From: Rhizobacter sp. Root1221
Lineage (GTDB): Bacteria > Pseudomonadota > Gammaproteobacteria > Burkholderiales > Burkholderiaceae_C
Reading direction: 5' to 3'
Length of the DNA: 64,000 nucleotides
Assembly: GCF_001425785.1 (NCBI RefSeq)
Contig: NZ_LMDI01000017.1
Location: forward strand, 5,723 to 69,722
Positions 1-64,000 of the stretch are shown piece by piece. A program made the position numbers and the translations under genes. The notes under the pieces are model-generated. The model was not told where the DNA came from. It did no database searches and saw nothing but the letters and a program-made list of their open reading frames with translations. Numbering within the stretch: the stretch's first letter is position 1; every line of letters starts with the position of its first letter.

Positions 1-999
1 GGTGGGTTCGAGCACGTCGGTGGGCCGCAACCTGAAGCCGGGCGCCACCGTGGTGTTCGAATCCACGGTGTACCCCGGTGCCACCGAAGAGGTGTGCATT
101 CCCATCCTCGAAAAAGAGTCGGGCCTCAAGTGGCAGAAGGACTTTTTCGTCGGCTACTCGCCTGAACGGATCAACCCGGGCGACAAGCTCCATACGCTGA
201 CCACCATCACGAAGGTGGTGTCGGGTGACACCCCCGAGACGCTGGCCCGCGTGGCCGAGATCTACGGCAGCGTGATCACCGCCGGCGTCTACAAGGCCGC
301 CAGCATCAAGGTGGCCGAAGCCGCCAAGGTGATCGAAAACACCCAGCGCGACCTGAACATCGCCCTCGTCAACGAACTGTCGCTGATCTTCCACCGCATC
401 GGCATCGACACGCTCGACGTGCTCGAAGCCGCCGGCACGAAATGGAACTTCCTGCCGTTCCGTCCGGGCCTGGTGGGCGGCCACTGCATCGGCGTCGATC
501 CGTACTACCTGACGCACAAGGCCGAGCGCATGGGGTACCACCCGCAGGTGATCCTGGCCGGCCGCCGCATCAACGACGGCATGGGCAAGTACGTGGCCGA
601 GCAGACCATCAAGAACCTGATCCAGGCGGGCTTCCAGGTCAAGGGTGCGCACGTGTCGGTGCTGGGCCTTACCTTCAAGGAAGACTGCCCGGACCTGCGC
701 AACTCGAAGGTCATCGACGTGATCCGCGAACTCGAAAGCTACGGCGTCACGGTGCACGTGCACGACCCGGTGGCTTCGGCCGAGGAAGCCAAGCACGAGT
801 ACGGCGTGAACCTCGTGTCGTGGGAACACTTGCCGCGTTCCAACGCCATCGTGGCGGCCGTGTCGCACAAGGAGCTCAAGGCACACGGCGTAGACGCCTA
901 CGTCGAGAAGCTGGCCCCGGGCGGCCTGTATGTGGACGTGAAGGCCCAGGCCGACGCGGCCGCGTTCCGTGCCCGCGGCATCAACGTGTGGCGCCTGTG

Positions 1000-1000
<1 letters not shown>
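1..1000 (+). CDS. tviB: UDP-N-acetylhexosamine 6-dehydrogenase (TviB/WbpO type), 5'-truncated
   Basis: Oxidises C6 of a UDP-N-acetylhexosamine to the uronic acid with NAD, supplying precursors for surface polysaccharide. The window cuts off the N-terminal Rossmann fold; the GTG at base 2 is probably an internal valine codon, so the true start lies upstream. What remains is the end of the NAD domain, the central helical dimerisation domain and the C-terminal UDP-binding domain. The catalytic cysteine is in [11 protein letters not shown] (Cys codon 485-487), and KFNxPxxRPG-like features ([10 protein letters not shown]) precede it. The middle region resembles TviB/WbpO enzymes more than UDP-glucose dehydrogenases. 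Its stop overlaps the next start by one base, so the two are translationally coupled. Family assignment is firm; the exact sugar (GlcNAc or GalNAc) is inference. Confidence 0.9.
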
Positions 1001-2040
<1,040 letters not shown>

Positions 2041-2049
2041 CCTTGTCAC

Positions 2050-2082
2050 GGGTGCCGCGGGAGCCGGCACCCGCGGGCACCC
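2050..2082. terminator. GC-rich hairpin between convergent genes
   Basis: A long stem (GGGTGCC.. pairing with ..GGGCACCC, with GCGGG against CCCGC inside) lies just after the epimerase stop and before the 3' end of the minus-strand hydrolase. No T-run follows on either side, so an intrinsic terminator is plausible but not certain. Confidence 0.4.
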
Positions 2083-2106
2083 ACGCGAGTGAGGCGGTCT
2101 TGGCGC

Positions 2107-2925
2107 CTACTTGAGCGTGCGCGCCCAGTCGCCCACGAGGTCGAGCAACTGGCGCTGCGCGCTCAGCGGTGTCACCGTGTGATCGATGGTGGGCTGGTAC
2201 TCGCTGCGCACACGGGTGGCAAACCCGTGGCCCGCGAACGCCTCGCGGTACTGGTCCACGTAGTTGTACTGCGGCAGCATGCTGCCCGAATACACCACGC
2301 ACACCTCGACACCCCGGTCCACCAGTGACTGCATGGTTCGGGCGTAGTCCGCGTGGCTGGGCGGCGTGCGGCCACCGTCCGCTTGCACCTGGTCTTCCTT
2401 GGGCATCCGAAACGCCGCGACCTTGCGGCGCAGCCACGGCAACACTGCGCTCAAGATGGGGCCGCGCGCGCGCAGGCGATAGCGCATCCACCGGGTCTTG
2501 GGCGTGGGATAGGCGTAACCGTCGAGCATGCACAGGCCCACGACCCGCGGGTCGGCCTGCGCGGTGTTCCAGCCGTTGTCTGCGCCCGAGCAAATGCCGG
2601 CGATCACGAAGCGGTGCACGTCGGCCGTGCGGGCCACGTGGTCCATCGCGGCCCGGATGTCGGCGACGGCCTGCTGGGCGAAGTCGAGGGCGGACACGGG
2701 CACCCGGCTGTCACCCTGCCCGGACAGGTCGAACCGAAGGCTCGCGAAACCGAGCCGCGCGAGGTGGCGGGCGAGCTTCACGTTGATGCGGTGCGGCCCG
2801 ATGCGGTGCACCACGCCGGCGTTCATCAACACGAAGGCGGCCTTGGCCGGGGTGCCTTCGGTGGGCAGCGTCAGCGTGCCGACGAGGTGGCGTTCGGCGC
2901 CGAAGACGACGGGGATTTCGTTCAT
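2107..2925 (-). CDS. Alpha/beta hydrolase, exosortase-system hydrolase-1-like
   Basis: 272-residue alpha/beta-hydrolase fold. The nucleophile elbow reads GICSG (Cys112), so cysteine replaces the usual serine; a C-terminal histidine in TIDHTVTP could complete a triad. This pattern and the N-terminal layout recall the hydrolase-1 family found in XrtA/exosortase A polysaccharide loci. That likeness is from memory of the family and needs a profile search. It is the last gene of a four-gene minus-strand unit (NRPS-PKS, phosphopantetheinyl transferase, hydrolase 2, hydrolase 1); its ATG overlaps the previous stop as ATGA. With no thioesterase in the megasynthase, an off-loading or editing role is tempting but unproven. 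A Cys nucleophile would suit thioester chemistry. Confidence 0.75.
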   Translation of the reverse strand: MNEIPVVFGAERHLVGTLTLPTEGTPAKAAFVLMNAGVVHRIGPHRINVKLARHLARLGFASLRFDLSGQGDSRVPVSALDFAQQAVADIRAAMDHVARTADVHRFVIAGICSGADNGWNTAQADPRVVGLCMLDGYAYPTPKTRWMRYRLRARGPILSAVLPWLRRKVAAFRMPKEDQVQADGGRTPPSHADYARTMQSLVDRGVEVCVVYSGSMLPQYNYVDQYREAFAGHGFATRVRSEYQPTIDHTVTPLSAQRQLLDLVGDWARTLK

Positions 2926-3725
2926 GGTTGTGCGGCGGGCGCGGCCCGTTCGGCCAGCAGGGTGACGGCTTCGTGGGGCACGAGGGCTGTGTTCAAGGCT
3001 TCCTCGGAAGCCCAGTCGAAGCCGTGGGCGAAAGCCACTTGCTCGACCGGGGTGCCCTGGGCGCGGAACGCCTCGGCAATGAGGATGGTATCGCGGTCAT
3101 GCGCGGGGGCGATCAGCGTGGCGCGGCGCGCGCGCAGCCCCGCGAGGCTGGCCGGCGACAGCTGGCGGAACTGGGCGATCAGTGTGTCGCTCATGCCGAA
3201 CCCCATGGCCTCGTGGCTGGGCACGTGCTGGTGCACGGGCGGCACCACGCCAAAACTCATGGCGAGGGCGTGCCGGTGGTGTTCCGCCATCGCGGCCAGG
3301 TAGGCCGTCCCGTCGGCGACCGGTTCCCACAGCACGAGGTGTTCGGCGAGGTCGGGCGACTGCCTTGCCGCGAGGGCGGCGAGGGTGGCTCCCAGGCGCG
3401 CGCCCACCCACGTGATGGTGGCCCCCGCCGCCCGGCGGTGCAGTTCCTGGTGGGCGAGCAGCACGTCGTCGCGCCATGCTTCCAGGTGGCCGTCGGTGTC
3501 GTCGCCCGACGAGTCGCCGGTGCCGTGGTAATCGAAGCGCAGCACGTGCACGCCGGCACGGGCGAGCCGGTCGGCCAGCACGCGGAACATGCGGTGGGTG
3601 CGCACTGCCTCCTGGCCGAACGGGTTGCACAACAGCACGCCAGCGCGCTGGGCACGCCCCGGCATGGCGGGGTGGTGGATGCCGTAGAGCTGGCGTTGGG
3701 GCGGACCGAAACGAAAGGGTGTCAT
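2922..3725 (-). CDS. Alpha/beta hydrolase, exosortase-system hydrolase-2-like, no nucleophile
   Basis: 267-residue alpha/beta-hydrolase-like protein. I start it at the ATG at 3725, which overlaps the stop of the phosphopantetheinyl transferase gene as ATGA; a longer reading to 3797 would intrude on that gene. The oxyanion region (LLCNPFGQEA) and the FDYHGTGDSSG motif are well formed. The elbow reads GARLG, placing arginine (Arg110) where a nucleophile should be. The same substitution is, to my knowledge, a feature of the hydrolase-2 family of exosortase A loci. It may therefore be a non-catalytic partner of the hydrolase encoded next to it. It is coupled to both neighbours by 4-base overlaps, which argues for a role with the NRPS-PKS product. 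Confidence 0.75.
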   Translation of the reverse strand: MTPFRFGPPQRQLYGIHHPAMPGRAQRAGVLLCNPFGQEAVRTHRMFRVLADRLARAGVHVLRFDYHGTGDSSGDDTDGHLEAWRDDVLLAHQELHRRAAGATITWVGARLGATLAALAARQSPDLAEHLVLWEPVADGTAYLAAMAEHHRHALAMSFGVVPPVHQHVPSHEAMGFGMSDTLIAQFRQLSPASLAGLRARRATLIAPAHDRDTILIAEAFRAQGTPVEQVAFAHGFDWASEEALNTALVPHEAVTLLAERAAPAAQP

Positions 3726-4414
3726 GCGGAATGCGTGGGTTCGGGCAACGCGGGTTTCACGCGGGCCCACGAGACAACGGCACGGTCGCCATCGCAAAAG
3801 GACTCTACTTCGACCATGACCGGGCCGTCGGGGGACACCACCGAGACGTCGCGGCGGTCGGGGCCCAGCCCCACCTCGAACGTGTACGGGTCCACCTGGA
3901 GCCCGCAGCCGATGGCCTTCAGGCAGGCCTCCTTGCGGGTCCAGCCGTAGAGGAACGTGAGCGCCCGGGCGGATGCGGGTGCCCGGCCCAGTTGGTCCTG
4001 TTCTGCCGGGGTGAAGTTGTGCCGGGCGAGCATGTCGGTGTCGGGCATCTCGCGCAGCCGTTCCACGTCGACGCCGATGTCACCGTGGGCGGCGACGGCG
4101 TAGACGGCCAGTTCGTCGCTGTGGCTCATGTTGAACGCGCAGGTTGGCTGCCCGCGCAGCGCGGGTTTGCCGAAGGGGCCGCCGGTGAACTGCAGTTCGG
4201 CGGCCGCCCGGCCGGTGTGCTGCGCGAGCAGCTCGCGCAGCGCCACGTGCGCCGCGGTGAAGCGGCGGCGGTGCACCTCGCGCACGAACCGGGCGGCGCG
4301 CGCGCGTTCATCCGCGGAAAGCGTGGCCTCGGCGCCCGGGGGCGGCGGCATCGTGTCGAGGTCGGTCCACCAGAGTTGCAAGGGGGCCGTGTCGTGCGCC
4401 AGGTAGCGCCTCAT
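3722..4414 (-). CDS. 4'-phosphopantetheinyl transferase (Sfp type)
   Basis: Transfers phosphopantetheine from CoA to the active serine of carrier domains; here the obvious targets are the four carrier domains of the megasynthase encoded immediately upstream. The protein has 230 residues, the usual Sfp-type length. GVDVER (Asp116, Glu118; magnesium binding) and WTRKEACLKA (Trp158, Lys161, Glu162) are intact, as is the FNMSHS segment that contacts CoA. I use the ATG at 4414 because it overlaps the megasynthase stop as ATGA; an upstream reading to 4450 would lie inside that gene. It is a dedicated activating enzyme encoded in the same operon. Confidence 0.93.
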   Translation of the reverse strand: MRRYLAHDTAPLQLWWTDLDTMPPPPGAEATLSADERARAARFVREVHRRRFTAAHVALRELLAQHTGRAAAELQFTGGPFGKPALRGQPTCAFNMSHSDELAVYAVAAHGDIGVDVERLREMPDTDMLARHNFTPAEQDQLGRAPASARALTFLYGWTRKEACLKAIGCGLQVDPYTFEVGLGPDRRDVSVVSPDGPVMVEVESFCDGDRAVVSWARVKPALPEPTHSA

Positions 4415-7400
4415 GAGCCGCTTCGGAACGCGCCCATCAGGCGGCCCCACAGGCCCTTCGGCTCGGACGCCCGTACCGGCGTGGCCGGCGTCGCGGCGGG
4501 CGCGCCCGCCGTGGCCAATTCGGGTTCGGCCGGCGTGGCGCTGCTCGCGATCTGGGTCAGGGTCTCGAAGATCAAGCGGCGAACATTGAGCCGCACGCCC
4601 AGGCGCTTCTCCAATTCGATCACCGCACGCATCGCAAGCAGCGAGTGGCCGCCCAGGTCGAAGAAGTTGTCGGTGATGCTGATGTGCTGCACCCCGAGCA
4701 GCGACTTCCAGATGTCGACAACCACCGACTCCGCTTCGTTGCGCGGGGCCACGATGGCGCGGTCGGCCGTGCCGCCCACCTGGGCGGCCGGAGCCGGCAG
4801 CGCATGCCGGTTGGTCTTGCCATTGGGCAGCAGGGGGATGGCGTCGAGGAACACGACGTGCTGGGGCAGCATGTACTCGGGCAGGCCGGCCCGCAGGTGC
4901 TCGCGGAGCGCGTCGGCCGCGGGTGCCTCGCCGCGGGCCACCACGTAGGCCACGAGGCGCACGTCGCCTGGCTGGTCTTCGCGCACGATCACGAGCGAGC
5001 GGGCCACTTGCGGGTGGGTGGCGAGGTTGCTTTCGATCTCGCCGAGTTCGATGCGGTAGCCACGCACCTTGACCTGGAAGTCGAGGCGGCCCAGGTGTTC
5101 GAGCTGGCCGTCGTGGCGCCAGCGGCCGCGGTCGCCGGTGCGGTACATCGTGGCACCCGGGCGGAACGGATCGTCGACGAACCGTTCGGCCGTCAGTTCC
5201 GGGCGATGCAGGTAGCCGAGGGTGACACCGTCACCGCCGATCCACAGTTCACCCGGAATGCCCAGCGGCACGGGTTGCAGCCGGTCATCGAGGATGTGCA
5301 CCTGCGTGTTCGCGATGGGGCGGCCGATCGAGATGCCGCGTTCGGTGGACGTGACCTGGCAGCAGGTGGACCACACCGTGGTTTCGGTGGGGCCGTACAT
5401 GTTCCACAGCGCGCCGGTGCGGGCGATCAACTGGTCGGCCAGGTCGGCGGGCAGCCCCTCGCCCCCGATCAGCGCCTTGAACGTGGGTGTGCCTTGCCAA
5501 CCCGATTCGATCAGCATGCGCCACGTGGATGGCGTGGCCTGCATCACGGTGGCGCCGGTGGATTCGACGAGGGCGCGCAGCGCCTGGCTGTCGAGCGCGG
5601 TGTCGCGCGACGCGAGCACCACCTCGGCGCCCACGGCCAGCGGCAGCAGCAGCTCGAGCACCGCGATGTCGAAGCTGAGCGTGGTGACGGCCACCAGGCG
5701 GTCGCTGGCCGTGAGGCCCGGCTCGCGGGCCATGCTGTCGAGGAAGTTCACGACGGCGCGGTGCGGCACCATCACGCCCTTGGGCTTGCCGGTGGAGCCG
5801 GACGTGTAGATCACGTACGCGGCATCGGTGGGGCGGGCGTCACGTTCCGGGTCGGCGACCGGTTCGGTCTCCGGCTGGCCGGTGATGGCCATGGCGTCGA
5901 TGTCGACGAGCACCGAGCGTGCGCGCGGCCAGTCGATCGACTGCACCAGGGCCGATTCGGTGACCAGCAAGGCGAGCTTGGCGTCCTCGGCCATGTAGGC
6001 CAGGCGGTCGGCCGGGTAGGCCGGATCGAGCGGCACGTAGGCCGCCCCCGCCTTCAGGATGGCGAGCTGCGTCACCACCATGTCGACGCCGCGGTCGATG
6101 CACAGGCCCACGAGGTCGCCACGGCCGACACCGCGGCTGCGCAGCAGGTGCGCAAGGCGGTTCGCGCGGACGTCGAGTTCACCGTGGGAGATGCTGCCGA
6201 AGCCCGGTTGGGTGATGGCCACCGAGTGCGCGTGTGCCGCGGCCGCTGCGGCGATGCGGGCGTGCACGGTGGTGTCGAGGTCGAACGGCGCTGCGGTGGC
6301 GTTCCACGCGTCGATGGCGGCTTGTTCACCGGGGGTGGCCAGCTTGAAATCGGCCAAGGCGGTGGCGGGGGCCGCCACGATCTGGCGGAGCAGGTGTTCC
6401 AGGCGCAGCAGGAAGTGGTGCACCGTGCCTTCGTCGAACACGTCGGTGTTGAAGGTCAGCGCGCACTCGAGGCCCGCGGACAGTTCGACGCAGTACAGGC
6501 TCAGGTCATGGCTCGACCCGCGGAGGTCGATGTCGAAGCGCTTGTGGCCGATGGGGCCCCATTGCACGGGGCGCTCGCGGACGTCCTGGTACGAGTAGAG
6601 CACCTGGGCGACCATGGGCCGGCTGGTGTCGCGGGCCACGCCGAGGGCCTGCACGAGGTGTTCGAACGGCACGTCGGGGCTCGCGAAGGCGATGCCCACG
6701 GTGTCCTGCACCTGGTGCAGCCAGCGGTCGAAACCCACGGTGCCTTGCGGGCGCATGCGCAGCGGCAGCGCGTTGACGAAGAAGCCGGCCACCGGCTCCA
6801 GTTCGGCCTGCTCGCGGCCGCGCACCGGGGTGGCGATCGCAAAGTCGTTCTGGCCGGACATGCGGTGCAGTTGCAGCGCATACGCCGACAGCATCACGGT
6901 GGACAAGGTCACGCCCTGGCGGCGCGCCAGCTGCTGGAGGGACAGCACGAGGTCGGGCGGCAGCAGGGCCTGGCACGACCGGCCGTCGCCCGTCATCTCG
7001 ACGGGCCGCGCGCGGTCAGTGGGCAGGTCGAGCGATTCGGGCAGCGGGGTCAGCACCTCGCGCCAGTTGGCCACCTGGCGGGTCAGTTCCTCGCCCTGCA
7101 TCCACTCGCGCTGCGATTCGGCGTAGTCGCCGTACGAGACCGCGAGCGGCTCGATGGCCGGTGTACGGCCTTCAGCCGCGGCTGGGTAGAGCGCGGCGAG
7201 GTCGCGGTACAGCACGTCGAACGAGGAGCCGTCCCAGACCAGGTGGTGCACCATGAAGAACAACACGTGTTCGAGGTCGCCGGTCTGGAACAGGTGCACG
7301 TGGAACAGCGGGCCGCGCTCCAGGTCCATCGGCACGAGCGTCAGGCCGCGGATGCGCTCGCGCACCGCGGCGTCGCGCTCAGCGGCTGGCAGTGCGCGCA

Positions 7401-10400
7401 TGTCTTCCACCGGCGGCCAGACCGGGGTCACCGTGTCCAGCACACGCTGGCGCGGGCCTTCCGGGGTGCGTTCGATCACGGTGCGCAGGGCGGCCTGGCG
7501 TTCCACCACCTGCCGGAACGCGCGCTGGAATGCGGCCACGTCGAGCGGGCCGCTCAGGCGGTGGCCCGAAGGCAGCTGGTTGAACGGCGTGCCCGGGGTC
7601 ATGTTCTCGAGGAACCACAGGCGGTGCTGCATCAGCGACAGCGGGGCCAGGCGTTGTTCGGGCCGGGCCTTCACGCGCAAGGCCTGCACGGGCTGGGCAC
7701 CGGCTGCCGGGGTGCCCAGCGCTGCGGCGAGGCCGCGGGGCGTGGCGTGCTCGAACAAGGTGCGCAACGACGGCCGTGTGCCCACCAGCGCACCGATGCG
7801 CGAAGCAAGCTTGGCCGCCTGCAGCGAGTGGCCGCCCAGCTCGAAGAAATGATCGTCCGGGCCCACGGATGGCACGCCGAGCACCTCGGCCATGGCCGAG
7901 GCCACCTGGGCCACCAGGTCGCCGGCGGCGGGTTGCGGCGCGGGCACGAGGGCAGCCACGGGTACGGGCGCGGCGCCGCCAGGGGCGGGGAGGCCCTTGC
8001 GGTCGATTTTGCCGTTGGGCAGCAGTGGCATCGCGGCGAGCACCACCAGGTGCTGCGGCACCATGTAGTCGGGCAGGCCGGCCTTCAGGGCCTGGCGCAG
8101 TGCGGCCGGGTCGGGTGCGGTGCCGGGCGCGGCCACCAGGTAACCGACCAGGCGCACGTCGCCCGGGCTGTCCTCGCGGGCCACGACCACGGTGCGGGCC
8201 ACACCGGGCAGCGCCTCGAGGCGGGCCTCGATTTCACCCAGTTCGATGCGGTAGCCGCGCACCTTGACCTGGAAGTCGAGCCGGCCGAGGTGGTGCAGCT
8301 GGCCGTCCTCACCCCAGCGGCCGAGGTCGCCCGTGCGGTACAGGCGCGCGCCGGGGGCGGTGCTGAACGGGTCGTCGACGAAACGGTCGGCGGTGAGTTC
8401 GGGGCGCTTGAAGTAGCCATTGGCCACGCCGGTGCCGCCGATGCAGATCTCGCCTTCGACGCCCACCGGGCACGGGTTCATGCGGCCATCCACCACCCAC
8501 ACTTGCGTGTTGGCAATGGGGCGGCCGATGGTGATGCGCTGCGCGGCGTCCGTGATGCGCGCCAGCGTGGACCACACCGTGGTTTCGGTGGGGCCGTACA
8601 TGTTCCACAGTTCGACCGGCGCGGCCAGCAGGCGCGCGGCCAGGGCCGGTGGCAGCGGTTCACCGCCACACAGCGCGCGAAAAGCCGCGGGCGCACGCCA
8701 GCCGGCGTCGAGCAGCAGGTGCCAGGTGGTGGGCGTGGCCTGCATCACGTTGATGCGTTCGGCGGTGATGAGCTGCGACAGCGCGTCGGCATCCATCGCG
8801 TCTTCACGCTGCGCGAGCACGACGGTGGCGCCGGCGGTGAGCGGCACGAACAGCTCGAGCACGGCGATGTCGAACGACAGCGTGGTGACGGCGAGCAGCC
8901 GGTCGCCGGCCTTCAGGCCGGGTTCGCGCTGCATGCTGGCGATGAAGTTGCACACCGCCTGCTGCGGTAGCACCACGCCCTTCGGCTTGCCGGTGGAGCC
9001 CGACGTGTAGATGACGTAGGCCGGGGCGTTTTCGGGGGCGTCGGCGGGTGCGGCCACCGGGGTGGCCGGTGCCGCGTCCAACAGCGCTGCGTCATCGTCC
9101 ACCCGCAGCTGCTGCGAACGCTGCAGGCCGGCCAGGTCGGCGTGGCGTCGTTCGGTGATGACGGTGTGCAGCGCGGCGTCCTCGGCCATGTACTGCAGGC
9201 GTTCCTTCGGGAAGCCGGGGTCGAGCGGCACGTAGGCGGCACCCGTCTTCAGCACGCCCAGCAGCGCGGGCAGGAGGTGGAGGCCACGGCCCAGGCACAC
9301 GCCCACCAGTGCACCGGCGCCTGCACCCCGTGCACGAAGCAGGTTTGCAAAGCGATTCGCGCGCTCATCGAGCGCGCGATACGTGAGGCTGCCGCCGGGG
9401 GCGACCACGGCGATGCTGTCCGGCGTTCGCTCGGCCTGGGCCGTGACCCAGCGTTCGAGCCGCGCACGGCCTTCGAGCGGCATGGGGGTTCGGTTCCACG
9501 CGAGCAGCCGCGGGTCCACCGGCACCGTGGCGCGGACCGGCGCGCTGCCGGCCGGGCCCACGAGGGCGGTGGCCCATGCGCGGCACTGGTCCATCAGGTC
9601 GTCGACCAGGTCCTGCGCGCGTTGCGGGCTGAAGAACTCGCTGCTGTGATGCAGGTCGAGGGTCAGCGCGTCGTCGGTTTCGTAGAAGTTGAAGAACAGC
9701 TCGCTCAACACACCGCGCTTGCGGCCTTCGAACATGGTGGCCTGCAACGGCGCCCAGCCCGACAGGTCCACCCGCGGGTTGAGGTTGAAGTAGATGCCGG
9801 TGAGCGGCGGGCGGCTGCCCACGCTGCGGATGCCGAGTGCGCGTGCCACGGTGCCCTGCGTCATCACCGGGTGTTCGAGCGCGTCCATCAGGTGGCTGCG
9901 CACGCGTTGCAGCACCCAGGTGGCGTCGTCAGAAGGCGCGCAGCGCAGGCGCAGCGGCAGGTCGAGCACGCCGTCGGCCAGCAGCGGGCCGCGGCGCTGC
10001 AGGCTCTGGCTGGCGTACGGGATGCTGACCACGAAGTCGTCCTGGCCGCTGCGGCGGTGCAGCACCACGGTGACCGCACTCAGCAGCACCTGGAACAGCG
10101 TGGCCGACTGCAGCTTGGCCTGGGCGCGCAGTCGGGCGAGGGCGTCGCCGTCGAGCCGCACGCGCACGGTGTCGGCGGCGAAGGTGCGCGCGCCGGTGGG
10201 CGTGCGGTCTCCCAACGACAACGGCGCCGGGGCGCCGCGGAGGTGTTCGGTCCAGAAGGCCAGCGCCTCCTGGCCGTCGGGCCCGGCGAAGCGGGCCTGT
10301 TCCTCGGTGCCGAAGGCGAGGGGGGATTCGGCGGGCTTGAACGCCGGCACGAGGCCGGTTGCGCGGGCGCGGTATGCCTCGGCGAGTTCGGCGTTGAACA

Positions 10401-13400
10401 CACTCGAGGCCCAGCCGTCGAACACGAGGTGGCTGGCCACTACGTGCACCACGGTGCGCCCGTTGGCCAGGTCGACGAGGCTCACCGCGGCCAGCGGGGC
10501 GCGGTCCACGGGGAAGTCGCGGAGGCTGGCCTCGCTGCAGAACGTGTCGAGTGCGGCGTCGGCGTCGGGTTGCGCGCGGAGGTCCACCTCGACGACAGGG
10601 ATAGCCGCGGCCGCGGCCAGGTGCTGCACGGGGTCTTCGAGGCCGAACTGCACGCGGAAGGCGTCATGGCGGCCCAGCACGTCTTGCAGGGCCAGCTTCA
10701 ACGCGGGGCGGTTCACGGCGCCGCCAAGCGTCACGCAGAACGATTCGTTCAGCGCGCGGCGGGCGGACGGGTCGAAGCTGCCGGCGAGCCAGCGTTCGGT
10801 CTGGCCCGGGGTGAGCGGGGCATCGGTACCACGGGCGGGTTTGTCGCCAGGGCCTTTCGGGGCCGGGCCGCCGTCGCGCGGCACGATGAACCCGAGGGCC
10901 ATCAGTTCGTCGAGGGCGTCGGTGAAGACCGTGAAGATGCGGTCGGTGACCGCGTCGTCCATCGCTTCGGTGACGAAGTGGCCGAACTGTTCGTACAGGT
11001 GCAGCCCGTGGAAGCGCACGAGGTAATAGAAGAGGCTGACGAACTTCTGGTTGTCGTCCCAGGCGAGGCGCCACAGTGATGCGCAGTGCACGGCCTGCAC
11101 CGGCGCACCGCGCACGGCGAACGCGTTGTTCAGGCGGTCGACCAGGCGCTGCGTGCGGTCGTTGATGTTCTGGTAGAACGCGCGGCCGCCGGCCTGGATG
11201 TGGCGCAGCGTGGCACGTGCCGCGGCGAGCGCGAGCGGGTGGCGCACGAAGGTGCCGGCGAAGTACGTGACTCCGGCCTCGGGATACGACTCGTCGCCGT
11301 ATTGCCAATGGCCGCCGTCGAGTGCATCGAGCCAGCGGTCGGCGCCGGCGATGGCCGCGAACGGCAGCCCGCCGCCGATGATCTTGCCGTAGGTGGCGAT
11401 GTCGGCGCGCACGCCATAGAACTCCTGTGCACCGCCCGGGGCCACGCGGAAACCGGTGACCACTTCGTCGAAGATCAGCGCGCAACCGGCGCCGTCGGCG
11501 ATCTCGCGCAGCGAACGCACGAAGTCGCGCGGCTGCAGCGTGGGGTACTTGTTCTGGATGGGCTCCGTCATGATGGCGGCCAGCTCCGGCCCGCGCTCAC
11601 GCAACACCCGCAGCGAGTCTTCGCTGTTCCAGTCGAGCACGAGGATGTTCTCGACGGCGTTGGCCAGGATGCCCGGCGCGGCCGACAGCGACCGCAGCTG
11701 CTTCGTGCCACGCACGATCACTTCGTCGAAGATGCCGTGGTACGAGTTGGTGAAGATCGCGATGGTCTTGCGGCCGGTCACCGTGCGGGCGATGCGCATG
11801 GCCCCCATCACGGCTTCCGAGCCGGTGTTGCAGAACGCCACGCGCTGCATGCCGGTGAACTCGGAGATCAGCTGGGCCACCTCGGCGGCCACCGGGTGCT
11901 GCGGACCCACCTCGATGCCACGGTCGAGCTGCTCGTGCATGGCGGCCACCACGGCCGGCGGCTGGTAGCCGAGCAGGTTGGCGCCGAAGCCGGACAGCAG
12001 GTCGATGTACTCGTTGCCGTCGATGTCCCACAGCTTGGCGCCGTTCGAGCGGTCGACGACGATGGGGTAGACCAGGTCCTTCCACAGGGGGTTGAAACCG
12101 GTCACGACCCGCGGGTCGGCCATCACCTTGCGGTGCTGCTGGCTGAACGTCTTCGACTGGCCCGAGCGGCCCGTGTAGCGCACGATGAAGTCGTCGAGCC
12201 ACTGCTGCTGCGCCGGCGTGAAGGTGCGCACGGCCTCGAGCGTGAGGCGCGGGGACGCACCGAAGGGCTTGTCGACGAGCGACTGGCGTGCCGGGGTATC
12301 GATCACGGCGGCCTCGGCGGCCGGGGCCGGTTGGGGCGCGGCCACCGGTGCGGGCAAGGCGGGCGCGGCAGCCTGCACCGCGGGCGCCGGCAACACGGGT
12401 TGCCCGGCCAGCAAGGCCAGCTGCTGGGCCATCAGCTGCATCTGCTGCTGGATCAGCTGGTGCAACGCGTTGCCATCGGCGGCCACGGCCACCGGGGCGA
12501 AGGTGACGGGCGCGGCGGTGGCCACCGGGGCAGCCACGGCCGCGACCGCCGCGACAGGGGCTGCAGCCTGCGGTGCCGGGGCAAAGCGATCTGCCGGCAG
12601 TTCGGTGTCGAGGAACCGCGCGAGCTTGCCGATGTCGTTGAGGTCTTCCAGCAGGCGGCGGAACCGCAGCTTCACGCCGAACACCCGCTCCAGTTCGAGC
12701 GTGGCCTGCGTGAGGGACAGGGAATCGAGCCCCTGGTCCACGAAGGTGCTGTCGCGGGCAATGTCGTCGGCGGGCACCCCCGAGACATCGCTGAGGATGC
12801 GCTGGAGTTCCTGTTCGAGGCGGGGCAGTCGGGTCATGGCGACGATCGATGAAGCGGTAGGGGCGGACTCGGTGCGCAACGCGGCAGCCGTTGCGGGCAC
12901 GAGGTCGTTCGGGGTGGACATGGCCTGGCGCTTGAACCAGTGGCGTTCGTCCTTGAAGGGGTAGGCGGGCAGTGCCACGCGCGGGGCGTTCGCGGCCACG
13001 GGCCAGTTGACCCGGGCGCCCAGGGCCCACAGCGCGCCGGCGGCGGCGAGCACCGAGGCCGCCGGGTCACCGGGGTTGTTGGCCGGGCCCAGCAGCGCCA
13101 CCTGGCGCGGCACGGCACCGGCCGCGGTGCGGTGCTGGCGCAGCAACGCGGTGAGGGCCTGGCCGGGGCCTACCTCGACGAACACGGTGTCGCCGGTGCG
13201 GCCCAGCTCGGCCGACACCGCACGCGTGAACTGCACCGTGGCACGCACCTGGCGGGCCCAGTAGGCGGGGTCCACGGCCTCGTCGGCCGTCAGCAGCGCG
13301 CCGCTGACACACGAATAGAGCGCGCGTTTCGGGGCCTGCAGGTGGGCGCCAGCGAGCGCACGGCTCACGAGCGGCAGCGCGCCGTCCATGGTTGCGCTGT

Positions 13401-16400
13401 GGAAGGCGTGGGACACCCGCAGGCGCGTGGTGCCCAGGTCGCGGGCTTCGAGCAGCGGGGCGAGGGCGTCGATGGCCTCGGTGCTGCCGGCCACCACGGT
13501 GAGCGTGGGTGCGTTGTTGCCGGCGATCTCGACACCGGCCGGCAGCAGCGGCTGCAGCGTGGTGGCGTCGGTGCGCACGGCGAGCATGGCGCCACGCGGT
13601 TGCGCGAACATGGCCTGGCCGCGGGCCAGCACGGCGGCCGTGGCATCTTCGAGCGACATCACGCCGGCATGGCACGCCGCGGCATATTCGCCGATGCTGT
13701 GGCCGATCATGGCATCGGGTTCGAGCCCCAGGCTGTCGAGCCAGGCGGCCAGGGCGTACGACACGGCGAACAGCGCGGGCTGGGCGTGGCGTGTCTCGGC
13801 GAGCTGGCGGGCCACGGCTTCGTCGGCCGGATCGGCATCGACCAGCCAGCTGCGCAGCGGCACACCGAGGGCCGCTTCAGCGAGCGCCAGGGCGCGGTCG
13901 AACGGTTCGCGGAACGCGGGCGCCTCGGCGCACAGGTGGCGGGCCATGCCGGGGTGCTGGGACCCCTGGCCGGGGAACAGGAACACCACACGCGGCGATG
14001 CGAGCGACGTGACCGATGCCTTCAGCGCACGCAAGGCGGCCACGGCCTCGGCGAGGCTGGCGGCCACGACGGCCTGGCGCTGGGCCATGGGCTTGCGGCC
14101 ACGCACCAGCGTGGCGGCCACGGCCGACAACGGCAGCGCGGGGTGGCGTTCGAGGTGGTTGGCCAGCAGCTGGGCACGGGCCGCCACGCCGTCGGCGTCG
14201 CGGGCCGACAGCGGCAGCACCCAGCGGCCGCCTTCCACCGTGGGGACGGCCGCCGGCAGCGGGGCTTCCTCGACCACGACGTGTGCGTTGGTGCCGCCCA
14301 CGCCGAACGAGCTGACCGCGGCGCGGCGCGGCGTGGTGGCATCGCGGGGCCACGGTGTGTTCTCGGCGATCACGCGGAACGGCGACGTGCCGAAGTCGAT
14401 CTGCGGATTCGGGCGGCGGTAGTGCAGCGTGCCGGGGATCACGCCATGGTGAAGCGACAACGCGGCCTTGATGAGCCCGGCCGCGCCGGCCGCGGCCACC
14501 ATGTGGCCGAGGTTGCTCTTGAGCGAACCGAGGCCGCAGTAGGCGGCGTCGGGGGTGTCCTCGCGGTAGGCGCGGGTGAGCGCGGCCACCTCGATGGGGT
14601 CGCCGAGCGACGTGCCGGTGCCGTGGGCCTCGACGTAACCGATGCTGCGGGCGTCCACGCCCGCGTGGTCGAGGGCCATGCGGATGGCTTCGGCCTGGCC
14701 GGTGACACTCGGGGCGGTGAAGCTGGCCTTGTCGCCGCCGTCGTTGTTCAGGCCCACGCCGCGCACGACGGCGTACACCGTGTCGCCATCGGCCTGGGCG
14801 TCTTCGAGGCGCTTGAGCACCACCACCGCGCCGCCGCTCGCGAACACGGTGCCGGTGGCGTCGGCGTCGAACGGGCGGCAGTGCCCGTCGGCCGATTCCA
14901 TGCCACCTTCGACGTGCAGGTAGCCGTTCTGCTGTGGCACGTTGACCGTGGTGCCGCCGGCGATGGCCACGTCGCACTGGCCGGCCGCGAGGGCGTGCCA
15001 GGCCTGGGCAATGGCCACGAGGCCGGTGGAGCAGGCGGTGTGAACGCTGACCGCCGGGCCGTTGAGGTTCAGGCGGTGGGCCACGCGGGTGGCCACGTAG
15101 TCCTTCTCGCTCGCGAGCATGGTGGCGAAGTCGCCGTAGCGGTGGGCGAGGTCGGGGTCTTCCTGGCGCAGCGCGGTGATGTAGTTGTTGTTCGCCGTGC
15201 CGGCGTACACGCCGATGCGCTGGCCGCCGCGCGATGGGTCCACCGCCGCGTGTTCGAGCGCCGTCCAGCTCAGTTCGAGCATCAGGCGCTGCTGCGGATC
15301 GATGACGGTGGCTTCGCGGGCCGACAGGCCAAAGAAGCCCGCGTCGAACCGGTCGGCGTCGTCGAGCACGCCGCGCGCCGCCACGAAGTTGGGGCGGCTG
15401 CGCAGGTCTTGCGGCACCGAGGCGTCGAGTTCGTGCGGGGCGAAGTGGCGGATGCCCTCGCGGCCGGCGAGCAGGTTTTCCCAGAAACCGTCCACGTCGG
15501 ACGCACCCGGGGTGCGTGCAGCCATGCCGATGATGGCGATGCCGGCCGTGGGGCCCGCGGCCGCGCGGCGGCGGCTGGTGCCGGCCTGGCGCCGGACCGT
15601 GAGGCCGGCGAGCGTGGGGCGGTCGTACACGTCGGCCACGCCGATGTGGGTCACGCCTGCATCCTTGAGCTGCGACACGAACCGCAGCACGAGCAGCGAG
15701 CGCGCGCCCAGGTCGAACAGGTTCTGGTCGTCGCCGATGGCGGAGAGGCCGAGCAGGTCCTGCCAGAGGGCGCGGCACAGCGCGGGCACGTCGGACGGAT
15801 CGGTGGCGCGGGCCGAGGCCACCGCCGGCACGGGCAGTGCGCGGCGGTCGATCTTGCCGCTCGGGGTGGTGGGCAGGGTGTCGAGGGTGACGAACCGCAC
15901 CGGCACCATGTACTCGGGCAGCCGGCCGCGCAGGTGCGCGCGCAGGCCCGCGGCCGCGCCATCGGCCGACTGGCCGGCGTTCAGCACGAGGTAGGCCACC
16001 AGCTGCTTGCCGATGCCGGGGATGTCGGGTGCGGTGACGACCGCGTCGCGCACGGCCTCGTGGGCCATCAGGGCGAGTTCGATCTCGCCCGGTTCGATGC
16101 GGAAACCATCGACCTTGAGCTGATGGTCGGCGCGGCCCAGGTACGTGCACACGCCGTCGGCATCGCGGCGCACCAGGTCACCGGTGCGGTACCAGCGGCC
16201 CGGGATGCCGGGCACGTCGGTGCGGAAGCGGTCTGCGGTGAGCTCGGGCTGGCCGAGGTAGCCGTGGGCCAGCGTGTCGCCGCCGAGCAGCAGCTCGCCG
16301 GTGTCGCCGGTGGCGGGCTGGCCGGATTCGGTGTCGTGCAGCGCGAGGGCCACGTGCGGCAGTGCGCGGCCGATGGGCGGGATCTCGGGCCACGTGCGGG

Positions 16401-17355
16401 CGTCGCCTTCGAGCTCGAAGGCGGTGACCACGTGGCTCTCGGTGGGGCCGTAGTGGTTGTGCAGGGCGGCGCCGGGCAGCCGTTCGAACAGGCGGCGGAT
16501 GGCCGGCGTGACTTGCAGCTGCTCGCCGGCGCTGATCACGTCGACCAGGTGCGCGGGGGCCTCGGCGGCGGCGGCCTGGGCGATCATCTGCAGCGCCACG
16601 TATGGCAGGAAGATGCGCGCGATGCGGTGGTCCACGAGCGCGCGGTGCAGCAGCGCCGGGTCGCGGCGCACGGCCTCGGGCACCATCACCAGCGTGCCGC
16701 CGCAGGCGAGCGTGGCGAAGATTTCCTGGAAATGCACGTCGAACGACAACGGTGCGAACAGCAGCGTGCGTGCGGGCTGGCCGAGGCGCGGATGGGCCAC
16801 GTGCCAGTCGGTGAGGTGGGCGAGCGGGGTGGCGCCCATGGCCACGCCCTTCGGGCGGCCGGTGGAGCCTGACGTGAACAGCACGTAGGTGAGGTCGGAC
16901 TCGGCGGCGTGCACCGGCGCGGAGGCGGGTGCGGGCGCGGCCAGCGTGGGGAAGCTGCCGGCCACGCGCGCCAGGTCGGCCAGGGCGCTGTCTTCGCCGA
17001 GCACCGCGCGAGGCCGTGCATCTTCGAGCATGGCGTGCAGGCGGTCGGCCGGGTACGCCAGGTCGAGGGGCACGTACGCGAGGCCGGCATCCACCACGGC
17101 GAGGATGGCGACGATGGTGTCCACCGACCGGGTGGCCGCGATGCCGATGCGGTCGCCGGGGGTGAAACCGGCGGCCGACAGGCGGGCCGACAGCACCTGC
17201 GTGCGGGCCAGCAATTCGGCGTAGCTGAGCGACACCGTGGGCGTTTCGAGCGCCAGCGCGCCGGGCACGCGGCCAGCCGTGTCGTGCAGCACGGCGCGCA
17301 GGGCGCGGGGGGCAGGGATGGCCGGATCGGACAGGGTGGGGCGGCGTTCGTTCAT
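4411..17355 (-). CDS. Hybrid NRPS-PKS megasynthase: A-PCP-KS-AT-ACP-AMT-C-A-PCP-C-A-PCP
   Basis: 4314 residues. Approximate domains: adenylation A1 10-520; PCP1 525-590 (LGARSL, Ser about 555); ketosynthase 600-1030 (TACSTG cysteine about 773, EAHGTGT and KSNLGH histidines); acyltransferase 1120-1420 (GHSIGE; HAFHS indicates malonyl-CoA); ACP 1510-1585 (GLDSLS); Ala/Pro linker with a Gln-rich helix 1590-1730; class III aminotransferase 1730-2155 (PLP lysine in YGKIIGGGLP about 1990); C1 2175-2600; A2 2630-3110; PCP2 about 3175 (LGGHSL); C2 3230-3660 (HHLVWDG); A3 3690-4170; PCP3 about 4237. By-eye pocket codes are DVQFIAHVVK for A1 (proline-like) and DILQCGMVWK and DILQIGMVWK for A2 and A3 (glycine-like). 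There is no KR, DH, epimerase or thioesterase. The inferred chain is prolyl-(beta-amino acid)-Gly-Gly. The aminotransferase placement matches mycosubtilin/iturin synthases. The start is the first ATG in a good context; the open frame continues upstream through non-coding DNA. Confidence 0.93.
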   Translation of the reverse strand: MNERRPTLSDPAIPAPRALRAVLHDTAGRVPGALALETPTVSLSYAELLARTQVLSARLSAAGFTPGDRIGIAATRSVDTIVAILAVVDAGLAYVPLDLAYPADRLHAMLEDARPRAVLGEDSALADLARVAGSFPTLAAPAPASAPVHAAESDLTYVLFTSGSTGRPKGVAMGATPLAHLTDWHVAHPRLGQPARTLLFAPLSFDVHFQEIFATLACGGTLVMVPEAVRRDPALLHRALVDHRIARIFLPYVALQMIAQAAAAEAPAHLVDVISAGEQLQVTPAIRRLFERLPGAALHNHYGPTESHVVTAFELEGDARTWPEIPPIGRALPHVALALHDTESGQPATGDTGELLLGGDTLAHGYLGQPELTADRFRTDVPGIPGRWYRTGDLVRRDADGVCTYLGRADHQLKVDGFRIEPGEIELALMAHEAVRDAVVTAPDIPGIGKQLVAYLVLNAGQSADGAAAGLRAHLRGRLPEYMVPVRFVTLDTLPTTPSGKIDRRALPVPAVASARATDPSDVPALCRALWQDLLGLSAIGDDQNLFDLGARSLLVLRFVSQLKDAGVTHIGVADVYDRPTLAGLTVRRQAGTSRRRAAAGPTAGIAIIGMAARTPGASDVDGFWENLLAGREGIRHFAPHELDASVPQDLRSRPNFVAARGVLDDADRFDAGFFGLSAREATVIDPQQRLMLELSWTALEHAAVDPSRGGQRIGVYAGTANNNYITALRQEDPDLAHRYGDFATMLASEKDYVATRVAHRLNLNGPAVSVHTACSTGLVAIAQAWHALAAGQCDVAIAGGTTVNVPQQNGYLHVEGGMESADGHCRPFDADATGTVFASGGAVVVLKRLEDAQADGDTVYAVVRGVGLNNDGGDKASFTAPSVTGQAEAIRMALDHAGVDARSIGYVEAHGTGTSLGDPIEVAALTRAYREDTPDAAYCGLGSLKSNLGHMVAAAGAAGLIKAALSLHHGVIPGTLHYRRPNPQIDFGTSPFRVIAENTPWPRDATTPRRAAVSSFGVGGTNAHVVVEEAPLPAAVPTVEGGRWVLPLSARDADGVAARAQLLANHLERHPALPLSAVAATLVRGRKPMAQRQAVVAASLAEAVAALRALKASVTSLASPRVVFLFPGQGSQHPGMARHLCAEAPAFREPFDRALALAEAALGVPLRSWLVDADPADEAVARQLAETRHAQPALFAVSYALAAWLDSLGLEPDAMIGHSIGEYAAACHAGVMSLEDATAAVLARGQAMFAQPRGAMLAVRTDATTLQPLLPAGVEIAGNNAPTLTVVAGSTEAIDALAPLLEARDLGTTRLRVSHAFHSATMDGALPLVSRALAGAHLQAPKRALYSCVSGALLTADEAVDPAYWARQVRATVQFTRAVSAELGRTGDTVFVEVGPGQALTALLRQHRTAAGAVPRQVALLGPANNPGDPAASVLAAAGALWALGARVNWPVAANAPRVALPAYPFKDERHWFKRQAMSTPNDLVPATAAALRTESAPTASSIVAMTRLPRLEQELQRILSDVSGVPADDIARDSTFVDQGLDSLSLTQATLELERVFGVKLRFRRLLEDLNDIGKLARFLDTELPADRFAPAPQAAAPVAAVAAVAAPVATAAPVTFAPVAVAADGNALHQLIQQQMQLMAQQLALLAGQPVLPAPAVQAAAPALPAPVAAPQPAPAAEAAVIDTPARQSLVDKPFGASPRLTLEAVRTFTPAQQQWLDDFIVRYTGRSGQSKTFSQQHRKVMADPRVVTGFNPLWKDLVYPIVVDRSNGAKLWDIDGNEYIDLLSGFGANLLGYQPPAVVAAMHEQLDRGIEVGPQHPVAAEVAQLISEFTGMQRVAFCNTGSEAVMGAMRIARTVTGRKTIAIFTNSYHGIFDEVIVRGTKQLRSLSAAPGILANAVENILVLDWNSEDSLRVLRERGPELAAIMTEPIQNKYPTLQPRDFVRSLREIADGAGCALIFDEVVTGFRVAPGGAQEFYGVRADIATYGKIIGGGLPFAAIAGADRWLDALDGGHWQYGDESYPEAGVTYFAGTFVRHPLALAAARATLRHIQAGGRAFYQNINDRTQRLVDRLNNAFAVRGAPVQAVHCASLWRLAWDDNQKFVSLFYYLVRFHGLHLYEQFGHFVTEAMDDAVTDRIFTVFTDALDELMALGFIVPRDGGPAPKGPGDKPARGTDAPLTPGQTERWLAGSFDPSARRALNESFCVTLGGAVNRPALKLALQDVLGRHDAFRVQFGLEDPVQHLAAAAAIPVVEVDLRAQPDADAALDTFCSEASLRDFPVDRAPLAAVSLVDLANGRTVVHVVASHLVFDGWASSVFNAELAEAYRARATGLVPAFKPAESPLAFGTEEQARFAGPDGQEALAFWTEHLRGAPAPLSLGDRTPTGARTFAADTVRVRLDGDALARLRAQAKLQSATLFQVLLSAVTVVLHRRSGQDDFVVSIPYASQSLQRRGPLLADGVLDLPLRLRCAPSDDATWVLQRVRSHLMDALEHPVMTQGTVARALGIRSVGSRPPLTGIYFNLNPRVDLSGWAPLQATMFEGRKRGVLSELFFNFYETDDALTLDLHHSSEFFSPQRAQDLVDDLMDQCRAWATALVGPAGSAPVRATVPVDPRLLAWNRTPMPLEGRARLERWVTAQAERTPDSIAVVAPGGSLTYRALDERANRFANLLRARGAGAGALVGVCLGRGLHLLPALLGVLKTGAAYVPLDPGFPKERLQYMAEDAALHTVITERRHADLAGLQRSQQLRVDDDAALLDAAPATPVAAPADAPENAPAYVIYTSGSTGKPKGVVLPQQAVCNFIASMQREPGLKAGDRLLAVTTLSFDIAVLELFVPLTAGATVVLAQREDAMDADALSQLITAERINVMQATPTTWHLLLDAGWRAPAAFRALCGGEPLPPALAARLLAAPVELWNMYGPTETTVWSTLARITDAAQRITIGRPIANTQVWVVDGRMNPCPVGVEGEICIGGTGVANGYFKRPELTADRFVDDPFSTAPGARLYRTGDLGRWGEDGQLHHLGRLDFQVKVRGYRIELGEIEARLEALPGVARTVVVAREDSPGDVRLVGYLVAAPGTAPDPAALRQALKAGLPDYMVPQHLVVLAAMPLLPNGKIDRKGLPAPGGAAPVPVAALVPAPQPAAGDLVAQVASAMAEVLGVPSVGPDDHFFELGGHSLQAAKLASRIGALVGTRPSLRTLFEHATPRGLAAALGTPAAGAQPVQALRVKARPEQRLAPLSLMQHRLWFLENMTPGTPFNQLPSGHRLSGPLDVAAFQRAFRQVVERQAALRTVIERTPEGPRQRVLDTVTPVWPPVEDMRALPAAERDAAVRERIRGLTLVPMDLERGPLFHVHLFQTGDLEHVLFFMVHHLVWDGSSFDVLYRDLAALYPAAAEGRTPAIEPLAVSYGDYAESQREWMQGEELTRQVANWREVLTPLPESLDLPTDRARPVEMTGDGRSCQALLPPDLVLSLQQLARRQGVTLSTVMLSAYALQLHRMSGQNDFAIATPVRGREQAELEPVAGFFVNALPLRMRPQGTVGFDRWLHQVQDTVGIAFASPDVPFEHLVQALGVARDTSRPMVAQVLYSYQDVRERPVQWGPIGHKRFDIDLRGSSHDLSLYCVELSAGLECALTFNTDVFDEGTVHHFLLRLEHLLRQIVAAPATALADFKLATPGEQAAIDAWNATAAPFDLDTTVHARIAAAAAAHAHSVAITQPGFGSISHGELDVRANRLAHLLRSRGVGRGDLVGLCIDRGVDMVVTQLAILKAGAAYVPLDPAYPADRLAYMAEDAKLALLVTESALVQSIDWPRARSVLVDIDAMAITGQPETEPVADPERDARPTDAAYVIYTSGSTGKPKGVMVPHRAVVNFLDSMAREPGLTASDRLVAVTTLSFDIAVLELLLPLAVGAEVVLASRDTALDSQALRALVESTGATVMQATPSTWRMLIESGWQGTPTFKALIGGEGLPADLADQLIARTGALWNMYGPTETTVWSTCCQVTSTERGISIGRPIANTQVHILDDRLQPVPLGIPGELWIGGDGVTLGYLHRPELTAERFVDDPFRPGATMYRTGDRGRWRHDGQLEHLGRLDFQVKVRGYRIELGEIESNLATHPQVARSLVIVREDQPGDVRLVAYVVARGEAPAADALREHLRAGLPEYMLPQHVVFLDAIPLLPNGKTNRHALPAPAAQVGGTADRAIVAPRNEAESVVVDIWKSLLGVQHISITDNFFDLGGHSLLAMRAVIELEKRLGVRLNVRRLIFETLTQIASSATPAEPELATAGAPAATPATPVRASEPKGLWGRLMGAFRSGS

Positions 17356-17540
17356 GACAGGGGGTGGCGCGCGGCCATCCTGAAGGGAGGGAGTAAGCGC
17401 GGAATCACCCCGCGGGATGACGCCGTGCGGCCCCCATTCATGGGAGGGCCCCTGGACGTGTGCCGTGTCGCCTCGGGTGTGGCTGGCGCTCTGGTGGGTC
17501 ACACGGGCTCTGATTTGTTTCCGATTATGTCGAGGGGGGT

Positions 17541-17556
17541 GGGGATGCAAATCCCC
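17541..17556. promoter_or_regulatory. Palindrome in the divergent megasynthase/SGNH intergenic region
   Basis: GGGGATGCAAATCCCC is a perfect inverted repeat (6-base arms, 4-base centre). It is the clearest element in the 252 bases between the divergent megasynthase start (17355) and the SGNH hydrolase start (17608). On the minus strand it lies just upstream of a possible -10 (CATAAT, about 17524-17529) for the megasynthase, so it could be an operator. The spacing to any -35 is poor and the promoter is only a candidate. I see nothing else in this gap. Confidence 0.35.
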
Positions 17557-17607
17557 CGAATGCGTGAGTGTGGCGGGGGGGGTGATGGCCGACACTCCGA
17601 CCCTGAC

Positions 17608-18669
17608 ATGCGAGCCTCCCCACTTACATCGCGCTGGCGCAACGCGCTGGCCGCCGTCCTGATGAGCTTGCCTGCGCTCGTGCCGGCCGCCCCACCGGCC
17701 GACCGCATCCCGCTCGCCGTCATCGGCGATTCCGACAGCCACGGGTACCACGACGACCGGGCGTTCCCGCCCGGTTCGCCCGAGCGCGGCGGGCGCCTGC
17801 GCGACACCACCTACCAGTGGACCGAAGCCGTCGCCGCCTTGCGCGGGCAGGCCTTCGACCTGGGTGAACGCGAGGTCACCGGCACCTGGGGGCGTGCGGC
17901 AAAGGTGCTGCGGATGGTGGGCATCGACGCCCGGGCCCCTCGCAAGCTGGACCACCGGTACAACTTCGCGGCGTCGGGGCAGGGCTGTGACGACCTGATG
18001 GGCGGCACGTCCCGGCAGGTGCCCGAGCTGATCCGGCTGATGAATGAAGACCCTGCGCGCTGGCGGCGTGGCGTCGTGGTGATCCGCATCGGGGTCAATA
18101 CCTTCGGCAAGGCCGGCGAACTCGACCGCCTCGCCCGCGACCCGCGCGATCCCGAGGTCGTGCGGGACATCGACACCTGCGTGGCGCAGATCCGCACGGC
18201 GGTGGATGCCATTGGCGCGGTTCACCCGGCCACCCGGGTGGTCGTGGTGGGCATCTTCGACAACCGCCACTGGGCCTCGTACCTGACCCGCTGGCGGCAG
18301 CCGGCCGACCAGACCAACATCTCGGCTGGGCTGGACCGGTTCGACCAGGCGCTGCAGCGGTTGGCGTCCGACCGCCCGCAGGTCGCGTTTTTCGATGACC
18401 GGGCCTGGTTCGCGTCGCTGTGGGGTGGACGCGACGCCCAGGGCGTGCCGGCCTACCGCACGGTGGCGTTCGGGCCGCTGAAGGTCTCGAACTCGGCCGG
18501 CGACGAGCCGTTCCATGCCACGCTCGCCGATGGCCATGCCGGCACCGTCTGGAACGTGTTGTGGGCCCAGTCCCTTGTCGACCTGCTCAACCGGCGCTTC
18601 GCACTTGGTGTGGCGCCGCTCGCCGAGGCCGAGATGGTGCCGCTGCTCACCCGCCGGTTCAGCCCCTGA
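17608..18669 (+). CDS. Secreted SGNH/GDSL-type hydrolase
   Basis: 353 residues with an N-terminal signal peptide (basic start, hydrophobic stretch to about residue 28, VPAAPP cleavage region), so periplasmic or secreted. The SGNH blocks are visible: GDS at residues 40-42 (block I), an SGQG segment (block II-like), RIGVN near residue 160 (block III) and DGHAG near residue 310 (block V, catalytic His). Family members remove or transfer acetyl and other acyl groups on polysaccharides or lipids. It is divergent from the megasynthase and 15 kb from the polysaccharide sugar genes, so acyl editing of an extracellular polymer is a reasonable guess, not shown. No strong ribosome-binding site precedes the ATG. 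Confidence 0.75.
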   Translation: MRASPLTSRWRNALAAVLMSLPALVPAAPPADRIPLAVIGDSDSHGYHDDRAFPPGSPERGGRLRDTTYQWTEAVAALRGQAFDLGEREVTGTWGRAAKVLRMVGIDARAPRKLDHRYNFAASGQGCDDLMGGTSRQVPELIRLMNEDPARWRRGVVVIRIGVNTFGKAGELDRLARDPRDPEVVRDIDTCVAQIRTAVDAIGAVHPATRVVVVGIFDNRHWASYLTRWRQPADQTNISAGLDRFDQALQRLASDRPQVAFFDDRAWFASLWGGRDAQGVPAYRTVAFGPLKVSNSAGDEPFHATLADGHAGTVWNVLWAQSLVDLLNRRFALGVAPLAEAEMVPLLTRRFSP

Positions 18670-18838
18670 CAGGGAGCCTGGCAGAGGCAACGCGGGCCTT
18701 TCCCGGTTGGCAAGCGCGGCCGCTCAAGGCCCGGTGGCGGAAAGGGCCTTGGTTGCCCCCGGCGGCCAGGGCGGTCAGTCTCGGGGCCCCACGAGCACGG
18801 CCCCGGTACTTCCCGTGCGCCCTTTCCGGAGCCTGACC

Positions 18839-19840
18839 ATGACCCTTCCTTCGCACCGCTCGCCGCCCGTCCACCGGGTGGGCCGGGTCGTCGCGGTGGT
18901 GGTGGCCATGGGCCTGTCCGGGCCGCTGTGGGCCCAGTCGGTGCTGAACCTCGCGGTGTCCCGTTCGCCGCTGTCGCTGCCGCTGTACGTGGCGGAGGCC
19001 GAAGGCCTGTTCGAGGACGCGGGCCTGCGTGTGCACATCGCCGATTGTGCGGGCGGCCACCGTTGCATGCGGATGGTGCTCGACGGCAGCGCCGACGTGG
19101 CCACGGCCGGCGACACCCCCATCATGTTCAACAGCTTCGTCACCCCCGATTTCGTGGTTCTGGGCACCATCGCCTCCACCACCAACGACCTCAAGCTGAT
19201 CGTCCGCCAGGACGCCGGCATCTCGGCACCGCGGGCGCTGCCAGGCCACAGGATCGGCGTGGTGGCGGGCACGGCGAGCCAGTACTTCCTCGACTCGTTC
19301 CTGCTCATCCACGGCATCGAACCCCGCCTCGTGACCGCCGTGCCCATGCAGCCGGAAGAGATGCTCGAAGCGTTGCAGTCGCGCCGCGTGGACGGGGTGG
19401 CCGTGTGGGAACCGTACGGTTACCGGATCGCCGCGGAGCTGAAGGCCGGTGCGGTGCAGTTGTCGAACGAGGGGGTGTACAACGTGATGTTCAACCTCGT
19501 GGCGCAACGCAAGCTCGCCGGGGGGCGCGATGCCGACCTGTCCCGGCTGCTGGCCGCCGTGGGGCGGGCCCAACAGTTCATCCGCGAGCAACCGGACCGG
19601 GCCAAGGCCATCCTGCGCCGCCGTCTCGCCACCGACGACGCCTTCGTGCACTGGGTGTGGCCGCGGCAGGTGTACCGGTTGTCGCTCGACCAGTCGCTGC
19701 TGAAGACGCTGGAGAGCGAGGCGCGCTGGGCCATCCGCGAAGGGCACGTCAGTGCGCGCACGACGCCCAATTTCCTGCCGTTCTTCCACCGCGCGCCGCT
19801 GATGGCCGTGAACCCCTCCGCGGTCGGCATCAGCCGCTGA
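18839..19840 (+). CDS. NMT1/THI5-like periplasmic substrate-binding protein
   Basis: 333 residues. A signal peptide ends near residue 33 (GPLWAQ), then an SsuA/TauA/NMT1-type type II binding fold: LPLYVAEAEGLFEDAGL, then a DVATAGDTP pocket segment and a VVAGTASQYF hinge segment. Such proteins normally deliver sulfonates, nitrate or pyrimidine-type ligands to an ABC importer. No permease or ATPase gene is adjacent. Instead the next gene, 8 bases downstream, encodes a membrane diguanylate cyclase, suggesting that this protein is a ligand sensor for that enzyme. The ligand cannot be read from the sequence. The start follows a GGAGCCTGACC context at 18828-18838. Confidence 0.85.
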   Translation: MTLPSHRSPPVHRVGRVVAVVVAMGLSGPLWAQSVLNLAVSRSPLSLPLYVAEAEGLFEDAGLRVHIADCAGGHRCMRMVLDGSADVATAGDTPIMFNSFVTPDFVVLGTIASTTNDLKLIVRQDAGISAPRALPGHRIGVVAGTASQYFLDSFLLIHGIEPRLVTAVPMQPEEMLEALQSRRVDGVAVWEPYGYRIAAELKAGAVQLSNEGVYNVMFNLVAQRKLAGGRDADLSRLLAAVGRAQQFIREQPDRAKAILRRRLATDDAFVHWVWPRQVYRLSLDQSLLKTLESEARWAIREGHVSARTTPNFLPFFHRAPLMAVNPSAVGISR

Positions 19841-19848
19841 ACTATTCC

Positions 19849-21843
19849 ATGCGCATCCGCACCCAGCTGCAACTCATCCTGACCGTGGCGGCCGGCGTGG
19901 TGCTGGTGGTGGCGGGCCTCGCATGGCAGTCGCGGCGGGCGGCGCACGATGCCGAGGCGGAGCAGGAGCGCTCGCGCACCGTGGCACGCCACGCGGCGGC
20001 CCTGTTGCTGTTGACGCAGGAGTACCCGCGCTATTTCGAGGACCGTGTGGCCGAACAGTGGCGCGAGCGCCATGGCGCGCTCGTGGTCGAACTCGGTTTG
20101 CCCGCCTCGCCCGCCGGCGAATGGGCGGGCCTTGACGCGCTGCGCGAGTCCGCACGGCGGCTGCCGCTGCTGTTCGATCTCCTGGCCGGGCTCACGGAGG
20201 CGCCGGAAACGGCGTTCACGGCCCGCCGCGCCGAATTCCTCGTCGACCAGATGATCAACGAGACGCAGGGCCTGGCCGACGGCATCTACCGGTGGTCGCG
20301 CGAGGCCGCGGCGGTGCAGCAGGCGGCGGCGCGGCGGTACCGGTGGATCTCGGTGTCGTCGCTCGCGCTGCTCGTGGCGCTGCTGCTGGGCCAGTCCATC
20401 GTGATCGCCCGCCGCATGGTGGGGCCGCTGACACGCATCGAACGTGCTGTGGCCGGCGTCGAGTCAGGCGATTTGAGCGTCAAGGTGGGCCTCGATTCCG
20501 ACGACGAACTCGGGCACCTGGCCCGGGGCTTCGACAGCATGACCTCGTCGATCTCGGAGCGGCGCGACGAACTCCGCGGCGAGATGCAACGTCGCGTCGC
20601 GTCCGAGCAGCGGCTGACCGACATCACGAACAACATCCCCGCGCTGATCGGCTACTTCGACGCTGACCTGCAGCTCGGGTTTGCCAACGGCCCGGCGTTG
20701 CGGCGGTTCGGCGTGGACCCCGCGCGCGTCGGCGAGTACACGATGCGTTCGGCGCTCGGTGACGACGTGTACGCCCAGCACGAGCCGTTCCTGCCGCGGG
20801 TGCTGGCCGGCGAGCGGGTCACGCTCGATGCGGAGTCGGTGCGCCATGGCGGAAGCGTTCACTTCCAGGTCCACCTCGTGCCCGATGTCGGCGCCGATGG
20901 GCGGGTGGTGGGGTTCTACGCGATGACCTTCGACGTCACGGCGCTCAAGCTGGCGGAGGCGGCGCGTGCGGCCGGCGAATTGCGCCTGCGCACGATCACC
21001 GACCACCTGCCTGCGCTGATCTCGTACGTCGACGAACACCACGTGATCCGCTTCTGCAACGGCACCTACCGGGCCTGGCTGGGTGTGGATCCGTCCGAGC
21101 TGATCGGCAAGCCCTTGTCCGACGCGATCGGGCCCGCGGTGTATGCCCAGCGGCGAGCCCAGCTCGAACGGGCACTGCGCGGCGAGCGGGTCGAGTTCGA
21201 GGTGGCGTCCATGGTGCGCGGTGCGTCGCGGCACCTGCGCACGGAATACATCCCCGACGTGGGGGCGGACGGCCATGTGGCGGGTGTATATGCGCTGAGC
21301 GCCGACATCACCGCACTGAAGGAAGCCGAGGCGCGCATGAGCGAACAGGCCCGCAGGGATCCGCTGACCGGCCTGCCCAACCGCCGCCAGCTGAACGAAC
21401 GTCTCGACGAGGCCCTGGCGCGCAGCCGGCGCAGCGGCCGGCCGCTCGCGCTGATGTTCCTCGACATCGACCATTTCAAGGCCATCAACGACACCCACGG
21501 CCACCAGGGCGGTGACATCGTGCTGCAGGAATTCGCCCGCCGCATGCTGGGCAGCGTGCGTTCGACCGACACCGTGGCGCGGCTGGCCGGCGACGAATTC
21601 GTCGTGGTGCTCGAAGGCCTGAACATCGGGCAGGAGGCCGAACAGGTGGCCCGCAAGATCCTCGGCGGCATGAAGCCGCCGTTTGCCGTGGGGGCCGCCG
21701 CGCTGCCGGTGACCACGAGCATCGGCGTGGTGGTGTCCGGTGGCGGGCCGGAAGATGGCGCCTCCCTGATGTCGCGGGCAGACGAGGCGCTCTACCGCGC
21801 CAAGCGGTCGGGCCGCAACACCTTTGCCGTGTCGGCGTACTGA
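19849..21843 (+). CDS. Membrane diguanylate cyclase: TM-periplasmic-TM-HAMP-PAS-PAS-GGDEF
   Basis: 664 residues. TM1 at about 8-26, a periplasmic region of about 135 residues, TM2 at about 164-187, HAMP about 187-240, two PAS domains about 245-370 and 375-495, GGDEF domain about 497-660. The signature is AGDEF (about residue 581) rather than GGDEF; A at the first position is tolerated in several active cyclases. The inhibitory I-site RSTD precedes it by five residues and is intact. Expected role: synthesise cyclic di-GMP in response to a periplasmic signal, presumably relayed by the binding protein encoded immediately upstream. The periplasmic part has no domain I can name. Activity is likely but not certain. 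Confidence 0.88.
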   Translation: MRIRTQLQLILTVAAGVVLVVAGLAWQSRRAAHDAEAEQERSRTVARHAAALLLLTQEYPRYFEDRVAEQWRERHGALVVELGLPASPAGEWAGLDALRESARRLPLLFDLLAGLTEAPETAFTARRAEFLVDQMINETQGLADGIYRWSREAAAVQQAAARRYRWISVSSLALLVALLLGQSIVIARRMVGPLTRIERAVAGVESGDLSVKVGLDSDDELGHLARGFDSMTSSISERRDELRGEMQRRVASEQRLTDITNNIPALIGYFDADLQLGFANGPALRRFGVDPARVGEYTMRSALGDDVYAQHEPFLPRVLAGERVTLDAESVRHGGSVHFQVHLVPDVGADGRVVGFYAMTFDVTALKLAEAARAAGELRLRTITDHLPALISYVDEHHVIRFCNGTYRAWLGVDPSELIGKPLSDAIGPAVYAQRRAQLERALRGERVEFEVASMVRGASRHLRTEYIPDVGADGHVAGVYALSADITALKEAEARMSEQARRDPLTGLPNRRQLNERLDEALARSRRSGRPLALMFLDIDHFKAINDTHGHQGGDIVLQEFARRMLGSVRSTDTVARLAGDEFVVVLEGLNIGQEAEQVARKILGGMKPPFAVGAAALPVTTSIGVVVSGGGPEDGASLMSRADEALYRAKRSGRNTFAVSAY

Positions 21844-21893
21844 CCGGGCCCCCCCGCGAATGCGCTAGTGCGAAAACCGCCAGGTCCGACGAC

Positions 21894-21908
21894 ACTACGC
21901 GGCGTAGT
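21894..21908. promoter_or_regulatory. Perfect inverted repeat upstream of the JmjC-like gene
   Basis: ACTACGC-G-GCGTAGT, a 15-base palindrome with 7-base arms, 28 bases before the chosen start of the JmjC-like gene and 50 bases after the cyclase stop. It could be an operator or part of an mRNA hairpin over the leader. No protein can be assigned to it. Confidence 0.35.
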
Positions 21909-21936
21909 CGAACCATTCGCCCGGGAGGGCAGCGCA

Positions 21937-22815
21937 GTGACCCCATCCATGACCTGTTTCGCGGACGACATCCAGCGCAACCTGCTGGACCGCGAGGCGT
22001 TCACGTTCCGCCACCAGCTGATGGGCCATCCGGCCCTGTCCCTCGAGAACCTGGGCCGGGCCATCCCGGCACTGCCGTCGTCCCAGGTGTTCTATTCGAG
22101 CGGTAAGCTCGACCGCGGGGACGACTTCGACCGCGCCCATGTCGACCACACCAATGGCCTGTCCATCGAAGAGACGATCGAGACCATCCGCACGTCGAAC
22201 TCCTACATCATGGTGCGTTCCCCCGAGGCGGACGGATCGTTCCAGCCGCTGTTCCGCGAACTGGTGGGCGATGTCGAAGCGCTGATCCGCGACCGCCGCG
22301 CTGGCGAGAAGGCGCATGGGGCGATGCTGTACCTCTTCATCGCGTCGCCCGACAGCATCACGCCGTTCCACATCGACCGTTATTCCACCATCCTGATGCA
22401 GTTCCAGGGCAGCAAGGAAGTGGCCGTGTTCCCGCAATGGGACGACCGTGTGGTGCCTTCCGACGTGCGCGAGGGGTTCGTGGCCCACGCCGGCGTGCGG
22501 CCCGTGTGGCGCCCCGAGGCCGAGGGCCTGGGCACCACGTTCCGCTTTGCCCCGGGGGACGCATTGCACATCCCCTTCGTGGCGGGCCACCACGTGCGCA
22601 ACGGCCCCGACGACGTGTCCATCTCGATGTCGATCATCTTCAACACCGACGAGACCCAGTCCCAGACCCGCGCCATGGTGCTGAACCACAAGCTGCGCCA
22701 GGGCCTGCGCCTTCGGCCGCATCCCGTGGGCACCGCCCCGTGGCGCGACGCCGTCAAGTCCGGCGTGTGGCGCACCAGCGCGCGCGTGGCCCACGCCTTG
22801 GGCCGCCACGGTTGA
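21937..22815 (+). CDS. JmjC-like cupin protein (putative Fe(II)/2-oxoglutarate hydroxylase)
   Basis: 292 residues. The double-stranded beta-helix shows a metal-binding HxD (PFHIDRYST, about residue 145) and a distal histidine (VAGHHV, about 218), the facial triad of JmjC/FIH-type dioxygenases that hydroxylate proteins or small molecules. The GTG at 21937 is chosen because GGGAGGG sits 8 bases before it; an ATG at 21949 is the alternative. The C-terminal tail is basic (RLRPHPVGTAPWRD.., ending in an Arg-rich helix). The gene follows the cyclase but is separated from it by a palindrome. Substrate unknown. Related bacterial proteins are often annotated only as cupin-like domain proteins. Confidence 0.75.
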   Translation: MTPSMTCFADDIQRNLLDREAFTFRHQLMGHPALSLENLGRAIPALPSSQVFYSSGKLDRGDDFDRAHVDHTNGLSIEETIETIRTSNSYIMVRSPEADGSFQPLFRELVGDVEALIRDRRAGEKAHGAMLYLFIASPDSITPFHIDRYSTILMQFQGSKEVAVFPQWDDRVVPSDVREGFVAHAGVRPVWRPEAEGLGTTFRFAPGDALHIPFVAGHHVRNGPDDVSISMSIIFNTDETQSQTRAMVLNHKLRQGLRLRPHPVGTAPWRDAVKSGVWRTSARVAHALGRHG

Positions 22816-22829
22816 TCAGGGTGTTCCTG

Positions 22830-23153
22830 GTAGCCCGACGGTGGCATTGACCCTTGGGAAGGCGATCCGGGACTATGCTGCCTGAAACCACGGAGAGATC
22901 ACTTGCTCAACACCACGCTCAAACCCGCCCTTACCTGAATTCGCTCATGACAGCTGGAGCGAACCTCGAACTGCCGTACAACGATCTGGCGCCTCGTGCC
23001 AACGACAGGGTGATCGCGGCCTTGGAGCTTGCGAAGCACGCGAAGGAAACCCAGCGGCACCTCAAATTCGTTGCGATCAGTGCAGGCACGTCGCGAATCA
23101 AGTACCTTGCCGAGGCAGGTGCCGGGTACGTCACCTTCTCCCTCATGTACTGA
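22830..23153 (+). repeat. Duplicated segment, copy 1 (orphan gene plus its upstream region)
   Basis: This stretch aligns base for base with 44231-44554. The match is near-complete from CGATCCGGGACTATGCTGCC (22863) to the TACTGA stop and continues at lower identity through a shared TTG[A/G]CC upstream. Homology stops at the stop codon. The duplicated unit is therefore one gene with its promoter region. No target duplications or transposase are visible at either copy. Confidence 0.85.
22903..23153 (+). pseudogene. Frameshifted copy of an 82-residue orphan gene
   Basis: Aligned to the intact copy at 44306-44554, this one starts at the equivalent TTG (22903, preceded by GGAGAG) but carries two extra bases (CT) near codon 9. 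Translation from that start therefore hits TGA after a dozen codons. The rest of the frame is open and nearly identical in protein sequence to the intact copy (LMTAGANLELPYNDLAP.., ending YVTFSLMY). An alternative start at 22875 (ATG) would bypass the lesion and give a chimeric N-terminus, so expression is not excluded. Function unknown. Most substitutions are silent or conservative, so the lesion looks recent. Confidence 0.7.
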
Positions 23154-23208
23154 TCCATCGGGGTGGCCCGAGCCAAGCGGTCGCGATGTTCGAAGTTGCA
23201 CTGTCTGT

Positions 23209-23346
23209 TCATGAGCCGTCGTGCGATGCCGGTTGACGGGCGCGAGTTGTCGGCCAGAAGAGGGCCGTCGACTTCGCGCCGAAATCCTGACCTTCAAGGT
23301 GCGAGACAACCCCGTACGGGGCCCAGAAGATGTTGACGAGGTGCAT
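23209..23346 (-). CDS. Possible 45-residue protein downstream of the STAND gene
   Basis: An ATG 12 bases after the stop of the STAND NTPase gene, on the same strand, opens a 45-codon frame. The peptide is rich in aromatic residues (start MHLVNIFWAPYGVVSHLEG, ending HDGS). There is no convincing ribosome-binding site, and I recognise no family. It could be chance, a remnant, or a small partner of the defence-type gene. The rest of the 23154-23358 gap holds nothing I can name. Confidence 0.2.
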   Translation of the reverse strand: MHLVNIFWAPYGVVSHLEGQDFGAKSTALFWPTTRARQPASHDGS

Positions 23347-23358
23347 GCAACCGGCGGC

Positions 23359-26300
23359 TTACTCGAATGACTGGTCGCGGGCCCTATCTTCCACCGCCTC
23401 ACGGGCGCGCTCGCGATCGATACATGCGGCGAACTGGGGTGCGATATTGGTGGCCCACCCGGCGATCTCCGCCTTCGAATGCAGCTTGAGGACTTCGATC
23501 AACGGCGCTCGCGTTGCGAGGGTGTCGGCAAGCGAGCCGCTCCAGCCACTCGGCCGAAAGCGCAGAAGGAATGCATCCAGAACCTTTGCGGGCTCCGGTG
23601 CGACATCGATAAGCCTTGCAGCCGCGGGCGACCAGCCTTTGGCGTGATCTTCGTCGCCCGCATTCGAGAACCGCAGCACCCGCGCAAGAAGCTCGTAACG
23701 GGTCTCCGGTTTCTGTGCTGCCCACGCCATCCACACGTCCTCCTGCACGGCATCGAGCGGACAGGCGCGATAGCCCCTGATGTCCTGAAAGAGAGTTCGC
23801 CCGAGGCCGTCCTCGCCGACCGCCTGCTCAACGAGCATGTCGAGGACGATATGCGGAAACGTCTTCGTTAGCGCTGCAATGATCTCGGCTACGTCCCACG
23901 CATAGACCCTCCGGCTTCCGATTGGCTCGCTGATCCGAGCGCAGAAAGCGCGCGCTTGATCCTCATACTCCGGCTTGTCGAACGCCACTTCGATCACTTC
24001 GCCGATCATGTGATCGAGATGCGCCCCCTCCTCTAGTTCGACTCTGGCCAGGAACTCCCTGCCCGTGGCCTTCAGTGATTCACTGATGGGCAGCTTGTCA
24101 GAACGCCTTCCGAAGACACGCATTCCCAGGATCTCCGCAGCAACGCGATTCCCGCCGTCCCGGCGAATGATCCCCTGCAGCAATAGGCGCAGTTGCTCAT
24201 CATCCAGCCCTTCGTGGGCCCGCCCATTCGCGAGCAAATGAAAGCTGAAAATCGGCACGGTATCGATTGCCAGCGCCCTCATCATCCGTTCAAAGGCTTT
24301 GCCATTGAGGCCTGCGCATGCCTGCCAATTGAGAAGATAGGAATGAAGACGCGAGTCGAACAGCACCTCATCGAGGAGACTTTCGGTTTCGCCCGATGAG
24401 CGGACCATCGCCGAGGTCAGAAAACCGGCGAGCAATTGCGCCTTCCGGTTGCCTTCCGGGAGCCTGAGAAACTCATCCCGTAGGCGGCTCCAGCACTCCG
24501 CTAGTGAGAGGCAGCCCGTAGCCAAGCCTCGCCCGAGCTCGAAAGTTTTCGGCGAATCGGCGGCGACGATCTCAGGAAGCAATGCGGCGAACTGCTGGTC
24601 GTTCCCGACGAGCTGCTGACCGAGTTCGGCGCACAGATCATGGATCTTCTGCCGTGCTTCAAGCGGCTTAAGCGCCGTCTCCTCAATAAGGTCGGCGATT
24701 TCGAGAGCGCTCCATTCTGGCGTGAGCGCATGAGAGCGAATCATCCCGGCAAGATTGCCAGGACGAAGACGCTGCTCCAACTCTTCCAGCTCCTTGAATG
24801 CGGCTTCGGCGAACTTGCCCTTGCCCCGTCTCATGGCGTTGCGAACGCCGATCCAACCTTCCGGCCAACCACTGTCTCCCGTGAAGGCCGTTGCTAGGGC
24901 GATCACTTCATTGAGCATGCCGGCACGCAGAAGGTCCGCGACATGGTTCGCCATCATCCGTCGAACACGGTCCGACAATCCACCTCCGGAAGTGCCTACG
25001 GCACGTGCCAACTCGATGACCTGCGCGTACCAATCCCGTACCTGAGTGACATCTTCCGGGTGAAAGCCGAAGTCGCGTTTCCAAGCGCCGAACTCAAATG
25101 AGTAGTGCGAGGAGAAGTGCGACGTCTTGAGCATTTCTGCCAAGAGCGTGAGGCCGATTTCCTGTTCGGCCGCGACGCCTTCAAGTAGCGATTTGATGAA
25201 CGCCGTCCGCTGAGCAGCGCTCGCATACGTCCCCGACAAGTACAGCCAGAAGAGCGACTTGAGAGGTTCGACTGCGGAGTGATGTTTTCCCAGGGGCTCG
25301 TTCAGAACAAATCTTTGTAGCAAGCTCGCGCTGCGCCCGAACAGATCCGAACCATAGGCAAGGGATCGAAGGACCCGGAGAATCTGGGCCTTGTTGTCAT
25401 TCTCATCGTCGAAGAACCAGTCTTCACTTTTTGCCGCCGCCTCTTCGATGAAGGAGAGTGTTGCGGCTGGACTAACCGGAGCAATGTTCTCGAAGATTTC
25501 CACGCCCAAGGTGTTGAGCTTGCCGAGATGATCCAAGAGGCCTCCGGTCGCAAACCATTTCGCGGCCAACGCAACGGCACGCTCATCGTCATGAAGGTAG
25601 CCGATGCGACGGGAGAACGAGCGCAGCATTCGGGCCGATGACCCGGTGACGATCGCGTTTTCAATGCGCTGCAACGGAACATCTTCGAACGCACGCTTGG
25701 CCAGCCTGTTGGCCAAGGCGTGGGGAAGAATCGCTCGCCACTGGCTTCGTTTCTGGACGAGTTGTCGGCGGTGAAGCTCAGCGACATGCTTGTGGAGTTG
25801 GTCCACCGTTTGCCCCGCAAGCTTTGCCAGGGACACAAGCTCGGAGTTGTCGCCCTCCAGCGTCTCTCCGTCGAATGAATAGAGCAACGCGCAAGCTTTG
25901 GCAGCGTCAAGGAGTTCTGCGCTGGTCGCCTTCTGCTGCCGGAACAGGCGCTCGAACAGGTCTGTGTCATTCAGCTTGGACAGCGACTCGCCGTTCTTTG
26001 CCGTCTCCGCCAGCGCGAAGGCAACGCGCGAGTTTCCTTCGGAGAATCTCGCGATCACGTGGCGGCTGGGCGAGGCGATAGCCGGACAGCGGATGTCAAG
26101 CATCTTCTCGATGAGGTCAGGCGACGCGGGCTCTAGCTTGAAGACGTCTGTATTCGGCGGCTCGTCGTCAATGATGTCGTATTCGACGGTAATAACGCTA
26201 AGCAGGCAGTCGGAGTTCCCAACCTTCGCCGCCAGCTTCCGATGCAGTTCTATGCCACAGTTGTCAACAATCAGAACGACCCTGTGGCCCATGCTGATCA

Positions 26301-27165
26301 GCCTCGATAGCATCTCCTGAGGGACGGGATCGGGTTCATCTGAAATGTCGGTATAAAGGGCATCGGACCGAGGCAGCGCCTCCGTTCCGATCCGATCGTC
26401 GAATAGCGCCTGGATGAGGCGTGTCTTGCCGACACCGGACAGGCCAACGAGACGGACAACGCCCTTGGGTTTGACGAGGATGCCGCGAAGCATCGCCAGC
26501 GCCTGCTCAGCGGTCAGCCCATCCACATCCTTGATTGACGGGCCAACGAGCCGGATTTTCGCGTCCAGCAAGTACGACGTATCCACGGGCGCCGGCGAAC
26601 TAGACCAGTCTTCAAATGGGCGCCAACCGGAGAGGGGAAGCCCAAGTTTTTCGCGTACCCACGGCACCAGTCCGGCATGCTGGTTCACCCATGAGGCAAT
26701 GCGGCGGCGGTCATAGAAATCGAGCGTCAGCGACGAGGCAGAAGGAAGCCCCCTTAGCGCTTCCGCCATCGCGGCCTTCCGGCTCCTCAGGGACGTATCG
26801 GAAAGCGAACCCTGTGAGCTGACGATGATGTAGGCCCCACCATTCGCCGCCAGCTCAATGATTCTGGGAAGGACAGCACCTCCCGGGGCCATCTCCTGAA
26901 GGATCGCTCCGCGCGGCATGTCCTGGGCTTTGACCTGGAAACCAGTCGCTGCCTTGGGGACATAACCCGCGATCGCCGCGCCAGCCAAAAGCGCCACCCG
27001 TACGTCAATCCCGCCATCAGCTGCGTTCTGATGCCCGCCCCACGTCACTGCGGACGCAGCATGTCCATGCGACCGCATTTCACGCTCGCAAAGATAGCCC
27101 ACCAATGTCCGCAGGTCTGTGTCGTTCAGCTGCGCGAGCTGCTCGCCAGTGACTTCAAGAATCAT
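23359..27165 (-). CDS. Avs-like protein: Mrr-type nuclease + STAND NTPase + helical C-terminus
   Basis: 1268 residues. The N-terminal about 170 residues form a PD-(D/E)XK nuclease of Mrr type: DGGIDV (Asp54) and FQVKAQ (Gln77-x-Lys79), with an upstream glutamate helix (CEREM). A P-loop NTPase follows: Walker A GLSGVGKT (241-248), Walker B VVLIVDNC (Asp301). Residues from about 400 to 1268 are predominantly helical and repeat-like, without a named motif. Effector-NTPase-helical sensor is the layout of Avs antiviral STAND proteins, where the C-terminus recognises a phage protein and oligomerisation activates the nuclease. That role is inferred from architecture. The gene stands alone and is visibly less GC-rich, with different codon use from its neighbours, as expected of a transferred defence gene. 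The start ATG has only a weak ribosome-binding site. Confidence 0.85.
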   Translation of the reverse strand: MILEVTGEQLAQLNDTDLRTLVGYLCEREMRSHGHAASAVTWGGHQNAADGGIDVRVALLAGAAIAGYVPKAATGFQVKAQDMPRGAILQEMAPGGAVLPRIIELAANGGAYIIVSSQGSLSDTSLRSRKAAMAEALRGLPSASSLTLDFYDRRRIASWVNQHAGLVPWVREKLGLPLSGWRPFEDWSSSPAPVDTSYLLDAKIRLVGPSIKDVDGLTAEQALAMLRGILVKPKGVVRLVGLSGVGKTRLIQALFDDRIGTEALPRSDALYTDISDEPDPVPQEMLSRLISMGHRVVLIVDNCGIELHRKLAAKVGNSDCLLSVITVEYDIIDDEPPNTDVFKLEPASPDLIEKMLDIRCPAIASPSRHVIARFSEGNSRVAFALAETAKNGESLSKLNDTDLFERLFRQQKATSAELLDAAKACALLYSFDGETLEGDNSELVSLAKLAGQTVDQLHKHVAELHRRQLVQKRSQWRAILPHALANRLAKRAFEDVPLQRIENAIVTGSSARMLRSFSRRIGYLHDDERAVALAAKWFATGGLLDHLGKLNTLGVEIFENIAPVSPAATLSFIEEAAAKSEDWFFDDENDNKAQILRVLRSLAYGSDLFGRSASLLQRFVLNEPLGKHHSAVEPLKSLFWLYLSGTYASAAQRTAFIKSLLEGVAAEQEIGLTLLAEMLKTSHFSSHYSFEFGAWKRDFGFHPEDVTQVRDWYAQVIELARAVGTSGGGLSDRVRRMMANHVADLLRAGMLNEVIALATAFTGDSGWPEGWIGVRNAMRRGKGKFAEAAFKELEELEQRLRPGNLAGMIRSHALTPEWSALEIADLIEETALKPLEARQKIHDLCAELGQQLVGNDQQFAALLPEIVAADSPKTFELGRGLATGCLSLAECWSRLRDEFLRLPEGNRKAQLLAGFLTSAMVRSSGETESLLDEVLFDSRLHSYLLNWQACAGLNGKAFERMMRALAIDTVPIFSFHLLANGRAHEGLDDEQLRLLLQGIIRRDGGNRVAAEILGMRVFGRRSDKLPISESLKATGREFLARVELEEGAHLDHMIGEVIEVAFDKPEYEDQARAFCARISEPIGSRRVYAWDVAEIIAALTKTFPHIVLDMLVEQAVGEDGLGRTLFQDIRGYRACPLDAVQEDVWMAWAAQKPETRYELLARVLRFSNAGDEDHAKGWSPAAARLIDVAPEPAKVLDAFLLRFRPSGWSGSLADTLATRAPLIEVLKLHSKAEIAGWATNIAPQFAACIDRERAREAVEDRARDQSFE

Positions 27166-27174
27166 CGCAACATT

Positions 27175-27206
27175 CTAGGAGGTCCGATCACTGGCGGGAC
27201 TCCTAG
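27175..27206. promoter_or_regulatory. Inverted repeat and candidate promoter at the STAND gene start
   Basis: CTAGGAG (27175-27181) and CTCCTAG (27200-27206) form a stem with further partial pairing inward. On the minus strand TAGAAT, a good -10, lies only 7 bases before the STAND ATG, so transcripts could be nearly leaderless; no good -35 is visible. The stem could instead end transcription arriving from galE. Both readings are possible. Confidence 0.35.
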
Positions 27207-27208
27207 CA

Positions 27209-27321
27209 GGCGCGGAGCAAGCGCAGCGAAGCGACAGATCAAGCCACCCGCGAGGACCGACTCTGCCGGTCGACCCGGGGCCGCCCCTTCGGGGGCAGGA
27301 GGCGAGAGCCGACTGGGGGGC
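27209..27321 (-). repeat. Dispersed intergenic repeat, copy A
   Basis: Read on the minus strand this begins 4 bases after the galE stop with GCCCCCCAGTCG and includes a GCCCCCGAAGGGGC hairpin and TCCTCGCGGGTGGCTTGAT. It matches 55214-55322 on the plus strand over about 110 bases with scattered mismatches and small indels. Both copies start right after a stop codon and carry the same hairpin, suggesting an extragenic repeat of the REP/terminator kind. Confidence 0.75.
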
Positions 27322-27325
27322 TTAG

Positions 27326-28336
27326 TCAGAATCCATCCGGGTTCTGGCTCTGCCAACGCCAGGAGTCCGCGCACATGTCGGCCAACCCTCGCGACGCGGA
27401 CCAACCGAGCACCGCCTTCGCGCGGCCCGGGTCGGCGTAACACGCGGCCACGTCGCCGGGCCGGCGGGCCACGATCTGGTGGGCCACCGGGCGGCCGCTG
27501 GCGGTTTCGAACGCCTTGATGACGTCGAGCACGCTGTAGCCCTGGCCGGTGCCGAGGTTCACGGTGACGGATTCGTTGCGGTCGAGCAGGTGGCGCACGG
27601 CGGCGACGTGGCCGTCGGCGAGGTCCATCACGTGGATGTAGTCGCGCACGCCGGTGCCGTCCGGGGTGTCGTAGTCGCCGCCGAACACCTGCAGGAACGG
27701 GCGCTTGCCCACTGCCACTTGCGTGACGTACGGCATCAGGTTGTTCGGGATGCCACGCGGGTCTTCGCCGATCTGGCCGCTGGGGTGCGCGCCCACCGGG
27801 TTGAAGTACCGCAGGTAGGCCACCTTCCACGCCGGGGTGCAGCGTTCGAGTTCGCGCAGCAGTTCCTCGCCCATCAACTTGGTGGTGCCGTAGGGGCTGG
27901 TGGCGGCGAGGGGGGACGTTTCGGTGATGGGCAGCGTTTCCGGCTGGCCGTACACGGTGGCCGATGAGCTGAACACGATCTTGAAGACACCGTGGTCTTG
28001 CATCGACTGGGCCACGTTGACGAGGCCGCCGAGGTTGTTGCGGTAGTAGGCGAGCGGGATCTGGGTGGACTCGCCCACCGCCTTGAAAGCGGCGAAATGG
28101 ACGACGGCATCGATGGCGTGGGTGGCGAACACTGCATCCATCGCGGCCTTGTCGGTGACGTCGGCTTCGACGAACACGGGGGTGAAACCGCCGAGCGCGG
28201 CGAGGCGGTCGAGGACACGGGGTGAGCTGTTGGCGAAGTTGTCGACACCGACGACGTCGAAGCCAGCGGCGGCGAGTGCCAGCCAGGTGTGGGAAGCGAT
28301 GTAGCCGGTGGCACCGGTGAGCAGGATGCGAGCCAT
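27326..28336 (-). CDS. galE: UDP-glucose 4-epimerase
   Basis: 336 residues, the usual GalE length. Interconverts UDP-glucose and UDP-galactose using bound NAD. The nucleotide motif reads GATGYIASH (GalE usually has GYIGSH), followed by DNFANS. The catalytic Ser is in SSSATVYG and Tyr/Lys in YGTTK. NPVGAHPSGQIGEDP and the long PNNLMPYVTQVAVG segment are diagnostic of GalE rather than other epimerases. It supplies galactose units for lipopolysaccharide or exopolysaccharide. It is monocistronic here: a dispersed repeat and the STAND gene follow, and ubiJ diverges upstream. Confidence 0.95.
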   Translation of the reverse strand: MARILLTGATGYIASHTWLALAAAGFDVVGVDNFANSSPRVLDRLAALGGFTPVFVEADVTDKAAMDAVFATHAIDAVVHFAAFKAVGESTQIPLAYYRNNLGGLVNVAQSMQDHGVFKIVFSSSATVYGQPETLPITETSPLAATSPYGTTKLMGEELLRELERCTPAWKVAYLRYFNPVGAHPSGQIGEDPRGIPNNLMPYVTQVAVGKRPFLQVFGGDYDTPDGTGVRDYIHVMDLADGHVAAVRHLLDRNESVTVNLGTGQGYSVLDVIKAFETASGRPVAHQIVARRPGDVAACYADPGRAKAVLGWSASRGLADMCADSWRWQSQNPDGF

Positions 28337-28450
28337 GGAAGGGGACCTGGAGAATGGGTTCGAAAGGCGGGGCGGTACTGCGCCGAGATCATAGGTCCCG
28401 GACCACCCCTGGCGAAGTCCCCCCGATGAATGCCCCCCTACAATCCGGGC

Positions 28451-28984
28451 ATGCTCAATGCCATCACCTCCTCGCTCGGCACCGCCGCCATGGAGCGCAT
28501 CACGCTGCTGCTCAACCACGTGATCGCAGCCGAAACCGTCGCCACCGAACGGCTCAAGCCCCATGCGGGACGCCATGTCCAGCTCGTGTGGACGGGCTGG
28601 CCTTCGTTGCTGCCGGCGCCGCCGGTGGTCGCCTTCGCGGTCACACCCGCCGGCCTGCTCGAATGGGCGGGTACCGAACCCCCCGCCGCCCCGGAGCTGC
28701 GGGTGTCGCTCGACGCCTCGAACCCTGCACGTCTGGCGGGCATGTGGCTGGCCGGTGAACGCCCGAGTGTCAACATCGAAGGGGACTCCGCGTTCGCCGC
28801 CGACGTGAGCTGGCTCATCGACAACCTGCGCTGGGACATCGAGGACGACCTCGCCCGCATCGTCGGCCAGGCCCCGGCCCACCAGATCGCGCGCGTCGCC
28901 TCCGCCGTGGCCTCGGGCTTCAGCTTTGCCGCCAAGACGCTGCAGGACCTCGTCGTTCGCGGCGGGGGCGGCGGCCCCCGATGA
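28451..28984 (+). CDS. ubiJ: Ubiquinone biosynthesis accessory factor UbiJ (SCP2 domain)
   Basis: 177 residues with an N-terminal SCP2 lipid-binding domain and a C-terminal helical part ([20 protein letters not shown], typical of UbiJ). It binds ubiquinone intermediates and supports the soluble Ubi hydroxylase/methylase complex. ubiB follows with an ATGA overlap, the standard ubiJ-ubiB arrangement. I start at the ATG at 28451; TACAAT, a good -10, ends only 6 bases upstream, so the transcript may have a very short leader, and an in-frame earlier start would lie within that promoter. Confidence 0.88.
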
Positions 28985-30531
28985 GGCACCTCGCCCGGCT
29001 CATCTACATCGTCGTCACGGTTCTTCGCTACGGTCTCGACGAAGTCGCGCTGTCGGGCTTCCGCCAGCGGTGGGTGCGGGTGATGGTGTCGGTGGTCACG
29101 TTCGGCCGGCGCCTGGACGCCCCGCCGGGGCAGCGCCTGCGCGAAGCCCTCGAACGCCTGGGCCCCATCTTCGTCAAGTTCGGACAGGTGCTGTCCACCC
29201 GGCGCGACCTGCTGCCCGATGACGTGGCCGATGAACTCGCCCGCCTGCAGGACGACGTGCCGCCATTCCCGGCTGCCGTGGCCCGGGCCTTGGTCGAGAA
29301 GGCCTTCAAGCGGCCCATCGAGGCCATCTTCGCCACGTTCGAAGCCGAACCGGTGGCCAGCGCGTCCATCGCGCAGGTGCACTTCGCCACGCTGAAGGAC
29401 GGGCGCGAGGTGGCCGTGAAGGTGCTGCGCCCCGGCATGCTCGCCATCATCGACGACGACCTGTCGCTGCTGCGCACGCTGGCCCGCTGGATCGACCGGT
29501 GGTCCGTGGATGGCAAGCGGCTCAAGCCCCGCGAGGTGGTGGCCGAGTTCGACAACTACCTGCACGACGAACTCGACCTGGTGCGCGAGGCCGCCAACGG
29601 CGCCCAGCTGCGCCGGAACATGGAAGGCCTCGACCTGCTGATGGTGCCGGAGATGGTCTGGGACCTGTGCACCCAGAGTGTCATCGTGATGGAGCGCATG
29701 AAGGGCGTGCCCATCAGCCAACGGCAGCGCCTGCGCGACGCCGGGGTCGACATCAAGAAGCTCGCCCGCGACGGGGTCACCATCTTTTTCACCCAGGTGT
29801 TCCGCGACGGCTTCTTCCACGCCGACATGCACCCGGGCAACATCCAGGTCAGCATCGCACCGGCCACGTTCGGCCGCTACGTGGCGCTCGACTTCGGCAT
29901 CGTGGGCACGCTCACCGAGGTCGACAAGGAATACCTCGCGCAGAACTTCATCGCGTTCTTCCGGCGCGACTACAAACGCGTGGCCGAACTGCACCTCGAG
30001 AGCGGCTGGGTGCCGGCGGGCACGCGGGTTGACGAACTCGAAGGGGCCATCCGCGCCGTGTGCGAACCGCACTTCGACCGCCCGCTGAAGGACATCTCGC
30101 TGGGGCAGGTGCTGCTGCGCCTCTTCCAGACCTCGCGCCGCTTCAACGTCGAGATCCAGCCGCAGCTGGTGCTGCTGCAGAAGACGCTGCTCAACGTCGA
30201 GGGCCTCGGCCGGCAGCTCGATCCCGAGCTCGACCTGTGGAGCACCGCCAAGCCGTTCCTCGAGCGCTGGATGGACGCCCAGGTGGGGGTGCGCGGGTTG
30301 TTCGAGCGCATGAAAAAGGAAGCCCCGCACTACGCCCAGCTGCTGCCCGAATTGCCGCGGCTGTTGCACCAGGCGCTGCACCGGCCGCACCGCGAGGAGT
30401 CTCCCGCGCTGCTGGCGCTGCTGGCCGAACAACGGCGCACCAACCGGCTGTTGACGGCCGTGCTGCTGACGGCCGGCGGGTTCGCCGCCGGCGCGGCGGT
30501 CATGGCGTGGTTGCAGCCGTGGATGGGGTGA
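28981..30531 (+). CDS. ubiB: UbiB, ABC1/ADCK-type atypical kinase for ubiquinone synthesis
   Basis: 516 residues. Atypical ABC1-family kinase/ATPase needed for ubiquinone biosynthesis, probably helping extract intermediates from the membrane. KFGQ near residue 65 (the family's KxGQ motif), the Ala-rich loop (ASASIAQVH), the catalytic lysine (AVKVLRPG), ADMHPGN and LDFGIVG are all present. A hydrophobic C-terminus (from about residue 488) gives one or two membrane segments. The start overlaps the ubiJ stop. Its last 32 bases overlap the 3' end of the convergent sensor kinase gene. Confidence 0.95.
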
Positions 30532-31969
30532 CCACCGCGAGCGGTGCGGGTGACGAATCGGGGCAGTCGGCCGGCGCGTCCACGCGGTAGCGCGTGAACC
30601 GCACGGTGATGCCGAAGCCGCGGCCGTCGAGGCCCTCGCCCACGTCGATCGTGGCGCCGTGCAGTTCGGCGATGCGGGCCACCAGCGACAGGCCGATGCC
30701 GCTGCCCCGGCCCGTGGTTCCGGGCACGCGGTAGAAGCGGTCGAAGATGCGGTCGCGTGCCGAGGCGGGCACGCCGGGCCCGTCGTCGCGTACCCCGAGG
30801 GCCACGCACCAGCCGTCGTCCATGCGCACGCGGCGGCACACCACCTGGATGCGGGCGCCCGTGCCGCTGTAGCGCTGGGCGTTGTCGATCAGGTTGCGCA
30901 GCAGCACCCCGAGCGTGTCCACGTCCACCGGCAGCGCGCACGGCTCGGTGTCGAGCAGCAGGCGCTGCTGGTGTTGGCGCGCGGCCGGATCGAAGTCGTG
31001 CAGTACCAGTGAAACGATCTCGTGGAGCGTCACGGCACCGCCGGCGGCCGGATCGGCCGAGGCGTCGACGCGTGCCGAGTCGAGCAACTGCTCGGTGAGC
31101 CGGGCCGTTCGCTCGATGCCGCACAGCAGCGGCGCCATTGCCGCGCGGCTCTCCTCCAGGGTTTGTGCGGACTGCACCAGGCGCGCCTGCGCGGTCAGCA
31201 CGGCCAGGGGCGTGCGCAACTCGTGGGCGGCGTCGGCGAGGAAGTGGCGCTCGGCGCGCAGGGCGGTGTCGAGCTGCCCGAGCACGCCGTTGAACCCCTC
31301 GACCAGCGGGCGCAGCTCCTGCGGCAACTCGCGCAGCGGCAGCGGGCGCAGGTCGAGCGCGGCGCGCTCGACGAGGGTATCCCGCAGCTGGCGCACGGGG
31401 CGCATGGTCCAGCAGATGGTCCACCAGGACACCGTGCCGAGCAGCACGATCAGCAGGCCCGCGATCACGATGCTGCCGTTGAACCACAGCGCCAGCTCGG
31501 CATCGAGTTGGGATTGCAGCTTGGCCACCTGCACCTGCACCGTGTGGGTCGCGTCCGTGATCGTGTAGACGCGCCACGCCTGGCCGTCCAGGTCCGCCTG
31601 GCCGAGCCAGTGGGGGGCGTCGAAACGCAACGGTACCCAGGCCTGGGCCGGCGCATTGGCGGACTGCAGGATGGACTGGCCGTTGCGGTGCCACACCTGG
31701 TAGTACAGGTGGGCGGGCAGCACCGGGATCTCGGGGGGCAGGCTCAAGCCGGTCTGCCGGTCCACCGGTGTCATGCCGGGGGGCACCGACCGCAGGATCT
31801 GCTGGCCGGTGGTTTTCATCATCTGGTCCCACTGCCCGGTCTGCTGGCGCGACATCTGCATCGCCTGGCACAGGAACCACGACGCCCAGATGGTGCAGAT
31901 GGCCATCATCAGGCTGATCAGCAGCCGCACGCGCAGCGAGCGGACGTTCCACAGGCGGGCCAGCATCAT
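30500..31969 (-). CDS. Sensor histidine kinase, QseC/PmrB type
   Basis: 489 residues. TM1 at about 14-36, a periplasmic domain of about 125 residues, TM2 at about 163-184, a HAMP-like region, HisKA with [12 protein letters not shown] (phospho-accepting His about 251), an HATPase domain with [18 protein letters not shown] and GSGIGLSLV. It phosphorylates the response regulator encoded upstream, whose stop it overlaps by 4 bases. The domain order and the partner resemble QseBC/PmrAB-type systems that respond to surface charge, metals or host signals; the actual signal is unknown. The C-terminal tail (about 25 residues, Pro/Ala/Thr-rich) lies over the ubiB 3' end and may be dispensable. Confidence 0.92.
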
Positions 31970-32628
31970 CGCGCGTCTCCCATGCGGTAGCCGTGCCCAT
32001 GCACGGTGACGATCAAGTCGTCGCCGAGCTTGCGGCGCAGCTGGTGCACGTACACGGCCACCGTGTTGCTTTCGATGGTGCTGTCACCGCCGTACACGGC
32101 CTCTTCGAGCTGGTAGCGCGTGACCACACGGCCCGATCGTTCCATCAGCGCGAGCAGCGTGCGGTATTCGTGCACGCTCAGCGCCACGGGCTCGTCGCGC
32201 AGCGTGACGGACCGGCGGGCCGGGTCGAGCCGCACCGCCTTGACGGCCAGCACCGGGGCCACGCGGCCCTGCGCCCGGCGCAGCACGGCGCGAAGCCGCG
32301 CGCCCAGTTCGTCGGGCTGGAACGGCTTGACCAGGTAGTCGTCGGCGCCGGCGTCGAGGCCGGCGATGCGGTCGCTGAGCTTGTCGCGGGCGGTGAGGAT
32401 CAGCACCGGCGTGGTGTCGTACCGGTCGCGCACGCCCCGCAACACCTGCAGCCCGGAACCGCCGGGCAGGCCCAGGTCCAGCAGCACCGCGGCATAGCCG
32501 TGGTCCGTCAGCGCGAGGCGGGCGGCCGGGGCGTCGGCGGCCACGTCCACCTCGTAGCCGTCGCGTTCGAGCCCCGCGCGCAGTGCACGGGACAGCATCT
32601 CATCGTCTTCGACCAACAGGAGTTGCAT
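31966..32628 (-). CDS. OmpR-family response regulator, QseB/PmrA type
   Basis: 220 residues: receiver domain (VEDDE acidic pocket, phospho-acceptor Asp51 in LLDLGLPG, Lys101 in VKPF) and a C-terminal winged helix (SVHEYRTLLALMERSGRVVTR, then NTVAVYVHQLRRKLG and HGHGYRMG). It is the first gene of a two-gene operon with the sensor kinase. A PmrA/QseB-type box lies 43 bases upstream of its start, consistent with autoregulation, which is usual for this family. Regulated targets outside the window are unknown; the divergent gene at 32737 is a candidate. Confidence 0.93.
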   Translation of the reverse strand: MQLLLVEDDEMLSRALRAGLERDGYEVDVAADAPAARLALTDHGYAAVLLDLGLPGGSGLQVLRGVRDRYDTTPVLILTARDKLSDRIAGLDAGADDYLVKPFQPDELGARLRAVLRRAQGRVAPVLAVKAVRLDPARRSVTLRDEPVALSVHEYRTLLALMERSGRVVTRYQLEEAVYGGDSTIESNTVAVYVHQLRRKLGDDLIVTVHGHGYRMGDAR

Positions 32629-32670
32629 GGCGGATGGGGTTCAGCAGAGGCCGCCAGTGTGCCTCGACGC

Positions 32671-32689
32671 CATTAAAAAGTTCTTAATG
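32671..32689. promoter_or_regulatory. PmrA/QseB-type box between divergent genes
   Basis: CATTAAAAAGTTCTTAATG contains two TTAA cores spaced 11 bases apart (ATTAAA-N5-CTTAAT), as in the PmrA/QseB consensus of hexamer half-sites separated by five bases, and is also a perfect inverted repeat at its ends. It lies 43 bases before the response-regulator start and 48 bases before the gene at 32737, so it could serve both directions. It is a conspicuous AT island in GC-rich DNA. Confidence 0.65.
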
Positions 32690-32736
32690 CCAACCCGCGA
32701 GCATTCCGGCGACACAACGACGATTGCGGAGTGGCC

Positions 32737-33366
32737 ATGATCGAGCTGAACCTGAATGCGGGCCTGTTGGCGCCCGGCACCAACCCGGGCCTGTGGGCGC
32801 GCTTGCGCCAGTGGCTGGGGCCGCGCCACCAACCCGCGGCGTCCGACCTGTGGACCGAGTGCCGGGTGGACGAAGCCGCGCGGGCCGCGTGGCGCGATCC
32901 CGTGCAGTTCCGGCGCGAGCAGGTGCCCGAGGGATCGCGGGCGCGCCAGGTACTGGACGAGGCGGCCCGCCGGGCTGGCTGGGGTTCGCCTCCGGCCGCC
33001 GGGGTGTCGCGAGGCGTGGCCATGGGCGAGACCGCAGGCACGTGGGTCGCGCTGGTGGCCGAGGTCTCCGAGGATGGCGACGGGGGGCGGGTCCATCGTG
33101 TGGTGGCCGCCGTCGACTGTGGCGCGGTGATCGATTTCGACGACGCCCGCCTCGAGATCCAGCGTGGCCTGCGCGCGGGGCTTCACGCCGAGGTGGACCA
33201 TGCGGACCACGTCCGGCTCGACGTGTGGTGGGTGTGCGGGGACGTGCCCGGGCGTGATCGCGGGGAGGCCGCGCGGCGCGCGGTGGGCCCCGCCCTGGCG
33301 AATGCGCTGCGCGCGCTGCACGACAGCCGCGCGCGGGCGCATGCCTTGGCCGAGGCCACCGCCTGA
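32737..33366 (+). CDS. Shrunken molybdopterin-oxidoreductase (IorB-like) C-terminal fragment
   Basis: About 209 residues. The middle and end recall the C-terminal part of isoquinoline 1-oxidoreductase beta-type xanthine dehydrogenases: RDPVQFRREQV, then VLDEAARRAGWGSPPAAG, WVALVAEVSEDGDG, VHRVVAAVDCGAVI, and a final GPALANALRAL. The catalytic domains of the roughly 700-residue parent are absent, so it cannot be an enzyme of that class. The frame is intact, so it may be a domesticated remnant rather than a decaying pseudogene. A GTG six bases earlier is another possible start. Divergent from the response regulator and next to its box, it may be regulated by that system. The homology is by eye and should be checked. 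Confidence 0.55.
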   Translation: MIELNLNAGLLAPGTNPGLWARLRQWLGPRHQPAASDLWTECRVDEAARAAWRDPVQFRREQVPEGSRARQVLDEAARRAGWGSPPAAGVSRGVAMGETAGTWVALVAEVSEDGDGGRVHRVVAAVDCGAVIDFDDARLEIQRGLRAGLHAEVDHADHVRLDVWWVCGDVPGRDRGEAARRAVGPALANALRALHDSRARAHALAEATA

Positions 33367-33498
33367 CGCGCCCCCGCCGCCGTTCGCGCCCCGATCCTGC
33401 TGTTTCATCGCACCGGCGTACCCACGTGCCGCCGCCCGCGAGAGAGTGACAACCAGCGCTCGCCCACGATGTCGGCCGTTCGGTTCAGGAGAGTAGCC

Positions 33499-33663
33499 AT
33501 GAAGACACCGCACAAGACCTTGTCGTTCGCCCAGATGATGGTTCGCGCCCAGCAGCGCCACGATCGTCGCGTTGCCCCCGGCCTCGCCGCTGCACCATCC
33601 CCCGAGCGCCGCGCGGCGCAGCCGAAGCCCGTCTCCCTCTGGTTCGCGGGGGCGGCCGCCTGA
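33499..33663 (+). CDS. Small basic protein, 54 residues
   Basis: The ATG is preceded by CAGGAGAG at 33486-33493 with 5 bases between, a strong ribosome-binding site, which is the main support. The peptide starts MKTPHKTLSFAQMMVRAQQR, is basic with an early amphipathic helix and an Ala/Pro-rich tail ending in SLWFAGAAA. No family is recognised. It lies between the IorB-like fragment gene and the acyltransferase gene with room on both sides for its own promoter. A longer in-frame start at 33469 lacks a ribosome-binding site. Confidence 0.5.
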   Translation: MKTPHKTLSFAQMMVRAQQRHDRRVAPGLAAAPSPERRAAQPKPVSLWFAGAAA

Positions 33664-33801
33664 GCCACGCAGGCATGTCGTTTGCCCTGAGAGGCGCACC
33701 GCGGTGCCTTCTCACGGAGTTGCCACGGGACCAGTGCGCGTCGGGCCCAGCAGATATTGCCGATCCTGCCCGATGTGCTTCGACATCCGGAGGGAACAGG
33801 C

Positions 33802-34845
33802 ATGCAACGAGTGGAATGGGTGGACGTGGCAAAGGGTTTGGCGATCGTGCTCGTGGCGATCTACCACGCCAACCTGTTGTTATCGCAAAGTGGCTTGGGC
33901 GTGCCTGTCTGGGACGACATCAACGCCGTGTTCGTCACCGTGCGCATGCCGCTCTTTTTCCTCGCTGCGGGCATCTTCGCGGCGTCCGTCGTCCAACGGC
34001 CCTGGCGCATGCTGTGGGCGTCCCGGCTCGCACTGCTCGTGTGGGCCTTCCTGCTGTGGACCGTGATCCGTTTCGTGTACTTCAGCGTGGTGCCGATGGA
34101 ATTGCGCCCGTTCGAGACCTCGGTGACACGGCTCCTGGCCGCGCCGGTGTGGCCCACCAGCGGGCTCTGGTTCCTGCATGCGCTGGTCGTGTTCTTCGTG
34201 GCGTCGAAGCTCATGTGGGCGCACATTCCACCCGCCTGGCAACTGGGCCTGGCGGCCGTGTGTTCGGTGGCGTTCTTCTCGTACCTCTCGGTGCGCAACC
34301 TGAGCTATGACGGCATGGCGCGCTATTTCCTGTTTTTCCTGGCCGGCCTGCATCTGCGGGGCCGGATCCTGTCGATGACGGCGAAGCCCCGGCCCGCCGC
34401 GGCCGCGCTCGCGCTGTTCGCGTTCGGCGGCGCCGTGGTCGCGGTGAAGGTGTTCGACCTGGCGGCCGCGCCCGGGGTGCTGACGTTGCTCGGCATCGTG
34501 GCTGTCACGGCCAGCGTGCTGCTGGCCCGTGTGCTGGCCGCCACGCCACTGGCGAGGCCGCTCACGTTCCTCGGCCGCAACACGCTGCCCATCTACGTGG
34601 CCCACGTGATCCTGATCGCGATGGTGGCCACCGTGCTCGCGAAGGTGGGTGTGCCGGGCGAATGGCTGATCGCATTGCCGCCGCTGGTGGCGGCCGCGGT
34701 CATCGCGGTGGCGCTGCTGGCCGAGCGGCTCGCGTCGCGGTCCGTGCTGCGCTTCCTGTACGCCGTGCCCCCGCCGCTGCTGTTCGAGGCAGCCCGGCCG
34801 GTCCGCCTGCCGGGCGTGCAGCAGCCCTCGCTGTCGAAGGACTGA
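33802..34845 (+). CDS. Membrane acyltransferase, acyltransferase-3 family
   Basis: 347 residues with about ten membrane helices. The opening VEWVDVAKGLAIVLVAIYHAN is the acyltransferase-3 (OafA/OpgC-type) signature, with the catalytic histidine at about residue 22 in TM1, and RMPLFFLAAGIF follows in TM2. Members move acetyl or succinyl groups across the inner membrane onto polysaccharides, peptidoglycan or small molecules. The ATG at 33802 follows GGAGGGAACAGG, a good ribosome-binding site. It stands alone, so the acceptor cannot be inferred. Confidence 0.85.
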   Translation: MQRVEWVDVAKGLAIVLVAIYHANLLLSQSGLGVPVWDDINAVFVTVRMPLFFLAAGIFAASVVQRPWRMLWASRLALLVWAFLLWTVIRFVYFSVVPMELRPFETSVTRLLAAPVWPTSGLWFLHALVVFFVASKLMWAHIPPAWQLGLAAVCSVAFFSYLSVRNLSYDGMARYFLFFLAGLHLRGRILSMTAKPRPAAAALALFAFGGAVVAVKVFDLAAAPGVLTLLGIVAVTASVLLARVLAATPLARPLTFLGRNTLPIYVAHVILIAMVATVLAKVGVPGEWLIALPPLVAAAVIAVALLAERLASRSVLRFLYAVPPPLLFEAARPVRLPGVQQPSLSKD

Positions 34846-34907
34846 GCCGCGCGTCAGGGCGCGCAGCCGCCGGCGGGCTTGCCCGGGGTCACGTGGGGGG
34901 CTGAACC

Positions 34908-34937
34908 CCCTCGGTGACCCTCGCTGACCCTCGGTGA
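34908..34937. repeat. Three tandem 10-base repeats
   Basis: CCCTCGGTGA, CCCTCGCTGA and CCCTCGGTGA follow one another directly. They lie in the 314-base gap (34846-35159) between the acyltransferase and symporter genes, about 140 bases upstream of the sigma-54 promoter. One helical turn apart, they could be activator sites, but that is a guess. The gap contains no gene; besides these repeats and the promoter it holds a GGGGG..CCCCC stem near 34895-34910. Confidence 0.6.
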
Positions 34938-35078
34938 AGGGGAGGGCGGACGATGCTGCCGGGCGAGGTGGGCAGGCGCCCATTCGGGCCGCCCCGGACG
35001 GGGATTGCGGGGGGTCTGTCTGGCAGGAATGGCCAAACGGGTGAAAAATCGTGCATAGCGGCTGCTTCCGGGCCGGAT

Positions 35079-35093
35079 TGGCATGCCGCTTGC
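35079..35093 (+). promoter_or_regulatory. Sigma-54 promoter for the sodium:solute symporter
   Basis: TGGCATGCCGCTTGC matches the -24/-12 consensus TGGCAC-N5-TTGC with GG and GC exactly 10 bases apart and one substitution in the -24 element. It lies 66 bases before the symporter ATG on the same strand. It implies RpoN-dependent expression with an enhancer-binding activator, typical of nitrogen- or carbon-source-controlled uptake. Confidence 0.65.
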
Positions 35094-35159
35094 GGAGATA
35101 ATTCCGCGCACTTTCGATTCCCCCGGCCCTGCCTCCCGCCTTCCAGGAGACGTCCTTCC

Positions 35160-36611
35160 ATGTTGCTGACACTGGTCTTCCTCTACCTGCTCGTCACCAT
35201 CGGCATCGGCCTTTGGGCGGCCAAGCGTGTCAAGAACACCACCGATTTCGCGATCGCCGGCCGGCACCTGCCGCTGATCATGATCGTCACCACCACCTTC
35301 GCCACCTGGTTCGGGTCGGAGACGGTGCTGGGCATCCCGGCCAAGTTCGTCGAGGGGGGGCTCGGTTCCATCGTGGAAGACCCGTTCGGCGCGGGCACCT
35401 GCCTCATCCTCGTGGGGCTGTTTTTTGCGGCGCGCCTGTACAAGATGACGCTGCTGACCATCAGCGACTACTACCGCGAGCGCTACGGCCGCGGCATCGA
35501 GCTGGTGTGTTCGCTCATCATCATCCTGAGCTACCTCGGCTGGGTCTCCGCCCAGGTCACCGCGCTGGGCCTCGTGTTCAACCTGCTGTCGGCCGGGTCC
35601 ATCAGCATCCCGGCGGGCATGGTGATCGGCACGGTGTCCATCCTCGCGTACACGTTGTTCGGCGGCATGTGGTCGGTGGCGGTCACCGACTTCCTGCAGA
35701 TGATCATCCTGGTGGTGGGCCTCAGCATCATCGCGGTGTTCGCCGCCAACCAGGCCGGCGGCGCAGGCAAGGTGATCGACCTGGCCGTGAGCCGCGACCT
35801 GTTCCACTTCTTCCCGGAACCCACCTTCACGCAGATCGCGTTCTTCATCGCGGCGGCCATCACCATGATGCTCGGCTCCATCCCGCAGCAGGACGTGTTC
35901 CAGCGCGTGATGTCGGCCAACAGCGTGCAGGCCGCCACGCGCGGCCCGGTGATCGGCGGCATCGCGTACATCCTGTTCGCGTTCGTGCCCATGTTCCTGG
36001 TCACCAGCGCCCTCATCATCATGCCGGAGCAGGCTGCCACGCTGATCAAGGAGGATCCGCAGAAGGTGCTGCCCACGCTGGTGCTCGAACGCATGCCGTT
36101 CGCGATGCAGGTGATCTTCTTCGGGGCGCTGCTGTCGGCCCTCAAGTCCACCGCGTCGGCCACGCTGCTGGCACCGTCGGTCACCTTCGTCGAGAACATC
36201 TGGCGCCAGTTCGTCCCGCGCCGCAGCGACCGCCAGGAACTGCTCACCATGCGCATCGCGGTGCTGGTCTTCAGCGTCTGCGTCTGCGCGTACGCCATCG
36301 CGCTGCAGGGCACGCCCATCTACGACATGGTGTCCGGGGCCTACCAGGTCACGCTCGTGGGCGCGGTCGTGCCGCTCACGTTCGGGCTGTACTGGAAGCG
36401 GGCCACCACCCAGGGTGCCGCACTGTCCATCGGCCTCGGTGCCGCCGTGTGGCTGGCGTTCCTGAACACCTCGATTGGCGCCGTCTTCCCGGCCCAGCTG
36501 GCCGGCTTCCTGGCCGCCATCGCGGGCATGCTGGTGGGTTCGCTCGCGCCGCAGGTGGTGCTCAACCGCCACGGTTCGCACCACGTGCTGGCCGGCGCCG
36601 CGAAGGGCTGA
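35160..36611 (+). CDS. Sodium:solute symporter family (SSS) transporter
   Basis: 483 residues with about 13 membrane helices. The opening (FLYLLVTIGIGLWAAKRVK, then DFAIAGRHLP) and TTFATWFGSETVLGIPAKF are characteristic of SSS transporters, which import amino acids, sugars, organic acids or vitamins with sodium. The substrate is not evident. CLILVGLFFAARLYKM and the ALLSALKSTASATLLAPS segment (sodium-site region) are conserved. The ATG follows an AGGAGACGTCCTTCC leader. A sigma-54 promoter upstream suggests control by nutrient state. No partner gene is adjacent. Confidence 0.9.
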   Translation: MLLTLVFLYLLVTIGIGLWAAKRVKNTTDFAIAGRHLPLIMIVTTTFATWFGSETVLGIPAKFVEGGLGSIVEDPFGAGTCLILVGLFFAARLYKMTLLTISDYYRERYGRGIELVCSLIIILSYLGWVSAQVTALGLVFNLLSAGSISIPAGMVIGTVSILAYTLFGGMWSVAVTDFLQMIILVVGLSIIAVFAANQAGGAGKVIDLAVSRDLFHFFPEPTFTQIAFFIAAAITMMLGSIPQQDVFQRVMSANSVQAATRGPVIGGIAYILFAFVPMFLVTSALIIMPEQAATLIKEDPQKVLPTLVLERMPFAMQVIFFGALLSALKSTASATLLAPSVTFVENIWRQFVPRRSDRQELLTMRIAVLVFSVCVCAYAIALQGTPIYDMVSGAYQVTLVGAVVPLTFGLYWKRATTQGAALSIGLGAAVWLAFLNTSIGAVFPAQLAGFLAAIAGMLVGSLAPQVVLNRHGSHHVLAGAAKG

Positions 36612-36700
36612 CTGCCCGTTCACCCCCTATCCGGTACCCCGGGGCGCCGCAACAGCGCCCGCGGGTTTATAATTTTCTGTTTTGAATCAAAGGCTTAGCC

Positions 36701-37039
36701 ATGCCCATCTACGCCTATCGTTGTGAAGCCTGCGGCCACGCGAAAGACGCACTGCAAAAGATCTCCGACCCCGTGCTGACCGTGTGTCCGGCCTGCGGTG
36801 CGGACACCTTCCGCAAGCAGGTGACGGCCGCTGGCTTCCAACTGAAGGGTTCGGGCTGGTACGTCACCGACTTCCGCGGTGGCAACTCGGCCAGCGGTGC
36901 ACCGCCGGCGGAACCCGGTGCCGCCGCGCCGGCACCGGCCGCGGCCGCCAATGCCACGGCTGCACCGAGCCCGGCGCCCGCCGCGTCGTCGCCCGCGCCC
37001 GCACCAGCGCCGAGCCCTGCGCCCAAGACCGGCAGTTGA
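36701..37039 (+). CDS. FmdB-family zinc-ribbon protein
   Basis: 112 residues. The N-terminal about 60 residues are the FmdB/CxxC_CxxC regulatory-protein domain: MPIYAYRCEACGH and VCPACGADTF give the two CxxC pairs, then FQLKGSGWYVTDFR. The rest is an Ala/Pro tail without order. The function of the family is unclear. The gene leads a conserved block with the DUF502 and aspS genes. TATAAT at 36668-36673, 27 bases before the ATG, is a perfect -10 and the AT-rich leader stands out, so the block's promoter is probably here, although no clear -35 is visible. Confidence 0.92.
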   Translation: MPIYAYRCEACGHAKDALQKISDPVLTVCPACGADTFRKQVTAAGFQLKGSGWYVTDFRGGNSASGAPPAEPGAAAPAPAAAANATAAPSPAPAASSPAPAPAPSPAPKTGS

Positions 37040-37073
37040 TGCCCGGTCTCGTTTCGCTGTCCCAAGGATCCCA

Positions 37074-37724
37074 TTGAAAAAGTACCTGCTCGCCGGCCTG
37101 CTCGTGTGGATGCCGCTGGCCATCACCATCTGGGTCCTCAACTCCGTCCTCGGCCTGATGGACGGCGTGTTCTTCGGCGTGATCACCACGGTGCAGTCCG
37201 TGGTGTCGTGGCCGCCGGCGCACAGCCTGCTGGGCAGCCTGCGCCAGATCCGCGGCCTGGGTGTGGTGGTGCTGGTGACCGGCCTGCTGCTCACGGGCAT
37301 GTTCGCCACGAACATCTTCGGCCAGTGGGCGCTGCGCCAGTGGCACCGCGTCCTCAGCAACATCCCGATCGTCAAGTCGATCTACAACTCGGTCAAGCAG
37401 GTCTCCGACACCCTCTTCTCGAGCAGCGGCAATGCATTTCGCGAAGCGGTGCTGGTGCAGTACCCTCGGGAAGGTTCGTGGACCATCGCCTTCGTCACCG
37501 GCAAACCCGGCGGCGAGGCGGCGGTGCACCTGAGCGGCGACTACCTCAGCGTGTACGTGCCCACCACGCCCAACCCCACGTCGGGCTTTTTCCTGATGGT
37601 GCCGCGCGCGGACGTGATCGTGCTGCACATGAGCGTCGACGAAGCGCTCAAGTACGTCATCTCGATGGGGGTGGTCGCCCCTCCCATGCAGCAGACGGCG
37701 TTGCCGCGAAATCACATGGGCTGA
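37074..37724 (+). CDS. DUF502 inner-membrane protein
   Basis: 216 residues starting at TTG (37074), chosen because AAGGATC precedes it and the resulting KKYLLAGLLVWMPLAITIWV is the standard start of the family. Two N-terminal membrane helices (about 5-25 and 55-80) are followed by IFGQWALRQWHRVLSNIPIVKSIY-type sequence (typical DUF502) and a soluble C-terminal domain (PTTPNPTSGFFLMVP). The function is unknown. It sits 34 bases after the FmdB gene and before aspS, an order common in Burkholderiales. Confidence 0.9.
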   Translation: MKKYLLAGLLVWMPLAITIWVLNSVLGLMDGVFFGVITTVQSVVSWPPAHSLLGSLRQIRGLGVVVLVTGLLLTGMFATNIFGQWALRQWHRVLSNIPIVKSIYNSVKQVSDTLFSSSGNAFREAVLVQYPREGSWTIAFVTGKPGGEAAVHLSGDYLSVYVPTTPNPTSGFFLMVPRADVIVLHMSVDEALKYVISMGVVAPPMQQTALPRNHMG

Positions 37725-37841
37725 AGCGGCTGGCGACCCTTCGGCCCTGACGGCTTGCAACACAGCCGACGATGCCCTGAACTACATTTCCTCCCCCGGC
37801 CCCGACTGCCGGGGGTGACGACCGAGACCCTGGAGAAACCG

Positions 37842-39635
37842 ATGAGAACAACATATTGCGGGCTGGTGAACGAAGCCCTGATGGACCAGACCGTCACGCT
37901 GATGGGCTGGGCCCACCGCCGCCGTGACCACGGTGGCGTGATCTTCATCGACCTGCGCGACCGTGAAGGCCTCGTGCAGATCGTCTGCGACCCCGACCGC
38001 GCCGACATGTTCAAGATCGCCGAAGGCGTTCGCAACGAGTTCTGCCTGAAGATGGTGGGCAAGGTGCGCGCGCGCCCGTCCGGCACCGAAAACACCAACC
38101 TCACCAGCGGCAAGATCGAGATCCTGTGCCACGAGCTCGAGGTGCTGAACCCCAGCATCACGCCGCCGTTCCAGCTCGACGACGACAACCTGTCGGAAAC
38201 CACGCGCCTCACGCACCGCGTGCTGGACCTGCGCCGCCCGGTCATGCAGAAGAACATGATCCTGCGCTACCGCGTGGCCATGGAAGTGCGCAAGTTCCTC
38301 GATGCCAACGGCTTCATCGACATCGAGACGCCCATGCTCACGAAGAGCACGCCTGAGGGCGCACGCGACTACCTCGTGCCGAGCCGCGTCAACGAAGGCC
38401 AGTTCTTCGCGCTGCCGCAGAGCCCGCAGCTGTTCAAGCAGCTGCTGATGGTGGCGGGCTTCGACCGCTACTACCAGATCACCAAGTGCTTCCGCGACGA
38501 GGACTTGCGCGCCGACCGCCAGCCCGAGTTCACGCAGATCGACATCGAGACCAGCTTCCTCACCGAGGAAGAGATCCGCTCGATGTTCGAAGGCATGATC
38601 CGAAAGGTGTTCAAGACCGCCATCGACGTGGACCTGCCGGAGTACCCGGTGATGAAGTACGCCGAGGCCATGCACCGCTACGGCTCCGACAAGCCCGACC
38701 TGCGCGTGAAGCTCGAGTTCACCGAACTGACCGAGGTCATGAAGGACGTCGACTTCAAGGTGTTCTCCACCCCGGCCACCACGGTGGGCGGCCGCGTGGT
38801 CGCGCTGCGCGTGCCGGGCGGCGGCGACATGAGCCGCGGCGAGATCGACGGCTACACCGAGTTCGTCAAGATCTACGGTGCCAAGGGCCTCGCGTGGGTC
38901 AAGGTCAACGACGTGTCGAAGGGTCGTGAAGGCCTGCAGAGCCCCATCGTCAAGAACCTGCACGACGCCGCCATTGCCGAGATCCTCGCGCGCACGCAGG
39001 CTGCCAACGGCGACCTGATCTTCTTCGGCGCCGACAAGGAAAAGGTCGTCAACGACGCCATCGGCGCGCTGCGCGTGAAGATCGGCCACAGCGACTTCGG
39101 CAAGGGCCACGGCCTGTTCGAAGACCGCTGGGCCCCGCTGTGGGTGGTCGACTTCCCGATGTTCGAGCACGACGAAGAGGGTGACCGCTGGAACGCGGTG
39201 CACCACCCCTTCACGGCGCCGAAGGACGGCCACGAGAACTACATGGACACCGACCCGGGCAAGTGCATTGCCAAGGCCTACGACATGGTGCTCAACGGCT
39301 GGGAACTGGGCGGCGGTTCGGTGCGGATCCACCGTGCCGAGGTGCAGAGCAAGGTGTTCAGCGCGCTGAAGATCGGACCGGAAGAAGCCCAGCTGAAGTT
39401 CGGCTTCCTGCTGGACGCACTGCAGTACGGCGCCCCGCCGCACGGCGGCCTCGCGTTCGGCCTCGACCGCCTCGTCACGCTGATGACCAAGGCCGAGAGC
39501 ATCCGCGACGTGATCGCGTTCCCGAAGACCCAGCGCGCACAGGACCTGCTCACGCACGCGCCGAGCCCGGTGGACGAGAAGCAGCTCCGCGAACTGCACA
39601 TCCGCCTGCGCAACCCGCAGCCAGCGAACAGCTGA
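37842..39635 (+). CDS. aspS: Aspartate-tRNA ligase
   Basis: 597 residues, the usual bacterial length. Charges tRNA-Asp with aspartate; many proteobacterial enzymes of this type also charge tRNA-Asn. An N-terminal OB fold ([20 protein letters not shown]) binds the anticodon. The class II core has [18 protein letters not shown] (motif 2) and [13 protein letters not shown] (motif 3), with the bacterial GAD insertion between. The ATG follows CTGGAGAAACCG, a strong ribosome-binding site. A strong hairpin follows the stop, so this ends the FmdB-DUF502-aspS block here. Confidence 0.97.
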
Positions 39636-39656
39636 TCTCCAGCCTGTTCGTTTGAA

Positions 39657-39690
39657 CGACAAGGGCGCCGCGAGGCGCCCTTGTCGTTTC
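39657..39690. terminator. Bidirectional terminator between aspS and the methyltransferase gene
   Basis: GACAAGGGCGCC and GGCGCCCTTGTC form a near-perfect 13-base stem with a GCGA loop, followed on the plus strand by TTT. It lies between convergent genes and its right edge touches the methyltransferase stop codon, so it can serve both. Confidence 0.85.
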
Positions 39691-40498
39691 AGCGAACCAC
39701 CGCCGTGGCCTTGAAAAACGTGTAGCAGAAGCTTCCGTCGGGGTCGGCCGTGCGTTGCAGTGCGCGCACGCCGTCGTCGAATCGCGCTGCATCGGTCAGC
39801 CCTGCCGCGAGGGCCGCGGTGCGCACGCCATCGATCATCGCGGTGAATGTGCGGCGGGTGAACGTGTCGGCGAAGCCCGGGCGGCTGCCGTCGGTGTACA
39901 CGAACCGTGGTGTCACCCGCACGTCGTGCAACCCGGCCGTGGCCAGCAGCGGGTGCAGGCGCCGGCCGATGAACGGGTCGCCGCCCGCGCGCTGCTGCAG
40001 CGCCACCTGGCACGCGATGGCGGCGCGAGCCGCCGGAGCGTCCGGGTGGAAGCACGCGGTGCCGTGGTCGCCCTCGATGACCGTCAGCGTGCCACCCGGC
40101 CGCACCAGGCGCACGAGTGCCGCCACCGCATCGGCCGGCTGCGGCAGGTGCTCCAGCACGAAGCAGACGAACACGTGATCGAACGACTGCGGCGCGAACC
40201 GCAGCGCCATGATGTCCGCCTGGCGGAAGGCGACGTTCGCCAGGCCCGCGGTGTCCACGCGGTGGCGCGCGGTGTCGATCGACTCGGCCGAGCGGTCGAC
40301 CGATGTGAACCAGGTGCCCGGGCTGCGCCGGGCCAGCTCGACGGTCTGCGCGCCGGTGCCACAGCCGGCCTCCAGCACGTGCGCCCCGGACGCGTAGGTG
40401 GTGCCGGCGTGCAGCAGCTCGGCAAGGGCATGGGCCTGGTCGTGCAGGCGGTCGGCTTCGCGCGGGTCGTAGCCGTGGACGTAGGCGGTGGCGGTCAT
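39689..40498 (-). CDS. Class I SAM-dependent methyltransferase
   Basis: 269 residues. Motif I VLEAGCGTGAQT near residue 45, the acidic SVDRSAES, then ADIMALRF and the Methyltransf_11/25-type FVCFVLEHLPQP and LVRPGGTLTVIEGDHG. The opening YVHGYDPREADRLHDQAHAL is shared with a set of UbiE-like methyltransferases of unknown substrate. It is the first gene after aspS and faces it. No neighbour suggests the acceptor. Confidence 0.85.
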   Translation of the reverse strand: MTATAYVHGYDPREADRLHDQAHALAELLHAGTTYASGAHVLEAGCGTGAQTVELARRSPGTWFTSVDRSAESIDTARHRVDTAGLANVAFRQADIMALRFAPQSFDHVFVCFVLEHLPQPADAVAALVRLVRPGGTLTVIEGDHGTACFHPDAPAARAAIACQVALQQRAGGDPFIGRRLHPLLATAGLHDVRVTPRFVYTDGSRPGFADTFTRRTFTAMIDGVRTAALAAGLTDAARFDDGVRALQRTADPDGSFCYTFFKATAVVR

Positions 40499-40812
40499 GG
40501 GGCAGGGCGGGTGGACTGTGGAGGTCCCAGTGTCCAGGCCGACTGGCCGCGGGTCTTGAACGGAATTGCAATGGGGATGTTGAGACGTGGCTGCGCAGGC
40601 TGGCACAGCAGGGACAACGCGTTGGCTGGCGGCTTCTCCGATTTCCTCGTGCGCCACCTTCGTCGGCTGGGCGACGACATCGTCATGGGCATCAAGGGGA
40701 GACATATCGATTTCGAGGTCGTCCTCGTCGGCGAAGACGGCCAGGCCCGGCCGGGAGTGAGCGCCGCAATCCGGGCAGAATCGCCAGCGAATGCATCCCT
40801 CGGTACACCGCC
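40499..40812. other. 314-base gap without a supported gene
   Basis: No clear gene. The methyltransferase frame stays open upstream on the minus strand and encodes a possible zinc ribbon (RWRFCPDCGAHSRPG) followed by an acidic stretch, but without a normal start codon or ribosome-binding site outside the neighbouring gene. It could be a short zinc-ribbon protein with an unusual start or a remnant. The plus strand carries the start region of the gene at 40813. Confidence 0.4.
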
Positions 40813-42072
40813 ATGAACAAGGTCGACATCTGCTTTTCACCTGAAGAGATCACCTCCCTGCGTGTGCATGGCGTGGTTCTGTTCTCGGGTCGGGTCATCT
40901 TCGATGCTGAACCTCCGATGCCGGAAGCTCGCATGGCCTCCATCGAGGCGCTGTGCGCGGGGCCGGTGCCCGAGGCACTCCTCGCCCTGTGGGCGCAAAC
41001 CGCAGGCGGCCGGCTGGACTACGACCTCTCGGTGGCCATGAACAGCAACATCGAGTCCGTGAGTTGGTCGGAACTGTTTTGGGACGGCAGCAATGGCTAT
41101 CGCGACCTGCAGGGCTGGATCGAGCACGAACAAGAGCTTGCTGAAGAAGCCGCGGACGAAGAAGGTCGTGTCTGGAATGGCAAGCTGACGCACCTGCCAT
41201 TCGGCGGCTTCGAATACCTTGATCGCGTCTATGCGGTGGTGAAACCCGGCGCTGAACACGGCAGCATCGTTGCGTGGAAGCATGGGCTGCCACCAGCCTG
41301 GACGCATGCGCTGCACGAGGATGATGCAAGCACCGTCGCGTCCGACCTGCGCGGCGCCTTCGCGGCGCTGCACCTCAACGAAGATCCCCTCGCGCCGGTC
41401 AGCGACCATTTCTCCGGCCAGTCACTGCTGGAGTACCTCCATGACCGGTGCGAGGGTCACGGCCTCGAACGCAGCCTGATGGAAAAACTCGTGGCGTTCT
41501 ATCGTGTCGCGGTGGTCGACTGGCGGGCGCCGCTGGCGACCGGCACGCTGGGCCAGCAGCCGAGCGTCGCACGGGCTGCATTGCGCCATGCCATTGCCAC
41601 CGACGACGCCCGGTTGGTGGCCCAGCTTGCAGCAGCGGGTGTCAGCTTCCACGGACCGCAGCAGGGCAGTGCGCTGGCGACCGACGTGGCGATCTGCAAG
41701 GGCGCCTTCGCGGCGGCCATTGCGCTGGTACACGCCGGCGCCCCGGTTGCGCGTGAGGCCTTGACGAACATCGACAGCCCGATACCCCCGGAGCTGACGA
41801 GTGCCTTGCTCGCCCACGGCGCTGCGCCCGAAGTGACGGCGGTCGTCAAGTGTGCGGCTTGTGGCGCAGCCCAGAGCGCACAACTGATCGCGAATGCCTG
41901 CGCGCAGACTGGCCTCGACCTGCCAGCAGCGTTCGCGAGCGAGTGCGACGCCACGCTGATCGAACTCAAGGCGACGCTGCTCAAAGTGCGCCGAGGCAAG
42001 CTGGGTCATTACCTCGGACCCGAGGGCCTCTCTGCGCGTATCGAGCACCTGCAACGCTTCAAGCTCGTTTGA
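40813..42072 (+). CDS. SMI1/KNR4 (SUKH)-like protein with an ankyrin-like C-terminal half
   Basis: 419 residues. The first about 200 resemble SUKH/SMI1-KNR4 proteins: an ALLALWAQTAGGRLDYDL segment, WSELFWDG, LPFGGFEYLDRVYAV, then IVAWKHGLPPAW. The C-terminal half has helical pairs such as LRHAIATDDARLVAQLAAAG and LVHAGAPVAREAL that look ankyrin-like but degenerate. SUKH proteins in bacteria are often immunity proteins against contact-dependent or polymorphic toxins; no toxin gene is adjacent, so it may be an orphan immunity protein. Assignment by eye only. Confidence 0.6.
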   Translation: MNKVDICFSPEEITSLRVHGVVLFSGRVIFDAEPPMPEARMASIEALCAGPVPEALLALWAQTAGGRLDYDLSVAMNSNIESVSWSELFWDGSNGYRDLQGWIEHEQELAEEAADEEGRVWNGKLTHLPFGGFEYLDRVYAVVKPGAEHGSIVAWKHGLPPAWTHALHEDDASTVASDLRGAFAALHLNEDPLAPVSDHFSGQSLLEYLHDRCEGHGLERSLMEKLVAFYRVAVVDWRAPLATGTLGQQPSVARAALRHAIATDDARLVAQLAAAGVSFHGPQQGSALATDVAICKGAFAAAIALVHAGAPVAREALTNIDSPIPPELTSALLAHGAAPEVTAVVKCAACGAAQSAQLIANACAQTGLDLPAAFASECDATLIELKATLLKVRRGKLGHYLGPEGLSARIEHLQRFKLV

Positions 42073-42293
42073 TGGGCGTGGAGCCATTGCGGCATGACCT
42101 CACCCACCGCGAGGGTCTTGGCCCCTCTGGTCCACAAGCGCCTCGAGCGGGACCCCCATCGCCTCGCCAGCGGGGGGATGTCTGCGGTTCTGTCCCAGGC
42201 CGTGGTGGCACGACGCTCGTCGCGTACATCGAGGCCCTGGTGGCAGGCGCCCTGCGGGACTGATCGCAGCGCAGCAGGCAGTCATGAACTGGC

Positions 42294-42890
42294 TTAGGCA
42301 GCCTCCCGCGCGAACGCGTCGGCGCCGAGTGCCCGTGCCGCGACGAGGTGGGGCGTGCCACCCTGCCCATTCACCCCCAGCAAGAGCTCCGAGGTGACGA
42401 CCCGCGCCCCGCAGAAATCGAAGATGCCGTGGTCGATCTGCTTGCGCATCGCCTGGTCGTAACCGTGCCGTGCATAGGTGCCGCCGTCTGCGCCGCCGAT
42501 GCCGATGAGGTGGACGGCGAGGCGGCCGAGTCGCTGGCCGAGCGTGCCGTCCGGCGCCTCGTCGTAGGCCCAGCCATTGGAGAACACGCGGTCGATCCAA
42601 CCCTTCAGCTGACCAGGGAAGGACCACCAGTAGACGGGATAGACGAGGACGAGGGCGTCGGCCCGGTCGATGCGCGCCTGCTCCCGCACGATGTCCGCCG
42701 GCAACGGCTGCTGGAGAAAATAAGCAGAGCGGTCGGCCTGGTTGAACGCCGGCTGGAAGCCTTCCGCGGCGATGTCGGCGATCTCGGTGGTGTGGTCACC
42801 CGATTGGGCAACCCCTTCGGCAAACGAGTGCGCGACGGCGTGCGTGAGAGACTTCGGATCGGGATGGCTGACGACGATGAGGGCGTGCAT
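42294..42890 (-). CDS. NAD(P)H-dependent FMN oxidoreductase (flavodoxin-like, quinone reductase type)
   Basis: 198 residues, flavodoxin-like fold of the MdaB/KefF/NQO group: MHALIVVSHPDPKSLTHAVA at the start (phosphate-binding loop for the flavin), VLVYPVYWWSFPGQLKGWID (diagnostic of the group), then GIGGADGGTYARHGY. It reduces quinones or other electrophiles by two electrons, a detoxification role. The ATG is preceded by CCAGGAG. It is divergent from a TetR regulator with two operator-like palindromes in the 58-base gap, so it is very likely the gene that regulator controls, induced by its substrate or a related electrophile. Confidence 0.9.
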   Translation of the reverse strand: MHALIVVSHPDPKSLTHAVAHSFAEGVAQSGDHTTEIADIAAEGFQPAFNQADRSAYFLQQPLPADIVREQARIDRADALVLVYPVYWWSFPGQLKGWIDRVFSNGWAYDEAPDGTLGQRLGRLAVHLIGIGGADGGTYARHGYDQAMRKQIDHGIFDFCGARVVTSELLLGVNGQGGTPHLVAARALGADAFAREAA

Positions 42891-42914
42891 GGGCGTGCTC
42901 CTGGTTGGTTTAAA

Positions 42915-42941
42915 CTACTGTTGGTAGATTACCTTTGGTAA
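42915..42941. promoter_or_regulatory. Twin TetR operators between the oxidoreductase and tetR genes
   Basis: CTACTGTTGGTAG (42915-42927) and TTACCTTTGGTAA (42929-42941) are two palindromes 14 bases apart centre to centre, sharing the [T/C]TA[C]..GGTA pattern. They occupy most of the 58-base divergent intergenic region, which is AT-rich against its surroundings. The arrangement suits repression of both genes by the TetR protein encoded at 42949. Confidence 0.65.
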
Positions 42942-42948
42942 GTTTTCA

Positions 42949-43557
42949 ATGTCAAGCAAGCGGATGAAGCCGGCTGTCGAAGCCCCGACGAGAAAGCGCC
43001 TTTCCAAGGAGGACCGGCACCGGCAGCTCCTGGATGTGGCGTGGGCCATCGTGCGGAGCGCCGGCACCGACGCGCTCACGCTGGGCTACGTGGCGGAGTG
43101 CGCCGGGGTGACGAAGCCCGTGGTGTACGACCACTTCGGCACCAGGACCGGCCTGCTCGGTGTCCTCTACGGGGAGTACGACAGTCTGCAGCACGCACGC
43201 ATGGACGAGGCGCTGCGCACGTCCGGAAAATCGCTCCCGGCCGTGGCGAAGGTGATCGCCGCCGCCTACGTCAACTGCGTCATGGAAATGGGCCGCGAGA
43301 TGCCTGGTGTCAGCGCCGCGCTGGCGGGGTCTCCCGAGCTCGACGCCTTGAAGAAGAAGCATGAGGCGGCGTTCCTGGCGAAATGCCAGGCGGCGCTGCA
43401 GCCGTTTGCAAAGCAGCCCCTTGGGCCGGCAGCCATGCGGGCGATGCTGGGCACGGCGGAGGCCGTGTCGTTTGCCGCAGCGGCGGGCGAGATCGAGCCT
43501 GCGGACGCAGAGAACGAGATCCAGGACACCATCTTGCGCATTGCGCGGAGGACGTGA
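42949..43557 (+). CDS. TetR-family transcriptional regulator
   Basis: 202 residues. N-terminal helix-turn-helix at about 45-65 (LGYVAECAGVTKPVVYDHFG) and a helical C-terminal ligand domain. It lies divergent to the FMN oxidoreductase with palindromic sites between, so it probably represses that gene and itself and is released by a small hydrophobic or electrophilic ligand. The basic N-terminal extension (about 20 residues, RKRLSKEDRH) may contact DNA flanks. Confidence 0.9.
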   Translation: MSSKRMKPAVEAPTRKRLSKEDRHRQLLDVAWAIVRSAGTDALTLGYVAECAGVTKPVVYDHFGTRTGLLGVLYGEYDSLQHARMDEALRTSGKSLPAVAKVIAAAYVNCVMEMGREMPGVSAALAGSPELDALKKKHEAAFLAKCQAALQPFAKQPLGPAAMRAMLGTAEAVSFAAAAGEIEPADAENEIQDTILRIARRT

Positions 43558-43625
43558 CTTACACCCACCAGTGCGCGCATCTGCCACGCGTTGGATGACC
43601 GATATCCTCGCTGAGGACCTGCCCG

Positions 43626-44120
43626 ATGGCGCACCGACGCTTTGAATTTGCGATGCCGGCGAGCGAGGACATCGTCTTCGACGCCTTCCACTACCACCAC
43701 TGGCGCCTCCGCTGGGACTCGCTGGTCCGCGCGACGCGCGTGCAGGGCGACGCGCCATGCCCCTTCGTTGGTGCCGTGACGGAAAGCGCCGGCGCGGGTG
43801 CATTGCGTCGCGTGTCGATGAAGACGCGCTTCGTGTCCTACGACCGCCCACGCGTTGCAGCAGCCATGATGGTGGGACGTTCGTTCCCGTTCAGACGCTG
43901 GGCCGCATCAATGCAGCACCGCGCCGACGGACCAAGCCGGTCATGGCTGATTTACACCTATACCTTCGAGGTCGGCCCACCCCTGCTGCGTTGGCTTCTC
44001 GAGCCGCCGGTCGCATGGGTGTTCGACTGGCAGACACGTCGCCGCTTTGCACGCTTGCGCGCGTTCCTGCAAGCGCACGCCGCCGAAATCGAGCATGGTC
44101 AGCCGGAGCACAGTGCATGA
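43626..44120 (+). CDS. SRPBCC-fold (START/Bet v1-like) protein
   Basis: 164 residues. The opening FEFAMPASEDIVFDAFHYHHWRLRW and the central TYTFEVGPPLLRWLLEPPVAWVF strand-helix pattern match small SRPBCC proteins that bind lipids or polyketides in a deep cavity. The first-strand/first-helix layout and the long C-terminal helix (RRRFARLRAFLQAHAAE) are present. There is no catalytic signature. It follows the TetR gene on the same strand after 68 bases and could be co-transcribed. Ligand unknown. Confidence 0.7.
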   Translation: MAHRRFEFAMPASEDIVFDAFHYHHWRLRWDSLVRATRVQGDAPCPFVGAVTESAGAGALRRVSMKTRFVSYDRPRVAAAMMVGRSFPFRRWAASMQHRADGPSRSWLIYTYTFEVGPPLLRWLLEPPVAWVFDWQTRRRFARLRAFLQAHAAEIEHGQPEHSA

Positions 44121-44230
44121 CTGCCTGTTTTGCCGTGAAGTGGCTTTGAATGCTGTCAAGCGTGGTCCTCGTTGGCACCGGCTTGCCTCGCCGCTCGTGA
44201 CAGTCACCGGGCGGTCAAGTGCTGGTTTGG

Positions 44231-44554
44231 GTTAGCTCCACGGCGACATTGGCCCCATGGAAATCGATCCGGGACTATGCTGCCTGAACACCACGGAGAG
44301 ATCACTTGATCAACACCACGTTCAAACCCGCCTACCTGAATTCGCTCATGACAGCCGGAGCGAACCTCGAACTTCCGTACAACGATTTGGCGCCTCATGC
44401 CAACGACCGGATGACCGCGGCCTTGGAGCTTGCGAAACACGCGAAGGAAACCCAGCGGCACCTCAAGTTCGTCGGGATCAGTGCAGGCACGTCGGGAATC
44501 AAGCACCTTGCCGAGGAAGGTGCCGGGTACGTCACCTTCTCGCTCGTGTACTGA
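44231..44554 (+). repeat. Duplicated segment, copy 2 (orphan gene plus its upstream region)
   Basis: The counterpart of 22830-23153. The most conserved part begins at 44265 and runs to the stop codon. Upstream similarity includes a TTG[A/G]CC element and TATGCT that could form a weak promoter, although their 21-base spacing is long. The two copies are about 21.4 kb apart in the same orientation. Confidence 0.85.
44306..44554 (+). CDS. Orphan protein of 82 residues, intact copy of the duplicated gene
   Basis: The TTG start at 44306 is supported by GGAGAG 5 bases upstream and by conservation of both features in the broken copy. The protein begins MINTTFKPAYLNSLMTAGAN, has a charged central helix (ALELAKHAKETQRHLKF) and ends GAGYVTFSLVY. 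No signal peptide or membrane segment, and I recognise no family. Comparison with the other copy shows mainly silent and conservative changes, so it has been under selection. The C-terminal aromatic Tyr is conserved. Its neighbours (SRPBCC protein, acylphosphatase) give no clue. Confidence 0.65.
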   Translation: MINTTFKPAYLNSLMTAGANLELPYNDLAPHANDRMTAALELAKHAKETQRHLKFVGISAGTSGIKHLAEEGAGYVTFSLVY

Positions 44555-44608
44555 TCAGGGCGTCCCGCGCCCCTTGTTCATTCATCGATCTGCAACGGAA
44601 TAGCGCGC

Positions 44609-44917
44609 ATGGACTCTCGCGATAACGATCGGACGCTCGAGAGTTGGCTCGTGCGGGCATACGGCCGCGTGCAAGGCGTCGGTTACCGGGATGCTTGCGT
44701 GCGGCATGCCCGGGTGCTGGGCATCACCGGTTGGGTCCGCAACCGCATGGATGATTCGGTCGAGGCGATGCTGCAAGGTTCGTCGGAACAGCTTGCGGAC
44801 ATGTGCAACTGGCTGCGCGACGGCATGCCCGCCGCAATCGTCGACAAGCTCGACGTCACGCCGCTGCAGCCGCCGTTTCCCCGCTTCGACCATTTCGAAC
44901 GTCTGCCCACCCTGTAG
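44609..44917 (+). CDS. acyP: Acylphosphatase
   Basis: 102 residues. Hydrolyses carboxyl-phosphate bonds of small acyl phosphates. The active-site loop YGRVQGVGYRDACVRHA (catalytic Arg27) and GWVRNRMDDSVEAMLQG (Asn45) match the family. The C-terminus is intact. It is convergent with the glutamate dehydrogenase gene, 22 bases apart. Confidence 0.93.
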   Translation: MDSRDNDRTLESWLVRAYGRVQGVGYRDACVRHARVLGITGWVRNRMDDSVEAMLQGSSEQLADMCNWLRDGMPAAIVDKLDVTPLQPPFPRFDHFERLPTL

Positions 44918-44939
44918 GCTGGCAGGCGAGAACGCGAGA

Positions 44940-47900
44940 CTAGGTGAGGCCGCGCAGTTCCCTCAACGCCACCGACAACATCGCAGCATCCGGCGCCGGC
45001 ACCGCGCGCAGCTCGCCGAGCAACTGCCCGGCACGTTCGATGGTGCGGCCATTGCTGGCTTGCCAGGCCTCGACCAGCGCGGCCGGCGAGTCGATGTCAC
45101 CACCACCGGTCAGCACCGCGCCGGTGATCGAGCGCTGCAGGCCCCACAGGTCGTCGAGCATGGCGCCCTTGGCAAGCGTCTGCCAATGCTGGTCGCCCGG
45201 TAGCGCGGTGATCTTGTCGCGCAGCCACGGCATACCCAGGCGGTTGGCGAGGTCGAAGTAGATCGCGGCCACCAGTTCCACGGGCCAACGTGCGCTGCCG
45301 GCGATCTCGGCGATGTCGAGCGTGGCGTACAGCGTGCCGAAGGTCACCACCCGATCGGCCAGTTCGCGTGGCACGCCGCCCGCCTCGTAGTGGGCCGCAG
45401 CGGCGTCGACGCGGGCGCGTTCGTCCGCATCGAGCCACTGCGGCAGGCGTGCGGCGAGCTTGGTGACGTTCGAGGTGAAGTGCTCGATCGTGACCCCCAT
45501 GTCGTCGATGAGCCGGCGCGAACGCAGGAACCACTTGGTGCCGCGTTCGAGTTGTCGGCTGGTGTCGATCAGCATCAGAGACTGCATCTCGTCGGCCACC
45601 TTGTTGTCGAGTGACTCGATCGCCTGCCACAGGCTCACCATGCCGAAGATTTCCCGGCTCAACAGGTACGCTCGCACGATCTCGAAGGCGCGTGCGCCGG
45701 TGGTTTCGAGCAAGCGGTGCACGAAGGTGCTGCCGACCCGGTTGATCATGCTGTTGGTGACGTGCGTGGCGATGATCTCGCGCTTGAGCGGGTGGCGCTG
45801 CATGTAGCCGCTGAACCGTTCCTGCAGCAACGGCGGGAAGTAGCGCTCCAGCGCAGTTGACACCCAGGGATCGTCGGGCAAGGTCGAGCCGAGCAACTCG
45901 TCGTAGAGCCAGATCTTGCTGTAGGCGAGCAGCACCGCGCGCTCCGGGCTGGTCAGGCCCTGTCCCTTGCCGCGCCGGTCGGCGATCTCCTCGTTCGACG
46001 GCAGGAACTCGATCGCGCGGTTGAGCCGCTCGGCCTTTTCAAGGTACAGCATGAACCGCGCCTGCGCGTCCATCAGCTGTGGCGCCATGCGGCCCGTGAC
46101 CGAGAGCACCTGGGTCTGGAAGACGTTGTCTCGCAGCACCAGCGCGGCGACGTCGTCGGTCATTCCCGGCAGCAACGCGTTGCGCTGCTTGTCGGTGAGT
46201 TCGCCCTCGCTGACGGCCAGGCCGAGCAGGATCTTGATGTTGACCTCATGGTCCGAGGTGTCGACCCCGGCCGAGTTGTCGATCGCATCCGTGTTGATGC
46301 GCCCACCCGCGAGCGCGTACTCGATGCGGCCCAGCTGGGTGCAGCCCAGGTTCCCGCCCTCGGCGAACACCTTGCAGCGCAGTTCCTTGCCGTTGACCCG
46401 CAGCGCGTCGTTGGCGCGGTCCCCGACCTGCGCGTGGCTTTCGCCAATGGCCTTCACGTAGGTGCCGATGCCGCCGTTGTAGACCAGGTCCAGCGGTGCC
46501 TTGAGGATGGCATTGACCAGTTCGGTCGGCGTCATCGCATTGGCGGTGATGCCCAGTGCACGCTGCACTTCGGACGTGATCAGGATCGACTTCGCGCTGC
46601 GGGCGTGCACGCCGCCACCGGCCGAGATCAGCCCGGCGTCGTAGTCGGCCCACGACGATCGCGGCAGCCTGAAGAGGCGCTCACGTTCGGCGAACGCCTT
46701 CTCGGGATCGGGCTGCGGGTCGAGGAAGATGTGGCGGTGATCGAACGCCGCCAGCAGGTGGATGTGGCGCGACAACAGCATGCCGTTGCCGAACACGTCG
46801 CCCGACATGTCGCCGATGCCGGCCACCGTGAAAGCGCGCGCCTGCGTGTCGACACCCATCTCGCGGAAATGGCGCTTGACCGATTCCCAGGCCCCGCGCG
46901 CGGTGATGCCCATGGCCTTGTGGTCGTAGCCCACCGAGCCACCGGAGGCGAACGCGTCCCCGAGCCAGAAGCCGTATTCCTTGCTGATGCCGTTGGCGTA
47001 GTCCGAGAAGGTCGCCGTGCCCTTGTCGGCGGCCACGACCAGATACGGGTCGTCGGAGTCGTAGCGCCTGACCTGTGGCGGCGGCACGATCTTGTCGCCG
47101 ACGCGGTTGTCGGTGATGTCCAGGAGGCCGCGCAGGTAGTCCTGGTAGCAGGCCACACCCTCCTTCATGAACGCCTCGCGGTCGCTGGCCGGCGGCGCCT
47201 TCTTCAGCACGAAGCCGCCCTTCGATCCGACCGGCACGATGACGGTGTTCTTCACCATCTGCGCCTTCACGAGGCCCAGCACTTCCGTGCGGAAGTCTTC
47301 AGGACGGTCGGACCAGCGCAGGCCGCCGCGTGCCACCTTGCCCCCTCGCAGGTGCACCCCTTCGAAGCGGGTCGAGTAGACGAAGATCTCGAACATCGGT
47401 TTCGGTGCGGGCAGGCCCGGCACCTTGGACGAATCGAACTTGAACGACAGGAAGCCGCGTCGCCGGCCGGCGGCGTCGCGGCACCAGAAGTTCGTCCGGG
47501 TGGTGGCGAGCATCAGCGCCAGGTACTGGCGCAGCACGCGATCCTCCGACAGGTTGTCGACCTGCTCGAGCGCGGCCGATATCGCAGTCACCTGCGCCGC
47601 GGCGCGGGCATCGGCATCGGCGCCGCCGGCCGGGTCGAATCGCAGCTCGAAGAGCTGGGTGAGCTGGCGTGCGATCCCTGCGTGCGCCACCAGTGTCGCC
47701 TCGATGAAGGCGTGCGAGAGCGCAAAGCCGATCTGCCGCATGTACTTCGCATAGGCACGCAGCACCACGATCTGCTCTGCCGGCAGGCGCGCTGCCACCA
47801 CGAGGCGGTTGAAGTCGTCATCCTCGACGGCGCCGCGCAGCACGGCTGCGAACGCGTTCTCGAACACCTCGTGCAGCGCGTCGACCTCGACCTCCGCGTC

Positions 47901-49763
47901 GCCGAGGCTCGACATCAGACCGAAGTCATGGATCCAGATCGGCGCCGAGCCTTGCGGCGTGATGCGGTATGGATGTTCGTCGAGCACCTTCATGCCCATG
48001 TGCTCGAGCATCGGCAGGCTGGCCGACAAGGTCAGCGGCTCGCCCCGGCGCAGCAGCTTGAAGCGCAGGTTGCCGGGCGGCGCCTCGAGCGGGCGGTACA
48101 GGCTCATGCCCACCGGTTCGGCGTCACCGAGCCGGGTCATCAGTTCGACGTCGGGCACCGCGGCGCGGGCCGCGAACTCTTCGCGGTAGCCGGCCGGGAA
48201 GGCGCCGCCGAACTGACGCAACAGCTGGATGCCGCGAGCCTCGCCCAACGCCTCGATCAGCGCCGTCTTCAAGTCGTCGTCCCAGCGCCGCGCGGCCGAG
48301 ACCAGGCGTGCTTCGAGCTCACGCGCGTCGAACGCCGGGATCTGCCCTGGCTGCGTGCGGACCGTGATCTGGACCCGCGCCAGCACCGATTCGGACAGGT
48401 GCACGTTGAACTCCGAGTTGCTGCCATTGAAGGCTTGCATCAGGATCGCCTGCCACTTCTGGCGCAGTTCGGTCGTGTAGTGCTCGCGCGGCGCGTAGAT
48501 CAGGCAGGACACGAAGCGCTCGAACGGGTCACGCCGCACGAAGAGGCGGAACCGCTGGCGCTCGCCCAGGTGCAGGATGGCCACCGCGGTTTGCAGCAGG
48601 TCATCGCCGCTGGTCTGGAACAGCTCGTCGCGCGGATAGGTTTCGAGGATGTTGATCAAGGCCTTGCCGGCATGACTGCCTGGTGCCAGGCCGGCGCGCG
48701 CGACCACGTCGGCCACCTTGCGCCGCAACAACGGGATGTCGGCCGGGTTGGCGCTGTACGCGGTGGAGGTGAACAGGCCCAGGAAGCGGTCTTCGCCGCA
48801 CACCGCACCATCGGCACCGAAGCGCTTGACGGCGACGTAGTCGAGGTAGCCCGGCCGGTGCACGGTGGAGCGCGCGGTCGACTTCGTCACCACCAGCAGC
48901 TCGGGCCGGCGCACCTGCGCACGCACCTCGGGCGGCAGCGCGGCAAAGGCGGCGACCGCATCGAGCGCTGCCACCTCGCGCAGGATGCCGAGGCTCGAAT
49001 CGGCAACGATGTTCAATGCGTCCTGTCCATCCACGATCGCCAGCTCGTGGCGGCGGTAGCCCAGGAAGGTGAAGTGGTTGTCGTCCAGCCAGCGCAGGAA
49101 GGCCGTGCCTTCGGCCAGTTCTTCGGTTGCAATGGGCGGCGCGTGCTGCTGCTGATCATGGATGATGTCGAGCATGCGCTGGCGCATGGCTCTCCAGTCG
49201 GCCACCGCCAATCGCACGTCGCCGAGGACGCGGGCCACATCGGCGGCCAGCGCGTCGAGCTGGGACGACTCGGGCACACGGTCGACCTCGACGTGGATGA
49301 ACGATTCATGCGGGCCGCCGCCGTCGCCGGCCAGTCCCTGCAGCACGCCGTCGGCGTCACGATTCACGGCCACCAGCGGATGAATGATCAGGTGCAGCGT
49401 GAGCCCGTGGCGGTTGACCTCCATCGTCACCGAGTCGACGAGGAAGGGCATGTCGTCGTTGACGATCTCGATGACGGTGTGGGTCGACTGCCAGCCGTGT
49501 TCGGCGATCGTCGGGTTGAACGCCCGCACCCGCGCGCGACCGGGTTCGCGCTTGCGGGCAAAGCCCCAGTGCGACAGCGCCGCACCGTACAGGTCGGCCA
49601 CCTGCCGCTCGGCCAGTTCATCGGGGTCGACCTGGGCAAAGTACGTTTGTGCGAAGTCGGTCAGCGCCTCACGCTGGTCGGGGGCGACCTTGGCGCGCAC
49701 CAGCTTGACGACTTCGTCCGTGCGCTCGGCGCGCCGGCCGGTTTCGTTGGTCTGCGTCAGCAT
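44940..49763 (-). CDS. gdhB: Large NAD-dependent glutamate dehydrogenase (about 180 kDa class)
   Basis: 1607 residues. Deaminates glutamate to 2-oxoglutarate with NAD, feeding amino acids into the TCA cycle. The long N-terminal regulatory half carries ACT-like regions; the catalytic centre is near residues 820-860 (GGLRWSDRPEDFRTEVLGLVKAQMVKN.., GSKGGFV), followed by a Rossmann domain (GGVHARSAKSI, AEGGNLGCTQLGR). I start at the ATG at 49763 because CAGGAGACAAGC gives a strong ribosome-binding site; the ATG at 49799 has none. An AraC-type regulator lies 39 bases upstream on the same strand and could control it. Confidence 0.95.
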   Translation of the reverse strand: MLTQTNETGRRAERTDEVVKLVRAKVAPDQREALTDFAQTYFAQVDPDELAERQVADLYGAALSHWGFARKREPGRARVRAFNPTIAEHGWQSTHTVIEIVNDDMPFLVDSVTMEVNRHGLTLHLIIHPLVAVNRDADGVLQGLAGDGGGPHESFIHVEVDRVPESSQLDALAADVARVLGDVRLAVADWRAMRQRMLDIIHDQQQHAPPIATEELAEGTAFLRWLDDNHFTFLGYRRHELAIVDGQDALNIVADSSLGILREVAALDAVAAFAALPPEVRAQVRRPELLVVTKSTARSTVHRPGYLDYVAVKRFGADGAVCGEDRFLGLFTSTAYSANPADIPLLRRKVADVVARAGLAPGSHAGKALINILETYPRDELFQTSGDDLLQTAVAILHLGERQRFRLFVRRDPFERFVSCLIYAPREHYTTELRQKWQAILMQAFNGSNSEFNVHLSESVLARVQITVRTQPGQIPAFDARELEARLVSAARRWDDDLKTALIEALGEARGIQLLRQFGGAFPAGYREEFAARAAVPDVELMTRLGDAEPVGMSLYRPLEAPPGNLRFKLLRRGEPLTLSASLPMLEHMGMKVLDEHPYRITPQGSAPIWIHDFGLMSSLGDAEVEVDALHEVFENAFAAVLRGAVEDDDFNRLVVAARLPAEQIVVLRAYAKYMRQIGFALSHAFIEATLVAHAGIARQLTQLFELRFDPAGGADADARAAAQVTAISAALEQVDNLSEDRVLRQYLALMLATTRTNFWCRDAAGRRRGFLSFKFDSSKVPGLPAPKPMFEIFVYSTRFEGVHLRGGKVARGGLRWSDRPEDFRTEVLGLVKAQMVKNTVIVPVGSKGGFVLKKAPPASDREAFMKEGVACYQDYLRGLLDITDNRVGDKIVPPPQVRRYDSDDPYLVVAADKGTATFSDYANGISKEYGFWLGDAFASGGSVGYDHKAMGITARGAWESVKRHFREMGVDTQARAFTVAGIGDMSGDVFGNGMLLSRHIHLLAAFDHRHIFLDPQPDPEKAFAERERLFRLPRSSWADYDAGLISAGGGVHARSAKSILITSEVQRALGITANAMTPTELVNAILKAPLDLVYNGGIGTYVKAIGESHAQVGDRANDALRVNGKELRCKVFAEGGNLGCTQLGRIEYALAGGRINTDAIDNSAGVDTSDHEVNIKILLGLAVSEGELTDKQRNALLPGMTDDVAALVLRDNVFQTQVLSVTGRMAPQLMDAQARFMLYLEKAERLNRAIEFLPSNEEIADRRGKGQGLTSPERAVLLAYSKIWLYDELLGSTLPDDPWVSTALERYFPPLLQERFSGYMQRHPLKREIIATHVTNSMINRVGSTFVHRLLETTGARAFEIVRAYLLSREIFGMVSLWQAIESLDNKVADEMQSLMLIDTSRQLERGTKWFLRSRRLIDDMGVTIEHFTSNVTKLAARLPQWLDADERARVDAAAAHYEAGGVPRELADRVVTFGTLYATLDIAEIAGSARWPVELVAAIYFDLANRLGMPWLRDKITALPGDQHWQTLAKGAMLDDLWGLQRSITGAVLTGGGDIDSPAALVEAWQASNGRTIERAGQLLGELRAVPAPDAAMLSVALRELRGLT

Positions 49764-49802
49764 GCTTGTCTCCTGTCCGGTCGTTGAATCCGTTGACATC
49801 GT

Positions 49803-50597
49803 TCAGCGGTGCGTGGTGGCTTGGCGCCAGGCCCCCGGCGTGAAGCCGAAGTGCCGGTTGAACTGGCGCGTCATGTGGCTCTGGTCGGCGAACCCGGTGT
49901 CGGCTGCGGCATCGGCCAGGCTGGACCCGCGCGCGATCAGGCCCCGCGCCCGTTCCGCGCGCCGCAGCAGGCCCCAAGCGTGAGGCGGCACGCCGTGCAG
50001 CTTCTCGAACCGGCGCAGCAGCTGGAAGCGGCTGAGGCCGGTGGCCTCGGCCAGTTCGGCGAGCGTGGGCGGTGGAACGCCCTCGGCGGCGAGGCGGTCG
50101 CGCACGCTGTCCATGGCCGCGTCGGCAGCCTCGCAGGGCGGCCGGGTCGTGGTGTGGCGGGCCATCAGCTGCGCGCAGATGGTGACCAGGGCTTCCTCGT
50201 TGGCCAGCGGGGTCGCGTCGCCGACGGCGAGCCGTTGGAAAAGGTGACCCAGCGAGGCGGCCAGCTGCGGGTCCTGCATCACGGGGCGTGTCAGCCGGAG
50301 GTCGTGCGTGTCGGTGAAAGCCGCCATCGCCGCCGGTGAGAGGTAGAGCATGCGCCAGCGCCGCGGTGAACCACCGATGGGCCGGCCGTCGTGCACCTCA
50401 CCAGGGTTCGTGGCGATCAGGTCGCCGGCGTAGGCATCGACATCGCCCCGGCCGCTGGCCGAATGCTGCGCACCGTCCACCACCAGGCCGACCCCGAAGG
50501 TGTCGTGCCAGTGGCGGCCGAAATGACGGTCACTTTCGATGTCGGTGCAGTGGACGCCATCCCAGGGGGCGACGACCCAGCGGCAGCGGTGGCTCAT
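49803..50597 (-). CDS. AraC-family transcriptional regulator
   Basis: 264 residues. N-terminal cupin-type sensor domain (SDRHFGRHWHDTFGVGLV.., NPGEVHDGRPIG) and a C-terminal double helix-turn-helix (LAELAEATGLSRFQLLRRFEK and DAAADTGFADQSHMTRQFNRHFGFTPG). This subfamily often controls an adjacent amino-acid exporter or catabolic gene. Here the neighbour downstream on the same strand is the glutamate dehydrogenase, and upstream is the NmrA-like gene. Ligand unknown. Confidence 0.9.
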   Translation of the reverse strand: MSHRCRWVVAPWDGVHCTDIESDRHFGRHWHDTFGVGLVVDGAQHSASGRGDVDAYAGDLIATNPGEVHDGRPIGGSPRRWRMLYLSPAAMAAFTDTHDLRLTRPVMQDPQLAASLGHLFQRLAVGDATPLANEEALVTICAQLMARHTTTRPPCEAADAAMDSVRDRLAAEGVPPPTLAELAEATGLSRFQLLRRFEKLHGVPPHAWGLLRRAERARGLIARGSSLADAAADTGFADQSHMTRQFNRHFGFTPGAWRQATTHR

Positions 50598-50648
50598 CCG
50601 GGCATTATGTGCCTCCGCCGCGTCCGGTGCAGGAGCGAGCAGAGCACT

Positions 50649-51518
50649 TCAGCTGGCGGCACCTCGTGCCAGCGCTGACGCCACGACCACCCCCAGCGGC
50701 GTGGTGTCCCTGCCGATGAGGCGAGAGAGGTCTTGACGCTCGCTGTAGACATCGCCGTTGGCGACGCCCGTGTCGGCAAGGGCAAGCGCCGTCGCGACCA
50801 ACTCGGGGAGCTCGAAGCTGACCAGAAGTTGTTGGTACGCCGCCTCCGGCAGGTCCACGTAGTGCACGCTGCGGCCCGACTGCTTCGCGAGTTCTGCCGC
50901 CACATCGGCCAGGGTGAAGCTGCTGTCTCCCGCCAGCTCATAGATGGACTGCAGGCGTTCACCAGAGGTCAGCACGGTCGCTGCCGCCTCTGCGTAGTCG
51001 GCCCGCGAGGCTCCGGAGATTCGTCCGGCGCCGGCCGCCCCGTACAACTCGCCAGACTGCACGGCATGCTCCGCGTTCATCACATAGTTCTCCGTGTACC
51101 AACCGTGGCGCAGGAACACGAAGGGCTTGCCTGAAGCGACGATCATCTGCTCGGTCTCGCGGTCCTCGCTGGCGAACGGGATCCGGCAGGTATCTGCACG
51201 GAGCATACTGGTGTACGCGATGAACGTCACAGTGCCGGAGGCTTTGACGGCGTCGATGACGACCTTGTGTTGCGCGACACGGGCGCCGATGTCGCTGGCT
51301 GAAATCAGCAAGACCTTCTCGACACCCTGCAGGGCCGCAGGCCAGTGCCCGGGCTGCTCGTAGTCGCCGAGCCGCACCTGGATGCCCAGGGCTTCGAGGT
51401 CCTGTGCCTTGGCCGGGTTGCGGACGGCGGCCACGATCCGGTTCGCCGGAAGCGTCTTCAGAAGTTGTGCAATCACGAGACGGCCCAGTTGGCCCGTCGC
51501 GCCTGTGATCAGGATCAT
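50649..51518 (-). CDS. NmrA/QorB-type atypical SDR (putative NAD(P)H:quinone oxidoreductase)
   Basis: 289 residues. The Rossmann opening MILITGATGQLGRLVIAQLL and the FIAYTSMLRADT and VFLRHGWYTENY segments are characteristic of QorB/NmrA-type SDRs, which lack the classical catalytic tyrosine motif and act as quinone reductases or redox sensors. It follows the TetR gene by 46 bases on the same strand, so the SMR pump, regulator and this protein may form one stress-response unit with the operator upstream of the pump. Confidence 0.88.
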   Translation of the reverse strand: MILITGATGQLGRLVIAQLLKTLPANRIVAAVRNPAKAQDLEALGIQVRLGDYEQPGHWPAALQGVEKVLLISASDIGARVAQHKVVIDAVKASGTVTFIAYTSMLRADTCRIPFASEDRETEQMIVASGKPFVFLRHGWYTENYVMNAEHAVQSGELYGAAGAGRISGASRADYAEAAATVLTSGERLQSIYELAGDSSFTLADVAAELAKQSGRSVHYVDLPEAAYQQLLVSFELPELVATALALADTGVANGDVYSERQDLSRLIGRDTTPLGVVVASALARGAAS

Positions 51519-51564
51519 GGCGTGTTCCCAAGGTTTGAGGAAATGAAACGGCGGGCTGGGGACC

Positions 51565-52128
51565 TCAGGTCCTGGTCGTCAACGCGACCAGGCGGTCGCG
51601 CAAGCCGGCGACATCCGGCAGGAGGGCTTCATGCGTCTGCGACATGAACGCGAGCCAGGCGCCATCGGCGGCCAGGCGCACGATCTCCAGCATGGGGTCG
51701 TTGTCGGTTTCGCCGTGTCGTGCGAGGCGCTCGGTCATCCAGTCCCCCCACATCTGCTGCAAGACCGGCTCCGTGATCATCGACATGGACAAGGCCTTCC
51801 ACGGGTCCAGCGCGTTCTCGCCGCTCTCTTCGAACAAGACCTTCACGTACGCACGTGTGAACCGCCCATGCTGCACGGGGTCTTCAGCCAGCAGCGCGTC
51901 AATCCGCTGGCCGCACTGTTCGAGCAGATCGTCGAACACGGCGTCCACCATGGCCTTCTTGTTCGGGAAATGGTGGAAGAGCCCGCCCTTGGTGACACCG
52001 GCCGCTTCGGCAACGGCCTGGACCGTGACACCCGCGACACCATGCTCGGCGGCCATCCGGGCCGCGTTGTCCAGCAACGCCCGGCGAACTTGCTCCGGTT
52101 GCTTCTTGCGTTGATGCGCATGGCTCAT
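51565..52128 (-). CDS. TetR-family regulator of the SMR pump
   Basis: 187 residues. Helix-turn-helix at about 38-60 (VQAVAEAAGVTKGGLFHHFP) and a TetR_C-type ligand domain. It begins 2 bases after the stop of the SMR gene, so the two are one transcript. The palindrome inside the promoter upstream of the pump gene is the obvious operator, giving autoregulated repression relieved by a cationic or hydrophobic ligand. Confidence 0.9.
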   Translation of the reverse strand: MSHAHQRKKQPEQVRRALLDNAARMAAEHGVAGVTVQAVAEAAGVTKGGLFHHFPNKKAMVDAVFDDLLEQCGQRIDALLAEDPVQHGRFTRAYVKVLFEESGENALDPWKALSMSMITEPVLQQMWGDWMTERLARHGETDNDPMLEIVRLAADGAWLAFMSQTHEALLPDVAGLRDRLVALTTRT

Positions 52129-52130
52129 GG

Positions 52131-52475
52131 TCAGTGTCCGCTGCTTGTAGAGAAGAGGTTGATGACGATCACGCCCGACACGATCAGCGCGATGCCGAGG
52201 ATGGCAGGCGCATCGAGCATCTGCCGGAACACGATGGCCCCGACGGCGGCGGTCAGGATGATGCCGAGCCCGCCCCAGATGGCGTAGGCAATGCCCAGGG
52301 GCAGACTCCTGAGCGCCTGGGACAGGAAGTAGAAGGACGCGGCATAGAGCACAGCCATCGCCAGCGTCGGAACCAGGCGGGTGAACTGCGCGGACTTCTG
52401 AAGGAACGCCGTTCCGAGAACCTCGGAGGCGATGGCGCCGGCAAGCCAACCGTAGGCGGCAGGGGTGGGGTTCAT
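52131..52475 (-). CDS. Small multidrug resistance (SMR) family transporter
   Basis: 114 residues with four membrane helices, the family length. The membrane-embedded glutamate is in AGAIASEVLGTAFLQKS (about residue 18), as in EmrE. AIWGGLGIILTA and FRQMLDAPAILGIALIVSGVI are also conserved. It exports lipophilic cations in exchange for protons as a dimer; guanidinium export is the alternative activity of the family. It is the first gene of an operon with a TetR regulator. Confidence 0.93.
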   Translation of the reverse strand: MNPTPAAYGWLAGAIASEVLGTAFLQKSAQFTRLVPTLAMAVLYAASFYFLSQALRSLPLGIAYAIWGGLGIILTAAVGAIVFRQMLDAPAILGIALIVSGVIVINLFSTSSGH

Positions 52476-52502
52476 TTCATCAACCTGTTGTGCAGGATGC
52501 GA

Positions 52503-52531
52503 ATAATACCGACCAAGCGGTATGTTTTCAA
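52503..52531 (-). promoter_or_regulatory. Sigma-70 promoter with embedded operator for the SMR-tetR unit
   Basis: On the minus strand TTGAAA (52526-52531) and TATTAT (52503-52508) are 17 bases apart, close to consensus. The spacer and -10 overlap the palindrome ATACCGACCAAGCGGTAT (52506-52523), so a bound TetR dimer would block polymerase. The element starts 28 bases before the SMR gene start. Confidence 0.75.
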
Positions 52532-52662
52532 CACGAATTTGAGAGGTACGACGCTAACAGGCGGTCTGCTCGGCAGTGCAGGTCGCACCGGGGGCTGTCG
52601 GCAGCGGGCACTGGGTCGTTGCCGGCATCTCGGCCGGTCTCCCGCGACGGTATCCTAGGGCC

Positions 52663-53145
52663 ATGCCCGATGACACCCCAGCCGATCGCCCGCCGAAGAT
52701 CCCCGAATCCGTCCTGGTCGTGATCCACGATCCCGCTTGGCGTGTGCTCGTGATGGAGCGGGCGGCCAACCCGGGGTTCTGGCAGAGCGTGACCGGCTCG
52801 AAGGACTTCGTGGGCGAGGACCCGCGCGACACCGCGGTGCGCGAGGTGGCGGAGGAAACGGGCATCGTGGTCGGGTCACCGGCCGTGCCGGCCGAGGCCC
52901 TGCAGGACTGGGGCATGGAAAACGTCTACGAGATCTACCCGGTGTGGCGCCACCGCTATGCGCCGGGGGTGACCCACAACACCGAGCACGTGTTCGGGCT
53001 GTGTGTGCCCGAAGGCACCCCCGTCACGCTCGCGCCGCGCGAACACACCCGCCACGACTGGCTGCCCTGGCGCGAGGCCGCGGACCGCTGCTTCTCGCCG
53101 TCGAACGCGGCGGCCATCCTGCAACTGCCCCGCTTCCTCGCATGA
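52663..53145 (+). CDS. nudB: Dihydroneopterin triphosphate diphosphatase (Nudix)
   Basis: 160 residues. Removes pyrophosphate from dihydroneopterin triphosphate in folate synthesis. The Nudix box GSKDFVGEDPRDTAVREV.. with EETGI is complete (about 45-68), and the NudB-type VLVVIHDPAWRVLVMERA opening and WQSVTGS are present. Its stop overlaps the next start (ATGA). In many Burkholderiales nudB follows aspS directly; here the accessory block 39.7-52.5 kb lies between them. Confidence 0.93.
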   Translation: MPDDTPADRPPKIPESVLVVIHDPAWRVLVMERAANPGFWQSVTGSKDFVGEDPRDTAVREVAEETGIVVGSPAVPAEALQDWGMENVYEIYPVWRHRYAPGVTHNTEHVFGLCVPEGTPVTLAPREHTRHDWLPWREAADRCFSPSNAAAILQLPRFLA

Positions 53146-53942
53146 GCCAACTGCGTTTCCCGAAAAGCACCACCCATGCGGCCGACGTGCTGCGTGTGGC
53201 CACGTACAACATCCACAAGGGCGTGCGGGGGCTGGGGCCGCGCAAGCGGCTCGAGATCCACAACCTGGTGCTCGGCATCGAGGCGCTCGACGCCGACCTG
53301 GTGTTCCTGCAGGAGGTGCGCAGCTTCAACCACGGCGAGGCACGCGCCTTCCCCGACCCGCACCGCGGCTGGCCGCGCGCCGCGCAGTCCGACTACCTCG
53401 CTCCCGACGGCTACCAGGCGGCCTACCGCACCAACGCCATCACGCCCGACGGCGAACACGGCAACGCGCTGCTGTCGCGCTGGCCCATGCTGGGCGAGGC
53501 GGGTCACCACGACGTGTCGGACCACCGCTTCGAGCAGCGCGGCCTGCTGCACGCGGTGATCGACTGGAATGGCACCCAGGTGCACACCATCGTGGCCCAC
53601 CTCGGGTTGATGCATTCGAGCCGCATGCGGCAGGTCGATCGCATCGCCGCGTTCATCAAGGCGCATGTGCCACCCGGCGAACTGCTGGTGCTGGCCGGCG
53701 ACTTCAACGATTGGGGCGAGCGCCTCGGCGCGCCCATCAAGGCCATGGGCCTGCGCCGCGCGGAGCATGCCGGGTCGCCCACCCAGCGCACGTTCCCGTC
53801 ACGGGTGCCGGTGTTTTCGCTCGACCGCATCTATGTGCGCGGCCTGCGCTGCGTGGGCACGCACGTGCCTCGCGGACCGGCGTGGGCCCGCATGTCCGAC
53901 CACTTGCCGCTGGTCGCCGAGCTGGAACTGGTGGACGAATGA
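53142..53942 (+). CDS. Endonuclease/exonuclease/phosphatase-family protein
   Basis: 266 residues with the DNase I-like metal-dependent fold: ATYNIHKGVRG, LVFLQEV (metal-binding Glu), HLGLMHSSR, LAGDFNDW (Asp, Asn), FSLDRIYV and SDHLPL (catalytic Asp-His). Members hydrolyse nucleic acids or phosphoesters, including phosphoinositide- or sphingolipid-like headgroups. It is coupled by 4-base overlaps to both nudB and the cardiolipin synthase gene. The association with a phospholipid enzyme hints at a lipid-related role. Confidence 0.9.
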   Translation: MSQLRFPKSTTHAADVLRVATYNIHKGVRGLGPRKRLEIHNLVLGIEALDADLVFLQEVRSFNHGEARAFPDPHRGWPRAAQSDYLAPDGYQAAYRTNAITPDGEHGNALLSRWPMLGEAGHHDVSDHRFEQRGLLHAVIDWNGTQVHTIVAHLGLMHSSRMRQVDRIAAFIKAHVPPGELLVLAGDFNDWGERLGAPIKAMGLRRAEHAGSPTQRTFPSRVPVFSLDRIYVRGLRCVGTHVPRGPAWARMSDHLPLVAELELVDE

Positions 53943-55213
53943 GGTCGGCCGACACCTCCCTGACGCGGGCCGCGGTGCGCGCCATCTTCACGGGCGGCAA
54001 CCGCGCCACGCTGCTGCGCGGCGGCGATGCGCTGTTCCCGGCCATGGTGGACGCCATCGCGTCGGCTCGCCACGAGGTGTGGCTCGCGACGTACATCTAC
54101 ACGAACGAAGGCAGGGTGAAGGCCATCACGCAGGCGCTGGCCGATGCCGCGCGGCGTGGGGTGCGGGTCAAGCTCGTGCTCGACGGCTTCGGCTGCCGCA
54201 TCGACCTGCCCAGGCTGCAGGCCGAGTTGTGCCCGGCCGGTGCGGAGATCGAGGTATTCCGGCGCATCGACCGATGGTGGAACTGGCTGCAGCCGGGGCA
54301 GTTGCGGCGCCTGCACCAGAAGATCTGCGTGGTGGACGGCGAGGTGGCATTCGTGGGCGGGGTCAACCTGCTCGACGACCGGTACGACCAGGTGCACGGG
54401 TGGACCGACACGCCGCGGCTCGACTTCGCCGTGCGGGTGGTGGGGCCGGTGGTGGTGCCCATCGAGCAGGCGGTGAGGGCGTTGTTCACGCGCGCCCACC
54501 TCGGCAGCAACTTCCGCCACGAGATCGCCTCGCTCGCCCGCAGTGCCGAACCCGTGGCACGGGCCCGCCGCATGATGCGCCGCCTGCGCATGTCGCCCAC
54601 CGGCGCCGATGCGACCGGCGCGGCGCTCGCTCCCGTGCGGGCGGCGTTCGTGCTGCGCGACAACCTGCGCCGGCGCCGCGCCATCGAACGCGCGTACATC
54701 GACGCCATTCGCAACGCCCGCGAGCGGGTGGACCTCGTGTCGCCGTACTTCTATCCCGGCCGGGCGTTCCGGCGCGTGCTGCGCCAGGCGGCGCGCCGAG
54801 GCGTGCAGGTGCGCCTGCTGATGCAGGGCAAAGTGGACTACCGCATCGCCGCGCTCGCCGCACGGGCGCTGTACGACGAGATGCTGGCCGACGGTGTGCG
54901 CATCTTCGAGTACACGCCGGCGTTCCTGCACGCGAAGGTGGCGCTCGTGGACAGCGACTGGGCCACGGTGGGCAGCTCCAACATCGACCCGCTGTCGCTG
55001 CTGCTGAACCTGGAGGCGAACGTGATGGTGCGCGATGCCGACTTCAACCGGTCGCTCGCCCACGAGTTCGACACGGCGGTGGCGGTGTCGCAGGAGATCG
55101 ATGCGCGGCACCAGGTGCACCCCACGGGCGTGCGCGCATCGGTTCGGCGGTGGTGGGTGGCCTGGTGCGCCCACGTGTACCTCAAGATCGCCGGGGCCAC
55201 CGGCCGATATTGA
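53939..55213 (+). CDS. clsB: Cardiolipin synthase B-type phospholipase D protein
   Basis: 424 residues. Two HKD motifs: LHQKICVVDGEVAFVGG (about residue 125) and LHAKVALVDSDWATVGSSN (about 330), the latter with the family's NIDPLS. It makes cardiolipin from phosphatidylglycerol plus a second phospholipid. It lacks the N-terminal membrane helices of ClsA, which fits ClsB. The second HKD half contains the ERVDLVSPYFYPGRAFRRVL segment. Last gene of the nudB unit; a dispersed repeat with a hairpin follows the stop. Confidence 0.9.
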   Translation: MRSADTSLTRAAVRAIFTGGNRATLLRGGDALFPAMVDAIASARHEVWLATYIYTNEGRVKAITQALADAARRGVRVKLVLDGFGCRIDLPRLQAELCPAGAEIEVFRRIDRWWNWLQPGQLRRLHQKICVVDGEVAFVGGVNLLDDRYDQVHGWTDTPRLDFAVRVVGPVVVPIEQAVRALFTRAHLGSNFRHEIASLARSAEPVARARRMMRRLRMSPTGADATGAALAPVRAAFVLRDNLRRRRAIERAYIDAIRNARERVDLVSPYFYPGRAFRRVLRQAARRGVQVRLLMQGKVDYRIAALAARALYDEMLADGVRIFEYTPAFLHAKVALVDSDWATVGSSNIDPLSLLLNLEANVMVRDADFNRSLAHEFDTAVAVSQEIDARHQVHPTGVRASVRRWWVAWCAHVYLKIAGATGRY

Positions 55214-55322
55214 GGGCCCCCCAGTCGCTTCGCTCCTGCCCCCGAGGGGCGACCCCGGGTCGGCCGGCAAAGCCGGTCCTCGCGGGTGGCTTGATGTGCG
55301 GTTTCGCTTTGCTCGCCTCCTC
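55214..55322 (+). repeat. Dispersed intergenic repeat, copy B
   Basis: Begins directly after the clsB stop with GGGCCCCCCAGTCG, carries a GCCCCCGAGGGGC hairpin and ends around GGCTTGATGTGCGG. It matches the minus strand of 27209-27321. The rest of the 261-base gap before gor (to 55474) holds no gene I can support. Confidence 0.75.
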
Positions 55323-55474
55323 CTGGCGTTGGCGGTTCGGGGCGTTGCCCGCTGTCGGCTCGGCGTTCGCGCGCATCTTTGGGTTACCTTTCTGGGCGCC
55401 GGAGCAGCCCCACACCGGAGCACTTTCTCCCGGCAAGGCATGATCGGCGCTGCCGCCGTGTGGCGGCGCCCGGG

Positions 55475-56854
55475 ATGATGGCGATGGACACCTACGACTG
55501 CGACTTCTTTGTCGTTGGCGCCGGCAGCGGCGGCGTGCGCGCGAGCCGCATGGCCGCGGCGCGTGGTGCCAGCGTGATCGTGGCCGAAGGCGGCGCGCTC
55601 GGTGGCACGTGCGTGAACCTCGGTTGCATTCCGAAGAAGCTCTACAGCCATGCCGCCCACTACGCCGAACTGTTCGAGGAGTCGGTCGGTTTCGGCTGGG
55701 CGCCCCACGAGCCGTCGTTCGACTGGCCGAAGCTCAAGGCACGCCGTGCAGCCGAGATCGCGCGGCTCAACGGTGTGTACGACAACCTGCTGGCCAACGC
55801 CGGCGTGCGCCTCGTGCGGGGCTGGGCGCGCCTGGCCGACGCCCACACGGTGGTGGTGCGGCACGAGTCCGGCGCCGAGAACCGCTTCACCGCGCGCCAC
55901 ATCCTGCTGGCCACGGGCGGGCGGCCGCAGGCACCGTCCGGTGCGGGCGCCGACAGCGCGGTGACATCCGACGACATGTTCGACCTGGACCCGTTCCCGC
56001 GCCGGCTGGTGGTGGTGGGCGGCGGCTACATCGCCTGCGAGTTCGCGTCCATCTTCGCCGGCCTCGGCAGCGAGGTCACCCTCGTGCACCGCGGGCCGCG
56101 GCTGCTGCGCGGGTTCGACGACGAGGTGGCCGCCTTTGCCGCGGCCGAGATGCAGAAGAAGGGCCTCACGCTGCGCCTCAATGCCATGGTCACCAGCGTG
56201 CGCCGCCTCGGCGGCGCCCAGGTGGTGCAGTTGAGCGACGGTGCCACCGTGGAGGCCGACACCGTGCTGCAGGCCACCGGGCGGGCGGCGTTCACCGAAG
56301 GCCTGGGGCTCGAAGCGCTGGGCATCACGCTGCATGCCGACGGCACGGTGCCGGTGGACGAACACTTCAACACCGTGGTGCCGTCGGTGCACGCGATCGG
56401 CGACCTGGTGGGCCACAAGGCGCTCACGCCGGTGGCGCTGGCCGAGGCGATGGTGCTGGTGGACAGGCTGTTCGGCGACGGCACGCGCCCGCCGCTCGAC
56501 TACGACACCATCGCCACCGCGGTGTTCACGCACCCCAACATCGGCACCGTGGGCAAAAGCGAGGAACGCGCCCGCAAGGACCATGGCGACGTGCGCATCT
56601 TCCGCGCCGAGTTCAAGGCGCTCAAGCACACACTGAGCGACAGCACCGAACGCACGCTGATGAAGATCGTGGTCGATGCGGCCACCGACCGCGTGCTGGG
56701 CATGCACATGGTGGGGGCCGACGCCGGGGAGGTGATCCAGGGGTTCGCCGTGGCCGTGCAGGCCGGCCTCACAAAGGCCCAGATCGACCGCACCATCGGC
56801 ATCCACCCCACCGTGGCCGAGGAATTCGTGACCATGCGCGAACCGGTCCGATGA
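55475..56854 (+). CDS. gor: Glutathione reductase
   Basis: 459 residues. NADPH-dependent flavoprotein that regenerates glutathione. FAD-binding VVGAGSGGVRASRMAA, the redox-active disulfide GGTCVNLGCIPKKL (Cys46/Cys51), the NADPH-binding VVVGGGYIACEFASIF, an FAD-contacting HAIGDLVGH, and the C-terminal IGIHPTVAEEF (catalytic His). ATGs at 55475, 55478 and 55484 are all possible starts; the third gives the usual N-terminus (MDTYDCDFFVVG). The downstream DUF429 gene overlaps its stop as ATGA. Confidence 0.95.
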   Translation: MMAMDTYDCDFFVVGAGSGGVRASRMAAARGASVIVAEGGALGGTCVNLGCIPKKLYSHAAHYAELFEESVGFGWAPHEPSFDWPKLKARRAAEIARLNGVYDNLLANAGVRLVRGWARLADAHTVVVRHESGAENRFTARHILLATGGRPQAPSGAGADSAVTSDDMFDLDPFPRRLVVVGGGYIACEFASIFAGLGSEVTLVHRGPRLLRGFDDEVAAFAAAEMQKKGLTLRLNAMVTSVRRLGGAQVVQLSDGATVEADTVLQATGRAAFTEGLGLEALGITLHADGTVPVDEHFNTVVPSVHAIGDLVGHKALTPVALAEAMVLVDRLFGDGTRPPLDYDTIATAVFTHPNIGTVGKSEERARKDHGDVRIFRAEFKALKHTLSDSTERTLMKIVVDAATDRVLGMHMVGADAGEVIQGFAVAVQAGLTKAQIDRTIGIHPTVAEEFVTMREPVR

Positions 56855-57675
56855 GCGTGGCCCCGCAGGACGTGCTGCTGGCCGGTGTCGACTTCACGAG
56901 CCGGCCCACCCGCCGCAAGCCCATCACGGTGGCCATGGGCCACCAGTCGCGCGGGGTGGTGCGCGTGGAGCGGCTCCACGAACACGACACCTTCGCCGGC
57001 TTCACGGCCTGGCTCGCGCAGCCGGGGCCGTGGGTGGGCGGGTTCGACTTCCCGTTCGGCCTGCCGCGCGAACTCGTCGAGACCCTGGGCTGGCCGGCCA
57101 CCTGGCACGCATCCATGCTGCACTTCAACGGCCTGACCCGCGACGAGGTGCGCGGCACCTTCGCTGCATTCTGCGATGCGCGGCCGGTGGGCGCGAAGTT
57201 CGCGCACCGGGCCACCGACGGCCCGGCCGGGTCGTCTCCGTCGATGAAGTGGGTCAACCCGCCGGTCGCGCTGATGATGCACGCCGGTGTGCCGCTCCTG
57301 CTGGAGGCCGGAGTCGAGATCGCGGGCCTGCACCCGGGCGACGGCACCCGCGTGGCACTGGAGGCGTACCCCGGCCTGCTGGCCCGCGAGCTCATCGGCA
57401 ACCGGTCGTACAAGAGCGACGAGAAGGCGAAACAGACACCCGAGCGGTTCATTGCACGCAAGGACCTGGTCGAGGCGCTCGAACAAGGGCGCACGCGGCT
57501 CGGCCTGCGGGTGCGGCTCAGCCACGCGATGCGCGACACGCTGGTGGCCGACGCCTCGGGCGACCGGCTCGACGCCGTGCTGTGCCTGGTGCTGGCCGCC
57601 TGGGGGGCGGGGCAGCCGGGATACGGCCTGCCCGCCGGCATGGACCCGCTCGAAGGGTGGATCGTCGGCGCGTGA
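56851..57675 (+). CDS. DUF429 protein (predicted RNase H-like fold)
   Basis: 274 residues. LLAGVDFTSRPTRRKPITVA at the start and GGFDFPFGLPRELVE are characteristic of DUF429 proteins, proposed RNase H-fold enzymes of unknown substrate; the acidic residues of GVDFTS, GFDFPFG and the C-terminal SGDRLDAVLC segment would form the active site. It is coupled to the glutathione reductase gene by an ATGA overlap, an arrangement whose logic is unclear. Confidence 0.8.
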   Translation: MSVAPQDVLLAGVDFTSRPTRRKPITVAMGHQSRGVVRVERLHEHDTFAGFTAWLAQPGPWVGGFDFPFGLPRELVETLGWPATWHASMLHFNGLTRDEVRGTFAAFCDARPVGAKFAHRATDGPAGSSPSMKWVNPPVALMMHAGVPLLLEAGVEIAGLHPGDGTRVALEAYPGLLARELIGNRSYKSDEKAKQTPERFIARKDLVEALEQGRTRLGLRVRLSHAMRDTLVADASGDRLDAVLCLVLAAWGAGQPGYGLPAGMDPLEGWIVGA

Positions 57676-57866
57676 CGCCGGAGCTGCCTCCTGCACCAAA
57701 ATCCGGCCCGCGGATGCACGCGACGTCCAAAACCTGAACGGCACAACGGACTCCGGGTTGACCGGGCCCCCACGGCCGGGCGGTACGCCTAAGATGGGCG
57801 CGTCCGTGGGCCGTCATGCAGGGGCAAAGCCTCGCAAATCCCGTGGACATGCCACGGGGGTGCGCC

Positions 57867-59459
57867 ATGAAGAGCTTGCAGATCCTGCATCTGGAGGATG
57901 ACGCGTTCGACGCCGACCTTGTCCACCGCGAGGTGGCCCGGCTCGATGTGTCACCCGTCTGGGTCAACGCCGCGTCGGCCGACGAATTCTTCTCGGCCAT
58001 CGCCGCCGGTGGCTTCGACGCCATCCTGTCCGACAACCGGGTGGACGGCATCGAGGGCATCCAGGCCCTGAAGGTGGCGAAGGAGCGATACCCCGACGTG
58101 CCGTTCATCTTCGTCAGCGGCAACGCCGATCCGCGCTGGGCTGAACACTGCATCGAGGCCGGCGCCACCGACTACGTGGCGAAGGAACAGCTGTGGCGGC
58201 TGCCGAGCGCGCTGAAGCGCCTGAACGATGCGCGCGAGTCCCGGCGCCTCACCACCCTGACACGTGCCCGCGCCGTGCTGGTGGACGCGGTGCGCGACCT
58301 GTCGCTCGCGCGCAGCGTGGACGCCATCGCGCACATCGTGCGCCGGGCTGCCCGCCAGCTCAACCAGGCCGACGGTGCGACGTTCATCCTGCGCGACGGC
58401 GATCTGTGCCACTACGTCGACGAGGACGCCATCTCGCCGCTGTGGAAAGGGGGGCGGTTCCCGATGTCGGCCTGCATCAGCGGCTGGGCCATGCTGCACG
58501 GCCAGCCCGCGGTGATCCGCGACATCTACGAGGATGCCCGCATCCCGCACGACGTGTACCGCCCCACGTTCGTCAAGAGCCTCGTGATGGTGCCCATCCG
58601 CGCGGAGGCCCCCATCGGTGCCATCGGCAACTACTGGGCGCGCGAACACGAGGCCACCGCGGACGAGGTGCTGCTGATCCAGGCGCTGGCCGATTCCACG
58701 TCGCTCGCGTTCGAGAACGTGGCGCTCATCGAAGGCCTGGAGCGCCGGGTGCAGCAGCGCACGCTCGAGCTCGAAGCCGCGAACAAGGAGCTGGAGGCGT
58801 TCAGCTATTCGGTGTCGCACGACCTGCGCGCGCCACTGCGGGCCGTGCAGGGCTACAGCGACCTGCTGGCCACCGAGGCGAATCCGCCGCTCGAAGGGCA
58901 GCAGCTGCTCTTCCTCGAGAACATCCGCACGTCCGCGCGGCGCATGAACACGCTGATCGACGACATGCTGACCTTGTCCAAGGTCACCCGGCAGGAGATG
59001 TGGCGGCTTCCGGTGAAGCTCGGGCTCATTGCACGCGACGTCGTCAACAAGCTGCGGGCCGCGTCGCCCGATCGCCAGGTGACGGTCGACGTCGATGACG
59101 ACCTGGTGGTGCAGGGCGATGCGGGGCTGCTGCGGCTGGCGGTGGAAAACCTGTTGTCGAACGCCTGGAAGTTCACCGGCAAGCGCGACGACGCCCGCAT
59201 CGCGTTCCGCGGCGAGCCCGATCCGGCCGGCCACACGGTGTTCACCGTGCAGGACAACGGGGCCGGTTTCGACATGGCCTATGCGGGCCAGCTGTTCGAG
59301 CCCTTCCGGCGCATGCACCGGGAGTCCGAATTCCCCGGCACCGGCGTGGGCCTTGCGATCGTGCGGCGCGTGGTGGAGCGCCACGGCGGCGGGATCGAGG
59401 TTGATGCGGCGAAGGGGCAGGGTGCGCGCTTTCGCATCACGCTGCCCGGGGCATCGTGA
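57867..59459 (+). CDS. Hybrid REC-GAF-histidine kinase
   Basis: 530 residues, no membrane segments. Receiver domain about 1-120 (ILHLEDDAFDAD; phospho-acceptor Asp about 54 in ILSDNRVDG), GAF domain about 140-300, coiled linker, HisKA (SVSHDLRAPLRAV, His about 316) and HATPase (NLLSNAWKFTG, DNGAGFD, GTGVGLAIV). The cytoplasmic kinase architecture is like phytochrome-related or light/redox kinases, but no conserved chromophore cysteine is evident. It lies opposite an HDOD/EAL operon. I start at the ATG at 57867 behind GGGGG; upstream in-frame ATGs lack better sites. Confidence 0.88.
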   Translation: MKSLQILHLEDDAFDADLVHREVARLDVSPVWVNAASADEFFSAIAAGGFDAILSDNRVDGIEGIQALKVAKERYPDVPFIFVSGNADPRWAEHCIEAGATDYVAKEQLWRLPSALKRLNDARESRRLTTLTRARAVLVDAVRDLSLARSVDAIAHIVRRAARQLNQADGATFILRDGDLCHYVDEDAISPLWKGGRFPMSACISGWAMLHGQPAVIRDIYEDARIPHDVYRPTFVKSLVMVPIRAEAPIGAIGNYWAREHEATADEVLLIQALADSTSLAFENVALIEGLERRVQQRTLELEAANKELEAFSYSVSHDLRAPLRAVQGYSDLLATEANPPLEGQQLLFLENIRTSARRMNTLIDDMLTLSKVTRQEMWRLPVKLGLIARDVVNKLRAASPDRQVTVDVDDDLVVQGDAGLLRLAVENLLSNAWKFTGKRDDARIAFRGEPDPAGHTVFTVQDNGAGFDMAYAGQLFEPFRRMHRESEFPGTGVGLAIVRRVVERHGGGIEVDAAKGQGARFRITLPGAS

Positions 59460-59472
59460 GCCAGGTCGCCTG

Positions 59473-60330
59473 TCAGCGGAACGTGCCGAGGTCGAGGTTC
59501 ATCAGGCGCGACTCCACGCGTTCGAACGCACGCCCGAGTTCCTCGGCCGTGGGCGCCACACGCGCCCAGGCGCCGATGTCGAGGGGCGGTACGAAGTCGT
59601 CGGCGGCATGTGACACGTCGAGCGCATGGACGATGTTGTCCGAGAGGTGCAACACGTCGTTGAGGCTGGCCGACGGCCCGCCGGGCACGTCGTGGTGCTG
59701 GCGCACGGCATCGGCGATGACGGGTGCCAGGCGCCAGTGCCGGGCCACCATCCCGCCCACCACGGCGTGATCGATGCCGAGCAGCTCGCGTTCCGCGTCG
59801 ATCGGCGGCACGTCGTGCCGGGCGGCCCACGCGAGCGTCTCGTTGAACACGTCGGGGAACGACGTGGCGAGCGCCAGCGTCCCGATGTCGTGCAGCAGGC
59901 CGGCGGTGTAGGCTGCACACGGGTCGATGCCACGAGGTTCGGCCAGGAACTGCGCGCACACCGCGGTGCCCAGCGCGTGGCGCCAGCTGCCTGCGATGTC
60001 GAACGCCGGGCAGGCGGCCGGATCGAAACGGGCCATGACCGCGGCCGTCAGGGTGGCCGCCGAAAGCGTCTGCACCCCGAGGATCTGCACCGCATCGCGC
60101 AGGCTCACCACGCGGCCGCTCACGCCGTAGAACGGGGAGTTCGCGAGCTTCAGCGTGACGGCCGTGAGGCCCGCGTCGCAGGCCACGAGGCGCACGATGT
60201 GGTCCGGCGACGCGGTGTCGCTCCGCAAGGCCTTGTCGAGCGCATGCCACACCTGAGGCAGCGGTGGCAAGGCCTTCACGCGGGCCGCCACCTGTTCGCC
60301 CGTGACCTGCAGGATCGAGGCCATGTTCAT
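59473..60330 (-). CDS. HDOD-domain signalling protein
   Basis: 285 residues. The HDOD domain covers about 15-215 (ALPPLPQVWHAL start, RLVACDAGLTAVTLKLANS, GLLHDIGTLAL, AVVGGMVARHW). HDOD proteins are HD-like but usually non-catalytic and act in cyclic-di-GMP and cell-cycle signalling. The ATG at 60330 overlaps the stop of the small upstream gene as ATGA; a second Met follows at 60324. It is the third gene of an operon with an EAL protein, so it probably takes part in the same response. Confidence 0.9.
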   Translation of the reverse strand: MNMASILQVTGEQVAARVKALPPLPQVWHALDKALRSDTASPDHIVRLVACDAGLTAVTLKLANSPFYGVSGRVVSLRDAVQILGVQTLSAATLTAAVMARFDPAACPAFDIAGSWRHALGTAVCAQFLAEPRGIDPCAAYTAGLLHDIGTLALATSFPDVFNETLAWAARHDVPPIDAERELLGIDHAVVGGMVARHWRLAPVIADAVRQHHDVPGGPSASLNDVLHLSDNIVHALDVSHAADDFVPPLDIGAWARVAPTAEELGRAFERVESRLMNLDLGTFR

Positions 60331-60500
60331 CGCGGCTGCGGCGGGGTGTGGGCGCGGGCCTGGCGGTACTTCAGCATCTGCGGGTACAGCGGGTGGATGC
60401 GGCCGGCGCGAAGCGAATGGCGGAAGAGGTGGTCGATGCGGGTCTGGGCGGTGGGCGAAAGCCCGTCGAGCCCGGCGCGGGCGGAAAGCATCGGGTTCAT
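60327..60500 (-). CDS. 57-residue protein coupled between EAL and HDOD genes
   Basis: The ATG at 60500 overlaps the EAL gene stop (ATGA) and its own stop overlaps the HDOD start (ATGA), so three genes are translationally coupled; that is the main evidence that it is real. The peptide is mostly a basic helix (TAQTRIDHLFRHSLRAGRIH) with a short basic tail (KYRQARAHTPPQPR) and no known domain. It may be an adaptor or regulator of its partners. Confidence 0.6.
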   Translation of the reverse strand: MNPMLSARAGLDGLSPTAQTRIDHLFRHSLRAGRIHPLYPQMLKYRQARAHTPPQPR

Positions 60501-63475
60501 GCGGCAAATTCCTTGTCGTAGTCCGGCATCGGGATCACGGACAGCAGGTTGCCGCGGGGCTCGCCGTGGCCGTCCATCGGGGAGCAGGACAGCAGGCACG
60601 ATCGTCCCCCCACCCGGCCGGGGCGGTGGCGCCCGTCGGGCTTGTGCCAGGCGCTCATCCAGTCGGGTGGCAGCGCGTCGGCGGCGTCGCGGCCCACGAG
60701 CACGGGGGACGCGGCCAGCAGCTGGCGGGCCTGCCGGTTCACGAACACGATGGTGCCGTCGGCGCCGATGCCGATCGAGGCGGTGGGCAGGTTCTCGATC
60801 AGGTCCTGTGCCGTCAGCGCGCGCACCTCCTCGAGGCCCAGGCGCTCGCATTGCTGCGCGAGCATCCGTTGCTGGCGTTCGTTCGCCTGGACGAGTTCGA
60901 GGTTGGCGTTGCTCACCTCGGCCGACAGGCGGCGGTTCTCGTCCGACAGGTTCTTGCGGCGGAAGGCCTCGGCCACGTGGTCGCGCAGCAGGTCGTCGTC
61001 CCATGGTTTCGTGAGGAACTTGTGGATCGTGCCCTCGTTCACGGCGTCCGTGATGGACTGCAGCTCGGTGTGCCCGGACAGCACCATGCGCACCGTGTCC
61101 GGGTACAGCGCCTTCGCGTGGCGCAGGAACTCCACGCCGGTCATGCCCGGCATGTGCTGGTCGGAGAGGATCACGTCCACGCCGTGTTCGGCGAGTTTCG
61201 CGAGGCCTTCGGGGCCGCTGCGTGCCGAGACGATCTGGTAACCCTCACCCCGCAGCGACCGCCGCAGCGACACGTGCACGTTGTCCTCGTCGTCGACGAG
61301 CAGCAGCGTGGGCTGGCGCGTGCCGCGCTGGAGGTGCCGCTCGGGCAGCCGGGTGCCCTCGCGCAGCAGTTGTTCGAGCTGGGCCGGCGGCAGCGGCTTG
61401 CTGAAGATGTAGCCCTGCATCAGGTCGCAGCCGTTCGAGATCAGCAGGTTGAGCTGGCCCTCGGTCTCGACCCCTTCGGCCAGCACCTTGAGTTTCAGGC
61501 CCTGGGCCAGCATCAGCACCGACCGGGTGATCGACACGTCGGCGGACGACGCCGTGACATCGTGCACGAGGGACCGGTCGATCTTGAGCACGTCGAAGGG
61601 CAATGCACGCAGCACGCTGAGGTTCGAGTAGCCGGTGCCGAAATCGTCGAGCGAGATTTCCATGCCGATGGCGCTCAGCTCGTTGAGCGTGCGGCGCGCG
61701 TGTTCGAGGTCGCGCATCAGCACCGACTCGGTCACCTCGATGCCGAGGTGCGCCGGGTTGGCGCCGGTCTCGAGCATCACCGCCTGCAGCCGCCGCGAGA
61801 TGTCCGGCTGCTCCAACTGGCGTGGTGACAGGTTCACGCCGATGCGCACCGTGGGCAGCCCGGCGCGGGCCCAGGCCACGCTTTGCTGGCACGCGGTGCG
61901 GAACACCCATTCGCCGAGTGGCACGATCAGGCCGCTTTCCTCGGCGATGGGTACGAACTCGGCCGGCGACACATTGCCGAACGCCTCGCTGTGCCAGCGC
62001 AGCAGGGCCTCCACCGCCACCACCGTGCCATCGCGCAGGTCCACCTGCGGCTGGTAGTGCAGCGTGAACTCGTTGCGCTCGAAAGCCCGCCGCAGCGCGG
62101 CGTCGAGCTGGTTGCGCCGTGCGGCCGACTCCCCCACCTCGCGGGTGAAGAAGTTGATGCGGGCACCGCCTTGTCCGCAGGCAGTGTGGGCGTGGTCCAG
62201 CAGCTCGGCGGGGTTGACCCCGTCGCGCGGGAGCAGCGCGATGCCGATCTGCCCTTCGGCGACGAACTCCGCACGGTCCAGCGTGCCGGGGGCACCGAGT
62301 GTCGCGAGGATGCGGGTGGCGGTGTGCAGCGCGGCGGATTCCTCGGCGCCGAGTGCGGGCTCGAGCAGGATCGCGAATTCCCCGCCTCCCAGGTGGGCCA
62401 CGGTGTCTTCCGATCTGCACGTGGCCACCAGGCGGGCGGCCAGCGAGGTGGCCAGCGCATCGGCGGAGGCCAGGCCCATCGTGGTGTGGAGGCGGTCCAC
62501 GTCGGGCACGCGCAGGTACAGCATCGCGAGCGACCGGCGGTCGCGCAGGGCGTTCTCGGCCGCGTGGGCGGTGCGTTCGAGCAGCAGCGTGCGGGTGGCC
62601 AGGCCGGTCACCGGGTGGTAGTTCACGAGGCGATCGATGCGGTCGCGTGCCGAGGCCTGCTCGGTGATGTCCTTCAGCATCGCCACCGGCCGGGCGCGGG
62701 TGTCGCCCTCGGACATCTCCAGGGTGCCTCGGTGCAGCACGCGCAGCTCGCTGCCGTCGGCACGCAGCAGGCGGTGGTGGCATTCGAACGGTTTGCCGAG
62801 CACCGCGCGGCGCCACTGCTGCAGCACATGGGCCCGGTCTTCGCGGGGAATGCAGCGCAGCGCGTGGCGCAGCGGCGTCTGGCTGGACTGTGGCGGCGCC
62901 TGCAACAGCGCGCGGGCGCCGGCCGACAGGCGCACTTCGGCGTGCGCCAGCACGATCTCGATCGAGCCGCTGCGGCACAGCAGTTCGGTGCTGAGCAGCA
63001 TCTGCGCGCGCCAGCTGGCCACGCGGTGCACGCGGGCCAGTTCGCTGGTGTCGCTCAGTGTCGTGAGGCTGGCCGTGCGGCCGCGATAGACGATGTTGCG
63101 TTCGAACACCCGCGTGTCGAACACCGTGCCATCGCGGCGCAGGCTGCGCGAGGCGTACGGGGCGTGGTGCAGGCCATCGTTGCGCAACTGGCGGACCTCG
63201 CGGATGCGGGCGCGGGCGTCCGGGGGCACCAGTCGCAGGGGATCGGTGCCGACGAGTTCGCCTGCGGCCCAGCCGTGCATCTGCGCGTACTTCGGGTTCA
63301 CGTACTGCAGCAGCTCGTCCTGGATGATGCAGATGCCGACGTCGGTTTCCTCCACCACCTGGCGGAAGTCCAGCGGGTCGTCGGGCTGCTGAGGTGCCAG
63401 GGTGTCCTCGGTGGCGACGGCGCGCAGGGTCCGGGGCACGTGGGTTTCGTCGTGGAGCAAGAGGATCGAGTTCAT
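60497..63475 (-). CDS. PAS-GGDEF-EAL-REC-PAS cyclic-di-GMP phosphodiesterase/response regulator
   Basis: 992 residues. N-terminal PAS about 35-150, a second PAS-like region to about 285, GGDEF about 290-460 with the site degenerate (LGGGEF, about residue 361), EAL about 470-715 intact (VEALLRW about 490, DDFGTGYSNL, EGVE), receiver domain about 728-838 (LVDDEDN, Asp about 770 in ILSDQHMPG, KPWD) and a C-terminal PAS about 870-960. The likely activity is phosphodiesterase: the GGDEF is non-catalytic and may bind GTP as an allosteric site. The internal receiver domain suggests control by a kinase, plausibly the REC-GAF kinase encoded opposite. First gene of the EAL/57-residue/HDOD operon. Confidence 0.92.
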   Translation of the reverse strand: MNSILLLHDETHVPRTLRAVATEDTLAPQQPDDPLDFRQVVEETDVGICIIQDELLQYVNPKYAQMHGWAAGELVGTDPLRLVPPDARARIREVRQLRNDGLHHAPYASRSLRRDGTVFDTRVFERNIVYRGRTASLTTLSDTSELARVHRVASWRAQMLLSTELLCRSGSIEIVLAHAEVRLSAGARALLQAPPQSSQTPLRHALRCIPREDRAHVLQQWRRAVLGKPFECHHRLLRADGSELRVLHRGTLEMSEGDTRARPVAMLKDITEQASARDRIDRLVNYHPVTGLATRTLLLERTAHAAENALRDRRSLAMLYLRVPDVDRLHTTMGLASADALATSLAARLVATCRSEDTVAHLGGGEFAILLEPALGAEESAALHTATRILATLGAPGTLDRAEFVAEGQIGIALLPRDGVNPAELLDHAHTACGQGGARINFFTREVGESAARRNQLDAALRRAFERNEFTLHYQPQVDLRDGTVVAVEALLRWHSEAFGNVSPAEFVPIAEESGLIVPLGEWVFRTACQQSVAWARAGLPTVRIGVNLSPRQLEQPDISRRLQAVMLETGANPAHLGIEVTESVLMRDLEHARRTLNELSAIGMEISLDDFGTGYSNLSVLRALPFDVLKIDRSLVHDVTASSADVSITRSVLMLAQGLKLKVLAEGVETEGQLNLLISNGCDLMQGYIFSKPLPPAQLEQLLREGTRLPERHLQRGTRQPTLLLVDDEDNVHVSLRRSLRGEGYQIVSARSGPEGLAKLAEHGVDVILSDQHMPGMTGVEFLRHAKALYPDTVRMVLSGHTELQSITDAVNEGTIHKFLTKPWDDDLLRDHVAEAFRRKNLSDENRRLSAEVSNANLELVQANERQQRMLAQQCERLGLEEVRALTAQDLIENLPTASIGIGADGTIVFVNRQARQLLAASPVLVGRDAADALPPDWMSAWHKPDGRHRPGRVGGRSCLLSCSPMDGHGEPRGNLLSVIPMPDYDKEFAA

Positions 63476-63648
63476 GGCGCTTTCCCGGTCGGGGTCCTAC
63501 GCCCTTGTTTTCGGCAGGTGGCGGGGCCGCGGCAGTGAGGTGACCTCGGTGGCTGCTGTGCTGGATGGAGACGCTGCTTGCCGGTGAATTACGTACACCG
63601 TGTCGGTGGTTTCGTGGCCGGCGGCCCCTCTGGTAAGGTCAGTGGCCC

Positions 63649-64000
63649 ATGCACACGTTCAACCTGATTCTCCTGGCGGCCGGCCTGCTCACGCTGATGA
63701 GCCTCGTGGCCGGCGTGATGTCGGCCCGCCTCGGCCTGTCGTTCCTGCTCGTGTTCCTCGTGGCCGGCATGCTGGTGGGCGTCGACGGCCCCGGTGGCAT
63801 CCGCTTCTACGACACCCAGCTGACCGCCTGGGTCGGCAATGCGGCCCTCGCCATCATCCTGCTCGAAGGGGGCCTCAGCACCCGTGTGGCCACGTTCCGG
63901 GCCGGGCTGCGGCCGGCCATCGGCCTGGCCACGCTGGGCGTGGCCGTGACGGCGGGCATCGTGGGCGCCACCGCGATGGCCGCGATGGGCGTCGACTGGC
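63649..64000 (+). CDS. Potassium/proton antiporter, CPA1 family (NhaP2/CvrA type), 3'-truncated
   Basis: The first 117 codons of a membrane protein running off the window. MHTFNLILLAAGLLTLMSLV, then SARLGLSFLLVFLVAGMLVG and GPGGIRFYD, AIILLEGGLSTRVATFRAG are typical of K+/H+ antiporters of the NhaP2 group, which carry a C-terminal TrkA_C domain beyond this window. It is divergent from the EAL gene; the 173-base gap holds no other gene. Confidence 0.85.
   Translation, partial: MHTFNLILLAAGLLTLMSLVAGVMSARLGLSFLLVFLVAGMLVGVDGPGGIRFYDTQLTAWVGNAALAIILLEGGLSTRVATFRAGLRPAIGLATLGVAVTAGIVGATAMAAMGVDW

Follow-up and report, generated by a model that had tools for sequence, protein, structure and literature searches.

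The window analysed here, a stretch of 64,000 nucleotides from Rhizobacter sp. Root1221, contains a long gene of unusual composition, and the question it raises is whether its product is an antiviral sensor and, if so, of which kind. The original prediction saw in it a stand-alone, horizontally acquired nuclease-NTPase of the Avs type with a helical C-terminus of no recognisable group. The reading preferred here, held with good though not full confidence, is that the gene product, a member of the PD-lambda-4 A family, is probably a one-protein phage sensor of the NLR/Avs kind, a horizontally acquired nuclease that infection would trigger.

Regarding the gene itself, the open reading frame proved real and intact, with no internal stop in the reading of the window's frames, and its strand, which had been left unspecified, is the minus (Table 1). 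Its GC content is indeed lower than that of its surroundings: 0.599, with a GC3 of 0.694, against 0.676-0.717 and 0.880-0.935, respectively, for seven neighbouring genes. Its nearest relatives, two copies from betaproteobacterial MAGs, reach 75 and 82% identity in their best segments; in comparison with them, dN is 0.10-0.27 and dS 0.94-1.15, and the resulting ratio of about 0.11-0.24 argues for a real, selected gene, with residues 1085-1268 evolving fastest among the three stretches compared. By eye, no Shine-Dalgarno-like sequence stands directly before the ATG, a point that counts against the preferred reading.

Table 1. Features of the locus, in window positions
Feature	Position	Strand	Evidence
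PD-lambda-4 A-like gene, 1268 aa	23359..27165	-	ATG at 27165, stop at 23359
Residues 1-180, predicted PD-(D/E)XK nuclease, DGGxD54 + Gln77-x-Lys79	26626..27165	-	motif conservation; model helix/strand order
Residues 190-400, STAND-type P-loop NTPase	25966..26598	-	alignment, structure model, structure searches
Residues 400-495, helical with WRAxLP, winged-helix-like (name inferred)	25681..25968	-	alignment, model
Residues 500-1230, HEAT/ARM-like alpha solenoid, presumed sensor	23476..25668	-	
Residues 1232-1268, long C-terminal helix, conserved -FE end	23362..23472	-	alignment, model
Dispersed ~105-bp repeat copy, not part of the gene	27211..27322	+	
End of DNA synteny (galE side) with three same-genus genomes	27338..27338	.	

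As for its family, the PADLOC model PD-Lambda-4_A (PDLC03991) matches the protein with an E value of 1.3e-289 and aligns residues 2-1268 with model positions 3-1283 of 1283; by sequence, the protein is a member of the PD-lambda-4 A family. In the library run, made without an Avs control, three PD-Lambda-4_A models were the only PADLOC families returned at E <= 1. The C-terminus, which had been considered unassignable, fits the model together with the rest of the protein, and a wholly new Avs group was rejected on the strength of this end-to-end match. In E. coli, the 1283-residue protein of locus L031 fits PD-Lambda-4_A with 2532 bits and is followed by a 303-residue gene fitting PD-Lambda-4_B. 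A table of one review (PMC10952713) classes PD-lambda-4 under P-loop NTPase and credits it to Vassallo et al. 2022; the string PD-lambda-4 has no occurrence in the main text of that study (PMC9519451), figures and supplements lying outside this count. Where passages of the open-licence literature give the name, it stands as a P-loop label or a list entry, with no mechanism attached.

The N-terminal domain is a predicted nuclease. Asp54, Gln77 and Lys79, found where the original prediction had placed them, are invariant in 13 of 13 full-length homologues, and Asp50, Gly51, Gly52, Asp54, Gln77 and Lys79 do not vary among 25 N-termini, two of which are at 16-18% identity. The order of strands and helices in residues 1-180, in the author's reading of the model of residues 1-600, fits a PD-(D/E)XK core. 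The further label of Mrr-type held in part: the Asp ... Gln-x-Lys active site of Mrr-type PD-(D/E)XK nucleases is present in all 25 N-termini, but none of these 25 family members matches a Pfam Mrr model at E <= 0.1 (one matches DUF4365), and an hhalign comparison with Mrr_cat proteins of relatives, taken from 12 of the 15 fetched loci, failed, with a probability of 0.47% against 0.06-1.31% for control segments.

The NTPase motifs follow, with GLSGVGKT at residues 241-248 and VVLIVDNC at 296-303, again as predicted, and with an invariant EYD at 328-330 and GN at 377-378; Gly241, Gly244, Gly246-Lys247-Thr248 and Asp301-Asn302-Cys303 are invariant in the 13 full-length homologues. The model of residues 1-600 has a pLDDT of 84.4 and a pTM of 0.80, and a Foldseek search of the PDB with it returned only STAND proteins in the first five rows, led by 6mfv (STAND-TPR, E 8.7e-8), then 8dgc (Avs3 with terminase, 4.2e-7), and then NLRP3 and Apaf-1. 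Alignment and Foldseek together give the hallmark of STAND proteins, an NLR-like NTPase fold that carries the P-loop and Walker-B motifs. No Pfam STAND, NACHT or NB-ARC model matched, AAA_22, AAA_16 and HTH_24 appearing below threshold at E <= 1, and at the level of sequence the link to NLRs is limited to the P-loop, which matches that of plant Roq1 weakly (E about 0.02). In VIA-align, generic AAA+ proteins tie with STAND proteins or slightly exceed them in Z, which, like the missing Pfam STAND and Mrr matches and the failed hhalign comparison, counts against the preferred reading; the ties with clamp loaders, Orc/Cdc6, NSF and Clp speak for an AAA+/STAND regulator or a DNA-repair protein with a nuclease domain, serving the host and not phage defence. 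The ordinary surroundings of the gene would suit such a protein as well; it is nevertheless quite improbable in view of the Foldseek order, the end-to-end match to a defence model, the sparse distribution of the family and its carriage by prophages, plasmids and an island.

To return to the reading as a phage sensor, the passages of PMC12931631 on STAND proteins describe them as effector-NTPase-sensor proteins and name terminase, portal or another protein of the phage as what triggers the Avs1-4 nucleases. The Avs (AVAST) plan in that wording, with an N-terminal effector, a central STAND NTPase and a C-terminal sensor, is present in the window protein as a prediction from the models, and the nuclease-STAND-sensor likeness to Avs proposed at the outset gains support from alignment, models and Foldseek. 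Since the protein fits this plan, it is read as a putative infection-triggered DNase and, by analogy, most likely works like an Avs sensor.

The C-terminal part is, as expected from the original prediction, all-helical in its structure model, which has the shape of a HEAT/ARM-like solenoid. In the 13-row alignment, the last 118 residues keep only three invariant positions, of which the final Phe-Glu makes up two. This terminal -FE (codons 1267-1268, window 23362-23367) is exact in 33 of 34 distinct loci, L009 ending in -FEY; in the 34, a model of the last 248 residues recognises the C-terminus at E <= 1e-3 and this end looks family-like. They include four nearly identical copies of the E. coli type and three tails of broken genes, and more than 10 lie outside the set from which the model was built. 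Beyond them, the distant L021, the only other row that matches this model, and the distant L024 end in -EREF, and the distant L091 has neither ending. That the tail is a latch or a docking end is a guess.

Modular sensors, in which the sensor would be swapped as a block, were also considered, and no such swap was seen among eight distant relatives (L018-L025). Models of residues 1-190 and 191-400 match all eight, and those of residues 470-770 and 771-1020 match six, the other two being short open frames; the model of residues 400-560 matches L022 only. With the last 248 residues, L021 gave a weak match (E 1.4e-4) and L024 none, these two being the only ones of the eight that reach the C-terminus in the fetched stretch. 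In the frames of L019, L020, L021 and L024, read from stop to stop, the nuclease domain begins roughly 100 or more residues in, and these proteins may have an extra N-terminal part.

Regarding the partner gene, the window gene stands alone, as had been proposed: PD-Lambda-4_B (PDLC03992) has no match in the whole genome at E <= 0.001, a tblastn search of the window with B gives no hit at E <= 0.01, and 10 other window ORFs have no PADLOC match at E <= 1e-5. The absence of an E. coli-type partner counts against the preferred reading, and it is one of two observations that favour a remnant, namely what is left of a two-gene PD-lambda-4 system after the loss of B, a half that has ceased to function. 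The other is the broken state of the two closest relatives, which likewise counts against a working sensor: L002, which lies near an integrase gene, is interrupted by a stop at codon 12 and by a frameshift near residue 950, and L003 is without about residues 402-1084, although assembly error is possible in both. A remnant is still unlikely, given that the frame is intact with the dN/dS ratio reported above, and that B is absent (tblastn, E <= 0.01) from 27 of the 31 family loci with at least 1 kb downstream, those without it falling in quick-tree branches far from E. coli; loci of this sample mostly lack B, and A alone is their usual form. The 31 loci were drawn from 43 rows with an A match, after leaving out seven repeats or window pieces (L001, L005, L013, L014, L015, L047 and L057) and five with short downstream sequence (L004, L016, L017, L039 and L046).

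The four loci with B (L028, L029, L031 and L038) share the E. coli type and are almost identical; the B frame is whole in L031 and split in two in the other three. A near-identity search of 5426 E. coli genomes found A in 151 (131 with at least 80% of A) and B in 149 (145 with at least 80%), the genome sets of A and B being counted separately. In L030 (7001-12613), an E. coli A without B is followed by an AbiP2-type reverse transcriptase gene.

The distribution of the family is sparse. In the set of relatives, 2 of 60 genomes match, the own genome and the same-genus G001, whose copy is only 35% identical and is grouped by a quick tree with L014 and L033, outside the trio of the window protein. 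Matches occur in 4 of 300 genomes of the order (two of them strong) and in 13 of 369 of the class (several weak or partial), the own genome included in both counts. Among plasmids, 40 of 72,556 records match, and 21 of these cover at least 80% of the protein; none of 50,697 phage records does, and a pattern-based scan of viral contigs yielded 15 loci. All 10 of the 10 flanking proteins compared with PHROGs, from nine homologue loci, were assigned to phage or integration families (terminase, tape measure and major tail, tail fibre, phage replication, Sak4 and integrase), the ten having been picked for their phage-like look and not as a random sample. Homologues are seen on prophages, on plasmids and on an integrase-bearing island. 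Plasmids and prophages being mutual competitors, this carriage would also suit a protein that senses plasmids or mobile DNA of another kind instead of phage proteins; such a target is very improbable, as the naming rule given in PMC9519451 implies that the PD-lambda-4 family was selected with lambda phage.

For the phage sensor preferred here, horizontal arrival is likely because the distribution is sparse and the relatives are mobile. The dispersed repeat beside the gene, which had been taken as a further sign of transfer, is real and was rejected as such evidence, for copies lie throughout the genome and across the genus: it has 43 matches at E <= 0.001 in the own genome, the own copy included, and its range is matched in at least 9 of the 10 other genomes in the genus, with none for G008 among the matches listed.

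The chromosomal setting is one of ordinary genes, and this counts against the preferred reading. By Pfam, the neighbours are NMT1, GGDEF, epimerase (galE), acyltransferase, SSF, DUF502, class-II tRNA-synthetase and cupin genes; UbiB-like, histidine-kinase, response-regulator and NRPS/PKS neighbours were labelled by eye. When the PADLOC threshold was relaxed to E <= 1 for the six nearer ORFs, the UbiB-like gene alone gave a match, a weak one (PD-T4-6, E 9.8e-5), and with the ten further ORFs negative in PADLOC at E <= 1e-5, no defence island was found around the gene. The refuting condition set with the original prediction, housekeeping surroundings instead of a defence island, holds for this copy, but its relatives occur in prophages, on plasmids and in the island with an integrase. 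Synteny with G010, G008 and G002 spans galE rightwards and stops at the break listed in Table 1; left of it, the fetched stretches, reaching about 6-12 kb past the break, have no long match to the window, and the ORFs there differ by eye between G010 and G008. This break, with no shared left flank, puts the gene at the edge of a variable region. Elsewhere in the window, one small gene occurs twice (22871-23153 and 44267-44555) with about 90% DNA identity; the second copy (44306-44554) encodes 82 aa with no Pfam match at E <= 1e-5, and the copy at 22.9 kb has indels near its start. A further copy of this small gene, at 79%, lies in G010. A minus-strand ORF at 4411-18690 encodes 4759 aa and looks NRPS/PKS-like by eye.

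The proposed mechanism would run as follows. In the resting cell, the STAND NTPase would hold the protein off; a phage component would bind the C-terminal solenoid, the NTPase would change state and the protein assemble, and the N-terminal PD-(D/E)XK domain would then cut DNA, so that phage growth is stopped or the cell is killed. The conserved -FE tail may serve in this switch as its latch or docking end, and the gene would have reached the genome by horizontal transfer. A wider proposal is tentative, with somewhat less than an even chance of being right: PD-lambda-4 A may form a separate branch of NLR-like phage sensors made of one protein (DNase-STAND-HEAT), normally independent of B, that recognise a phage feature unused by Avs1-5 and are gated by the free C-terminal -FE tail docking in the protein or on the ligand. 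PD-lambda-4 was already known as a defence system from E. coli; the new observations are the absence of B from this genome and most family loci, the mobile carriage of homologues and the nearly constant -FE end. If A is a sensor of the NLR/Avs type that bears a DNase end and usually lacks B, an obscure system becomes one in which direct sensing of phage can be tested, and the -FE end offers a two-residue mutation target.

Among known systems, protein A of PD-lambda-4 (Vassallo et al. 2022, PMC9519451) is a full-length relative and shares the nuclease motif, the P-loop, the helical C-terminus and the terminal -FE. The identity with the E. coli protein is about 31%, a low value that counts against the preferred reading, and the two also differ in that E. 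coli has B beside A, whereas the window gene has no B and sits in a chromosomal spot with no other detected defence gene. With Avs1-Avs4 (AVAST), the protein shares the effector-NTPase-sensor order, Avs3 being the second Foldseek match of its N-terminal 600 residues; it differs in the predicted HEAT/ARM-like solenoid and in matching PD-Lambda-4_A only, in the PADLOC run at E <= 1 that had no Avs control. Eukaryotic NLR/Apaf-1 proteins resemble it in the NTPase fold, with NLRP3, Apaf-1, CED-4, NOD2 and plant NRC1 among the structure matches; the sequence gives only the Roq1 P-loop match and no Pfam STAND model, and the N-terminal effector of the window protein, unlike theirs, is DNase-like.
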